Translations under genes and position numbers: made by a program
Shown: positions 1 to 64,000 of the stretch, one piece after another
Position numbering within the stretch: the first letter of the stretch is position 1
Layout: every line of letters starts with the position of its first letter
Notes under the pieces: model-generated
The model's input: the letters and a program-made list of their open reading frames with translations, nothing else
Told to the model about the DNA's origin: nothing
Database searches by the model: none
Assembly (NCBI GenBank): GCA_903813345.2
Contig: CAIIXF020000001.1
Location: 52,035,885-52,099,884 of the forward strand
Source: Owenia fusiformis
Taxonomy: Eukaryota; Annelida; Polychaeta; Sabellida; Oweniidae
DNA: 64,000 bases
Direction: 5' to 3'

Positions 1-145
1 TCTGGGCTTATATAAAGATGGCAGCACCAACAGAATCCAGTATTGAGAACATATATAAATAAACACAGATCGATTACCATGCCATCTTTATTTAAAAAAT
101 TATTTCTATCGACCCTTGCCTATGGTAAATCTGTAGACTGAAAGC

Positions 146-268
146 AAAATCACTTCATGGACTTTACAGTCATGGTCGAAATGCTTTCATATCGCAGTCA
201 AACGCCCTGGTTCAGGCAGACTTTAGAAGGCATTTTGACCATGACTGTAAAGTCCCTGGAGTGATTTT
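146..268. repeat. Short hairpin (MITE-like) element
   Basis: The arms at about 146-184 and 231-268 are near-perfect inverted copies: one contains GACTTTACAGTCATGGTC, the other GACCATGACTGTAAAGTC. They enclose a loop of about 46 bases. A foldback this long with no coding content is typical of a miniature inverted-repeat transposable element. I found no second copy in the window, so family membership is inferred from structure only. Confidence 0.6.
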
Positions 269-422
269 GATAAAACTCCACAAATTCACCACACATTGAA
301 TGAGGATAATTTGTACCGAAATCTGAAGTGCCAAAAACACTCTGGTTAGAAAGTTATTTGGTTTTATTGGTGTGGTAATCACCTACGACTGCGTTTTTCG
401 TATTTCCCTAGTACAACTGTCT

Positions 423-1845
423 TTTGAGAGCAGATGTCCAAGGCATCATGTTTTACAACTTACCAACAAAAACAGGAGCTATAAACACACAGTCTCTTCT
501 TTCTTTTCCTGAAAAAATGAACATAATCGAATTAGTATTTTCCAGTCTAGAGTGATTTTCCATTCGCGTTTTTCATATTTTCCTAGTACAACTGTTAGGC
601 GAGTAGGCCAAAGAAATAAAGTGAGTTTAAAATGAGTTTAAAATGAGTTTAATAGTTCAACTGACCCTATGGAAAAATTTGGTATCATAGCAAAGCTTAG
701 AGAATTGTCCAACTCGTGTGATACATAATTTGTGTTGGAACAGGTGCCGTTGCCATGGAAACGGGCGTTTAACAATAGATGTCCTTAATAACAATAAAAG
801 GTACAGCACCATAGTAAAGGACAGCTGGTTCAGTCAGTGTGTACCTTGGAAAGAACGAATGTTAAGGAATTGAAAGAATTTTAGTTTATATGTAATGATT
901 ATCTCAAAATTATACATATTTTATTCTTTTGTGATTATTGTGATGTCATAATGGTCTATTTTGAATGAAAAACTGTTGATTTTATATGATGCTATTAATA
1001 CCATGAGATTGGATAATTATATTTGCTTACAAATGTTAACTTTATGTATATCAAATGAAAGCAAATCCTCTCACGAACAATTTGGTGTATATTTTGTTGA
1101 CATTGTTTAATCATTCACTGGAATATTTTGATTAAACGCTGATTTATATTGTAAGCTGAGTTACAGAATACACCAATACAGCAGAACCGTATGTCACAAT
1201 TTGTGAATTTCTACATTTGTATACTTTCTTATGGATATCATAACTCCAAGAGTATCTTGACCCTATGAGGAAAGTTGGTATCAATCTAAAGCTTGAACAT
1301 TTGTCTATGTTGTGTGATAAATTTTAAATGCCGAGACAAATGACGTTGCTATGGAAACGGGCATCAAACACTAGATATACCTAATAAGAAAAAATATTAT
1401 ATAATCATTGCCATTAGAAAGATGGGTCTAGTAAGGATATGTATACCTTGAAATTAACTTGATCATTAAAATTTAATTTGTGTAACAATTTCAAAGGAAA
1501 TGTCTTTTAACTTGATGTTGTGTAGTGTTGCTATGGAAACAGACATTGAGAATATGATGGCCAAATAACCATTTACCTGTATTCAAAATCATATGATTTT
1601 TTAGAAATAACATCCTAATGAATGAAAATATATTGTTTTTCACATTGTTTAATTAATAATTGCTCTTGTAATCGTTTTAGATATATAGGTAGATAGAACA
1701 TGTGTTTTGAGCAAGTGTCCAAGACGTCATGTTTTCAACTACTAACTAACAACAGGAGCTATACATACACAGTCTCTCCTTTCTTTCCTGAAAATATGAA
1801 CACAATTGAGTTAGTATTTTCCAAGATATAGCGATTTCTTTGGGT
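423..1845. repeat. Interleaved diverged duplications
   Basis: Segment A occurs at about 423-575 and again at 1707-1845; both include a shared stretch with AACAGGAGCTATA and CACACAGTCTCT. Segment B occurs at about 660-800 and 1257-1395; both have GACCCTATG, then AAGCTT, then a GTTGCYATGGAAAC motif. A third partial copy of B's end lies near 1500-1570. The order A-B-B-A' suggests repeated local duplication or several insertions of one family. The copies are too diverged for recent duplication. Confidence 0.5.
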
Positions 1846-1869
1846 TGCGTTTTTTAACACCCTGTAGCA

Positions 1870-2146
1870 TATAAAACGTTTTCTTAGACCTCTCAATATT
1901 ACAGTTATACAAAGGAAATTTTGGTCGATTTTACAAAAAGTATGCAAAAACTTAAAATAAAATCCCCAAAATAGATAAAAATTAAGATAACCATTTTATT
2001 TCATTAACAAGATAATTTTTGTCCAGATCAAAAGTCAACCAAACTTTTCTTTGTACAATTACAATATTGAGAGACCTAAACACATTTTGTTTATGGCGTT
2101 TTGTTCCAATGAGGTTCGGATAGATGTTTCATTTCATTCCGAAGAT
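1870..2146. mobile_element. Long-TIR non-autonomous element, copy 1 (left end eroded)
   Basis: The left arm begins near 1886 with AGACCTCTCAATATTA. The right arm ends near 2076 with the inverse, TATTGAGAGACCT. Similarity to the copy at 30188-30503 continues on both sides, through GTTCCAATGAGGTTCGGAT and on to about 2146. The body is short, A+T-rich and non-coding. This fits a non-autonomous DNA transposon; the superfamily cannot be told from the ends. Confidence 0.6.
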
Positions 2147-2820
2147 ATAATACCAATCGGATTGAAAATCGGAGCAAATGTGACCAAGGCTGCATCTTTG
2201 TATATGATTCTTTCACCGCGAGCAAGATTTATCCTAAAAAGTAGCCCGATATGGTTGATTGTAATACTTATACCGCTGTGTCCTTGTCCCGCGCACTCGC
2301 GATGGAGTTCTATTGAAATAATGGTATTAAGTGGGGATTAATTATATAACTGTAAATAATTGTGAATAGCCCCAATTTGCCCATCATGGTATACAATTTT
2401 TATTTACAAAATACTCAATCGGTCGAGCGTCGGCCGATAAATCGGACCTATATAGGTCACATTTGCTCCGATTCATCGACCGACATCCGGCCGAATGTTA
2501 CAATTGAAGGTCAATTCTCAAATTTTGAACTCCCGAGAACGTGTACATGATTTAAAAAATGTTTGGTCAATTTGAAGTAAGTTGAAATAAGTTTTGAACA
2601 AAATACTGCAATCGGCCGGGCGCCGGGCGATTAATGCCTGGGTCACATATGCTCCAATCCATCGGCCGGCGCCCGGCCGATTGAGTGTTTTATTCAATAT
2701 TGTATTCAATTCTGTACAAAATTCTCAATCGGCCGGGCGCCGCAGTGAAAATCGGAGCAAATGTGACCAAGGCATAATCGGGGCAAATGTGACCTAGGCA
2801 TAATGTGACTCGGGCATTCC
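2130..2820. repeat. GC-rich inverted-repeat cluster with an AATCGGCCGGGCGCC core
   Basis: Several copies of a GC-rich module lie in opposite orientations. They carry AATCGGCCGGGCGCC or its complement GGCGCCCGGCCGATT near 2611, 2665 and 2728, and ATCGG-AGCAAATGTGACC or its inverse GGTCACATTTGCTCCGAT near 2175, 2455 and 2750. The same module bounds an element at 31398-32645 and leaves a fragment near 36752-36783. The composition contrasts sharply with the A+T-rich surroundings. Most likely these are nested or tandem copies of one inverted-repeat element. Confidence 0.6.
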
Positions 2821-3360
2821 ACATTAAAACAGCTTAAATATTACGCAACCGCATCGCTTGCCCCGCTGTCGTACAAAAATACACCATGAAGTCGTGACTT
2901 TTATTGCAAGTAAAATGTTATAAGATCATTATATTACATAGATATATTTATGGGTATACACATCACTGAACTGTATTCAGTCAACCCAATCCGCAAAGTT
3001 TGACTCAGTTAAAACCATAAGTTGCAAGCAAATTACACCAACCATTTGATCGTTTTATTGATTCACTTCGTATAAAACAGATCGCCCGAATAACTTTTGT
3101 AGTTATTTTGGTGGTTATAATCCCTTGTTCCAACAGTGCAGCATTTATGTGTGTGTAGCCGAACGAAAAGCTTAGTACATGTATGTACTACACAATAGTA
3201 CTGGGTACATATTCGATTTACACTGAATACAACGTAATGTCAGAGAAATAGAGCGACAACAAACAATGTAGACCAGGTGGATATTGGTTGATTTTGGACA
3301 TTCAGATTCAAGTCAACACTCAATCAAGTGCTAACTGAGAGGATATTGTTAGTAGCGAAG

Positions 3361-6300
3361 ATGATGAACTGGAAGATGAAGAACATAAAGGCAGTAGTGT
3401 TGGTGGTAGTGATCTTTCTTTCACTGTTTTACATGATACACACCTTAGTGAGAAACAGGGGCACATTGGACAATGTGCAAAGAATGAGTCAACAAGATAA
3501 AGACAACATTTTAGCTGGTGCAAAAGATATATCATTTCATATGGGCGTGGCTGATGGGGAAGGTGCGTATCTGTAAATGATTTTAAAATGTTTTAAAGCG
3601 GAAATAATGTCAGGTATTCTAATCATCATTATATGTAGTTACAATACTACTGAATAAAATGCAATAAGTTGAAAATCTTGTTATGTGTTAGTTTTTGTAT
3701 AATATTGAAAATAAAAATCATAAATTGACCCAGTGACCCAGTTGTCTGTTGGACGGGGCTCGCCATATTTCCCTCAGAGACCCGGATGTAGACCGGAAGT
3801 GTGACGTTTCTGCGACCTGAGTCGCCATCTTGAAAGCATTCACAACAAAGGAAAATGCCTATGTGTTGTGCGGTAAATTGTTCAAATATTTCCACTGATA
3901 GAGCTAGACTTGGGATAAGGACTTTAAAAGAAATGCCTGAACGACAGTACGACAGTCGGCTGGTGACGATAGAATTAAAATCTGTCGACAGTTCAAACCA
4001 GCTGTCGTTGTCGTGGACCGAATTCCCGGGGAATAGAACACATTTAAAACAGTGTCACTTACTATAGTTTCTGAAAAGTTTAATGCACGGCTTTTAACAA
4101 TCAAAGATTCCTACTTATTATTGTCTTGTTTGTCATCCTATATCTATCCTGGGGTTGTGTTTTTTCTCCCCAATACGGGAAAACATTTTGAATAAAGAAA
4201 TTTCTAATTCCGCCATCGAATAAGTAGGGTAATCTGCAGCAGTTTCGTTTTTGCTTCAACTCTTCACGCTTGCCTAGTAGTTTGAAATAAGTTACAAGTG
4301 CGCATGTGTTTTTGGAATTAAGCCAATCAAATCATTCATTCTAATGCGCATGAACTAGATTCCGAATCAAGAGGAACTGGCGCAGATTGCCTCAAATGCT
4401 GAAATCGCTCTTCAAAAGCTCTTCAAAATAGATTGGTGAATAAAAATGAATAACAACTGAAGTTAGAGTGGTTTACAGTTTTTAGTTCGATGTCAGGATA
4501 TTTCAAGTAAGTATTGATTATATAGACGCTACAGTGATGATGGTTCTAGACACGCGGGGCAAGTTGTTTTAGCTGATTTTCTCCTCAAACGGCGTAGATT
4601 AAACACAATTTTACTTCCGGGTTTACCCACGACAGTTTGCTGTCGGCAATAGAAATAACACTGTCGTTATCGACAATGGAATCTCACTGTCGTTCGGGCA
4701 GTTGCCATACCATACATATTCTCTCACAAGAAACCAAATAAAACGGATTCAAGGCGAGCAATCCGGTCCCAAAAAGAGAACTGAACCAGGCCATATGTGC
4801 CGGTTAGGTCGACGCCATTTTGAAAAAACTTTTTGAATTGTATCGTATCGTATCGTATGTCTTTAATAGCTTTATAACTTAATACCATATTTGTGAAATA
4901 AATATAACATACTAGGTCTACGAGCCTTTAAATTGTTTGTTGTCTACTGTAAATACAACAAAAATACACCTCCATGGTGATCGAAATGACGAACCTTGCG
5001 TCATCGATCGCGATCATTCATGACGGGGAATACATTATCAGTTCTGCCTTATATTTATAACAGAGTGTCAAAAATCCAATTAATATCTGCCATTCGTCAT
5101 TTTATTAAATAAAAGATCCGAATATGTTTAATCTTCAAGCAAAACGATCGAGAGATAATTGATTGTCAACATAAAATTAACGCATTGTCCTGTCATGTCG
5201 GTAACCAACGTTCACGAGTTGGTCAGTTTTTGGTTTTGATTGGCACTTTGGGAGTTAATTCTATGAATTGTAAGTACTATTGATGTGAACATGGTCATGT
5301 TTTTCTCGAACATGTGATATCATATTATAGTATGTCAATATGCCAAATACATCGTCAAAATCTTCAAATTGCTCCATTTTCTTGTAAGAAGTTCGTAATA
5401 TTTTTCAATGTGGCCGCCCCGCTACAATTGCGCATGCGCATTTTTCGGGCCAATCAAAATGCTGGAATTTGTCGAGTCGCAGTGACGCCGCTCATGAATA
5501 TTCATAGGTAGGTTATGGCGACCTCCATAATCCAGGTGAAGATCCAATACCTCAAAATTAATTCCAATATATCTGCCGATGCATAAGAAGATCGTCGCTC
5601 ATACCCGGGTCATGTTTTTGATTATAGACTTATTATTCTGATGAATCATAGTTTTTACTTGAGGTTATTATCCCTTTAAGTTTGAAAAAGTTTACAATTG
5701 AGTTCTATGATTGAACATGAACGTTTCGATTTTTGTATATTGACAAAAAAGTGTTACAGTGAATATTTTTTGAAAGGGGCCACATCATATTTTTTCTGTG
5801 TAGTTATTTTGCTGCTATTTTAGATCACTGTATATCTTTATAATATACTCCCTGACTCTATCGACATCTATTCGATCATATGATAGACAGCATGTCATCT
5901 TCCAAACAAGATAAAAGTATAGGCTTAATTTTGTAGGTGCTGAACTAACAGAAAAAGAAAAGAAAGCAATGTTTGATGAATGGAGGGAGCACATGGGTGA
6001 CCCCGTCTCTCTATCATGGATCATTCCGACTAAGGAGAATACAGTACCCGAAATTCTCCCAAATCTTCTAAAGGTCCTTAATGAGTACAATTTAGATACA
6101 GTCTCAGAAGTCGTAATCGTGAACTACAATGCTGCGAAGTTGTTAACGTACGAGAAACTGTTTCAACAACATGTGGTTGTGTTTAAGAAAATTAGAATTT
6201 GGATTCTCGATATAAGTGATGAACTTATGAAAACGTCTACATCTGCAGCTGTGACGGAAGGTTTGGTTGTTAATATCGGTGCCCGGTATAGCCATGGGAG

Positions 6301-6901
6301 GTTCGTTGTTCCTATTCATGGAACCCCCACCCTTCCGAGGTCGTTATTCCAATGGATTCGCTACCAAGAGGACAGTGTCTGGGAGACAGGCAATGGTCTA
6401 TGGTGGGGTGGTGGTGGTACAACTCCCAAGTCGAAAAGCTTTTTTGGACTGTTGGGAATTCCAAAGAATATATGGTACTGTATGGGGGGATATGACGAGG
6501 TCATCAGAAGTCCAGAATTTTTACATGAATTCGCTTGTAGGATGTCTCAGTACAGCTTCGATATTCACTATATTAGCGATGTTAAAGCTCCTGATATGAA
6601 AAATCTATTACACATGGGAAAACTAAAAACAATAAGATATAGATTCAGCAACAAAGCAGAATGGGGGTTCGCTGATGTGAATATTCCGACCACGATGTGT
6701 ACGAGAGGAATGTGTAAACACCTGGGTAAGACGCAGGATATTGGGTGGACGAAACACACCAACGTTATACCGTCTTACAGAGGAACTGATTGCAATTACT
6801 TCGCGGATGAAGATGAGGAATGTGACTTTCAAGCAGTCAGTGATGCACTTACCTCGAGAATGCAATGGGGATGGGAAGGGCAAGCTAGAGAGCTATTATA
6901 A
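3361..6901 (+). CDS. Type II membrane glycosyltransferase-like protein, two exons
   Basis: The coding exons are 3361-3562 and 5937-6901 (388 aa), joined in phase 1 across a GTGCGT donor and a TTTTGTAG acceptor. The ATG at 3361 gives a short basic N-terminus followed by one membrane segment (about residues 11-30), the layout of Golgi type II enzymes. The second exon has GT-A-like features: a SLSWIIPT strand (92-99), NIGARYSHGRF (180-190) where family 2/7 enzymes have the segment before the metal site, and a GGYDE motif (251-255) like the acceptor-side motif of beta-4-galactosyltransferase-like enzymes. Where a DxD is expected the sequence is VVPIHGT (192-197 region), so the usual metal ligand is absent. 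C-terminal cysteines (TMCTRGMC and others) suggest lumenal disulfides. A poly(A) signal AATAAA lies at 7062. The exact family is not recognised; a donor-independent role or a pseudoenzyme is possible. Confidence 0.75.
3855..4840 (+). pseudogene. Broken THAP-domain relic
   Basis: From the ATG at 3855 the frame begins MPMCCAVNCSN, the typical N-terminal start of a THAP zinc finger (C-x(2-4)-C). Similarity stops near 3931. Past an inverted-repeat insert, 4725-4835 resembles the second half of the domain: an AIRSQKEN-like stretch in one frame, then a Cys followed by RRHFEKTF in another. Keeping both needs a stop codon and a frameshift to be ignored, so the copy is not functional as one exon. It probably derives from a THAP gene or a THAP-type transposase. 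This rests on motif recognition only. Confidence 0.45.
3932..4690. mobile_element. Short inverted-repeat element inserted in the THAP relic
   Basis: The left end reads TGCCTGAACGACAGT and the right end, near 4676-4690, reads ACTGTCGTTCGGGCA: inverse copies with one mismatch. Further ACGACAGT/ACTGTCGT motifs lie inside both ends (for example 3949 and about 4635-4665). No transposase ORF is present. The element sits exactly where similarity to a THAP domain breaks, so it may be the insertion that disrupted it. I could not identify a clean target-site duplication. Confidence 0.45.
5429..5440. promoter_or_regulatory. NRF1-type palindrome in a GC-richer intronic patch
   Basis: TGCGCATGCGCA matches the consensus of nuclear respiratory factor 1. 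An inverted CCAAT box (GCCAATCAAAA) follows at about 5449. The surrounding ~120 bases are richer in CpG than the rest of the intron. This looks like an alternative or relic promoter inside the glycosyltransferase-like gene, but no transcript evidence is available here. Confidence 0.35.
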
Positions 6902-9095
6902 CATGAATCAATTTTATGCATAATTCAGTGCGTAAATCGAACAAAGCTATGGAAAACAATATTGGACAAAGTTTGAACGCATTTTGTTTCAGCATGAGAG
7001 AATTAGTGAAACAACTTACTGTAGTGAAACCTATCTATCATGTGCATTAAAATAGTCTATGAATAAAATTAAATGGTTGTAACATCGTATCACTACAGAG
7101 AAAGAGTAATGGATGTTTGATTTTGGTCACTGTGTGCAGTACTGTGGTATTTCATTGTTAATGATTTCACATTTTCGAAATGAATGCAGTTGCTTACGTC
7201 AGATCAAGCATGGGTGTTGAATATAGCCTAATTATATGCATCCCGTTAATTTGTTCTTAAATCACGGATACAATCATTAAATTAAGTAGAAAACGTATAG
7301 TTATATCGTTTCTACACTATTGTACTATTGTACTGATTCGAATGAGTATGATAAAAAACACTAAGTTGTTGAAGGTCTGTGAGATATTTCATACCCCTAA
7401 ATATTAAAGGGCAAATATTAGCATTTATCAAAGCATCAACCCCCGATATTTCAGTAAATCTCCAAAACTTTATTAAATCTAAACCCTGCTGACCCTCTTA
7501 CGAGGAAAATGTGCAATCGTTTTATAGATCTATACCCGGGGATCTATATAGCTCATTTCAATATGCTAGATAGATTCCAGAGAGATTAAAGAATGTTATA
7601 CTAGTTCACAAGTTTGATTTTCAGTATGAAAACATCATACTTTGGTAATCCAAGATGGACAATGATATAACCATAACTGACAAAAACGGTTTACTGACGG
7701 TTATTTATCATCAGTTGATTTTCGAAGCATCTGTTAGCGTCCATCCCATGGGATTTATTCTATTGTCAGTCTATAGGAATGTGACACCCAGTTCAAAACT
7801 CTGTGTGGTATATTGTGCTTATCATTAGGAAACGTAAGTACTTCAATCGATCTATTCTATTTATTTTTACAAGCCCGACGAATGTTTGATGGGATTCTTT
7901 ATGTCTTTTGCTAATGAAACATTGATTTTCCTTGCAGCTATGTACGAGTCAGCCCCCATAGCAACATCGAACTATTTAGTTCTTTTAGGTGCGATTTCAC
8001 CGGATAGTATTAGTCCCCATTTGTGTGTTCGAATATTCTATAATCAATGATAGGGAAAAATAACTGGCCGCGCCGGCAGCCATATTGAATAAAGTAGTGA
8101 GTTGTTGGGAAATGCTGTACAAAGAAGATCATTCGATCGTTTCTGTCTTCAAAAACTGGCAAAACATTAAGTTTGATTGGTCAACGGAACTTTCATTTAG
8201 TCATTTAGAATTAACCAATTAAATTGTAATTAACCAATTAAATATTAGTTGGTATTGATGATACATATCGAGTATTAACAATCGACGCCTATTTACAGAG
8301 GGACATAGGCCTAAATGAAAATAAAAAGACGAAATGTGAACAGGATTATTGTTAGCTCGATCTTTTTAATGTTAGTGAGACATGACGACAGCTTCAGGTA
8401 TCACTATACTGGAATTTTATTGACGTACAGTTTTATTCTGATGAAGTTGCAGTAATTCATCATGAATCTTTCAGACTGTTTTCAAATAAATACAAAAGGA
8501 AAATGAAATTCGTAATAGGATATCTTTTTTTCACATAAAGTTCACCTCGCTACTAAGACGGGATAATATATTATTTCATTAGTCATCTGAACTTATTTGA
8601 TTGACGATTAGGAGATAAATAACGGCTTATAAAGCTGAGGTTTACATCAATATTCAATCAGCTTAAAGAAAGATCATAATTGGATTAACAGATCGTCGTT
8701 TCCTTGGTTTTCTGACATGAAAATATCCTCGAAATATTGATTGAGGGTGAAGTAGCTCAGGTAGTATATAGCTGTTATGCGTGAAGAGCTGAATACCAAA
8801 TGTAAAACACACCGGACGATGGGTGTTGAGACTGGAAACAAACATAACGACGTTCCGGAGGTAACCGTGCTTCAGATGGAAATTGATTGTTATGATTAGA
8901 ATAAATCGACATTGTTTTCAAATGATGCAGTAGCAATCAACTCGTCACAGCAATCCATACAAACGTTTAAAATCGGAACAATCACCCAATGAAGATGGAT
9001 TTAGTTTTGATAAGCACTTTTTAGATAAAGAAAGGGACATCATTGATTGTTCTTGCAAAATACCCCGCACTTGATTGAATAATGCACATAGCGAA
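6902..9095. other. Intergenic, no gene seen
   Basis: Apart from the 3' UTR of the upstream gene and the presumed 5' region of the ankyrin gene, I see only A+T-rich sequence. There is a short tandem AATTAACCAATTAAAT-type duplication near 8210-8242. No long ORF or recognisable motif is present. Confidence 0.6.
7062..7067 (+). terminator. Poly(A) signal of the glycosyltransferase-like gene
   Basis: AATAAA lies 160 bases after the TAA stop at 6899-6901, a normal spacing for a short 3' UTR. Confidence 0.55.
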
Positions 9096-10808
9096 ATGGC
9101 AAGTCTTCATCGGGCATTGGATGACCAACATTGGCATCAGTTTCGCTTACTCGTAGAAGTCGGCGTCAACGTCAATGCTATTGCTAACGATGGCAAAACG
9201 GCACTTTTACGGATATGTAATTACAACATGTCTAATCGGCAAGCAACATATTTCACCAAACTGCTTCTTAAATATGGAGCAAACAAAAACGCTATAGACC
9301 CCGAGACTGGCTGTAACGTTCTTGGATTAGCAATCAAACACAATCGAGAATGCGTGTGTAGAGTTCTTCTACAAGAAATGGACTTTGACTTTAATCAACA
9401 GGATCACAACGGGAACACAGCACTACACCTTCTTGCCTTGGAAGGGACAATGCCCTACATTTTGATGAAGATTATCAATTGTATGGTGAAATTCGAAATT
9501 GTCATTGATGTAAGGAATAATGAAGGCTATACGCCTTTGATGCTGGCTTGTAAACGGGGGCATCTTGAAACTGCTAGAACATTCGCAAATATTGGCAACT
9601 GTTCTTTAACAATGCGTGACAACACAACGTTCAAATCTCCAATCGATCTTCTCCGTGAGGCAATTGAAATACCAACAGATGTAGACCCTCTCAAGAATAC
9701 AAAATGGAAACCAAATATCCAAGCAACTACTGCTTCGCTTTCTCAATTTGATTCATCCCATGTGACATCACGTCGACCTTCGTCTGCACTTCCCTCCGTC
9801 GGATCATCTGCGCCAACAATATATGGAAAGTCCATGCGAAGAAAACACCGTCCAAGAACTGCTCGCTTCAAGAATGTACGGAACAAGTCAAGCTCTTTGA
9901 TATCTCTTAACATGAACTCATTTGGGTCGTTGGCATTGGACTCTGATGTGAAGTTCGACACAGGTGTTTCAACAAGAGGACAGGTATCAACATTTCAGAA
10001 TGGAGTTGATTCCTATAAAGACTTCTCCAACCATTGCGAGTCAGTGGTAGTAGAGCGCGACCAGTCTTTCAGACCTATGTTCCAACAGTTGTTCAAGGTG
10101 AAAGAAGAATACGAATCACCGTCATTTAGACCAACTGCGTGTCCAGCGGAGCCCGAATCGTCAGAATTCGCAGAATCTGAATTGTTATCAGAGATAACAG
10201 AAAGCTTCTCTGGCACCCTGGATGAGACTACGACGGAACGACTCCGAGCATATATTGCGTTGATCAACCAACAGAAAAGGGAGCGTAGAGGGATTCCCGA
10301 TATACAGAAGATCGAAGAGGCTGCCTCGGCTATATCGCTCATCAAGAAACGTATTTCAAAACGACCAAGTGGCACGAGACCGGGATCTTCTTTAGCAAAA
10401 TTGGTATGTCAACTTACAACAAAGTCCGACCCGTCATCCATGAAGTCTCCCGATGGTGAAGGACGGAATTCACCTGGCAAGAAAACGATGAAACCTGGAC
10501 CAAGACGATCTATTTCAGCTGGTGGTAATATGTTTGCAGATATTGCAAAATCTCTGCAATCAAATACCTCACAGAGTGCATCAAATGAAAAACTTTTTGA
10601 TAATGAACAGACAAGTCCAATAGGGTCAAGGCCTACAAGTGCAGCTCGTAAACTAAAACTAAAGAATATTTTTAGCCTCAATCAATCTAAAACGAGTTTT
10701 TCATCTCAATCGACGAGTGCATCAAACAGTAATTCGAGTGTCTCACTGAGCACTGATAGTGGAAGTAGGGGTGTTGACAGTATGACCCCTATTGAAGAGC
10801 ACACATAA
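9096..10808 (+). CDS. Single-exon ankyrin-repeat protein
   Basis: This is one intronless frame of 570 codons. The ATG at 9096 is the first in-frame methionine. Residues of roughly 1-190 form about four or five ankyrin repeats: motifs include DGKTALLRICN, GCNVLGLAIKHN, NGNTALHLLALEG and EGYTPLMLACKRGHLE, each followed by a helix and a LLLKYGANKNA-type loop. The remainder is polar and Ser/Thr/Lys/Arg-rich (RRKHRPRTARFKN, SKRPSGTRPGSS, long serine runs near the C-terminus) and probably disordered. It has no signal peptide or membrane segment, so an intracellular adaptor is likely. Repeats followed by a long basic tail recall the ANKRD34 group, but I cannot assign an orthologue. The lack of introns could mean an old retrocopy or a naturally intronless gene. 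Confidence 0.85.
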   Translation: MASLHRALDDQHWHQFRLLVEVGVNVNAIANDGKTALLRICNYNMSNRQATYFTKLLLKYGANKNAIDPETGCNVLGLAIKHNRECVCRVLLQEMDFDFNQQDHNGNTALHLLALEGTMPYILMKIINCMVKFEIVIDVRNNEGYTPLMLACKRGHLETARTFANIGNCSLTMRDNTTFKSPIDLLREAIEIPTDVDPLKNTKWKPNIQATTASLSQFDSSHVTSRRPSSALPSVGSSAPTIYGKSMRRKHRPRTARFKNVRNKSSSLISLNMNSFGSLALDSDVKFDTGVSTRGQVSTFQNGVDSYKDFSNHCESVVVERDQSFRPMFQQLFKVKEEYESPSFRPTACPAEPESSEFAESELLSEITESFSGTLDETTTERLRAYIALINQQKRERRGIPDIQKIEEAASAISLIKKRISKRPSGTRPGSSLAKLVCQLTTKSDPSSMKSPDGEGRNSPGKKTMKPGPRRSISAGGNMFADIAKSLQSNTSQSASNEKLFDNEQTSPIGSRPTSAARKLKLKNIFSLNQSKTSFSSQSTSASNSNSSVSLSTDSGSRGVDSMTPIEEHT

Positions 10809-13588
10809 ACTATAAGTCAATACTGTCATCTCGTATAGTCACGTATATATCACCCATTTGAAAACTTGTCTTCGATCACTGATGATGTTCTAGAGTTAGT
10901 ACGTAACTTTTTTTTATCATGAACCGTGTTTGATTCCAAAAGGACAACATTTGACATTGACCTAATAATATATTACAAAAATGTACATGCTTTGAATATT
11001 TTGTGAACTGGTATTTGACATTGCTGGCTCGATCAAGCTGAGATGATTCCTACGTGCTTAGAGCTCCAACACATTCTTCACAACATCAACATCCACGACC
11101 GGAATTGTATAGCACGGGGCTTCAATGTTTTGCACCGTGTCAAATAATATAAAAATAACAGGAAAATTATAATCGCATTGACTCATATCAAGTGAATATT
11201 CGCATTTGATCAAATATGTCAACGGAATCATAAATGGATTAAACAGATTAGTTTCGATTAATATGAGTTTCAACCTTGGATAATTATGTCGCCAAAAGTG
11301 GTGACATATTGTTATAGTCTCTAACTTTTTTGTGGACGGTGTTCGGCATTTGGCGTTCGACGGGTGGCGGTCGGCGTTCTTCTGTAAATGGTGACATCAC
11401 ATTTTGCATGTTAATGCTTTGTTTCTATTCCCTCTCGATCAGGGGCAGACCCCGTCCCCTTGGGTGGGCCCGGAAAAAAATGGGCCCAAAAAAAGTTTTG
11501 GGCCTAAAAAGGCCTTAGGCCCCAAAAAGTGGTCCTTTTGATTATTACTGGGCCTCTGAGGCCTTATTTTTTAGTCTTAATATTTCAAAATTTGGGCCCA
11601 CTTTTTGGTTTTAGGGGTCCAATTTTTTTTCTCAGACCAGATATTTGCCCCCCCCCCCTTGTTGGTTCCCAGATCCGCCAATGATACCATTGCAGCAGTA
11701 CTTTCGAAATAAAAGTTACATTTGAGCTCTCACAGTTGATAACTTTTGTACATGTACCTGTGCCCTTCGACTCTATATATTATTTATATACACCCAAAAG
11801 TATTGGATCCCCTCCTGACTCAAGCATATGCCAATGTCACCATAGTATGTGTCATGTGTAATTTAAAAGCTTTTCCGAAGTTACGTTGATTTTCTTCAAA
11901 AACAGTACCCAGTTGGGTAAAAATGGTTTTTTTTTTTAAAATGGGACCCAAATTTAGGGATTTTTCGGTGAAAAAGTGACCCACTTTAGCGGCACGTCCC
12001 CATATAGCCAATATATTGGAGTACCCCCCCCCCGGACTATGGAGATATGCGATGTCTGTCTCGTATGTCTGAGTGGGGTAGGGTCCCATACTTTCGCACA
12101 CCCTCTATAATTGATATTCATATCAATTATCCTTCATTTAGTGTATTAAAAAATGTATAATAACATTATAAAATAAATTTGATATCCATTGGAAAATGAA
12201 TAACCCGAGGACATGGAGGATATCGCAACGATATGCTGGACGATATGCGGAGGATATTGTGACGATATACTCCGCTTGTTGACTTTTGTGAAATCTATTT
12301 TTCAATAATATTATACATTTAAAATAAGTACATTAAAGTACACTAATTGAAGGATAATAAGAACATCCTATGATTATTGATTGATATTGATTATTGGAAA
12401 TCGTAGTATTAGAAGGGAAAAGCTGTACACGCACTCTGATAATAGGAGTAAATCATTTAAGATTTCTTGCAAATTAATCATATACCATTTGAAGAAAAAC
12501 ATGGCTGTAACTTCTATTAATTTCAATATAATATGATTGATCAGGTCGCAATAAAGAAATATATAATATGTTAATACGAAATAAATATTCAATAGCAGTG
12601 ATTAATATTCTTATTAAATAATGTATTTATGCCATATTCATGCACTTGTCAATATCGCGTCTCTTAATTGTCATAGAAACGTAAATACATCGCAACAGAT
12701 TGTTATGGGATAATCATGACAATTAATCGTCAATAGCAATAATGCCAATGTTCTTACAATATTTTGTCACATTCTTTCAATCGTGCATATCACTTAAGAT
12801 TTGGTTGTTTTGTTGTAAAACAAAAAACATGCATGGGCGTATGCTTAGAATGCACCATAAACAATGTAAATTTTCAAAACTCCCCGTACCCCCCTTTTGG
12901 GACTTTGGGTGCTAATGTAGTGATGGGTGCTAGTGATGGGAAGAATGATAATCTTTTTGACCGTACAACTGTGTTGAATTTATTTGTCTTACATTTGAAC
13001 ATATATCGTCAATAGGTGCATTAATTAATCCATTTGCCTAGCTGTTTGTTTCTTATTTAGTTCTCTAAATCGGAATATAGTTACTTATGTTCCCCTGAGC
13101 AAATGAAAGTCGCCATACTCGACTATTTTCCATCAGTTTATGTAGATATATAACTTTATAACTACCCATCCAAGTAAAAACAGTGATAACCTGAATCAAC
13201 CTTCACATGAAACGTCATAATTAATGCGGATTAGTTATATTTCTGCATCGTGGGCCCCTAATCTAAATTGGCACGCGATCCTTTGTATCGTTTTCAAAGA
13301 TGTTCGGATAATGAACGTCATAACTCCAAATTGATACGACGAGCTGATCCTAGCAACGCAGGCATAACAAGATGAGTGTTTGTGTATGTGAGCATTAATT
13401 TGGATAAGAGTCTCTTCAAATCTTTGATTTGGGATAAGTGAAATTCATTGACACGATAATGGAATTTTTCTTCTTTCATTATGATAAAGTAAATATTGCA
13501 TATCGATGTCCATCTTACTAATGAGTAATGTAGTAAAATCTTTCGTCGGACAAGCATTTCAACCAGAAACTGCCAATTTTGAATTTAT
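10809..13588. other. Intergenic with low-complexity repeats
   Basis: No gene is seen. It contains a short TGTCACCAC-family element (11286-11421), a GGCCC/GGGCC-rich repeat (about 11440-11640) related to ones at 62640-62770 and 63740-63850, a poly(C) run (11650-11659 region), another C run near 12026-12036, and a run of short GATAT-containing motifs at about 12215-12290. The 5' flank of the next gene (about 13300-13588) has no obvious signals. Confidence 0.6.
11286..11421. mobile_element. TGTCACCAC-family element, short copy
   Basis: It begins ATGTCGCCAAAAGTGGTGAC followed by ATATTGTTATAGTCTC, and ends with GGTGACATCACATTTTGCATG and TTAATGCTTTGTTTC. Both ends match the larger relatives at 31498-32515, 51228-51373 and 57466-57983. 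It has no coding content. Confidence 0.6.
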
Positions 13589-15016
13589 ATGTACAGTATC
13601 ATGAAGACACTGGGATATTCAGGAAAGCAACCGGAATTAGCCTCCGGTGACCATGTTGGGATTCTGAAAAAGAAAATGGCGAACACCTCAAGGAAAAGAA
13701 CATCGACATTTTCCATGAAGGACCGATGGTCTAGAGAAACTTCGGATAAGTTACGGGAGAACTATTCACCAAAACCTCCACTCCGAACTACGAGGATTTA
13801 CATTAAGAACGGACAAACATATTCATACAAATTAGGCATACACTTTGAAAACTTTAAAAAGTACTTAGAAATCATACATGCTGATGGAGAAAAATACGAA
13901 CGACTAAAGCATGAAATGTATAAAGATGATCCAAGCGAGTCCAAAACTGACTCATTTGATCAGAATCTGGATATGATTTACAGATTATCTTCACCGCGGA
14001 AATTGAATCCAATAAGTAAATATGACCGCCCAAGGAATACTCCGAGAGTTTGTGAGTTACCTGATAAAAAGGTAGCGTTATTCGTACCAAGCTCGAAACT
14101 TGAAAGTATCTGGAAAAGTACGCTAAGAAATGGTGATTCAGCAACAGACATGGTTACAAAGAAGTACAATACGGAAGATAAGAATGTGTCAAAATCAATG
14201 GATCATATTGACAATAATAAAGGCAGTATAATTACAAGTGATAATGGCAAAAATCGGAGAAAATCCAAATTTTCAGTTTCCGCGTCCCTTCCTCCTATTA
14301 AGAGCTCTGAGACTCATAAAAATAACAGATTAAAATGTGAAACATATAACAATGGTGTTTCCTATGAAACAGATATTCCATCTATTCCAAATATAAATAA
14401 CAAGTCAACATTTAGCAGCTTATCAAAAAACAAAACAGTTCACAATAATCTCACATTACAAAATAATAAACCATCAGACAAAAAATCAACCAATGCTCTA
14501 CGAAAGCAAAGTAAACGCGTAGAACGACATGGAGAACAAATTTCAAATAACAATGTGTCTGATGATAAGAATAAATATGGAATGCATACACGGAAAGAAA
14601 TTCAACAATCAATCCTTGGTTGTTCAGAAACACGCTCAGATAGCGATCGATTTTCCGGTGATGATCCACGAAACAAAGCTCCAAAATATCGATACATTTT
14701 TACATCGTCTCCTACACCAGTACGAGTTTATGTACATTATATATCCGAGGAACAGCAAAATTCCAAAGCCATAAAACCACGTAACATGAGCCAGAGGACG
14801 TCCCTGTCTTCCGAGAGTACGTTCAGCATCCCAAGGGCGGCGGACGAGGCAAGAGCTAAGCTGACATCAAACTCAAGAAAGTTGCTGGCGAACAGACTGG
14901 TGTATGACAAACAATGTTTATCATTTCACCCACCTGAGGTTAGCTTTAGAAACATGTCAAGAACAGCACTGGTTACCTTGAAGGCTGCAAGACACGTACG
15001 AAATCATTTACTCTGA
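13589..15016 (+). CDS. Orphan basic, low-complexity protein (single exon)
   Basis: This open frame of 475 aa runs from ATG 13589 to TGA 15014-15016, with a second in-frame ATG four codons later. I do not recognise it. It is rich in Lys, Asn, Ser and Arg, has no signal peptide or membrane helix, and has no cysteine framework. Two parts look folded or conserved: residues of roughly 70-110 (TRIYIKNGQTYSYKLGIHF, then FKKYLEIIHADGEKYERLK), and the last ~65 residues (AADEARAKLTSNSRKLL ... HPPEVSFRNMSRTALVTLKA). The middle (about 180-400) is an Asn/Lys/Ser-rich linker. Codon use and length argue against a chance ORF. It converges with the ANKRD66-like gene 286 bases downstream. A nuclear or cytoskeletal role would be a guess. 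Confidence 0.7.
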   Translation: MYSIMKTLGYSGKQPELASGDHVGILKKKMANTSRKRTSTFSMKDRWSRETSDKLRENYSPKPPLRTTRIYIKNGQTYSYKLGIHFENFKKYLEIIHADGEKYERLKHEMYKDDPSESKTDSFDQNLDMIYRLSSPRKLNPISKYDRPRNTPRVCELPDKKVALFVPSSKLESIWKSTLRNGDSATDMVTKKYNTEDKNVSKSMDHIDNNKGSIITSDNGKNRRKSKFSVSASLPPIKSSETHKNNRLKCETYNNGVSYETDIPSIPNINNKSTFSSLSKNKTVHNNLTLQNNKPSDKKSTNALRKQSKRVERHGEQISNNNVSDDKNKYGMHTRKEIQQSILGCSETRSDSDRFSGDDPRNKAPKYRYIFTSSPTPVRVYVHYISEEQQNSKAIKPRNMSQRTSLSSESTFSIPRAADEARAKLTSNSRKLLANRLVYDKQCLSFHPPEVSFRNMSRTALVTLKAARHVRNHLL

Positions 15017-15156
15017 AGACAGACCAACAGACACAACAGCGGACAGACGACTCACTCGCATTATTGATAATATTAGTTGGAAGGACAAAATCAAGCACAC
15101 CATTTCTCGGATTACAGCAGCGATTCAACTATATCAAACATTATATTAAAAATAGT

Positions 15157-15172
15157 TTTATTTTCATTTATT
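15157..15172 (-). terminator. Poly(A) signals for the ANKRD66-like gene
   Basis: TTTATT on the plus strand at 15157-15162 and 15167-15172 reads as two AATAAA signals on the minus strand, about 130-145 bases after the stop. They lie within the space shared with the convergent orphan gene, so the two 3' UTRs may overlap. Confidence 0.45.
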
Positions 15173-15302
15173 TCTTGAAGCAAAATTAGTAATTAAAATA
15201 TATGTGTAGTGTATATTGCAACTATCGTAATACTAAAATATCAATGTTTGTACTATTACTGCTTTGATAGGATGACGAGATTTCTTTAGATTCCAGCTGG
15301 TG

Positions 15303-16533
15303 CTAGCCTTTCCCCTTCTTTGATTTGTTTTTCTGACTTTTAGTACCAGCTTTATTTGAGTCTTTATTTTTGATTCTCAAGTCCGAAGTAACTTGCAATG
15401 CAACATCGGGTAACGTCTTTATTTTTAATGATTCAGATAGTCTATTTTTCGTTGATTCGGATGTCAAATATCTCTTTTCTCTGGGCTTTGATGAATCTGG
15501 CCTATCGTCTTCATCATCCGATTCTTCAGGCTTGCCAGCATTCCTTCGTTTATCTCTCTGTTCTTCTTCAGCACTGAAAACAAAATGGTATGTATGTCTA
15601 ATACATGTACATCTGTATAATATACATAAAAATAAACATTATTTTATAGCTTCCAATGCTAAGAGCAATTGAATTTTTGTAAATCACAACTGGCAAAGGG
15701 CGAATTCAGGAATACGTTATAATGCAAATGAATGCCCTCGTATCGTGTTATAAAGGCCTAGTGGGGCACTCAGTATCGGCCACAAAACAAAGTTCAATTT
15801 GATAATACATGTAAGTCCTGTTGTTTGTTGTTATTACTGTACATTAAGCTTTGATTACCTTTAATACTGTGTATGAAAACTTACATGATTAAAAACTTCT
15901 GGCACTCTACTTGTCCATAACGTTCCGCAATATCCCGTGGTGTATCACCATACACATCTCTCTTGTAAACACATATGTTAGCGTTGTGTAGGGCTCTTAA
16001 CACATGGATACGACCACACTCCGCGGCGCAATGGGCGGGGGTCCAGCCGTTGTCCATACGAGGGTTTCCAACAGCACCATTGTTCAGAAGTAAACGGATT
16101 ACCTCAACGTATCCTGAAAAGTTAAATCACCATAAAATACGGGTCTTTTATAGGTTATGCATGTAGTAAAACAATTGAAATAACGTGATTGCAATCGGAT
16201 TATATAGCAAAGATGAAATAATCTACATGTTGTACTGCCCAGGTCGAGAAAGATTCGAAGCCTGAAACTCTTGCATTGTATTAAATGCCCGAGTAGTCGA
16301 GCATGTTCAATTAACCATGTCGTGTTCTTTAAGATATGATTGTCATCGCAATACTTTTAAATCAATAAATTGTATGTACATGTACCTTTAGTACAGGCCC
16401 AGTGTAAGGGCGTTCTGTTTCCCCACTCAACATCTTTTAGATTGACATCGTATTTTCCCACCATTAAGTACTCCTCGAGTGAGTCACAGTCACCTATAGC
16501 AGCTGCCTCGTGAAGTTCAAGTCCAGATGCCAT
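15303..16533 (-). CDS. ANKRD66: ANKRD66-like ankyrin-repeat protein
   Basis: Three exons on the minus strand, 16386-16533, 15885-16113 and 15303-15573, give 215 aa with matching phases (donors GTACAT and GTAAGT; acceptors TTTTCAG). The start MASGLELHEAAAIGD matches the family start; an upstream in-frame ATG at 16581 is less likely. Ankyrin repeats: residues of about 5-37, 38-72 (NRTPLHWACTKGYVEVIRL), 73-105 (NGWTPAHCAAECGRIHVLR) and 106-125 (YGDTPRDIAERYGQ). The tail is acidic and then lysine-rich (NKSKKGKG at the end), as in vertebrate ANKRD66, which is about the same size. The cellular role is not established. Candidate poly(A) signals (complement of AATAAA) lie at 15157-15162 and 15167-15172. 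Orthology is inferred from remembered repeat order and tail. Confidence 0.85.
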
Positions 16534-17621
16534 AGCGGCTATGGCCCTATATTTATAAATCAAACAAAATACAGTGTACATAGAAATGGGCTGATTCAGG
16601 ATCTAGATACTAGTGTGGCTATAAGTTAATTTTTTAAGTCTGTACATGTAAATACCAAACAACGACATATTTCACAAACCTGTTTGTCTGTTTTTTTTGT
16701 GTCAGTCTAGAGATAGAAAATTAATTTATTAATACAGTATTCAATATTCCGGATGATAGAATTATGTTAATAATGTTCCACTGGATCTAAAACAAGAATT
16801 GGAGCCACCTTGACTTCGAAGTATTATTTTAACCAAATTTCTCCATGTTGTATGAGGAACTAATATCTAAAATAATATAAACAGTTACATACGTTGAACA
16901 TACTATTTGATTCTGTCCAAACGCGACCCTATTGATGGTTAACAGTACGATAACATACCTGTTATTTACCTGTAAAATGCAATATGGCAGCCTATCAACG
17001 TTGTAGTAACAGTGACCTTGAATGTACACCGAACGAACTATGGGCGTGCAGATATACCCGGGAATTAACTAAAACGCATTCAGAATTCATATTGATTTTT
17101 GAAGTACGGTGAATGTTGACGAGTTTCAAAGCTCTGTTTTGTCTAATATCTGTTTTAATCACATAATTAAATTATTCTGCACAAACAATATTTTTATCCA
17201 ACGTTTCTATCTAATTAAAAAAGAATAATTCGATAAACCTTGTGCCTATTGACATATTAAAGGAATATTTCAAATATTATTAATTAAAGTGACAGTATGC
17301 CTTTTCCTTAGCAACCAAATATTCGGTCCTAAAAATAACAAAAATTATTATGGTTTGTGTATGCTATGAAACATTGCGATCCTCGTCCAGCTCATGTGTA
17401 AGTTACATACACACGGAGATATTTGAACTGCAAAATAATAACGAATTTGTCTACAAAATTAAAGGAAAAATGTTGGTGATTTTTCAATATATTGGCATGG
17501 TATTGTCCCTTTAATGTTAATACTGTCTAATTTCAATCTACTTTAATTTTCTGTGATTATGCCGAAACAAAATTAATTTTAACGTTGTTTGGAAAAATAT
17601 TTGGTTACTATTAACATCAAC
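16534..17621. other. Divergent intergenic region between ANKRD66-like and TIMP-like genes
   Basis: About 1.1 kb between two divergently transcribed genes. No ORF worth reporting. It should contain the promoters of both, and possibly an upstream noncoding exon of the TIMP-like gene. I see no specific motif I would defend. Confidence 0.55.
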
Positions 17622-20600
17622 ATGGCTATGTCAAAATATACTTATGATTTATTTTTAGGAATCGTTATTTACATGGTAACAATGGATTATACGTACTCAA
17701 TTATGGAGCACCCTCAAACGGTCACATGTGCCGTTGATTTTGGTGAGTGCAGTATCAGAATAATTTAAACAGCGCTAGTATTAATTTATTTTTTCTGGAA
17801 TATGTGTTAAAATAAAAAATAAGTAAGGTCTGTGATCGGAGCTAGTGAGTAGTGATATAAATAATGAAATCACAAGAATAAGATGACAAAGTAGCCTACA
17901 CTTTTCCTTATCCAATTTCTTGACCACTTTTCGGAGTGGGCGTGGCTCATCGATAAGAGCTTACCAAATACAGTGAATGCGAATGTGTTGTGTCACCCCC
18001 ATGGGTTTATCATGTCAAAGTCATGACTCGCGTGCCATGTTATCATAGGAGCAATGGTCATTATTAAACTATTGGAAAGTTGATCCCATCTCTCAGATGA
18101 ATATATTTTTTCTTATATTCCAGTATTTATGGGGAAGGTCGAAGGCTCCAAAAAAATCCGTGAAGATGGCAGGCAATTAATGCTTTACACAATAATACCT
18201 GGGACCAAAAACTTAGCACCAGTACGTAATGGATTTCTGACCATATTCCATTTGAAAATATGCGTAAAAACTACAACTTAATAAGTGAACTAGGTGCCAT
18301 ACATCTTCGAAATTAAGCTATCAAATAATCAAGTTTTTTCATGAATATTTTCTTTCATCTTGCCTATTTCTTGGGAGATGTTTTAACATATTTTAAAAAA
18401 CTTTTGCCAAGGGCCAAAGCAAGGTACTGTCCATTTTAAACTGTTTTATAGTTAGTCATTCCATTCCGTTTCACTTAAAGTCCATTCGCTTGCTCTAACA
18501 CTGGTATTTCTGGCGACAAAATGAACACATGTAAAGCAATGGACGGCTTCAAGAAAATAAAAACACTTGGCCATTGGTTCATTTCCAGAGCGGTAAAGAG
18601 TTTAATGCGGAACAAGATGTGAGACAATTGACTACGGGGATAGGTTCTGAAGACGTATTCTTCCAAGCACAACAAAAGAATAACAACGGTCTTGAGGAAT
18701 ACTTTATAACAGGTGTGAGGCCCCGTCAAACTTTATTAATTGACCATGCTTTAAAACTCAATTCACAGCTATCATATGTACGCGTACTTAAAAGTTCATT
18801 GAATTATCTACAGGATCACATGTGCACTGTGATGTAGATCGTTCTGTTTTAAATGTAACATTCATCTCCACGACTTTTCCCTGATCGATGTACCATGATG
18901 ACTTTTAATACTTACTATAAATGTTGGTGGAAATTAATCTTAAATTGATTGGTATAATAAAAATTGATAAATGTATTGGTTCATCATGACAATTTAATTA
19001 GAAAGCGAGTAAACCTTTTAATATATGACATAAAACCCCCAATAAATCCGATACTTGACCAGTTTAATAATACGGGTTTATGTAAAAAATTATGTTTATG
19101 TCAAATCAGCTGGGGTCAGTCGTTTTGGTCAGTTTGAGTGAAACATCCGATTTGGTACACAATGTTATAATTAATGTCTATGATAAACAGTACCTCAGTA
19201 GAACAATAACCTAAAACATCCATCATGATAAACCACGACATCTCATTTCTTCTCAGCCCTGAGGTTTCAGGTGAAACAGAAAGATGCTATGTCTGAGTAT
19301 CAGAATGGGAAACATCGTATCCAACCTGATCTCCAATTTCCAATTAATGATTTTCCTTGAATGTCCTTGGTTTTTCTACATGTACAATATTCCGTGTATA
19401 CATACGGACAGATATATTATGCCTGGGTACTGACATGTTAATTCTGAACAGGATTCTTCAATGAGGTAACAGGAAAAGTGCCACACCTAACAACCGATGA
19501 CTGGGTAATTAAACTTACACCTGAACTGGCCCACTCCTTACCTCGCCTAACACAGGAGTATGTACAAAACTGTAGATGTGAGGTGAGATATGTGTAATGA
19601 GTATTAAAAGTGAGACACTTTTTGTCAAGTATTTTCTCGGCAACTGATCAACCAAATTCACTGAAAATGTGTGCAAAGTAGCCCAGGAGTACAACACGGG
19701 CTTTCAATTAAATATGAAAAAATCAAGTAAATGTGATGTGAGTACTAAGAAGTTCAATATGGCATGTCAAAAGATCCCATACCGGAGCAACCCATTGAGA
19801 ACTTCAGACAGGTAGCGTTTGTACCAAAAAAGGGAATCAATTTAACAGGTAATTTTTCAGCAATGGATAAGCTAAATTCTTTGAAAACACTATTTGAGAC
19901 ATGTTAGGGTATCTTCAGCTCGTGCTATGAATATGTAAGAGATTGGTTACATATTATGTGAGTATTGTAGAATAGTGAAACAGTATGTCAAAATAACCAA
20001 TACCAGGCCCGTAACGGGGGGGGGGGAAACTGCGTGATTTTGAAAGAATTTTTCAAAAAGCCAAAAATTCTTCCAAAATCACGCAGTTTGTCACCATTCT
20101 GAGCAATTTTCAAGTGATTTCGGCCATTTTTGGGCAAAAGTTCTCAAAAGTGATCCCCCTGGAATTTTTCAAAAAGTGAAGCCCCTTGGCAAATCCTGTC
20201 TACGGGCCTAATAAATGTAAAAGTCACTTATTAATCGTTTCTAAGCTTAAATACTTTTTCGTTCTTAATCTTGCAATATAATTGACAGATGCTATTATAA
20301 CCTGATAGCTGGCATTCTCAGAGCTCCGGTAAGTGGTTTTTAGACATGCCATTTTGAATTTCTTAGTACTCCCATTACTTACATTGACATTTTTTATAAA
20401 TTTACAACTTGCTCATGATCCTCTTAGTCTACTTTGTACACATTTTCAGTGAATTTGGTTCATAAATTGCTGAGACAATACTTGTCAAAAGTTTCTCAAC
20501 TTTTTGAGACACTCGATATATGACACAAATTCCAAACAAATTCTTTTGTCAGGAGATATACAAGTCTCATTTTCTTATCTTATTTAGATCTGTCCCGAGG

Positions 20601-20743
20601 GTCGACCATGCCCAAAGTCAAATTGTATATACATGCCAAATGAGGAGATGTGCAGATTCAGCAGTTCAGTATGCATACATATAGACGAAGAGCAGTGTGA
20701 TTGGAAAAAGACAAGAGACTACAGAGGTTGTATGAAAGAGTGA
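17622..20743 (+). CDS. TIMP-family secreted protein with degenerate inhibitory N-terminus
   Basis: Five exons, 17622-17742, 18124-18221, 18589-18712, 19452-19582 and 20588-20743, give 209 aa, close to the ~210-220 aa of TIMP precursors; all phases agree. Residues of about 1-22 look like a signal peptide. EHPQTVTC (29-36) and the following VDFVFMGKV match the first strands of the TIMP OB-fold (HPQ..C.AD). EEYFITG (109-115) matches the conserved YLIAG-type strand. NCRCEIC (154-160) through EQCDW and YRGC form the cysteine-rich C-terminal domain. In place of the mature CxC that grips the metalloproteinase zinc, the sequence is YTY (23-25). The two partner cysteines are also gone (F97; the Thr128-Asp130 region), while C36 and C155 are kept. 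Metalloproteinase inhibition by the usual mechanism is therefore unlikely. An upstream first exon cannot be excluded, but the residues before HPQ are fixed. Confidence 0.82.
18814..18884 (+). other. Possible alternative terminal exon of the TIMP-like gene
   Basis: ATTATCTACAG precedes 18814 and gives an acceptor in the same phase as exon 4. It would add 23 residues (starting SHVHCDVDRS) and stop at 18882-18884. Use of it would truncate the protein after the YFITG strand. No poly(A) signal follows closely, and the pyrimidine tract is weak, so this may be chance. Confidence 0.2.
20027..20089. repeat. Perfect 16-bp hairpin in TIMP-like intron 4
   Basis: AAACTGCGTGATTTTG (20027-20042) and CAAAATCACGCAGTTT (20074-20089) are exact inverse copies, directly after a run of G residues at about 20016-20026. 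It is probably the end of a longer repeat that continues to about 20210 with further TTTTTCAAAAAG motifs. Confidence 0.55.
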
Positions 20744-20831
20744 AAATCCAGCTTTAATACGTCAGGATCTATGAGTTTAATGGAGCATTTTAAACTGTCC
20801 ATCAGTTTGTGATGTTCAGAGGAGATGTCTA

Positions 20832-20868
20832 AATAAAAATGTTCACTGATAAGAAACTTTTGTTTATT
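20832..20868. terminator. Opposed poly(A) signals between TIMP-like and LRRC42 genes
   Basis: AATAAA on the plus strand (20832-20837) is 89 bases after the TIMP-like stop. TTTATT (20863-20868) reads as AATAAA on the minus strand, about 258 bases beyond the LRRC42 stop. Cleavage ten to thirty bases downstream of each would make the two transcripts overlap by a few tens of bases. Confidence 0.5.
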
Positions 20869-21125
20869 TGTTTCTTTCCTTACCTTCATCTCAATTTGTG
20901 ATAAGGCAAGCCCTAATTTTAACAGTTTCTCTTACAGTTTTCATATCTCCAACGCTATCCCATTGTAAAAACCCTGGAGGACTTGATTATTTTTGTAAAA
21001 AAAGCGAAAAAATGCTCAAAACACATTCTGGCCTTAATTCTGGTTGTTAATTTACGGAAATGTACTAACATTAAAAAGGTTTAGAACCATTTCATTTCCT
21101 ACAATCAGAAATTTTCAATGAGGAT

Positions 21126-24100
21126 CTATAAATATCCTGAAAGTACGTCCCAATCTTCAATGTCAAACCCTGCTGCAACAACTTGATCTTGTTTTGTTCG
21201 AGTATTTCTTTCACTATACTTTTGTGTATTTTTATTTTGGTGCCTTGATTGTCTTTCAAGATGAAGCTCTTTCAATGTTGGTTGAACTGGGTCAGTGTGA
21301 CAAGGGGATTTTGTTTGAGCACAGCCTGCCTGACTAGCTCTGTGTGATGAATTGCACCGAGGTTTGAGAATGAGGTTTTCTTCATCACTATTTAAGTCAA
21401 TTTCAGCTTCACCTGGTTTGTGTTCCTTAGTCACATTTTCAACAATATCATCTAAAGATAGAGTTTTATGGTCACTCTGAGATGTTTTTCTTGCTTCATA
21501 GTGTTGTTTATTGTGAATATTCCTGTCCATATCGAGTCTCATTAAATGTATCCTAGGGAACGCAGAATCCGCAGAGAGTTCGATAGTGTCATCAGCAACT
21601 GGAGGTTTCCTCTTGGCATCTGAAGTTAGAAATGATTTGTCATCTATATTCAAATCGATATTCTAGGAGCAAGGAAGAAAATTATTGATACCTGAATAAC
21701 CTGATAGTCACTCACTTGGCAGCATTTTTAAGTGGGAGGATGACTTGGACAATGCGTCCTCGAACTCCCGTGCAGTGATATATCACTGCGGCGGGCAGGT
21801 GTCTCACCGTAAGCATGGTAACATCGTAATAAACAACTGCCGTGATTGGTTCTAGTCCCATGCTCAGGTCGCGTGATTGTAAAATTTAGACAATTTCATT
21901 GGTTGAATTGCGCGTATTAACTAATAAACAACACGTGCGGTAAACTTTTATCAACACAACTTTTACTCAGAATTCCTTCCGCGGGGATTTGCTCTTATAT
22001 TTCATTGATTTTGGAATATTTTGACAAAATAATTATTGGTGAACATAAAAGAACATATATTTTATAAGTTGTGTGAAAAACAAGTACATCTGTGACAAAA
22101 AGGGGGACTATCTTCCCCAAATTTTGGGGATTTCATAATCTGCCCGCCGCAGTGTCTATACCGAGACACTGCATAGGAGTTCGAATGCGTCCTAAGTTTC
22201 TACCATTTTGTGAAGACATTTCCAATGAGGAAGTCCACCAAGTTCCCGAAATGAATATGCTACCAAAGTGACATCATGATAAACCAAAGGTGAAACAGAA
22301 AGATGGTATGAGTATCAGAATTCCAAAGTGAGCACACATCATTTATTTAGAATTTTCTGCCTCTCTCCAATTAAGTGTTATTGTTTATAATGTTAGTATG
22401 CGTTTACCCAGACTGTACTTCATTTGAATTTGAATTGACTTTATACTTCTTGGTTGCATACAAATACCTATTTACAAAAGGGTAACCTAGTAGTAGTACA
22501 TGTTATTGCAGTTCAAGGACAATGTCCAAAGGAACTCAACATCAATGGTGTAACAACAAGGCATTAACATGACAAAATGTCACCACCTAGTTGCTCACAA
22601 TATTAATAGTTCAATCTTAAGTTAGATTTGAATTTCTGAGAACTTGTAGATAATTTAAAAAAATTAATTGGTCAATTTGAAGCAAGTTGAAAAATACCTT
22701 TTTTGACCCTGAGAAGGACATTGAAGGTGGAATCCCAAATCTAAAGTCAGATTTGAACTTAAAAACTTAGTCAATTTGAAGCAAGATGAAAAAGACCTTT
22801 TTGACCTTGAGTTGGTCATTGAAGGTCAAATCTTTTTTGACCTCAAGAATCTCATTGAAGGTCAAATCTATAGTCAGATTTGAACTTTTAAGAACTTGTA
22901 GATGATTTTGAAAAAAATTGGTCAATTTGAAACAAGTTGAAAAATACCTTTTTGACCTTTTTTGACCTTGAGAAGGTCATTGAACGTCAAATCTCAAATT
23001 TAAAGTCAGATTTGAACTTCTCATAACTTGTAAATGATTTTGAGAAAAAATTGGTCAATTTGAAGCAAGTTGAAAAAAGACCTTTTTGACCTTTTTAACA
23101 TTTTTTGACCTTGAAAAGGTCATTGAAGGTAAACTCTTAAATATAATGTCAGATTTGAACTTCAAAAAATTTGTAGATGATTTTGAAAAAAATTAAAGTA
23201 AGTATTTAAGTTATTGGAAGTTGTAAGAATTTGTTACAGACGCTGATTGCCAACCGCTGATCACCGACCACCAACCCCCATGAAAAACGGAGACCACCAC
23301 AATATGACCATAACAATATTGGTGACATAACATAGTAATTAACTCTTAAATTAGGTCATTTTCTATAATACAAGGGAGACTATCTGAGTGAAAGCATAAT
23401 ATACATGTATTCACCTCAGTCAGTTACAACTTCCAATAATGTTATGTAACTGAAATCTATTAATTGGACAAAATCAAGATCGATTCATACTCACAAAAGT
23501 TTGTTAAGCCACTTTTTCTGACAGGCTCTTCTGTAATTGAAAAGAAAATTAACATTGTATAAAACCTGTGTACATTGAACATTTCTGCTGAGAGAAAACA
23601 TTGTTAGTAGGTGATCATTACAGAGAAGGTAATTTATACAGAAATCAGTAGAGTATGTGTGGAGGAAGGGTGTCCCCTAAAGACAGGTTTTACTGTATAT
23701 GGCAGATGGATACAATATATTTACAAAACTTGAAAATTGGACATTCATTAATTTAGTACTATACTAGTGGTATTAGAAAAAACAATAATGGTGTATTGGA
23801 ATTACAATACTGATAGTCTAAGATACATGAAAACTTCAGTGCAAATAAATACACATTTTGGAGAAAACATTACCTATTTAATACAGTTTTATACTCACTT
23901 GCAGCTCTGTCCTCTGTAAGACAATCTTTTATCCACTGTCCTATTACTGATGCAGCCCATCCGCTGTTGATGATGTCATAATGATGGAACTCCTCAAAGT
24001 CAATGTGTGTCATATTAAGGCTTATCTCGAGCTCTTTGATACTTTTAACCTGTGGATTAAATAGAACAATATTCAAAGTCATGAAACTTGCATAGTAATA

Positions 24101-26330
24101 TCAATGATTTATAACAATGAATCCTTGCTTATGGAAGTTGATGCCCAGATATCAGATATGCATTTACTATAGACCTTTCCAATAAATCCTGGCCCATTTA
24201 GGCTCTGTTAAGTAATCAGTGTGTCACTGTGTATTCGGTGTTACATGTATCCCCATGATCTTTTGTCAAGTGAGTTAAAAATTCTAATTTTCACAATTCT
24301 GAAATTCACAATCTTTCATGATTTTCTTTATTAACAGGTGAGTGCAGTTTTCCCTTGTATTCCTTTAATGCAAGAGGAGGGAAAACCCCATGATTCAATT
24401 GATGACATACAATTTCCTCCTTTGTGCACCTCCTTTCCCGGAAGTATGTATATTTATACTTCCCTCCATCTTGGTTTTCAAATTGACCTAGTTTTAAACC
24501 AATCAACGATCGACTCGCTAAACCAATCAGCGACAATGTCATCTCAATAGAGATTTACATTATTAAAGCGTATGTCATCTTTGAACCCTGGGGTTTCTCC
24601 CCCTCTTCTTTAATGCTGAAGAGTTCACTGAGGTAATTAACTTACATTGGCATCTACTAGAATAGTACTTACATTTATAAGTGTACCTGAAAGATTCAGA
24701 GATTCTAAGTTTAGCCACTTCAGATACTTTTCCACATCTCCGGATATCCTCCGATTACCTGAAAAAATATGATTTCAAGTTAAATTGTTCTCATGAGAAT
24801 TTTAGATCCTAATTCTACCTGTTTTAATCAAAGTATCCCACATGGGCGAGAAGGGGCTCTTGTGAACCCTCCCCCTTACCTCAAACCCCATACCGTTATA
24901 AAATGGATCCAAACCAGGAACAACCCCCTTTTTAAGAGATCAACAGATGTGTACACAGTTCCCAGCTATAAGCTGTTAATCATCTATATGCATAAGGTGT
25001 AAGGTAAGTATATAATGAGATAGTAATGATAGCAATAATTGTCAACATCAATTAAAACCTGTGGCCCCTCTTGGTTATTTAAGAAACATTTTGTCTATGT
25101 GTTAAACCGTATACATACTTTATTGTGTAAAATCAGAGTCAGACTTACATGAAACATCTAGATAAGCTAACTGACGCCATCCAGTCTCAAACATCCTGTA
25201 GGGAGCAGTCAATTTTTGTATTCCTCTTGATGACAATAGGTTTCCCTGTAAAGACAACTTCCTCAAACTGAAAATAAAAAAACAAGGCATTAACATGCAA
25301 AATGTCACTACCTGCCATTTGTTACAGATGTCAAATGCCGAACACCATCCACAAAAAAGTTGGAAACTTTAACAATAATTGGAGAAATATGTAACTGAGC
25401 ATACTTCTAAGAACAATCCCAATTGATTAGAATAGGGGTTCTTAAACAAGCATTTTCACTTGGTTTTCAAAGCTTTTTGTTACCTCAGATCTTATGTCCT
25501 CTACTCTTATTTCAAATAAAATGTTTGTTAGCATACCTGTATATGTATGTACTACCCATGAATATCATTCTTAGTTTTATGTGTTAACATATAAAAAAGA
25601 TGTCATACTCAAAGGTATTACAGTTGTAAATGTGATTTTTATTTTGTCAAACTATTGATGACAAGGAATGAATGCATCAAATGAGATATATAATTTATAA
25701 AATTAAATGTTTCGAATTATCATATAACTGTTTAAAATCATATACATACTGCATTAGCTGTCCAATGTGTTGAAGAATTTCACTGTCATCTCTAAGTTTA
25801 CACCATCCTATGTCTAGCTCCTCTATATAGGGAAACAAAGGCACAATATTGGGCATCTTTTCCAGAAATAAATTACTTTTTCTCAAACACAAGGATGACA
25901 GCAATTCATTCTGATAGGCTTCAGAAAATAATGTGATGGTGTTTTCCGATCTCAAAGCTCTTTCCTTGAATGATCCAATGTCACATAAAGTTTCAAATAT
26001 TTCTTTGCCGATAATGTCAGGAAAGTCAATGAGCGATTCAACAAGGTGAATATGATGCGCAACAAAATACACACATAACTTCTTTAACAAAGGAACATTT
26101 TGTACACTCTTGGTTTCTTTTTTATCAGGATCTGTTAATTCTTTTGAATCTTCTTTATTTGGCACTAAACCTCTCTGCCAAGACAAATCTATCACACATT
26201 GTTTTTTCCGCTTTGGTGATCTTTGTTCGTAACCAGGAGTTGATCTCAGTCGCCCATGTTCCAGGATGTGGATTGGACCAGGCTCAGATAGCTGTTCAAA
26301 TATTCCTCGAGGGAAATCTTCAAATGCCAT
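21126..26330 (-). CDS. LRRC42: Leucine-rich repeat-containing protein 42
   Basis: Six exons on the minus strand, 25750-26330, 25149-25267, 24673-24758, 23899-24049, 23495-23530 and 21126-21643, give 496 aa; phases agree throughout. The family hallmarks are visible in order: GPIHILEHGRL near the N-terminus, LVESLIDFP, LLSSLCLR, then leucine-rich repeats LEELDIGWCKL-like, LRKLSLQGNLLSSRG, KLTAPYRMFETG, LAYLDVSCN and LESLNLSGTLIN, a GWAASVIGQW segment, a basic KRK stretch, and the C-terminal DIEDWDVLSGYL like the DWDLLNSY end of vertebrate LRRC42. Human LRRC42 is 428 aa; the extra length is in the polar C-terminal region. The function is poorly known; nuclear or cytosolic location is inferred from the lack of a signal. 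The last exon is best joined at an acceptor ending ATATAG at 21644-21645, because the stronger-looking CTAG at about 21664 would give a stop. Confidence 0.9.
21720..22320. other. LRRC42 intron 5, first part: inverted-repeat segment
   Basis: Intron 5 spans 21644-23494. CGAACTCC near 21762 recurs as the inverse GGAGTTCG near 22178, and CTGCGGCGGGCAG near 21786 has the inverse CTGCCCGCCGCAG at about 22140-22152. This outlines a ~430-base element with inverted ends (about 21755-22190). No ORF is present. Confidence 0.5.
22555..23332. mobile_element. TGTCACCAC-family element, long copy in LRRC42 intron 5
   Basis: The left end reads AACAAGGCATTAACATGAC then AAAATGTCACCACC. The right end reads CATAACAATATTGGTGACAT. 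Between them are four to five imperfect repeats of a module with AGATTTGAACTT, AATTTGAAGCAAGTTGAAAA and CTTTTTGACC, each rich in GACCTT/AAGGTC. The internal module is the same one found at 31700-32450 and 57540-57790. Confidence 0.65.
23570..23702. repeat. CAGTAAAACCTG-family repeat, copy 1
   Basis: It ends at AAAGACAGGTTTTACTGTAT (23679-23698). It contains GAAGGGTGTCCCCTAAAGACAGG, close to the copy at 56310-56482 (AGGTGTCCACGAGAGACAGG). The left end is unclear. It lies in the same LRRC42 region, in intron 4 upstream of exon 5. Confidence 0.45.
25281..25377. mobile_element. TGTCACCAC-family element, short copy in LRRC42 intron 1
   Basis: The sequence AACAAGGCATTAACATGC and AAAATGTCACTACC at the left and CACAAAAAAGTTGGAAAC-TTTAACAATAAT at the right match relatives at 44499 and 51228. 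The terminal hairpin is missing. Confidence 0.5.
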
Positions 26331-27207
26331 TTAAGCTGGAAATGAACGGCAATAATTGTCAAACACTTGGATGAATGGTATAATATATTGTCAAAGTGAT
26401 CAAGGTGCAGCATACATGTCAGGGGTTTCACTCTGAATTTCTCGCAACAGGCTAAATAAATGAAAACAACAGGCAAAATTAATGGGAATCATAAATTTAA
26501 CATGGGAAAGATGAAAAGTCCCAAAAAAACAAACGATTTTGTGAAAACAACCAATGAAAATCGCCTGTTGCCAATGAAACCCCTGCATGCACAGAACCCG
26601 CATACAAGTACATGAATGCCAGATTGTCCACACAGACTATTAACATGTATATGAACATATATACGATATGTAAAGGCATTGGCAGTTACAGTGCAATCGC
26701 TCTGGAAAAACGCACGTGACAGTACCCCTTTAGAAAATATGGTCCGACGCTCCTGAGAAAAATGTCGCTCTCAAAGTTTTCAGGATCTTAAATTTACCAC
26801 ATAATAAGACTGATTGAAAATTATGGGAATTTTATATTGATTAGTTAATTAACTTTATGAAGTGACCCAAAAATGCCCAGAATTTTACACAGAATCATTG
26901 CATGGCAGGATCATGGGCTTTCAATTAGACATCTATCCAATATTTAGTACAATCTATGGCAAATGGTTCTGCCTGTGAAGTGACAGTCGTATATCGTTCT
27001 AAATTGACTTCTAATGGGCTAACTTTACAAAACTTTGAATGAAAATAAAAAGTCACCAAAACTTTATTTTTCCCGCAACCAATTTGATTGGTTATAAATC
27101 AATTAACGCAATAAACGAGATCTCGTTTAAATTTGGCATTCCTGGCAACGAAAATAAAATATTCACTTTATTATCAAATTATTACGATACTCAGGAAGAT
27201 TTCAATA
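26331..27207. promoter_or_regulatory. Shared 877-bp spacer between LRRC42 and IFT25 (putative bidirectional promoter)
   Basis: The two genes start head to head. Near the IFT25 side is a CCAAT palindrome, AACCAATTTGATTGGTT (27077-27093), a strong candidate for NF-Y, about 115-130 bases before the IFT25 ATG. Closer in, GGCATTCCTGGCAAC (27135-27149) contains the GGCAAC half of an RFX X-box, the usual ciliary-gene element, but the other half is poor. Vertebrate LRRC42 and HSPB11 are also neighbours, so the arrangement looks ancient. Confidence 0.5.
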
Positions 27208-30200
27208 ATGTTTGACGTGGCACTTGCTAATGCTGGTGCTCAAGTTGTACTTGCGACATCAAGTGATGAAAAACACCCTCCGGAAAACATGATAGACGGG
27301 TAAGTAGTTCTAAAATTTACTGTTTCACATATTATCGCCCACTTAATTTTTTCCTTTTTCCAGAGTATGGGTATGAGTGAGATAGTGACTCTATTTTAAC
27401 ATCTCATTTTAATGGAAAAACACTTGCATTTTAGACTACGTTAGATAACAAGTTTTAGCGCTCTCTCTCCCAACAGAAGTAAAAAAAGCACAAGTGAAAA
27501 GTACAAGTGATATTTTTAGTACATGAGTTTTAAAAACAGCAACAAGTGATCAAAGGCAGCATAATAATGCCAAAGTGATCCCGGAACACCTTATAAGGAA
27601 CACTGAAAAGGACTAAGAAGAAGAAGAAGAATTTGCATTCGTTTGACTTAACTTCTTAAAAGAGAGCTTCGTCTTCACTCTTTCAAACTAAGCCTGTGAA
27701 CTCACCGCGCCAATAAGTGTTCGTCGGCCAAATTTGACCGACGTTCTTTATGGTCATTTCTTCTGACGTCATCGTTGAGTCCGGAATTGACCAATAACAT
27801 GCGCATATTTAATTAGAACGCATTTGGTGTATGTTTCTTCAAGCTAGCTGATTGGTGGAAGTTCAGCGCGAAGGTCAAAAGTGATTTACCCAAACTGTCA
27901 CCGGTACCCGTCGTGGGGGCGGGCGAGGCTACTAAACTGTAATATGGTCTCTACTAGGCAGAGTGTAGTTTAACTAGACTCTACACGCAGGGTAGAGTAT
28001 GGGCAATCTGAGACAGGTTGTTTATTGTCCAAAAAATATCTGACTTGAAATAAATGCTGATATGATATAAGGTTCGCTTTTTCTCATTCGCAAAACTTGG
28101 CCCTATGTCTGCAAAAGGCTATGTTGTGAAAAGTTCCTAGACTTTCTCATTTCTTTCTTACATTTTTTTACATGATCCAATTAAAAAAATCAGGTAGAAG
28201 TAAAGATCGATAATCAACCGTACATAGTGGAAATATTGAAGCATACTGTATCTCTCTTGTAAAAATATACCGATCCTTTGTATTGATGCTGCAGATAAGG
28301 CATTTTTAGCAAGAAAAATTGCCATACATAAAATTCCTGGGGATTTTTGACTTCGTTCACATGTGGGCCCCTATTAGAATGGTCTGAAGGGTCTAATTTC
28401 AATTTTCTAAACGCCCTGGGCACTAATTACAAAGAATATGGTACATTAAAATAATTTAGCATCATAATACACAGGAATTGCATGCATTTATTTGTTAACA
28501 TTTGGTTTGATTATGAAGGATCTGTACATGTATTGTATAAATACAATTAATACATGTATCTGTATAGAATTTGTTATTGTATTGCAGTCAAACAGAAACA
28601 TTCTGGACATCAACAGGGATGTTTCCACAGGAATTCATCATCTCATTCCAGCAGCTTATGAATGTAAATACAATCAAAATGGACACATTTAATGGTAGGT
28701 TTCAAAAGACTAGTATAAATGGTAGTGTCTGTCAATGTCAAATGTTATTATCCCAGCACAGCAAATGTAGTCCAGGATTGATGAAGGGAAGCCTTCCATT
28801 CATTCATCCATCCATCAGTTCATCGGTAACTGGTCAAGTCGTACCCAAGACAACTCGTACCCAAGTCAAGTCGTACCCAAGACAACTCATACCCAAGTTT
28901 ATGTTTTGTTTTCAGTCAAGTGTTGGAATGGGAATGGGTATAGATATTCGTATTATAATTGTTACATACAGTTCAGAATAGTTTGAAGTATGTAGAAGAG
29001 TTTTTGGAAGAAATCCATTTAATTTTTTGACATTTTGAGCTTTGAAAAATTAAGTGTCAATCTATTTTGACTATTATTTTATATTGGTCACAGATTCACG
29101 ATGTTTGAAGGAAGAGACCTATGTTTATTCCACATATTCATAATCATTGTTCAAAATTATAGAGGTATTTTTGTCTGTTACTGAGTGTTTGGAACACGTG
29201 TCAGATCTTCAAGATAGTATTATTAAAAATATAAAGATTTATCAAAACTTGGGCCTAATTTCTCCTTTAACAGATAATCTATTTATGATTTCATATTATC
29301 AGATTAAAGAATGTTAATTCTAAGAAGTCACATTCATAAAACTTAGCAATAAAATATTCTCAATAATATTATATTATTCATACATAATATAATACACTTC
29401 GTATACATGTGCTCAAATATAATCCAATTAAGTTCAACATGGAAAAGAAATTAACAGATTAAACTCTGTAAACTTTATGTAAATGCACTTAGCTAAATTA
29501 ATTGTTTGATTCATTTGTAGAAAAGTTACTGTTGAAATTATATTCTTTATATATATGTATGACAGAAAAAGTTGAGAACAAGCCCTTCAAAGCACTTCTT
29601 TTATTTAAAAAAGGTGATCCAAGTTAAAAAATGATTTGCTTAGTCCATTCAGAAAAAATGCCTTCTAAATTCAGAAAAAATATTGAGGCTTATTTGAGTC
29701 ACATATTAACAATAAAACATTATTATACAGACTCAATTTGTTTTCCTAATATGAACCCATAATACTGAAAATAAACTTGGGCATTAGTTGTCTTGGGTAC
29801 GAGTTGTCTTGGGTACAAGTTGTCTTGGGTACAAGTTGTCTTGGGTACGAGTTGACTAGGAAGAGGTTCATCTGTCTGGTTGATAACTAAAAAGACAGTT
29901 GATAGATTTAGGTCAAATTTTATAGGCCAATGTAATTTCTGAAGTGCATTGGACAATAATTCCGAACTGAAAGGATAGGTATCGATATGGTGAACTGAAT
30001 TCAACAATGTTTTTCTCTTAAACCAATTATTGAAAACATTTTGTAAAGAAACACGATCCTTTATGTAATGTTGACTGATTGTCAACAATTTAATGCGAAA
30101 ATTATTTATATATATTTTAAATAACTGTTTTTGTTAACATTTTTTGTTTTTTAGTGCAATTGTTTTTTGTTCCTCTCACCAATTCTTCAGAATGAAAAAA

Positions 30201-32914
30201 TGTCTATCAGAACTTGTTGGAACAAAATAGCATATACAACATTTTCTTAGACCTCTCAATATTATAGTTATACAAAGGAAATTTTGGTTGATTTAACAAA
30301 AAGTATGCAAAAAATTAAAACAAAACCCCAAAATAGTTAAAAATTAAGATAAACTTTTTATTCCATTAACAAGACAAGATACTTATTTAAAATCAACCAA
30401 ACTTTCCTTTGTACAATTATAATATTGAGAGACCTGAACACGTTGTGTTTATGTCGTTTTGTTCCAATGAGGTTCGGATTAGATGTTTCATTTCATTCCG
30501 AACATGGTACCAAGAACAAAAGAAGTGTCTGATGTGTTTTCTTAAACAATATAGAGAAAAGTGTATATATATATATTTCAAATTATTATGTTACCATCCA
30601 AAAAGATGACCATTAAATTGACGATGTGTAAATTTTTCAGATTTTTTTGATGACTGGTTTAAGAGAAATGTGTTTTCAAAAAGTTCACCATATCGATACC
30701 ACTCCTTTGACAGATTTTTGATTTGGCTTTTCTGAATCCGCCAATCCGTCAAATTAAAACGTGAGCCAAATTAAGTGTATCTACAGTATCAGATTTGGTC
30801 CTTTAATAGTCCAATGTGTGTTGGGAATAGTACTTTTGTTGAAGAACAAATTTTCAATATGGCTGCTCAATTCAAAATGGCCACTACTTTATCATAAAAC
30901 ATATGAATTTCGATAACTCAAATATCACTTAAATTCTCTGAATTAATTTTGCAGTTGCCATGAGTACAATTGTTATTTTTATCGTGTTACATGTTATAAG
31001 TATGATTGTCATGTGAATTAATGTTTCTAGTGAAAGGACTTCAACTAGAAAGAAGTGTGCAGAATGAACCCAATGACTTTCAACCACTAGACGAAAAAGG
31101 TATTTTGTGTTTCATAGTTTTACTTATAACAGACTTGTATTGATGAACACCAATAATGAATAACCCTAGTGAAATAATGGTAAAACATTTTGATAAACAT
31201 TAGATTTCCTTCAATTTTGAGAGATGCTTCTTATTTATTAAACAAAGTACATGTATTTGATCCAAATGAATGAAGTAAGGTCAACAACTGTTGAACAGAA
31301 ATCTTTACATTTACTTGTGCTTGTGCAATGTTCCGTGTATCCAACACTGTTTACATGACTGAAAATTTGATCATTTCTCTCAAAAGAAAGCCTTATGCCT
31401 AGGTCACATTTGCTCTGATTCATCGGCTGGCGCCTGGCCGATTGCAGTATTTTGTTCAAAACTGATTCCAACTTGCTTCAACTTGACCAAACTTTTTATT
31501 ATGTCACCACCAAAAGTGGTGACATATTGTTATGGTCTCCTTTTTTTTATGTCACCACCAAAAGTGGTGACATATTGTTATGGTCTCCGTTTTTTTGCGA
31601 CGGCGGTTGGCGTCCGGCGGTTGGCGTCCGGCGTCTGTAACAATTTCTTACAACTTCCTATAACTTTAACAAATACTGTTTAGACTGACTTCAATTTTTT
31701 TCTAAATCATCTACATGTTCTCAGAAGTTCAAATCTGACTTTAGATTTGACATTTGACCTTCAATGACATCAAGGTCAAAAAGGTCTTTTTTCAACTTGC
31801 TTCACATTGGCTAAATTTTTTTTCAAAATCATCTACATGTTCTCAGAAATTCAAATCTGACTTTAGATTTGACATTTGACCTTTAATGACCTTCTCAAGG
31901 TCAAAAAAGGTCAAAAAGGTCTGTTTTCAACTTGCTTCAAATTGACTAAAAAATTTTTTCAAAATCATCTACGTGTTCTCAGAAATTCAAATCTGACTTT
32001 AGATTTGACTTAAGATTTGACATTTGACCTTCAATGACCTTCTCAAAGTCAAAAAAGGTCAAAAAGGTCTTTTTTCAACTTGCTTCAAATTGACTAAATT
32101 TTTTTTTCAAAATCATCTACATGTTCTCAGAAATTCAAATCTGACTTTAGATTTGACATTTGACCTTCAATGACCTTCTCAAAGTCAAAAAAGGTCAAAA
32201 AGGTCTTTTTTCAACTTGCTTCAAAATGACTAAATTTTTTTTTCATAATCATCTACATGTTCTCAGAAATTCAAATCTGATTTTAGATTTGACATTTGAC
32301 CATTAATGACCTTCTCAAGGTCAAAAAAGGTCAAAAAGGTCTGTTTTCAACTTGCTTCAAATTGACCCAATTTTTTTTTCAAAATCATCTACATCTTTTC
32401 AGAAGTTCAAATTTGACTTTACAAGTTCTCAGAAATTCAAATCTGACTTAACTTTGAACTCATAATATTGTGAGCAACTAGGTGGTGACATTTTGTCATG
32501 TTAATGCCTTGTTCTAAATTATGTACTAGTTCTCATGAGTTCACATCTGACCTCAAATTTGAGATTTGACCTTCAATTTTGAACAAAATACTCAAACAGC
32601 CGGGCGCCAGCCGATGAATCGGAGCAAATGTGACCTAGGTATTAAAGAGCATTAACTTGGAAGTAGTCTCAATAAATGGCCTATGAGTCATAATGTGCCT
32701 AATTGCATTGTTAGTTTAAATCGGATGGACTTATGTCTTTAATCCATTTTGTATTCCAGATCTGGTTAGTACAGATGGACAGTTACAACACAATGAATTC
32801 AGCTTTAGTTCTACAACTGCACAACATTTGAGAGTTGTTATAAACTCTGGCCATGATCACTTCATTTCAGTACATAAACTACATGTAGATGGTACTGCTG
32901 TGCATAATTCATAA
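27208..32914 (+). CDS. HSPB11: Intraflagellar transport protein 25 (IFT25/HSPB11)
   Basis: Four exons, 27208-27299, 28588-28694, 31031-31099 and 32760-32914, give 140 aa (human 144); phases agree. Nearly identical blocks to the family are visible: VLATSSDEKHPPENMIDG (14-31), ETFWTSTGMFPQEFIISF (34-51), DGQLQ (93-97 region) and LRVVINSGHDHFISVH (114-129). The protein is a single jelly-roll (discoidin-like) domain that binds IFT27 as a peripheral IFT-B pair and is needed for ciliary signalling cargo transport. The Asp of MIDG and the following loop are in the region reported to bind calcium. There is no signal peptide. Introns 1-3 are full of mobile elements, but exons look intact. Confidence 0.95.
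27764..27771. promoter_or_regulatory. Perfect CRE in a CpG-richer patch of IFT25 intron 1
   Basis: TGACGTCA is the palindromic cAMP-response element. It is within about 27690-27960, where CpG is commoner than around it, next to a CCAAT motif (TTGACCAATAAC, about 27785) and an inverted CCAAT (GATTGGTGG, about 27850). It may be an internal promoter or enhancer, or part of a repeat. Confidence 0.3.
28810..29880. mobile_element. About 1.07-kb element with ~100-bp inverted arms in IFT25 intron 2
   Basis: The left arm (about 28810-28915) has repeated ACTCGTACCCAAGACA units. The right arm (about 29772-29880) has the inverse, TTGTCTTGGGTAC, repeated four to five times at about 18-base spacing. Outer (CATCAGTTCATC / GATGAACCTC-like) and inner (CCCAAGTTTAT / ATAAACTTGGG) sequences also match inversely. 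The interior is A+T-rich without a transposase. Probably a non-autonomous DNA transposon with subterminal tandem repeats. Confidence 0.6.
30188..30503. mobile_element. Long-TIR non-autonomous element, copy 2
   Basis: This copy is more complete than the one at 1870-2146. Arms of roughly 120 bases are inverse to one another: GAATGAAAAAATGTC ... GGAACAAAAT ... AGACCTCTCAATATTA on the left, and TATTGAGAGACCT ... TTTTGTTCC ... TTTCATTTCATTC on the right. The middle is about 80 bases of A+T-rich sequence. It lies in IFT25 intron 2. Confidence 0.6.
31398..32645. mobile_element. GC-rich-TIR element in IFT25 intron 3, containing another element
   Basis: The left end, CCTAGGTCACATTTGCTC and then GATTCATCGGCTGGCGCC, is inverse to the right end, GGCGCCAGCCGATGAATC and then GGAGCAAATGTGACCTAGG. 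The arms extend inward to TTTTGTTCAAAA / TTTTGAACAAAA. A TGTCACCAC-family element fills the space between the arms, so this is a nested insertion. The ends belong to the same family as the cluster at 2130-2820. Confidence 0.65.
31498..32515. mobile_element. TGTCACCAC-family element, longest copy, with internal tandem array
   Basis: At the left, the hairpin end TGTCACCACCAAAAGTGGTG followed by ACATATTGTTATGGTCTCC occurs twice in a row (about 31500 and 31548). The right end is GTGGTGACATTTTGTCATG then TTAATGCCTTGTTC. Five imperfect copies of a ~123-146 base module start near 31716, 31840, 31976, 32122 and 32257. Each contains TTCTCAGAA(G/A)TTCAAATC, AGATTTGACATTTGACC and AAGGTCAAAAAAGGTCA. There is no ORF. 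The GACC/GGTC density is striking. Confidence 0.7.
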
Positions 32915-34417
32915 CTGATGATTATATAAACTGCATGTACATACTATACATGTAGGCCCGAAACCAGCTTTTGCCAAGGAATGTTGACTTTTCAAAACAT
33001 TTGACACTGTGACCAATTAATTACTTGCAAAGTGCCCAGAATGTTGATGAAAACTGTATGATTTTGTAAGATTTTTGACCAACTCCTCCTCCTCCTGGCT
33101 ACGGGCCTATGTACATATAGTACAGCTGTAATCATAACAAAGGGACTTGCTTTATTGGCCGAACAAAGCAGAATAGTAGATGTCAGCACTTAGTTTTTAT
33201 TATCCCATCAAATGCATGAAATTCAATTCAATTTTTCAATTCAATTCAATTATTAAATTCTTATATAATATACACTATAAAAACAAGCCGCTAGACACCC
33301 TAGTGGGTATATGTTGCGGTTTAACAGAAATCATTAAAATGACAACTAGACTACATATAAAAGAAAACACTTATATTATGTTATATGTAGGTATATAAAA
33401 ATGGTATTAACAATTAATCTAAGGATGTACAATGCAAAAATGTTACAAAAATCGGGTACCAGTATAAAATCAACAGTATAGTATGATATTGGTATTATAC
33501 ATTATCGATAGATGAGTAGTTTTAAAACTTTAATTTCCTCAGTCAAAGCTTGTAATTGAACAGCTAGAGATGTATCACAATTAGCATTGAGTTCCACATT
33601 AGATAAAAGTTTTGACTTAGCTGAGACTTGAGGAGAGGTTGAGTTGGATGCATTCCCTTTAGTACGGTTATGATGTGGCATTGTCACAGATTATAATCTT
33701 GGAATTAATCAATGTTGTAGAAACTATTTGTCATAGTGTAAATATGGGCCACTGTACTATCAAATATTTTCCATCAAAAAAACTGTAGAGTTAACTGATC
33801 AAATTTCCAAGATATTACAATATAGTATGTATAGTCACCTTACATAAGTATTTCCAGATTGTTTATAAATAGTAATCCATAATTGTTTTGCTTGTAATAT
33901 CCCTCATCACACTAGATTTTGACTAAACATAGCCAGCAAATATTTTTCTGACTTCCATGTTTTGACCTGACCTGACCTCAAATGCCAGTGAGATATAGAG
34001 AACCTCTCCATCCATTTGTCTGTCTGCACATTTGTTTTTACATATACATTCAGGCAATAACTCAAATACTGTTTGCCGAATATTGTTTACATGTATTGTC
34101 CCATGTGAGCGTAAGTTCTACTCCAAAGCCGATTTTCAAAATCGATGAATGAAATAAATGTACTTGAATATTATATATGGTCTGATATTATTTATTTTTA
34201 TAGGCCTAGAGTTCAAAGTTCTGTATTGTATTAAGACAAAAAATGTTATTGTAAAATTGCATTCTTAATTGCTCTGCAGAACATAAAACATACAGTGTTA
34301 AAGTGTTAACATACTTAAGTGTCATGTGCAATTGTGTTGTAAAGTTATTTTAAAAGCAGGTACAGTTGTACATGTATTTTCAAGTATGACAGCAGCTTTG
34401 CTAGTATCTTATTGTCC
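32915..34417. other. Intergenic, between IFT25 and the calcium-binding protein gene
   Basis: It contains a simple AATTCAATTC-type repeat (about 33221-33255) and otherwise A+T-rich sequence. A 61-codon minus-strand frame at 33502-33687 has some heptad character but no recognisable family. TTTATT at 34191-34196 is a likely minus-strand poly(A) signal for the next gene. AATAAA at about 34152 on the plus strand could serve IFT25, but is over 1.2 kb from its stop. Confidence 0.5.
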
Positions 34418-35493
34418 TTAAATCATCTTAAAGTCTTTGATAGGTCCCCAAAACATGTTAGCGTTTTCATCAGTGTCATAAAAATAGTCAGAACTTGCTT
34501 TAACAAACTCCTGACATGATATTTTGCCATTTCCATCCGTATCAATGAAGTCAAATTGAGGCTTCAAGTAATCGGGGTCTAGGCCATAGGCATCCCAGAA
34601 AACCTTGTATTCTGCCATATCAATGATACCATCTCCATCCAAATCCAGGACTCCGAACCATTTTTCACCCCACTCATCGACTGTGGGTGGGCTGTTCGGA
34701 TCATTTCGATAATTATTGTCGTCAATGATCCATTGTGTTATGTTGGTCGCGGTTTGAAAATATGACGGCATGTTTTCACAATAAAACGTAAGGACCTCCT
34801 CAGCTTTGGCTCCTGTGAGATTTCCTGAAATGTAAAATTAAAGGAAATAAATTGGACAGAACGGATTTGCTTACAATACTATACGTTTTGAGACACAGTT
34901 TACCCCTTTAAAGGAATAATTGCTTTTAGATGAGGTGGAAAACGTAGAAATGAGATACCCTTACGGTCAAGGAATAAAAGACGGAATTCTCAGTCACGCA
35001 AGGGGTAGCAGTCAATACTAGTGTTAGTCAAACGTTTTATTTTTAATTTTATTTTATAACTCACTCTTATATTACTAATTCATTTTATCAATGGGATCTT
35101 CAATGGGATGAAACACTCTACTTCTAGAACTCACTGTACTGTTTCGATGAACATTCACTCTATGCATGAAGCCAGGGAGACGATGTTAAGGCATTTTAAC
35201 TTTTTGTACATGTAACTTTTATATTACTCGTTTTTACCTTATATCATTGTATCCATGTAACTGTCTAAATGAATAGACGCAAATAAATAACAAATACATA
35301 CAGTAGTTGAAAATAAAAATATCTTATATTCACCTATTTTGATAATCTTCTCAGCTGCAGTCTTACAGTCCTCTGCGTCCCACACCCCATTCTTATTGAA
35401 ATCATTCACCATCACCTTGGTTACTGTCTTTTTCAGCCAGAATATTGGGATATCCTTAAGTTTACCCATATCTACTGCATATACTGACGACAT
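34418..35493 (-). CDS. Sarcoplasmic calcium-binding protein-like EF-hand protein
   Basis: Two exons on the minus strand, 35334-35493 and 34418-34824, give 188 aa, a normal length for the invertebrate sarcoplasmic calcium-binding protein/calexcitin group. Three canonical EF-hand loops are visible: DFNKNGVWDAED (31-42), DLDGDGIIDMAE (114-125) and DTDGNGKISCQE (148-159), each with acidic residues at positions 1, 3 or 5, 9 and 12 and Gly at 6. The region where hand 2 is expected (about 70-95) lacks a good loop, as is common in this family. The start MSSVYAVDMG at 35493 is preferred over the upstream in-frame ATG at 35562, which would add a Lys/Arg-rich tail. These are soluble cytosolic calcium buffers or sensors. 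A related luciferin-binding or calexcitin assignment is possible. Confidence 0.85.
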
Positions 35494-37479
35494 GTTTAAG
35501 CTAGATACATGTAGGTTTCCTTCTCTAGTTTTACTCCTTTTCATTCGAAAACAAAATAACAAATGATCACCTTTGTGATTATATGGTTAAAATGACATTG
35601 GATCAAACTGACTGACATATCCTAGTTTAATTCCTTGGAACAAGTACAACTTGGCGCGGTACGGGTGCTGCCATTTTTAGTTTAATTCCTTGGAACAAGT
35701 ACAAATTGGCCGGGCGCTGTCATTTTTTGTCTAGTAGTGCATGATAACCCGATCATCTAAAAAAGACGGCTTAATGGATTTCTTGGCACGTGCCAACAAT
35801 AATGTCAATTTAAGTAACAAGAAACATGTACCATTCAAAATATATATTATTATAATTTGACCACCGAAATTTCTCTCTAGTCTCCGTTTTACCAGATCTT
35901 TTCTGAAGTTTTTAGTTGCACTTCATTTATAACGGTAGACCAGACTTTAGACCAAACTTTTATACAAAACACTAAACATGTTGGAATGGGAATTTTAGTC
36001 CTCTGGTTTGGAGGAAAAATAGAGAAAGGGAGTAGATTTCTTGGAAACGTCCCTTATTACAGCCCAAAGTCAAACACTGTCAAAGTAGCTTTTGAAATCT
36101 CGCTTACAAATTGAAAAATGTTGAAAAACCCAAGTTGAGAAGTGTACCCCTTCCCTTCTTTTGATCCCCATTTTTGTAATTTTCGAATTTTCCATTGTTA
36201 CTACGTTTTTCTTGTTAGTGTGTTTATAATGATAATAGTGCTCAAGTGCCCGTGAATTAATTTTTTAGGAGACATTCATTGCCATGTCTCTTTAAAACAC
36301 AATAAAGCACTGTTGTGATGTATTCTATTTTATGGATTAAGCAAATGGCGTATCGATTTGTCTGCCCCTTGATACAAACCCAATTTTGGTAATGAGCGTA
36401 AAGAATTGCTTAAATTCTTGAAATTCTCATGAACAATCTTGATCACATCCGAAATTGCATTTGTTTTTGGCACTTCTTGTATAGTTTTAAACTTGGGTTC
36501 AAAAGGTTAAATATAAAGTATGATTTTATGTAAACCACGCCTATACTTTTCGCCATACCTGAGACCATCATAAAATTATGTTAGTCTCAGGCCATACCTA
36601 GCGAGGCAAATGAAATCTGAAAAACGATTAACATTGCACGTGTTGGCTCATTTTTGCAAATGAGAGCAATATTTGAGTTTAAAAAAATTGTGTAAAAATC
36701 TTGACCCCATTGGAAAACGTAAAATGAACCTTGTGTTGGTTAGCAAGTTGGTAATGCCCTGGTCACATTTGCTCCGGTTTTTACTAATTGTAACATGGTC
36801 ATTTTTACATTTTTATATTTCTACTATTCATGGTGATCAATCCCCATTCAGGTCATTTTAACAGGTCCCTTTGCTTACTTTTGCATCAGTGTGTTAGGTT
36901 TTAATCCCGTTGTTTATGTTCTTTTGTATGTGCTTTGTATGTTCACTTTCACTTACTTTTCTTTTGTTTAAACCTGTTTTGTATGTTGTGTCATGCTGTG
37001 TTTGTTTTATGTTATGTTTTATGTTCCATATTTGGTATTATTCACTCACACCTGAGTTGGGGTGTTGCCCCAGTATTTGTCAATAGTTGCCTAGAGGTAT
37101 ATGATAGATTGTGTACAGAACACTGTGTTTTGAAGTTGGAAATATATATTTTTTGAGACATTTTACTTAAATCTTACGTTTTATTATTTGCCACCCACGG
37201 CCTTCCATCGCCCATTTACATAATCAAGACCAAAATCGTACATCATTAATTTCCAAAATAATTTGTGATGTGATTATAATTTAGATGATAATACACAGTT
37301 TAGCGTTTACTTTATCTCAACGAACCATTCACGTAGTATTTGAAAATATATATTGGCAAAAGCTGGTTACCTTTAATTACACAACATACATATAGCCAGA
37401 CAAAAGTTAACATTTTAATAAGGTCTGAAAGTTGTAACAATATTCTTGGGAATGGTTCAGTGCGCACACTAGTAGTAGT
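35494..37479. other. Intergenic between the calcium-binding protein and EndoU genes
   Basis: A tandem duplication of TTTAATTCCTTGGAACAAGTACAA occurs at about 35625-35650 and 35680-35704. A fragment of the GC-rich element (GGTCACATTTGCTCC) lies at 36752-36783. TTTATT at 37180-37185 reads as AATAAA on the minus strand, about 300 bases after the EndoU stop. No gene is seen; the short plus-strand frames at 36673-37156 look like chance. Confidence 0.5.
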
Positions 37480-40427
37480 TTAACATCTTGGGTATGACGT
37501 TCCAACTGTTCTGGGGGTAACATTAGACATGTCATATGTCTGGATACTGCTTGGATAGCCATCCAACATAATGTTGCAACCAACATTCCTCCTGGCGTTG
37601 AAGCATACTGTGAAGACAGCGATCTCAAACTCAGGACTTGCTCTCATATACCTACAAGGCAAATGATATACGTGAAACTCATCAAACTAACTAGGGTTTG
37701 GATCAGCATGTTCATTCAGCGCTTGATGAAATTGTATTTTTCTGTTTAACTGAATAATTTAAGTGAAAATGACATGACTTGTGATTTTAACTTACCATCC
37801 ACCAATTTCTTTGAAAGCACCTAGCCAAGAATGAGAGACGGTCAGAATTGGATGAGGCTGAAATAAAGAAAATCAAATGAAATTTATTTTTACGCGATTC
37901 TACCCTAAATGTTCCATTATCAATTTGCAAAGCTGCTCGGGAATATAAGATCTTCTCCCTGTACATGTGCTAGCAATCTGAAAACTTTGAATTAATATAT
38001 TCTACAGGACTTCTAAGTTTGAATCCTTGATTCGTTGCATTCTTACATTACATCGCTCAATTTCCCCAAAGAGTTCAGTCTCCCCGGCCTGTTCCTCCTG
38101 ATAGTATTGGACCCAGCTATGGAATCCTGTGATGCCCCCATTACGGATCTCACCCACGAACACGTGCTCGAACCCAGAGCTATCCATGGCTCTGCCCTGA
38201 GATCTAGAGTACTTTAGGAACCACGTGTCTTTCAATTGTTGGACAAATGAGTTTCTATCTGAACTTGCAAAACCTAAAAAATAATTCAAGGCAAAACTAA
38301 AATTAGAAGTGGAATCTCATCATAGGATCCTCTAGAGAATTTTGTCCCAGTCTGCATTATACATGTATTTATCTGACCGGACCTTAATTGTGTATCACAA
38401 ATAACTCAATGCCCCCCCCCCTTATTGTGCTAGCTGATCCTCAGTCAATTGCAAATCAGGCAAAGGAGTTAGGGTCACGCAAGACGCAGCTCTATAAACA
38501 TGGAGAGGGTAACAGCTCGTTGAACGTACATGTATTCCATAATCTTCTTTTAAAGAATATATGTACATTTCCAGAAAGATAAATAACAGTTGTCCGATCA
38601 TTTCTGACACATACCATGAGTGACGAGGAAGTCCCATGCCTGCTGCATAACATCTGTGTCAAGAATAGCATTTATGAAAGCATCTTCCTCTTGTCTACAC
38701 TGAGCGCAGGGAGGTTCTTCGATTCCTATTTCGGGAATGTAGTTGTCCAAAAGTGCGCGGAATGCGGCAAATGTTGGTCGACTCAGTACGGATGGGTTGA
38801 CATATGTGTAGAGGCTGAATAGTGAGAAGTATACTTCTAATTTGAGGAATTAAGGAAGTTGTCGGTAAGATCAGAGACATATAAAACACGATCGGGTGAG
38901 AAGCGATCATTAAATATACTTCAACAATGCCACCATCAACACATCGAAACACCTTGACAACCGTAAAGTCACATACCGTTTTCTCAAATGGCGGACACAT
39001 GTTCTTATTCTATTCGATTCTCATTAATAACTGCATATTTAATAGGGCACTTAGATTAAATTCCTTTAATACAAAAATCATCAAAGTGTCTTTCTACTCA
39101 TCATATACTCGAAAATGTTGTGCCATCGGAATAAAGTCTTTAATTTTTCCAATCAAAATATGACACGAGACAACGAATACTGTATAAACAGATAAATGAC
39201 AACGGTAAATGTGGGTCAAATGTGCAGTAAAATCGGGATGACAAAAGGTAACATTTGACAACGGTATCTAAAAAGACAACGGTAACGTACTGTCTAGGTC
39301 TAGTCCCCGTTGCCATTTATCCTATGTTCCATTGCAGTACATTCAACATAGTATAAGTTGTTGAATGATTTGAAGTACCCTACAGGATATTGTGCTCGAG
39401 AAATTCTGTCTTGGTACGAGAAGAAGTCCAATATTTTCTGTATTGCTACGGAGATGATCAACCCCGTACCAATACAAGGTGAGGGTTCATGATCAATAGA
39501 TTAATTCTTGAACAATCTACGTATGACATGAATTGACAAAAATTAACCATCTAAGACATTTTCAAAAGTCACCGCTTTCATTCCATAACGTATGATATTA
39601 TAATCACCATCAGTACTTCGCTCTCCAATACCAACTTACGTTGATCCACCCGTGCTGAACTGTACATCATTATTGCTCGCTCTATTGACATCACTACTCC
39701 ACAGAGATTCAGTGAGGGCATGTAGCTCAACATTGCTCTGACCTAATATAAACGAGGAGAGATAGTATAAATGTACATGGTCGTCCGGTAGGTCAAGTTC
39801 TAGACCACCGAGTCGAGGTCGAAAACATAATTTTCCCCAGATTTTCAACAGGCCCAACATACGTTCCTTATGTGGTTGTCAACGTGACGGTTGTCAAGGT
39901 GACAACGTGACTCTACAGATTGAAATTGATGCTTTTCCAACTTGACCCTTGTAAAACGTTTCATTGCAAATATGTTGTTTAACGTTTTTGTATCTTTTAA
40001 GTGACATGGTAGACAACATTTTACAATGTGTGAAAAGACTCAATGTATTGTGACATGAACATTCCTTTCAGTCGTTGTTTCCTTAAATCAACACTCAATG
40101 CTGCGCACCTCGTGCAACTTTTGGAAAGCAACACCTTCAAGATGGCCATTCTACATTGCACCGAGTCCAGAGCTTAAATCCTTAAATAATTTATACGGAT
40201 TAGTGTTGAACCGAATGAACCGTGTCTCAAAGCTAGGATAGATGGGCAGAATTTGCACTTAAATGAGATTTTCAATGGAGTTATCTAGAACGATTCTTTT
40301 CAATGGAGTTGATCCGAATTGCGACAAGAAAAATGCCGTTAGCCTATTGTACTTTAACAACATTAAACTAATTACCGTATGCCACCGTGGCAAGAGCTAA
40401 AACACCAGCTACTATCAAAAGTTGCAT
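37480..40427 (-). CDS. ENDOU: Secreted EndoU-family (XendoU) endoribonuclease
   Basis: Six exons on the minus strand, 40376-40427, 39640-39742, 38615-38814, 38047-38273, 37796-37857 and 37480-37651, give 271 aa with matching phases. Residues 1-17 ([17 protein letters not shown]) are a signal peptide. The XendoU domain fills the rest: [10 protein letters not shown] (31-40 region), [35 protein letters not shown], then [14 protein letters not shown] near the C-terminus. The catalytic triad appears intact: His155 (FEHVFVGE), His170 (GFHSW) and Lys210 (LGAFKEIG). EndoU enzymes cleave RNA at uridines with manganese and leave 2',3'-cyclic ends. No somatomedin-B domain precedes it, so it is a single-domain form. 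The paired cysteines PPCAQC near residue 88 are an unusual detail. Confidence 0.92.
39358..39480. repeat. Palindromic repeat related to 59462-59606, in EndoU intron 2
   Basis: GAATGATTTGAAGT-CCCTACAGGATAT followed by CTCGAGAAATTCTGT and TGGTACGAG resembles the element at 59462 (GAATGACTTGAAGTGCAATACAGGATATATT ... TCTAGAAATTCTGTATTGG). This is a degenerate copy, not an exon. Confidence 0.5.
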
Positions 40428-40907
40428 GTCCTAGAAAAGAAGACATACGGTTATTTTCGATTGTTTTCTGTTAATGGTCTCCTTCCTTATTTACGTTGAT
40501 CGAAATCAAAATTGCTCTATCAGTTTATATATTATTTGTATTCATTTGCGTAATTGTACATCGATTACTTACCAAGTATTCCTAAACTTAAAGTTACTAC
40601 TTTTTTTGCAAGTATACATATACTTATATTAACTATAATGATAAGGCAGAGAAACAACAGCTGCTAATTAAAACGTACGTTGCATTTCATATTTGGTCAT
40701 CGACAAGCAATGTAAGTTGCGCTGTCTCTACGGATACGTTTTTACCGATCCTTTAATTCAAGTCTCATAAACAATCATTGAGACTTTTTGTTAAAATATA
40801 CACCAAGGATAGGCCTCCTTATCAAAACATTTCTACCAGGTATCATGCGTGGAATGAATAGCCAGTGCCCAGTGTATCATTAGTGACACACTTTTGTCAA
40901 AATGTGT

Positions 40908-41017
40908 GCCTCTAGCTCTGTTTCTAGTGAAGCTGGATGTCCAGAGTTTGGTTTTAACTAGCGCCTCTAGCTCTGTCACTAGTGAAGTTGCATGTCCAGA
41001 GTTTGGTTTTAACTATC
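40908..41017. repeat. 55-bp tandem duplication
   Basis: GCCTCTAGCTCTGT...CCAGAGTTTGGTTTTAACTA occurs at 40908-40962 and again at 40963-41017 with a few mismatches. It is surrounded by further CACTAGTG and ACTAGT palindromes up to about 41090. Confidence 0.65.
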
Positions 41018-42659
41018 GAGATACAAGGTTTCTCCAGTATTTCACTAGTGCATGTGATAAGTGAAGTCACTAGTGATATGTTCTCTGGTCACTACTATTA
41101 CTACTATCACTTCTTAAGTGACAGTTGTTACCTCTATGCTATAGACAATATACTGATGACTTCACCAACTAAAATGCAATGTTGGAAAACTAGGATGCCG
41201 ACAAAGCACCAGTGCATTAGTTACTAGTATTGTAGCTCATCCAATTTTAAAAGACTATATGGAAACTAATACGATACATGAAAGAACAAGACGTAAGACA
41301 ATACACCAACTAACATCTTATATCAGAGTGGTCTGCAGACAATACACCGGTAGCTCCACCAACTAACATGCTATATCAGTCGTCTGCAAACAAAACACTG
41401 GTAGATCCACGATCTAACGGCACATCTATTATCAGAGAACATTTGTACACTGGCAGTTCTACCAACTAATAAATATTAAATATTTTCACCAATCAGCTGA
41501 ATTGGCCAAGTGATTCCTTCCACAGTTGAAAAAGTGTACTGAACAAAGAAACACTTTCCTGACAAATAAGAAAGATCAACTCAGATTTGAAAACCATTCT
41601 ATCATAGTTGTATTTATTTTACAAATCAATCCACCTCAAAAGTGTACATATTTACATTGTTTACAAAAATATTTCTTTTCACATACAAACAAATATCTCT
41701 ACTCTAGTATATTATCAGCTGTTTTTATACAAGTTACACACATCGACGTGATGTACAAATATCAAGATGAGTGAAAATAAAATTCATATATTATCATAAC
41801 AACTCTTTAAATTTTAAACAGATTTTATTGGTTACTTGGTATGCCTTTTGATCATTACAAAATGTTTTTAAATTATTTTGATTTCAATGCATTTTGATAT
41901 TTTAGTGTTGCATCAAGCATATGTGTGGTCCCTCACCCACCTACACAAAGATCAGCTGATAGATGATGCATGACTATATGACTCTGAGATCTAAAAACTT
42001 GATTACATTCTCCATCCTTCGATCATAAGGCTCCAGACATCATCCAAAGGGTGGATGTGTCCTGCATTTGGAGGATGGAAAATCTGATCTCCTTTCCCTT
42101 TCCCTGACCATGACGATACTCCATTACAGCAATTTTGAAGCAACATTTAGCGATAGAAAGTATATTTTATCATAGTGAATTTTGAATTTTGCTATGTTTT
42201 ACTAAAGAACAAATACTAGATAGTAAGCTATTTGTTTCAAAGTTAAATGGGTATTAAACTTTGAAATAAATAACTTTTTAATTTTTTTATCTCTCAAACT
42301 ATATGTTGTGTTACCTGAGCATTTCAGCAATATTTATGAAATTCCTGACTATTCTGGATCAGGAAAAATGATTTTGGTTTTCTTTGACTTTTCCCTGACT
42401 GTAGGAACCTGCTTCACTATCAAAGGCTCTGGAATTTTTCGCAATATATATATTATTATCATACGAATATATTGATCAGATAATATTATTTTGGCCAAGA
42501 GGTATTGTAATCATTCTGAAATTACTAAAATATGATCTGATTTACCCTCACAGGTTGGTGCAAAAATAACATTTAGTTTTCATTTAACAGAAATGTGCAG
42601 AATAATATAAAAATTATGTAATCAATATGAATGGCCAGAGTGATGATGAGCAAGTACAT

Positions 42660-43013
42660 ACTTAACATTCATGTAAATTGTGCACATGTTTATATAACAT
42701 GTACTTCAGCTGACAACTTAGCATTCATGTAAATTGTGCACAAAATTTCTTTATATAACATGTACTTTAGCTGACAACTTAGCATTCATTTAAATTGTGC
42801 ACATAATTTCTTTATATAACATGTATTTCAGCTGACAACTTAGCGTTCATGTAAATTGTGCACATAATTTCTTTATATAACATGTACTTCAGCTGACAAC
42901 TTAGCATTCATGTAAAATGTGCACATGAATATTTTAAATAACATCTACTGCAGCTGATAACTTTAATTGACATTCATGTAGATTGTGCACATAGTATATC
43001 TAGCATGGACTTC
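42660..43013. repeat. 61-bp minisatellite, about 5.7 copies
   Basis: Each unit reads GACAACTTAGCATTCATGTA, AATTGTGCAC, TTTCTTTATATAACATGTAC, TTCAGCT. Units start at 42712, 42773, 42834 and 42895 at exact 61-base spacing, with a partial unit before and a decayed one after. It is noncoding. Confidence 0.8.
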
Positions 43014-44498
43014 AGCTGCCATTATAGTACATTAGTACTAGGTTTTATCAAACTGTACATTAAATGTATTCTGTCCATTTTTGCAATTGTCTATACATGT
43101 ACTGTATATGTACACACATTGAGTATAATGGCTTCAGTTTGTATTCATGATCTCCATCAGAATAAATAAATACTACATAACTAAATATCACAGAACAACA
43201 AAATGAAACTGAATTTGCAAAAAACAACTTCAATGTGATGATTGTAAACACTTTTAACAATCATTTATTTGTATAATCCAGGAAAAAATGTATGAATCTA
43301 AATTCAATTTATTATTTTCATATTAAATTGTCACCTGTGTCAACTGTGGCTGAACAAATACTTTCGAAGGAAAACTTTCAGCTGAGTGTGTGTACATTAT
43401 ACACGTAGGACTAAATATGACATATAGCATATAGAAATGCTATTAATATAGCAAATCTTCGTATAAAACATGTAAAAGGAAGATTATTCCTCCAATGAGC
43501 ATATTATACGGGTTTACAAAAACTGTAATGCATCCAGCCACAATGTCTTTAATATTACACACAAATAGTGACTGCCATTGAGGGAAATAGTGCAAATATT
43601 TTCTCTGCAGCCTCGTGAACATGTCAGTGGACAGGGTATTCCCTCAGGCAAATATGGCAGTCACTTTTTGTATATTATCATATATCCCATATGTACCACA
43701 TAAACAACGTAAGAAGTCTTTTAATTTGAACATTTAATGCTAACAGCCTTTAAAGGCATTTTGCCACTCGACACCTATAATCTTTGCTAGCAGGGAAGAT
43801 AAAACATACTATTCTGGTCACATGATATAACTGGTCATTCGTACTTTTCATCTTCCTTGCTAGCAGGGAGTTAGGACTTTCCAGGGAATAAGCACATCTA
43901 TTTCATATCATTTGATCATGAATAAGCCAATGTCAAGCATCTAAGATACATATGGTGTATATAATAACATATACTGGAAATATTATATTTAATTTTCTAA
44001 ATTTAATTTCCTAATATATTACAAATATTTCCACCCTATAGAGCCAGGTTCTCCAGTATCCAATTGAAAAGAATGAAAATTACTGTACTTCACCTTAATT
44101 TGGCGTTACATGTACTTATTTTGGTGGATTTGCTGTTTTGAACATGAAAAGTACCTGGAAAGGCAGCTACTTAATTTGGCCAACTTTAACAATTAAGTAG
44201 AAGTATATGAATGTCTCACTGAATGGCACTGAGGCATGGATGGATAAAAAGCAAGGATGGATTTTGTAACTTGAATGCTGTTTAATTGTTTTGACGCCAA
44301 AACCTTGCAATACAATATAACTGTAAATGTACCATACACATGTGTACATTTTGCCCAAACAAGCGCATGGCACCAATGTTACCGTACAACCTTTTTACAT
44401 ATTTTCAAATTAGTCTTATGATCTAATAGGATACGAGTAATGAACTTATAATGCATGTCATCTATACACTTCTTCATTAAATATGAATTCATGTTTGA

Positions 44499-44612
44499 CA
44501 AGGCATTAAAATGCAAAATGTGACTGCCTGCCATTTGTTACAGACTCTGAACGTGAATGACACAGTCCACAAAAAATGTGCAGACCATTAACAATATGTC
44601 ACCACTTGTGAA
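44499..44612. mobile_element. TGTCACCAC-family element, short copy
   Basis: GACAAGGCATTAAAATGC, AAAATGTGACTGCC, CCACAAAAAATGTGCAGACC and AACAATATGTCACCACTTG follow in the same order as in the copy at 51228-51373. Confidence 0.5.
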
Positions 44613-45118
44613 TCATATTTTACTTTACTTATTGTAATACACAAATATATACATATTTCCCTCAATATAGCTGCTCTTGAAGATCAAATACATGTAGCAC
44701 TGTGGAACACACGATGTGGCTGTATATGACATAACCTTATCTTTAACTTATTGTCCTCCAAGACAGAGATACAAGGCTATGAAGATCCATATTCCCTAAT
44801 GTATTTACATATTTACAATAATGTCTCAATGTTAATATTTATTTAACATTGCCATAAGGGCTGTAACCTAAAGGTTTCGAAAGCACTTGGTCAAATGCAG
44901 TATTAATTATCAAATGAAAGACATATGTTTGTCTGTATCAAAAGTAACCTGGCAATGACCATGATGGAGTGGTTTTTAGTTCAAGCCCACTTATCCTTGT
45001 GTTTGTATTCTGAAAGTGTTCACAGGATAATGATACCTCTGATAATCTGACTCCATTCATAGTAATATATCGTAAACGAGTTTGTTACTTTCAAATTCAT
45101 CACTTTCCACTTAAAACT

Positions 45119-48100
45119 CTAAAGTTTCATAACATTAGCATTTTCCTCATTCAAATCTCTCTTTATTCTGTACTTTTGATGATTTGGAGATGGCTCGCTG
45201 AGATTTGTCATTGAGGTTGGTTCATCCCTGTCAATATCTTTCTTGGCTGGACTAGAATCTTTGGGTGCCTTGTAGAGAACAAGAGCCAGGATTATGAAAA
45301 TTAGAGTCAATGCTTTCCCAATGAGAGAGGTAACCATGAGATATGTACTCATGTTACCATTGTTGTATATATAACAGGAGCCTTCCCCTGCTGTTGGGGA
45401 TTCATCAGAGGCTTTCTGCCATAGCAGGCAGGTTTGGTCGATGAGAGCACCCAGTAGAATGGGGCCTGGTATGGACCCTGGAACAGAAAATTGACACTTA
45501 TATCATCTTCAAATACAGAATATATGATTTAAAGATATAATGGCAGTGCAGTTAACTTGATAAGACCATCTTGGCTCAGGTCGCATAATACGATTGCCAT
45601 GGTTGTGCCAGTACAGGTGTTCAGTACAGGTAAATTATAGTAAATTGGTAAAGTTACATGTAGAGTGGGAACTCATCTCAACCATGGTGGTTATGACTTT
45701 GATTAGCAAAGCCTGGCATGACTTGATTAAATCCAAATTGATCTGACCCATAGAAAAGACCTGAAGAAAGTTTTAATTGAAATGTCATTGTAGACTACAA
45801 GGAATTTAGTATTATGTAACTTTATGTTATACTTAGTTTTTAGCCTAACTGTAGACTTACCTAGACAGCGTATCAAGATCCACTGTATTCCAAGTGCAAA
45901 TGACCTCTGCTCCTCTGCTACACATCTGTGGAAGAATATTAAGTATTTCAGACAAACTGTTCAAATATTTCAGAGAAACGTTTCATTAAAATGAATCCTA
46001 AAGCAATTGTTATGACGTGTCGCAAAAAGGTGGCGCATTTGTTTTTTAAGGGTATCGCGTGAATGTAACTTTGATTCCCCGGATTATAAGATAATATTCT
46101 AATTAAAGTTATATATCATTTTAAAGCTGCTTCGATGAAGTTTTTAGATCAACTACACTCCGTTCACAATTCTTGTGCGTTCTTTTTTAAAAAAGAGTTT
46201 TTTACCAAAACATCTGGCAAATATGCCCTGTTGACACGTTACATTTTGAATTATTTTTCGTCTTTAAACGCTCATAACTTAAACAATATATGACTATTAT
46301 ACTTATTTTTCGTCTTGATAAAGGTAAATAGAAGTTTTATTTCAAAGGATGAATTTTAGTAAGCGTCCCATATTGTGACGTCATAGAGTTTGAAAAATAG
46401 AATCTGTTGACAGCGACCTTTTTTGCTCATTTTTTGTTACCTTCAATTTTCCAGGTGTACATTAAACAAAAAATAGGAGATCAATTTTTAATAAATCATA
46501 CATGATTATTTTGCTCCTAAACTCTAGTTTATTAATAAATAGTTGATTTTGTTCGCTAAAGTATATGTTTTCTGGAAAAGTGGAGGACGAAAGGTTTTCA
46601 AAATTCATTAAAATAGGGCTAATTTACGCCATTCGCCTATTTTCAAGCACAGCAACACGTATATTTATTTCACCTAAAATATCAATTGATTCATGTTTTA
46701 TGATGCTCCTAGCCCATTAACAATATATATATGATATCAGAGTTATTCGTCTAAAATGTTTTGAGATATAGAGGTAAATGTGGAGGACGAAAGGATTTTC
46801 ATATGTGTACATTTTTCTCAAAAACGTCACGTTCTATCATGTTAAAAGTGAGGATCCTCTGGATTACGCCACAAAATGTGTAACAATGCGTGCGCGACCC
46901 TTTTGCGACACGTCTATGCTATTATTAACAGTGACCTCAGATTTCAATCACCAGCATTCGATTCTTTTCCATTGCAGAATTTGTTCTTATTAAAATTACT
47001 GATCGGTGACCATAAAAGGCACATATTACTGTATGTGTGGGCTGTTACTAACATTTAAAATAGATCTAGACATGAAAATTGTGCGAAAAACAATTTTAAA
47101 ATCTGTTTTTGAGAACCACCTGATCCTTTCTATCAAGAAGCTTGTAGTAATTACTATACATATGATGCTCTCTTTGAGAGTTCAAAATCATCAATTAAAA
47201 ATGGTAGTTCCATTTTAAATGTTAACCACATGCGGTAATCTTATGGTAGTTCCACTTTAAAATGTTTACCACATGCAGTTCTTGTGTCTCATGGTAGTTC
47301 TACTTTGAAATGTTTACCAAATGCAGTTACTGTGTCTCATGGTAGTTCTACTTTGAAATGTTTACCAAATGCAGTTACTGTGTCTCATGGTAGTTCCACT
47401 TTAAAATGTTTACCACATGCAGTTACTGTGTCTCATGGTAGTTCCACTTTAAAATGTTTACCAAATGCAGTTACTGTGTCTCATGGTAGTTCCACTTTAA
47501 AATGTTTACCACATGCAGTTACTGTGTCTCATGATATTTACACTTTAAAATGTTTACCACATGCAGTTACTGTGTCTCATGGTAGTTCCACTTTAAAATG
47601 TTTACCAAATGCAGTAACTGTGTCTCATGGTAGTTCCACTTTAAAATGTTTACCACATGCAGTTACTGTGTCTCATGATATTTACACTTTAAAATGTTTA
47701 CCACATGCAGTTACTGTGTCTCATGGTAGTTCCACTTTAAAATATTTACCACATGTAGTAAGTGTGTCTCATGGTAGTTCCACTTTGAAATGTTTACCAC
47801 ATGCAGTTACAGTGTCTCATGGTAGTTCCACTTTAAAATGTTTACCAAATGCAGTTACTGTGTCTCATGGTAGTTCCACTTTAAAATGTTTACCACATGC
47901 AGTTACTGTGTCTCATGGTAGTTCCACTTTAAAATGTTTACCACATGTAGTTACTGTGTCTCATGATATTTCCACTTTAAAATGTTTACCACATGCAGTT
48001 ACTGTGTCTCATGGTAGTTCCACTTTAAAATGTTTACCACATGTAGTAACTGTGTCTCATGGTAGTTCCACTTTGAAATGTTTACCACATGCAGTTACAG

Positions 48101-51100
48101 TGTCTCATGATATTTCCACTTTAAAATGTTTACCACATGTAGTAACTGTGTCTCATGATATTTCCACTTTAAAATGTTTACCACATGCAGTTACAGTGTC
48201 TCGTAGTAGTTCCACTTTAAAATGTTTACCACATGCGGTAATCTTATGGTAGTTCCAGTTAAAAATGTAACCACATACTGATTTATCTCACCTGAGTGTA
48301 CATGAGAGAGCAGGCATAGTAGTCATGAATGTGAAGAATATTATCAAGGCAAATACAGGCAGGAAGACATAAAGCATGATACAGTCACTGGCACACTTTC
48401 CCTCAGTTACTTCTGTGGTAATGTTGCCACTGCTCAAGGTGAGGCTGCTGTTACTGGTAGCCAAACAACTACAGTTAAGGTATGTCTGGAATATAGGAGG
48501 ATAGATGAAATATGTAAAATGGGCTAAGTAGAGTCGATGGGGTAAAACAAATTGGGACTAGGGTACATGCATTACAGAATATAATCATATAGGTACTACT
48601 GGGCCCATTGGTAGGTGTTCAATATATTTTTTGAGATCAGATACATCTTTATTGTGAAATTTCATGCCTATTTTATTGTTTCAATGTTAACTGATTTGAT
48701 GTAATTTAAAAAAAATATAAGTGGACATAAAAGATATATGAGGGGGATCAATAAGAAATAGAACAACAAAAAAATGATAAACAGACCTTTCCAATAAACA
48801 CTGTCACCTTTTGGTATATCAAAGAAGCTATAATATAGATTGTCGCAATTTTTTGTAAAAATAGGATATACTGGATTAACCTATTGCTATTGATATGTAT
48901 AGGGGCTCCCTAGTACAACCTATGACATCACCAATCTAACCAATATTTCAAAGCTTCTTTGATGTACCAAAGGGTGGCAAATTTTTTGGAAAGGTATATT
49001 GGCTTGACAAGATCTTCACAACTTATTGATCACCCCATGTTACTTTTAACCCAGACCAATAAAGTGAAACCTGTAAAGTAGAACAGCTGTAGAAGTGGAA
49101 CACTTCAGAGTCCCAAGACCAACCGACTTAATGTTAAAAGAGCCTCTGAAAGTGGAACACATCCAAAGTAGAACACCTAAAGGTATGAAAGGTGTTCCAC
49201 TTACACAGGTTTTACTGTACTAGTATAGTGAACCAGTACACCATGAGAAGACACTTGCTTCTTAGAATCAGAGATCCAAGCTAACTAAATGAGGACCTAT
49301 TTATATAGTACAGTTTGATATCAGTATATCATGCATATCACCACCGTCTTGTTACTATATGGTACCTTACCAACAGATCAGATTGCTTAAATATAATTTA
49401 AGATATTTAAAATCATGGCATTCAATCTTATACTGAGCTATCATTCTCACCCTACAGTAGTTCAATAAGCTTTAAATTCTGAATTCCTCAGTATAAAGAA
49501 AAATTCCTTTGCAAACATACATGAGGAGTTAATGAATAATGAAGGCAATAGAAATGTCATACTTTTGAGCCTTCCTTTATGGCAGTGCAGCCAGCATAGC
49601 ATGGGGAGAAGTACATCTTTTTGTTGGACCCACACACTGGATTATACCTCTCTCTAACACAATTACAACCAGTGTTACATGTAGAGTTCAGGTTGATATC
49701 TTCTGGAGAGAACTCACTGGAAATTAATATTCAACAATTAAGAGTTTAGGCGCTCATAATCATTTTGGTCATGTGATGCCAAAATATACTTTATTTTGTG
49801 TAACCCGAAGTTCATACATCAAAACATACTTGAAAAAATATATTATGTCATCTCCAAACGGAGATAATATATCATATTCAAGTCAGGTGGACAACCCTTT
49901 ATATGAATGAAATATGAGTTTGATAACTGCTTAACCCAGAACAGGATAATTAAACAGGCTTATGTTAATGTATCAATTATAATTCAATTTTAACGGTGTT
50001 GTGCACATTTTTCCCAAATATAAATATGCATCATTCTACATAAATTACAACAGTATTTAACAACATATCATTTCCATAAACACATCTTCTTAAGTTGCAC
50101 ATTGGTGTAGTCAAGCAACAATAGATCACATACTTATACTTAAATTAATAGATGTCACTACCATACAGCGTTCAAGTCCCCTTAATTCGTTTGATGCCAA
50201 AAAGCAATCAGCGATTGCCTAATAATAGGTCTTTTTGCTTCTATTCAAGATGCCACTCTTTTTTCAATTTTCTCCTGCTCCCAGTGTTCTTTAGTGATCT
50301 TTATGTACATACCAGATCAAAGAGTCAATCCTTACCTCATGCCATTGTTATAACTTGTATTAATCCCACTGAACGGAATGTCATTGCACTGAATGAAGAA
50401 TATAAGTAACAGGAGGAGAGATATGGACGAAGTTATGCAGCACATCTTGATTATACCCCTGCACTTCAGTTTGAGCTTTTTCACCAAATAGCCACCAAAT
50501 AACGTACCTCCACCCCCAGCTGGGATAGTGGCAAACCCTGGAAAACAGGTGGTTAATTCATTAATATGTTTATGTAATAATTCAGATACTGTTAATAATA
50601 CAGATTTCTATTTGACTGTATTTCATAATCATATCATTTGATTATCTGTGATTTTGGTTGATCAATAAATAGAACACTGTACACTGGGAGTTAAAATAGA
50701 TGGCAGCACTAGTACAAAAAATATAGGTAGTAAAATGACTTCAAAAGTATGTACGACACTTTCTCAGAAGGCATCAAGCAAACAAAAACAACCATGACAA
50801 CATTTCTTCATTAACAACCTAAAGCTGAATGAAGTTTGAAATTCTTATATGCTTTTCTTGGTTGTAAATAACGCATGATGGCCAATGCTATACACTTGAC
50901 ATACTTCTGTCCTTGAATCAACACTGAGCCTCTCTTAACTATTGTTAAGAGGTTTTTGTTTGCCATTTGTACTACAGATACAATGTACTGTAATATGCAT
51001 AGTAAAATAACATAAATCATTAAGACTGTAAGAGGTTTTTGTTTGACATTTGTTCTTTCTACATATACAATGTACTGTAATATGCGAATCAAAACTACAT

Positions 51101-54100
51101 ATTAAATCAACCTTCAGATTCTTTTTTGATTCATAAAAAGGGAAGTAGATAATATTCAAAAGTGATTTACACCAATACAATCTTGTTACCTTGTCCTAAG
51201 TCAACAATTCTCTATGGCTTATTGAAACAAGGCATTAACATGCAAAATGTCACCACATGCCATTGGTTATAGACACCAACAGCTGAACAACAATTACCAA
51301 CTGTTAAACACCAACCACTAAATGCCATCCACAAAAAAAGTTGGAGACAATATGTCCCCACTTGTGGTGGTGACATAATAAAATATTTACACATAGCGAG
51401 GCAAGGTGTGTCTGATTCCAACCAATCCGAACACAGTATTTCACATATGGAACAGTGTGTGAAATAATCAATAACACACTCAAGGTCACTAGTTAAACAG
51501 TTGTCATGGGGATGAATGGACTTTTCACATTGGATTTGATGACTTGCCAACTTGAACCTTGCAAAAAAGACATTGAAAATGTGTTCTTTTAGTAATTTCA
51601 TTCTTTTGAGATGATTTTGTAGAAAATATTTTGCAATGTGTGATAAGAATTTAAGCCCAAGACTCAATGCATTGTGGCTGCTTCATTCCACTCAGATGTT
51701 GTTTTCTAAACTTTGCATTCCTGTTGTGCAGTCATGCAAAGATTTGGAAACAACATCTTCATGGAATGGTTCAGCACACAATGCAAGGCTTAAATCCTTA
51801 AATACAAAATCAACAAAATAACAACATAAACACATGACAAATTGTCACCACCTGGGTGCAATCAGATAAGTGCCCAATCAGTCACAAAAAGCAAACAATC
51901 AAAGTCAGAAACATTTTTGAAATGTATATTGTGATTAAAATAGGAAGATAATCTGAAGTAGCATTTTGGAAAGTATACTAATAGGATATCTCTGTTCCCA
52001 CATGGGGGAGGAGTAGTCGCGATACCGCAAAAATCCCAGGGTCTAAAAATTTCCTGGTGAGAACCTTGATGAATAAAACTAACCCACTTAACCACTTAAA
52101 TTAACTTAATAAAAACATAAAACTTACCCACTAACATGCCTGCCCATGAGGCTGATATACTGAATTGGGATTCAATGAACTTTGGAATGAATGCTGTGAA
52201 GCCACTGACTAGTAATGCTAAAATGATAAATGAGGAATATATAATTAGTCATCAAAATTCAGCAAAAGCATAATTTTCTTATGCTGCTACAGATGCAATG
52301 ACTGTATTTGACAAGATTAACTGGTTTACCAACATACAGATATTTGTACAATTAATGTAATAAATATAAGTTGTTCATTTACTTTATTCATCAACTTAAA
52401 GAGAGAATCAGATCTAGCGAGCAGCCTAACAAAAAATTGTTTCAATTTTAGAATATTTCTGACTAATGTCATTCCTTTTCATGTCTATTTTCTAAAAATC
52501 CTCAAAGTGCACACTTTATTTCAGGAAAACTAAAGATTTTTACAATAATGTATTATCTTTCTATAAGAATGGTTACCATTCTTATTATTTGGGAGAATTT
52601 AAACATTTTTAACCCATTTTTGAACTTTGAATCCATAATAACTTCACCAATTTATAACATATCGTGAATCTTTTTGGAGAAATTGTATTTGAGATTGTAC
52701 AGAATATATTGGTATGTCAATTGTACATGTTGTTTGTAATTTTGTCACCCCTATAGATCTGATTCTGCCTTTAATTATAACATCATGACTGGTTTTACTA
52801 ATAACAGGCTCAGAATTATGAAACTGGTTTTAGTGTTTTCCTTTGTGTTACCTGTACATTTTTAGATAAACTATGATCAATAAATCGATAAAGAGACATC
52901 TTCATACCATACCTTCTGTTGCTCCACTTAGGCAGAGGAACATAAATGTTGGATTAGTGAGCAATATCTTTAATGAGACAGGAAAATCTTTAATGCTCAT
53001 ACCAAACCCTGGCTGGGAAGTGGCAGACTCCGAACCTTTATACACTTCTGATACCTTTTCTGCACGGATTTGAGCACTTCCTAAGAAAATGAAGAAAAAT
53101 AGTTAAGTCATTGCCAAAAAGTCATTAACATTGCTGATGGCGAGGGTATTTAGACAGTCATTTCAATAACCATGAGCATTTTCTCACCATAAATACAACA
53201 TATTCAAAATGTTTTCCAATCCTCCAAATATTATTAACCCAACTCTCTGAATATCCATGCAAAGACCCTACCTTAACAGACCTTAAAAAGATCTTTGAAT
53301 GAGAATTTTTGAGAGGTGGATTGATATTTCTAGGACTACCTCAGACAAATTATTTTAATAAAAATGTTGTATATATGATCATAGGAGTGACTTTCTTAAA
53401 TCATCTGCCAGACAACATCTGGTTCATACACAGGCTTAGAAAACTCTGATCTACACATATTTGCAAAAATCGTCAACTAAATTTTATTTAGAGGAAGAAA
53501 AAAATTAGTTCCCAACCCTGATGAATTAGCTATGCAGGCCAGGGAAGTAATATTCATAGATACATACATGTGCACCATAATCAATATATGAGAACTAATA
53601 ACTAAATACATTAACACGTACATACTTCATTTTAATCAATATTTCAATTCATATCATCATATAGCTCAGTAATATACACAAAGCATGGCTACACATAGAT
53701 GAATATCACGTAAAGTCAAACCTTGAATTATTTTTCAATATTGTTTCATATTTTCCCTTGTTATGTTGTATTCCCCTCTTAATGTGAACACTTGTCAGTA
53801 CAAGCAGTGTTCACCAAGTTTCATTGTATATTTCTGATTCTAATATGATACGTGACGTCACACTGGCTAGAACAATTGATTTATTGGTCTACATAGGAAT
53901 ATGTATGACCACTAAAATTCTTAAATGCAAATAGTTGTGTTTCTTGTCTGTTTATCATATTAGAATCGTAACAAAGACCTCGATCTTATGATTTATGTCA
54001 AATATATGACCTCAAATCTTATTCTGGCCATTGCCAAAGACCTCAATCGCTACACGATTTCGGTCTTTTAACAATGAACAGAATAAAATTTTCGGTCATA

Positions 54101-57100
54101 TATTACGCCATAAGTCATAGAATCTCGGTCTTTATTCTTAAGTATTGTACTCACCTGGGAGGGATTTAGGGAAGCCACATAATGGTAAGGCAATAGCTAA
54201 TGCCAAAACTCCACTTATTAGAAAGCCCATCCACCAACAACCAACCCACTTAGGGTCTCCTGGTTCTATTGTAATGCTGAAATGGAAGAGATTCTCATAA
54301 TTTTCATTCTCCATGTTATCGATACACCAGGTGCAGGCTTTTGTCAATTTTAGTACAAACATTATTCTAATTGAATTTGGAATTTAACGATTTTAAACTT
54401 TTTAGTTGTAACTGGGCAGCATTGAATTATTGGAGGTAAATCTGGGAGATACAGATTCATAAAACTTGCTACCCCAAAGAGATGGGGAGAGCCCTTTGGA
54501 GTTTCAGTTCTGGTAAAATGATAACAACTGACCAACTTTGTGCTTTCTTTTGTTTCTTCTTCACATCATGTACCAGGTCAATGTAATCTTTAATTTCATG
54601 TACTGTATAGTGTTAAATTGATCAGTTAGTAATCATTTAACATATCAGACACATCTCGTATATATTATTACCTTGATAAAGTTGTGGCCCCAACATCTGT
54701 CCAGATACCCAGCAACTGACTGCCTGCTACATAGCCCACTGCAGGCCCCACTATAGCTAGTGCATAAAATAAACCTACAAAGAGAAATAGATATTTATTA
54801 AGAAGTGATGTCTCTTTATCTTAATCTATATGCTTAAGTGTTGTTTTCAGCAGCTGATGATAGTTTATTGAGGCTATTAAGGAGCATGCTTGAGTTATTC
54901 AAATATTCCTGATTCTTGAAGAGGGTCCCATGTTGAACCTAAATACTTTAACACTCAAGGCATATCTAACACATGTCTTTATCAAGCAAACAGGTCTAAT
55001 TCTTTTTAAAAAATTGACAATTTTCTGAAAATAAAATCTTTTTCAAAAACAAGGCCAGTCTAAAGCCCAACTCATTTGTAATTTTATATATTTATTGCAT
55101 TGATAAGCGAAGGAAGGCTGAGAAGAGAGCAGGTGAGACCACTTACCTATATAAACAGGAGCTACTTTTGCCTTGAGATTTTCATCGAGATATGTGACAC
55201 CTAAAGTATATAGTGGTGCTGCACCGGCACCATGGAATAGCTGGCCAAGAACAAACACTAAGCGGTACATGGAAAGACTCTCTGTCGAGGCACTAGTGGT
55301 AGAGTTACTGGAAAAAAATGCATCTGGAATAATAAGAAAAACATCTGAATTTTTAAGATATGTTTATTTTTTGACATGAAGTCAATTTTCCACTGTTTCT
55401 TTATTTATTTTATTTTATTTTTTATTTTTTTTTTTATTCCTTCATTCTTATTATTATGTACATGTAAATGTAAATATAAATATGTACATGTAAATGTACT
55501 GCAATTAATAATATAATAAAATTTACGTAAACAAAAAAATACACTTATAGTTATGTTGTAAATGTATGTTGACTAAATGAATGTTGAATAAAATTGCAAT
55601 TGTTGTTGATTGATAAAAGAATGAGTAAGAATTAAAAGTGTATGTAAAACCAATGCAAGTTTCTTTATTTTACTGATTCACAGATACCAGATTTTTTCAA
55701 TAACAATGTTTTGCAGTGGCTTCGTATCATTTTGATGGTTTATAGCTGTTGTATTGATATCTAATATGGCCTTTTGTGCTTCATTATATTCAGAACAGTT
55801 TAGACTACAATAAAATAGCAGAAATATTTTTTTATCATGTAATCTTCCTTAATGAAATAAATCTATTGAGAGAAGTTACAGCACACGACAAGAACAATTT
55901 AAGAAAAATATATTGATAAAAATTTAAGAAAGATATCTATTTCCTTACCATCGTCTAAGCATACATTATCTGCCACAGTTTCATATTTGTATATACTAGT
56001 TGTGAAGTGGGGCAAAGCAAATATAAATGATCCCAGGGCCAGCAGAATCATTCCTCCTCCCAGCCACATGGGCTTGTGGCCACTAGGCCTACCTAAAACA
56101 AAAAATATAATATACAGGGTGTCAAATAAATATGTTCTCCCCTTAGCTCTAACATCCACGTAATGTAATATTTATTTTACACCCTGTACATAGTTAAGTA
56201 CTCTGGATGCACCACATAATCTAGGCATACATGAGGTAGCAGATGCATCATATAGTTGCTAGTCTATTATATTTCTGTGTCTAATGTGCTCCTTAGATTT
56301 AGTACATACAGTAAAACCTGCATACAGTGAACACCTATGGGGTCACAAAATTTGTTCACTGTAGGTAGGTATTCATTACAAAGATAAGTTTAAGTTAGAA
56401 GAGTATGTGCAGAAGAAAGGTGTCCACGAGAGACAGGTGTTCACTAGAGAGAGGTTTTCACTAAGACAGGTTTTACTGTATTCTTAAATGTTATCTTAAC
56501 CTAGTCATCTTATGTGGTATAAAATGTCTCTTATTCAAATGCATAGAGGCTCACCAATTTTGTAGCAACATTAATAGTTGGCTGTTTGTTGAAATATTTT
56601 GAGTTATTACATGTTGTTTTGCTTGATTTAAAATGTTTTAAATAATTCATTCAATATAATTGGCCTCCTGAAACATTCTCATAGTAAAACTCATAGATCA
56701 ACACATTTCAAATGATAGTATAATCATGATATCATTTAAATAATATTGAAAACCCTGTTATTGCAATTTACACAATTTTGATCATTTAAAAGGAAACTGC
56801 TTTTCATAAATATTTAGTATTTTTATGGTTGTCTAGTCTACCCCTCATTTTTTCTGAATGTAAGTAATTCAATCCCTGCTCTAATACACATATCGACCAT
56901 TCACAAGGACACACGGAGAGCTTTCACAGTTGATTAGGCTCAGAGTTATTGGAAATGATTACGATCAATTTTGTACGACATGATGAACCATTCTAGCATA
57001 CTAAACAGGCCGAGTTGAAGATATAAATTCTAAAAGTAGAGGTTATGATAAACCATGTAAAACAAGAGTACAAATTAGACTTAAGGGACTTTTTGAATTA

Positions 57101-60100
57101 CCCAATTGTGACATCATAATTGCATAGACTGCTTGAGGAGCTCATTGCCATTTTCATCCAAAAATGAATATATCGAAAAAAAATCAAAATAACCTGTAAT
57201 TTGTCCCATCAATATTTTGTTACAAGAACATTCTTTTCTGTAAATATAAGAGCTTGAAAAATTAACTGCAAATGCACCTTAAAAAGTGCACATGTCTACT
57301 TACTAATAATATTGTGTAGTTGGTTAATTTAGAAAAGAAACTTTGTATACATGTTTGTCAATAGTGCCAATTGCAGGCTTCTATAAATGAGCCTCGCCAT
57401 AGGAAAATCATTCTTATCACAAAAATTTAAATTGTGCTACAGAGCCAAAATGTGTCCAAGATTAAACAAGGCACTAACGTGACAAAATGTCACCACCTAG
57501 TTGCTAACAATATTATGAGTTCTAATCTTAAGTCAACTTCTGAGAACTTGTAGCCAATCTTGAAATGAATAAAAAATTAGTCAATTTGAAGCAAGTTGAA
57601 AAATAGCTTTTCGACCTTGAGAAGTAGCTCAAAATATCAGATCTAAAGTCAAATTTGAACTTCTAAGAAGTTGTAGATGATTTTGAAAAAAGTTGGTGAA
57701 TTTGAAGCAAGTTGAAAAAAGATCTTTTTGACTTTTTTTTTACCTTGAGAAGGTCATTGAAGATCAAATCTCAAATCTAAAGTCGGATTTGAACTTCTGA
57801 GAACTAGTATGTGCTTTTTGAAGTCAGTTTAAACAATACTAAGTTATTGGAAGTTATAAGAATCTGTTAAAGATGCCTACCACCGAATGCCAGATGCCAA
57901 CTGGTGAATCCCAGATGCCAACCACCATCACAAAAAGTTGGATACCATAACAATATGTCACCACTTTAGGTGGTGACATAATAAACAACTTTTGCTTATC
58001 CAAAGAGAGCACTACAACATTTTCCAAAAGGAAATATCTAAATCTGAATTCCATCAAACCCTGGTAGACAGAAATAAGATTTTGTTTTTCCTTTCATCTC
58101 ATAAAAAGATTATGGCGTATATACTAACTCAAAATACGTACAAGGGAAATCCTATTTTTCACTTTGGAGAATTTAGACAAGATACTACCCCATAAAGATA
58201 TCATTCATCTATTTTACATATCATTTGGGATAGTAGATCTCATAACAAATGGCTGCTTAATTGAAAATATTGCTTGAAAATTATACCCTGATGCTCAATA
58301 GAACCAAAAGCTTCGAAAAAGTCTAATGATTTATGAATGTTAACAGCATAAATGGTGTAATAATGGAGGCTATGTCGCTTTCATATATTATATTCCAAGT
58401 TGTGCTTGAGATTTATGGATATTCATAATACTACAAAAGTGCAATCTGGAATCTTTTGCTAAAAACAGAGCAGAGGGGGTCAGACAACTTTATAAAGTAA
58501 TGTAGCTAGACTAAAGGTTTATATAAGGTATGAAATACCCTATTATCGCCCATATATTTACTGTTCACAAATCTCTAAAGATTTTTTAATTTGAGATATC
58601 TCCTCTAGGAGAAATTGGGAGTTTTGTGCATTTATAAGAGAGACTACGGTATGATGCAAAGTAAGAGGAAATAGTTGTACTATCACACTGGAGTGCACAA
58701 AAAAATCAAACTGAAGGTAAACCATCTGACATTTCAAAATGGTCAAAATTGTATGAGCTTGTTGCATATACATGAAGTTCCATTGTCATCTCTCGAGCTG
58801 GGACAAATAGTATACATTTTTCAGCTGTGAACATATTTCCAGTTCATCTGAGAAAACAACACCAAAGGAAGTAGTGCACTCTCCATTATGCCAAAAATGC
58901 ATTAATGACCGGCAATTTTCCCTGGGAAATTAGATTTCGTTCAGTTCTCGTTTCTTCAGCCCTGGGCATTAACGGTGGTAATAATACTAATCATAGATAC
59001 TAGTATTCCGTAATTCTGCGGCGTGGACGGAATTTGACAAAACTTCAATTTTTTGCAGAATCCCTGATTTTCATGAAAATCCCGCGGAATTACCAGAATT
59101 TCCAGAAATTACATATTTTACGATCTCCTACCTTTGCGGGATATTTGAAGAGTGTCTATTTATGTCCAACAATCAATCATTATTGAGTACAAGTACGATT
59201 TCACCGTGAAATTCAACATTCTATCACGTTTAAATTTGCTAAAGCGAGTTCGCTAATGACGCGCAGTTCTTACCTAGAAAGTAGCTGACTTCCGTTTCCG
59301 TTGCTACGTCAATTTTCATCGTTTTAAAAGATTGCAGAATTTGGACTTTTTTTGAAAATTTGTGCAGAATTTCGATTTTCTCCTTGCAGAATTTGCTTTT
59401 TTTCTTGCAGAATTTTTTGCAGAATTTTGATAATAACATCATTTCTGCGGGCAATATTATAAGTTATTGAATGACTTGAAGTGCAATACAGGATATATTC
59501 TGCTCTAGAAATTCTGTATTGGAACGAGCGAGATGAAGTCGAGTGCCAATACAGAATATTGAGAGCAGAATATATCCTGTATTGCACTTCAAATCATTCT
59601 ATAACGTTTTTATTGTGTGATCCTCTGTATTGCTACTGAGAATGTCCCCTCCGTACCAATATTTTCTGCCTCAGTAGCAATACAGATTGGTACAGCACAA
59701 GAACTGATCAATCAGAAGGCTTCATTTTACAGATCATATGATAAAGTGAAATATTGTACCTTTGGCCTTTGGCCCTCGGTCCAATATCACACTATATTGC
59801 CTTTCGAAATGACGTTATTGTACTATTTTTGTGATAATGAATGAAAACCATTGGCCTCTATTGGGATATGCTGATATCCTCATGTTAAGTCAATGACACA
59901 GCCCTATGTAAGTCAATTCAACCTTACTGAACTAAATGATCCCTATCTGGCAGCCTATGTGTGCCCGAGCATTCTATTCTTCATGTTACACCTAAGAATG
60001 ATTCATTTTGACCATGGAGGTATATGCCAATTATCGCACCTCTTCCTTTGAATCATTTAGAGACATATCAAGTCCAATGCATATACATGTACATGTAGGC

Positions 60101-61198
60101 ATGCCAGTAGGTGATATCATTGTTGTGTAATAGATGAGGTAGTGTGTTATGAACAAGTAACCATAGTAACATATCTGGTACATACCTCCAAAATAGCTAA
60201 CTGGTATGAGGCATAGAACTGACATAATATCATAGGAACTTGCTATAATTCCCGTCTCTGTACTTGACAGGTCAAAGCGACGCTCTATGGTTGAAATCAC
60301 AACACTTACAAGTCCATTCACCACCAATCCCTAAAATACAAATGTTATTATATACATGTACATGAAAATCATTTAACTCAGGAGAAAGCTCATGACCTTC
60401 ATTTCAAAATGATCTTATGATCGATCAGTTATGTGAAAAATAAACTGTTCAATATGTGATACACAATACACCTATTAACAATTGATGAATCTGAAAATGC
60501 CAAGAGATAATTTGCGTAAAAATTGTACATTAGCAGTAATTGAGGCAAGGATTGACGCAATACTTGAGTGATTTGGAAAATTACAAAGTGTCAGCAGAAG
60601 TCATCATGATAATTGCATTTTAATAATTAAATTCAATGAACAAAATACAATATACCGTATTCTCTGTAATAAGTGTGGAGTATGGATGGAACGCTAAAAT
60701 GGACATTGTAATTTGATTGGCAGCCACCAAAAAACATACATGAAAACCAATTATGTGGAACAAAACTTACATCAGTTCTTAGTCATCTCAAAAAGTTTGA
60801 GACCTATCTTGATGATAATAAATGAGTTATTACACTTTAAAATCAGTTAAATTTTTGGCCCACCCTGTACATGTACATGTAGGGTGCATAACACATGTCC
60901 AGCAGAAGATAGAAACATACACAACATATATATATTCACATCTAGGCGCAACACAATTTACCTGTATTGCTCCTGCCCAACACAGACAGAACAGCATGAG
61001 CTTTGCATTTCGAAGTCTCTGGCACCCCGTAGGTTGACAACGGCCCCACCCACAAGTCTCATCCCCCTCTTCTTCTGGGGAGAGGGAATTTGACTTTACG
61101 CTACCATTGTTATGTCGGCTTTCAACGTAAGGCTCACGGAGGAAAGCATCAGAATTGCTGTGACCAGAGACCCCGTTTTCTACAGGATTTGCAGCCAT
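45119..61198 (-). CDS. SLCO4A1: Organic anion transporting polypeptide, SLCO4A type
   Basis: Thirteen exons on the minus strand: 60962-61198, 60186-60330, 55949-56092, 55147-55323, 54672-54774, 54155-54276, 52913-53080, 52128-52217, 50336-50537, 49563-49716, 48292-48485, 45861-45925 and 45119-45477. All phases agree and give 719 aa (human SLCO4A1 722). The N-terminus is cytosolic and ends in a [14 protein letters not shown] motif like SLCO4A1. Diagnostic blocks follow in order: [47 protein letters not shown], the family signature [10 protein letters not shown] in exon 6, [12 protein letters not shown] in exon 9, a Kazal-type cysteine-rich extracellular loop (exons 10-11: CNTGC-NC...NPVCGS...GC...CSC), [12 protein letters not shown], and [17 protein letters not shown] near the end. 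Twelve membrane helices are expected. It should be a sodium-independent plasma-membrane carrier of amphipathic anions such as thyroid hormones or steroid conjugates; substrates are inferred from the vertebrate family. ATG 61198 is preferred over 61291. Confidence 0.93.
46014..46914. mobile_element. 901-bp TIR element in SLCO intron 12
   Basis: The left end is GACGTGTCGCAAAAAGGT and the right end is the inverse, ACCCTTTTGCGACACGTC. Both are flanked by TAT (46011-46013 and 46915-46917), a likely target-site duplication of TA or TAT. A GTGGAGGACGAAAGG motif occurs twice inside (about 46580 and 46780). There is no transposase frame. TA-type duplications with ~20-bp ends would suit a mariner- or PIF-related non-autonomous element. 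Confidence 0.7.
47205..48262. repeat. 48-bp minisatellite array, about 21-22 units, in SLCO intron 11
   Basis: The unit contains GGTAGTTCCACTTTAAAATG, TTTACCACATGCAGTTACTG and TGTCTCAT. Because 48 is divisible by three and no unit has a stop in one frame, the plus strand is open for 322 codons (47284-48252) as 20 repeats of a 16-residue unit ([16 protein letters not shown] and variants). It is antisense to the SLCO gene and begins about 40 bases inside intron 11 from the exon 11 donor. Variant units (GATATTTAC, GATATTTCC, ACCAAATGC) form a repeated three-unit pattern. Both edges carry the same odd variant, ATGCGGTAATCTTATGGTAG. Confidence 0.9.
48784..48998. repeat. Inverted-repeat element in SLCO intron 10
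   Basis: GACCTTTCCAATAAACACTG and CCTTTTGGTATATCAAAGAAGC-type sequence at 48784-48830 pair with GCTTCTTTGATGTACCAAAG and TTTTTTGGAAAGGTAT at 48953-48998. The arms are about 46 bases, the loop about 120. It is a MITE-like foldback. Confidence 0.6.
49066..49216. repeat. CAGTAAAACCTG-family repeat, copy 2
   Basis: It starts AAAGTGAAACCTGTAAAGTA and ends TTACACAGGTTTTACTGTAC. Several GTGGAACAC / GTGTTCCAC motifs in opposite orientation lie between. It shares the right end with copies at 23570-23702 and 56310-56482. Confidence 0.5.
51228..51373. mobile_element. TGTCACCAC-family element, intact short copy
   Basis: The left end is AACAAGGCATTAACATGC then AAAATGTCACCAC. The right end is CAATATGTCCCCACTTGTGG then TGGTGACATAATAAAA. 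This short copy shows both ends without internal repeats. A fragment of the same left end lies at about 51833-51860. Confidence 0.65.
53975..54132. repeat. Inverted-repeat element next to SLCO exon 6
   Basis: AAAGACCTCGATCTTATGA and TATGTCAAATATATGACC at the left pair inversely with GGTCATATATTACGCCATAA and CATAGAATCTCGGTCTTT at the right. A second nested palindrome lies just outside (ATTCTAATATGATACG near 53837 and ATCATATTAGAATCGT near 53956). It ends about 20 bases from exon 6, on the intron 6 side of its donor. Confidence 0.55.
56310..56482. repeat. CAGTAAAACCTG-family repeat, copy 3 (both ends)
   Basis: TACAGTAAAACCTGCATACA at the left and AAGACAGGTTTTACTGTA at the right are inverted ends. 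Between them are GTGAACACC / GTGTTCACT motifs in both orientations. It lies in SLCO intron 2. Confidence 0.6.
57466..57983. mobile_element. TGTCACCAC-family element, medium copy in SLCO intron 2
   Basis: The left end is AACAAGGCACTAACGTGAC then AAAATGTCACCACC. The right end is CAATATGTCACCACTTTAGG then TGGTGACATAATAAAC. The interior has three degenerate copies of the GAAGCAAGTTGAAAA / GACCTTGAGAAG module. Confidence 0.7.
59330..59450. repeat. TTGCAGAATTT short-repeat patch
   Basis: GCAGAATTT recurs about six times at irregular 15-30 base spacing, with related CAGAAT/GGAATT motifs back to 59030. It is low-complexity and noncoding, in SLCO intron 2. Confidence 0.5.
59462..59606. repeat. 145-bp foldback element
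   Basis: TTATTGAATGACTTGAAGTG and CAATACAGGATATATTCTGC at the left pair inversely with GCAGAATATATCCTGTATTG and CACTTCAAATCATTCTATAA at the right. A second, shorter hairpin follows directly (TCTGTATTGCTACTGAG at about 59625 with CTCAGTAGCAATACAGA at about 59670). A degenerate relative lies at 39358-39480. Confidence 0.65.
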
Positions 61199-64000
61199 TT
61201 TATTGAGACTCGAATATCTGAAAATAGATAATGGTTTATTGTAATAGAACAAACATAATGGCGGTTTAAAGGTCCATCTAATTAATAACAATAATCACAG
61301 TCTTTATCTTCCATGGTAAGTACCTGAAAGAGAGGCTTTGGAATAGGTTATACTCCCACTTCCCATAATTCAAAAAAGTAAATCGTGGCTAAGTTATTCA
61401 TTAGACAGCAATTTCAGATGCAGAAATAAATATTTTTACAATTTCAAACATCCCATATACACCATTACAAACTATTTTTCCTTTATTCATCTTGAATCCA
61501 CCAGAGCAGAAAATGCCAGTTTATGATTGCACTTTTATAACCAAAGACTCACTCAAGACATTTTATTTGGGAATTACTTATTCCTTTGGTTTGGTATCTT
61601 TTGGGACATTAATATATGCACTATCATATCAGATTACCAGAATATATATCATGTACCCAAACCATGAATAAAACAAGGGATATAAATTCAGTGTCAGCAA
61701 TGACTCTCAGCCAGTCTCTTCACATTGCTGACTTATTTTTATATTGTTATGCATAAATGAAATATCCACCTACTAATGTTGTCAAGAATTTATCTTAAGA
61801 CAAAAATCAAAAGATTCATTTCATCAGAATAACTAAACAAGTATAAAAAGCAAAAGATTAAAAGCAAAAATCAAATAACCAAACTATTAAAATCATCTAC
61901 TTGTATATTACACAGATTTTGACAGATATTCCTGGTGCAGTACAAAATTGACTCAACTTAGACAGGTACAATCATTTTAATGAATATAATAACTTGTATT
62001 GTTTATTAGGAATCCAACAATTATAATCAAACAATGTGTCGCAGGTCACAGTGTATCCCAATGATGTCAGAGTGGCAATGTTAAATTGTATTGATGGAAT
62101 GATTTCCCTGTTGAGTGTTATGTGACTATTGCATGAGTCTAAACATTCCATTACTGTCTACATCAAGCAATCATTAGTAAGATCAACCCTTTTCAAGAAT
62201 CTGATTTCACATATTAAAAAGTTTCACCTGTACTCTTTCAATAACATTCAAGAAACTAGGCATTATCATGCAAAATGTTACCACTAGCTATTTGTTACAT
62301 GTGCCGAACACCAGCCACTGAACACTATCCATAAGACATGTGATATAATATGTGATAACAATATGTCACCCCTTTTGGTGGTGACATAATTAAATCGTAA
62401 GTTGCTGCATTTTCTGTTTTCATAAGTGGGCAGTTATTTATTTTCAAATATTTAAATTCCAATGAACAGGACAGCTACTTCTGGGGTCTAAACAACTGCA
62501 AAATTCTATAATAGTAAGAGGGTACTACCCTGCTTTCACTAGCCTCTGAGCACATTGGCAGACCCAGAAGCTAACAAGGGGAGTCCACATTTAAAATCAG
62601 AACAAGTGTAGAAAAAATAGTTGAAAGATTAAGGCCTGTATTGGATAATTTGGCCCAAAAACGCCACATTGTGCCGAAAAGGCCCACAAATCGAGGCCAG
62701 GTACAAAATTTTGGGCCAACACTGTTTTCTGCCCCACCCCCTGGAGCCACCAGTGGAGCATCAGGGTAATATGGAATCAATAAACTTCTTGACTAAAAAA
62801 AGATGTATCAAGGGTTTATATAAAAACCTTCTCTAGAACGTTCATGCTGAAATGTTACGTTGACATTATTTACAGAATATTAGCATTTGGTTCAGAAGTT
62901 CAGGTGACTTGCACGCACTAAACAAATATTTTTTGAGGACTATCACAATGGTAGATGTCACCTTGGTGGTCACATAAAAAAATGGTTGGTTGTACTGAAC
63001 TTGACAAGTGTCACTGTCAACTAACAGTGTCACAATGTTAACTAACAGAACACTATTGAGGAGTGGCATCCTACCACTAGTAATAATGTTCACAACCAAG
63101 AAAAATACCAATTCAAGAAAGACTGTGCCATATTTGCAATTCAAACAAAGTTAAAGATGAGAAACATTTTGTATTTTAATGCAAGGCTTGTGAATCAGAG
63201 ATTTTCATTTTTAACACCACATATTGAACAGTTTATAGACATATATGTTTTCAAAACCAAGAATCATGTTAACAAATTTGCAAATAATTTGAACTGTACT
63301 TTTAATACTAGAAAAAAATCAAATCCATATTAAGGCATTAATTAAGGCATGAGCATGTCAAAATGTCACTTTTTATAAGGTTATATCATGGTGTTCTAAT
63401 ATCTCAACATTGCCTGATAGCTAAAGGGAAGAATAACATATTCACAGAATAACAACAAGTCTGTATGACTATGAGACAGTCTGGAGTAAAATTGTCAACA
63501 ACCCAATTTTTGAACTTTTGACATACTGGGTAACTGATAATATACTATTCCTTATTTTTTCACCGAGGTTTATTTCAAAACCAATATTCATGAAATGAAA
63601 ACATAAGAGACACTTGCACTATCTGGTTTATCACGCAAATAATCAATGGATGGGGAGCAGCTGATTTCTGGTAGAAAATTCAACAAACCTGCGAGATTTA
63701 TTTACAAATAAATCGGTAAATAAATAAGCGCACAGCCTTAAATTTTCAAAAGTGGGCCCAATTTTGGGGTTTTAGGGCCAAATTATTTTTCCACACTTGC
63801 CTTTTTCAGGCTTGAAATTTGGGCCCCATGTTAGTTTCCAGATCAGCCCCTTACCATGTACCTACTCATTTAGCATTTTATTCATGTACTTTCTCTCATG
63901 AACTTTCTCTTCTCTTATCCAGCACAATGCATCAAATAAACATCTTGGATTTTGAAAATATGAAAAACAAACATCTGGTAATTGAATATTCCACAATTTC
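61199..64000. other. Upstream region of the SLCO gene and repeats
   Basis: No coding exon is seen. A 5' noncoding exon and promoter of the transporter gene should lie here. It contains a TGTCACCAC-family copy at 62255-62391, a left-end fragment at about 63333-63372, and two GGCCC-rich repeats (about 62640-62770 and 63740-63850) related to the one at 11440-11640. The frames at 62571-62780 and 62866-63144 look like chance. Confidence 0.5.
62255..62391. mobile_element. TGTCACCAC-family element, short copy upstream of SLCO
   Basis: AAACTAGGCATTATCATGC then AAAATGTTACCACT marks the left end. AACAATATGTCACCCCTTTT then GGTGGTGACATAATTAAA marks the right end. Size and order match the 51228-51373 copy. 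Confidence 0.6.

Follow-up and report, generated by a model that had tools for sequence, protein, structure and literature searches.

Gene structure and family assignment

The DNA analyzed here, a stretch of 64,000 nucleotides referred to below as the window, contains a TIMP-like gene at 17622-20743 on the forward strand. Elsewhere in the window, Pfam matches mark ankyrin repeats at 9075-10808 on the forward strand and, on the reverse strand, EF-hands at 34418-34837, an XendoU endoribonuclease at 38002-38316, and pieces of organic anion transporter (OATP) sequence at 45119-45502 and 60031-60330. Upstream of the TIMP-like gene, the segment at 15900-16540 on the reverse strand appears ankyrin-repeat-like by eye.

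The TIMP-like gene has five coding exons, all on the forward strand, separated by GT-AG introns in phases 1, 0, 1, and 0, and its open frame encodes 209 residues. Exon 1 (17622..17742) carries a hydrophobic N-terminal stretch, the HPQ motif (residues 30-32), and C36, which corresponds to Cys13 of TIMP-1; the two CxC positions fall within it on Thr24 and Ser26 in an ungapped register, and it ends at a GT donor in phase 1. The first strands of the N-domain are encoded by exon 2 (18124..18221), which contains no cysteine. Exon 3 (18589..18712), also without a cysteine, covers the residues that face Cys70 of TIMP-1 (95-99) and the YFIT of the YFITG strand. In exon 4 (19452..19582), D130 takes the place of TIMP-1 Cys99, and the exon also supplies C155 (Cys124) and C157 (Cys127). 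Exon 5 (20588..20743) encodes the C-domain, with C160, C166, C171, C180, C187, C195, C206, and the CxW tryptophan W197, and carries the stop codon. An AATAAA at 20832..20837 on the same strand, 89 bases 3' of the stop codon, is a possible polyadenylation signal (motif match only).

An in-frame stop lies at 17580, upstream of exon 1. When the bases of the coding sequence were shuffled, the frame remained open in 0 of 20,000 trials. Codon-usage log-odds of 9.9 for the true frame, against 5.3 and 8.9 in its alternatives, barely separate the frames. Intron 4 contains a 70-nt inverted repeat, 86% complementary, with arms at 19620-19689 and 20421-20490, suggestive of a mobile-element insertion.

We assigned the protein to a family using profile and sequence comparisons. 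The Pfam TIMP profile (PF00965) matches it with 35.2 bits (E 1.4e-8) against a gathering score of 23.1 bits, and the alignment runs from residues 29-197 to positions 8-183 of the 183 in the profile; for comparison, human TIMP-1 and TIMP-2 score 237.9 and 268.9 bits. Local alignment scores of 70 against human TIMP-1 and 82 against TIMP-2 were each equalled by 0 of 1,000 shuffles. The phmmer matches to solved TIMPs were weak, the best (TIMP-1) having an E of 0.043 and ranking below four matches to BTLA. Because the profile and the shuffles support membership and the phmmer matches are nonetheless weak, the predicted protein is best described as a remote TIMP homologue and no close relative of the vertebrate TIMPs. 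We dismissed the BTLA matches (E 0.022-0.032), which cover residues 164-202 only, as a chance likeness of cysteine pattern.

No NCBIfam profile matched the protein, and the window contains no second TIMP copy, the best tblastn match beyond the gene's own exon pieces having an E of 2.0. Pattern scans for relatives gave one match in the viral_contigs collection and nine in genome_contigs, none of them a relative; these collections are not meant for animal genomes. An AlphaFold model made without an alignment had a mean pLDDT of 32.1, with none of its 209 residues reaching 50, and is uninformative on the OB-fold.

Cysteines kept and lost

The protein has ten cysteines, at residues 36, 155, 157, 160, 166, 171, 180, 187, 195, and 206. 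There are none in residues 1-35 or 37-154; thus Cys1, Cys3, Cys70, and Cys99 are absent under any alignment. We aligned the protein with TIMP-1 and TIMP-2 in three MAFFT runs, and in all three, eight of its cysteines face Cys13, 124, 127, 132, 137, 145, 166, and 174 of the human proteins, leaving C180 and C206 without a counterpart. The third pair of the N-domain, Cys13-Cys124, is retained as C36 and C155. A sequence-only reading of this DNA had claimed that both bonds of the inhibitory edge were lost together and the third kept, and the distribution of cysteines bears this out. The other elements it had listed as kept, namely HPQ, the YFITG strand (residues 111-115), and the C-terminal cysteine cluster, are all present in the 209-residue frame.

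The residues that took the place of the two downstream partners are placed with unequal precision. D130 stands opposite Cys99/Cys101 in all three MAFFT runs, in agreement with the segment Thr128-Asp130 proposed for this site. The counterpart of Cys70 is unsettled within residues 95-99: F97, the residue originally proposed, faces it in the phmmer alignment, whereas the three MAFFT runs give Q99, Q99, and D95.

The register at the N-terminus differs from the one first suggested, in which YTY (residues 23-25) replaced CxC and formed the mature N-terminus. Residue 1 of TIMP-1 lies at position 3 of the Pfam profile and residue 29 of the TIMP-like protein at position 8, so that an ungapped extension of the alignment places Cys1 on Thr24 and Cys3 on Ser26. 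MAFFT put Cys3 on Ser26 in all three runs and Cys1 on Thr24 in one; in the other two, Cys1 was parked at residue 1, distant from its neighbors. Neither Pfam nor MAFFT favors the YTY register. Because that register would need a one-residue insertion between CxC and HPQ, the accompanying point about the Tyr codons, that a single step separates each of them from a Cys codon, is not secure.

The hydrophobic stretch of exon 1 (residues 10-20, mean Kyte-Doolittle hydropathy 2.48) is probably a signal peptide. We scored cleavage sites by the von Heijne method; it was the sole method applied, and among the 32 sites tried the best was between Ser26 and Ile27, with a weak score of -2.26, again at odds with YTY as the mature N-terminus. 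If cleavage does occur there, the entire CxC segment would leave with the signal peptide.

Comparison with known TIMPs

To judge how unusual this pattern is, we used the consensus residues tabulated for 226 TIMPs (Clouse et al. 2015, PMC4807446, Table 2), equating columns 372 and 440 of that table with Cys70 and Cys99 by order and by neighboring residues. In the table, columns 372, 440, and 479 (Cys124) reach the 90% threshold for Cys. The two CxC columns pass lower thresholds only, 70% for column 150 and 80% for column 153, although incomplete transcripts may have lowered the frequencies of N-terminal columns in the survey. By this measure the predicted protein is without two of the three most constant TIMP cysteines and keeps the third, Cys124. 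Since both columns are Cys at the 90% threshold, the joint absence of Cys70 and Cys99 is not ordinary family drift.

According to the same table, column 572, seven before column 579, is Cys in protostomes, Asteroidea, Crinoidea, and Holothuroidea, and not in chordates (PMC4807446). C180 stands seven residues before C187, which matches the spacing of these columns. With C180 at column 572, the C-domain resembles those of ordinary TIMPs from non-chordates, which would confine the change to the edge. C206 may be the partner of C180, in which case free cysteines are not implied; in Drosophila TIMP, too, a cysteine that follows the CxW motif closes the sequence. We had considered that the extra cysteines might be free and cross-linking, as in the scallop protein Sbp8-1, and dropped this as a default because C180 occupies a common protostome TIMP cysteine site.

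The inhibitory TIMPs (human TIMP-1 to -4; MEROPS I35) share with the TIMP-like protein the two-domain layout, HPQ, the C13-C124 pair, six more C-domain cysteines, the CxW near the end, and five coding exons. They differ from it in having CxC, Cys70, and Cys99, and in lacking equivalents of C180 and C206. Five exons were reported for 132 of 142 molluscan TIMP sequences, four for 25 of 41 echinoderm TIMPs, and two for 10 of 13 from placozoans and cnidarians, in the sections of PMC10755359 that we compared. The number of exons found here is thus suggestive of a mollusc-like host.

Several TIMP homologues with altered N-termini have been described. The echinoderm TIMP-like proteins (PMC8467561, PMC4807446) also lack the N-terminal cysteines; the account in PMC8467561 describes loss of these cysteines and/or HPQ and states that such forms arose repeatedly. 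In contrast to them, HPQ is kept here and both downstream partners are gone, a comparison made through the survey consensus rather than through individual sequences. The bivalve pseudo TIMPs are molluscan Pfam-TIMP proteins with an altered N-terminal structure, typically with five exons. They are defined by a TIMP/NTR match in Pfam, PANTHER, and PROSITE without a match to the SMART NTR model, and make up 55 of 144 molluscan putative TIMPs (PMC10755359); our protein was assessed by Pfam alone, and the passages compared do not discuss the cysteines of pseudo TIMPs.

Three further TIMP relatives were compared. The scallop byssal protein Sbp8-1, a TIMP homologue without inhibitory activity, has two additional C-terminal cysteines, but according to the excerpts compared it keeps all 12 canonical cysteines, and its cloning primer encodes CTC (PMC5975577). 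The hookworm protein AceES-2 (PDB 3nsw) is a netrin-domain relative of TIMPs that lacks an N-terminal cysteine, for which no MMP inhibition was seen; unlike the protein described here, it has a single domain and retains one N-terminal bond, and hookworm proteins missing the second cysteine are also in print (PMC3679795, in part). Holothurian tensilin is a TIMP homologue with a proposed matrix-stiffening role, but it keeps the N-terminal cysteines, spaced by 2-3 residues, and its C-terminal tail is distinct. By the definition given in the portion of PMC10381214 considered, a tensilin has a hydrophobic and then hydrophilic tail past the 12th cysteine, with two more cysteines. The TIMP-like protein has no N-terminal cysteines, and its tail after C195 is 14 residues long with one cysteine.

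In the literature we searched, covering the texts of papers rather than the sequences underlying them and in part as excerpts, no two-domain TIMP is described that keeps HPQ and has lost all four edge cysteines. TIMP relatives without the N-terminal cysteines were known already; what the predicted protein appears to add is that both partners of the edge are also gone while HPQ is kept.

Alternative explanations and proposed role

The loss could have been an artefact, with CxC carried by an unannotated first exon or erased by sequencing errors. The modeled exon 1 does have a weak signal-peptide score, and it holds two AG dinucleotides, at 17658 and 17708, the latter directly before the HPQ codons and in phase 0. 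However, among the 15 CxC tripeptides in the forward frames of 7,000-17,622, only one, at 7185, lies at a signal-peptide-like distance behind a Met (24 residues); that tripeptide sits 10.4 kb upstream, past two long forward ORFs. Another, at 9351, has its Met 41 residues before it and sits inside the ankyrin ORF. HPQ occurs seven times in the six frames of the window (five on the forward strand, two on the reverse), with a TIMP cysteine three residues on only at 17709, which is also the sole forward-strand HPQ before 25346. A missed first exon would not suffice in any case, because it could supply at most Cys1 and Cys3, whose partners are absent too (exons 3 and 4), and a restored CxC would stay unpaired. 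Because exons 1, 3, and 4 each hold lost positions, neither a missed first exon nor a single sequencing error accounts for the loss, and we regard an artefact as extremely improbable. A more serious alternative is that the gene is a surplus TIMP paralogue decaying under relaxed constraint, in which the edge was lost for want of selection and stops have not yet accumulated. Bivalve TIMP families are large and duplicate often, and the pseudo TIMPs that fail the SMART NTR model are suggested to stem from excess copies with N-terminal structural changes (PMC10755359, sections compared); the weak signal-peptide score and the transposon-like repeat in intron 4 point the same way. On the other hand, all five exons are open, every splice site is canonical, and no base shuffle kept the frame open. 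The protein retains eight canonical cysteines together with HPQ, YFITG, and the tryptophan of the C-domain. No edge cysteine is left unpaired: each edge bond has lost both its members, a pattern that fits the loss of whole disulfides from a folded protein, whereas undirected decay does not predict the loss of both partners. We judge decay unlikely. The earlier suggestion that the fold may have been maintained for a new role is compatible with an open frame whose splice sites are intact and with the C-domain cysteines that remain.

A last alternative is that the protein is still an inhibitor, its ridge held non-covalently, or another surface (a loop or the C-domain) binding a particular metalloproteinase of the animal. 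In TIMPs it is the backbone of residue 1, not the Cys side chain, that chelates the zinc, and some residual zinc binding by the TIMP-like protein is conceivable, as loss of the cysteine alone leaves the chelating groups. HPQ and the core behind it are also retained, and in the case of ADAMTS4 the sC-connector loop is primary, with the N-terminal tail assisting, according to the passages compared (PMC7308558). Against this, what enters the protease cleft is the N-terminal segment together with a loop that ends at Cys70 (Cys68 in TIMP-3), the two being linked by a disulfide and residue 1 sitting above the zinc (PMC9409782 and PMC7308558, in part), and in the sections considered a TIMP-3 with Cys1 changed to Ser showed no metalloproteinase inhibition (PMC7308558, PMC5884528). 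The protein described here also lacks Cys70, the anchoring cysteine of the loop itself, and the second bond. With both edge bonds absent and the single substitution in TIMP-3 reported to be inactivating, the protein has most plausibly lost ordinary inhibition, and a surviving inhibitor is quite improbable.

We favor the reading that the gene encodes a probably secreted, two-domain, divergent, non-inhibitory TIMP paralogue of a non-chordate animal, most likely a mollusc or some other protostome, with its protease-binding edge dismantled, and give it a probability of roughly 0.7. Provided that it is expressed, the protein is very probably non-inhibitory. Mechanistically, the 1-70 and 3-99 bonds would no longer hold residue 1 in place above the zinc of the protease, and tight 1:1 inhibition of matrix metalloproteinases would thereby be lost, while the OB core would still be tied to the C-domain through C36-C155. 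The protein might then act outside the cell, without inhibiting proteases, through its C-domain or through contacts with the matrix, as proposed for Sbp8-1 in byssus and for tensilin on collagen. In the excerpts compared, Sbp8-1 polymerizes through its extra cysteines and did not inhibit type IV collagenase, Sbp8-1 and the Trx tag control both raising its activity (PMC5975577); tensilin aggregates collagen fibrils (PMC10381214). Because Sbp8-1 keeps CxC, it offers an analogy of role and not of cause, and a matrix or adhesive role, suggested by these analogies, is tentative and somewhat less likely than not. At somewhat less than an even chance, we would also entertain a fuller version: a TIMP scaffold stripped of its whole inhibitory edge and maintained by selection as a non-inhibitory extracellular protein. 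It would be either a component of matrix or adhesive or a C-domain carrier or decoy, competing for metalloproteinases with the inhibitory TIMPs, and would belong to an orthologous group whose two edge disulfides disappeared jointly.

Should the gene prove to be expressed and selected, it would represent a natural separation-of-function TIMP that keeps everything except the protease-binding edge, and could show which TIMP activities (matrix binding, cell signaling, adhesion) need no protease inhibition. In large invertebrate TIMP families, the absence of all four edge cysteines would then be a clear sequence mark, flagging copies for which annotation as protease inhibitors is unwarranted.

Repeats in the window

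A tandem array of a 48-bp unit, 21.7 copies long, spans 47201-48236; forward frame 3 has one stop and a 337-residue ORF of a repeated 16-mer, and the five other frames have 18-39 stops. An array of a 16-bp unit at 28835-28912 recurs inverted about 0.9 kb away, at 29761-29838, each copy inside an ORF of about 136 residues, on opposite strands. A dispersed repeat rich in AAGGTCA-type sequence is found in at least three places (22555-23203, 31684-32513, and 57665-57852), the second inverted with respect to the other two. The sequence TACATGTA occurs 32 times in the whole window, against 2.3 expected from base composition; it is common in bivalve DNA, which offers no more than a lead on the host.
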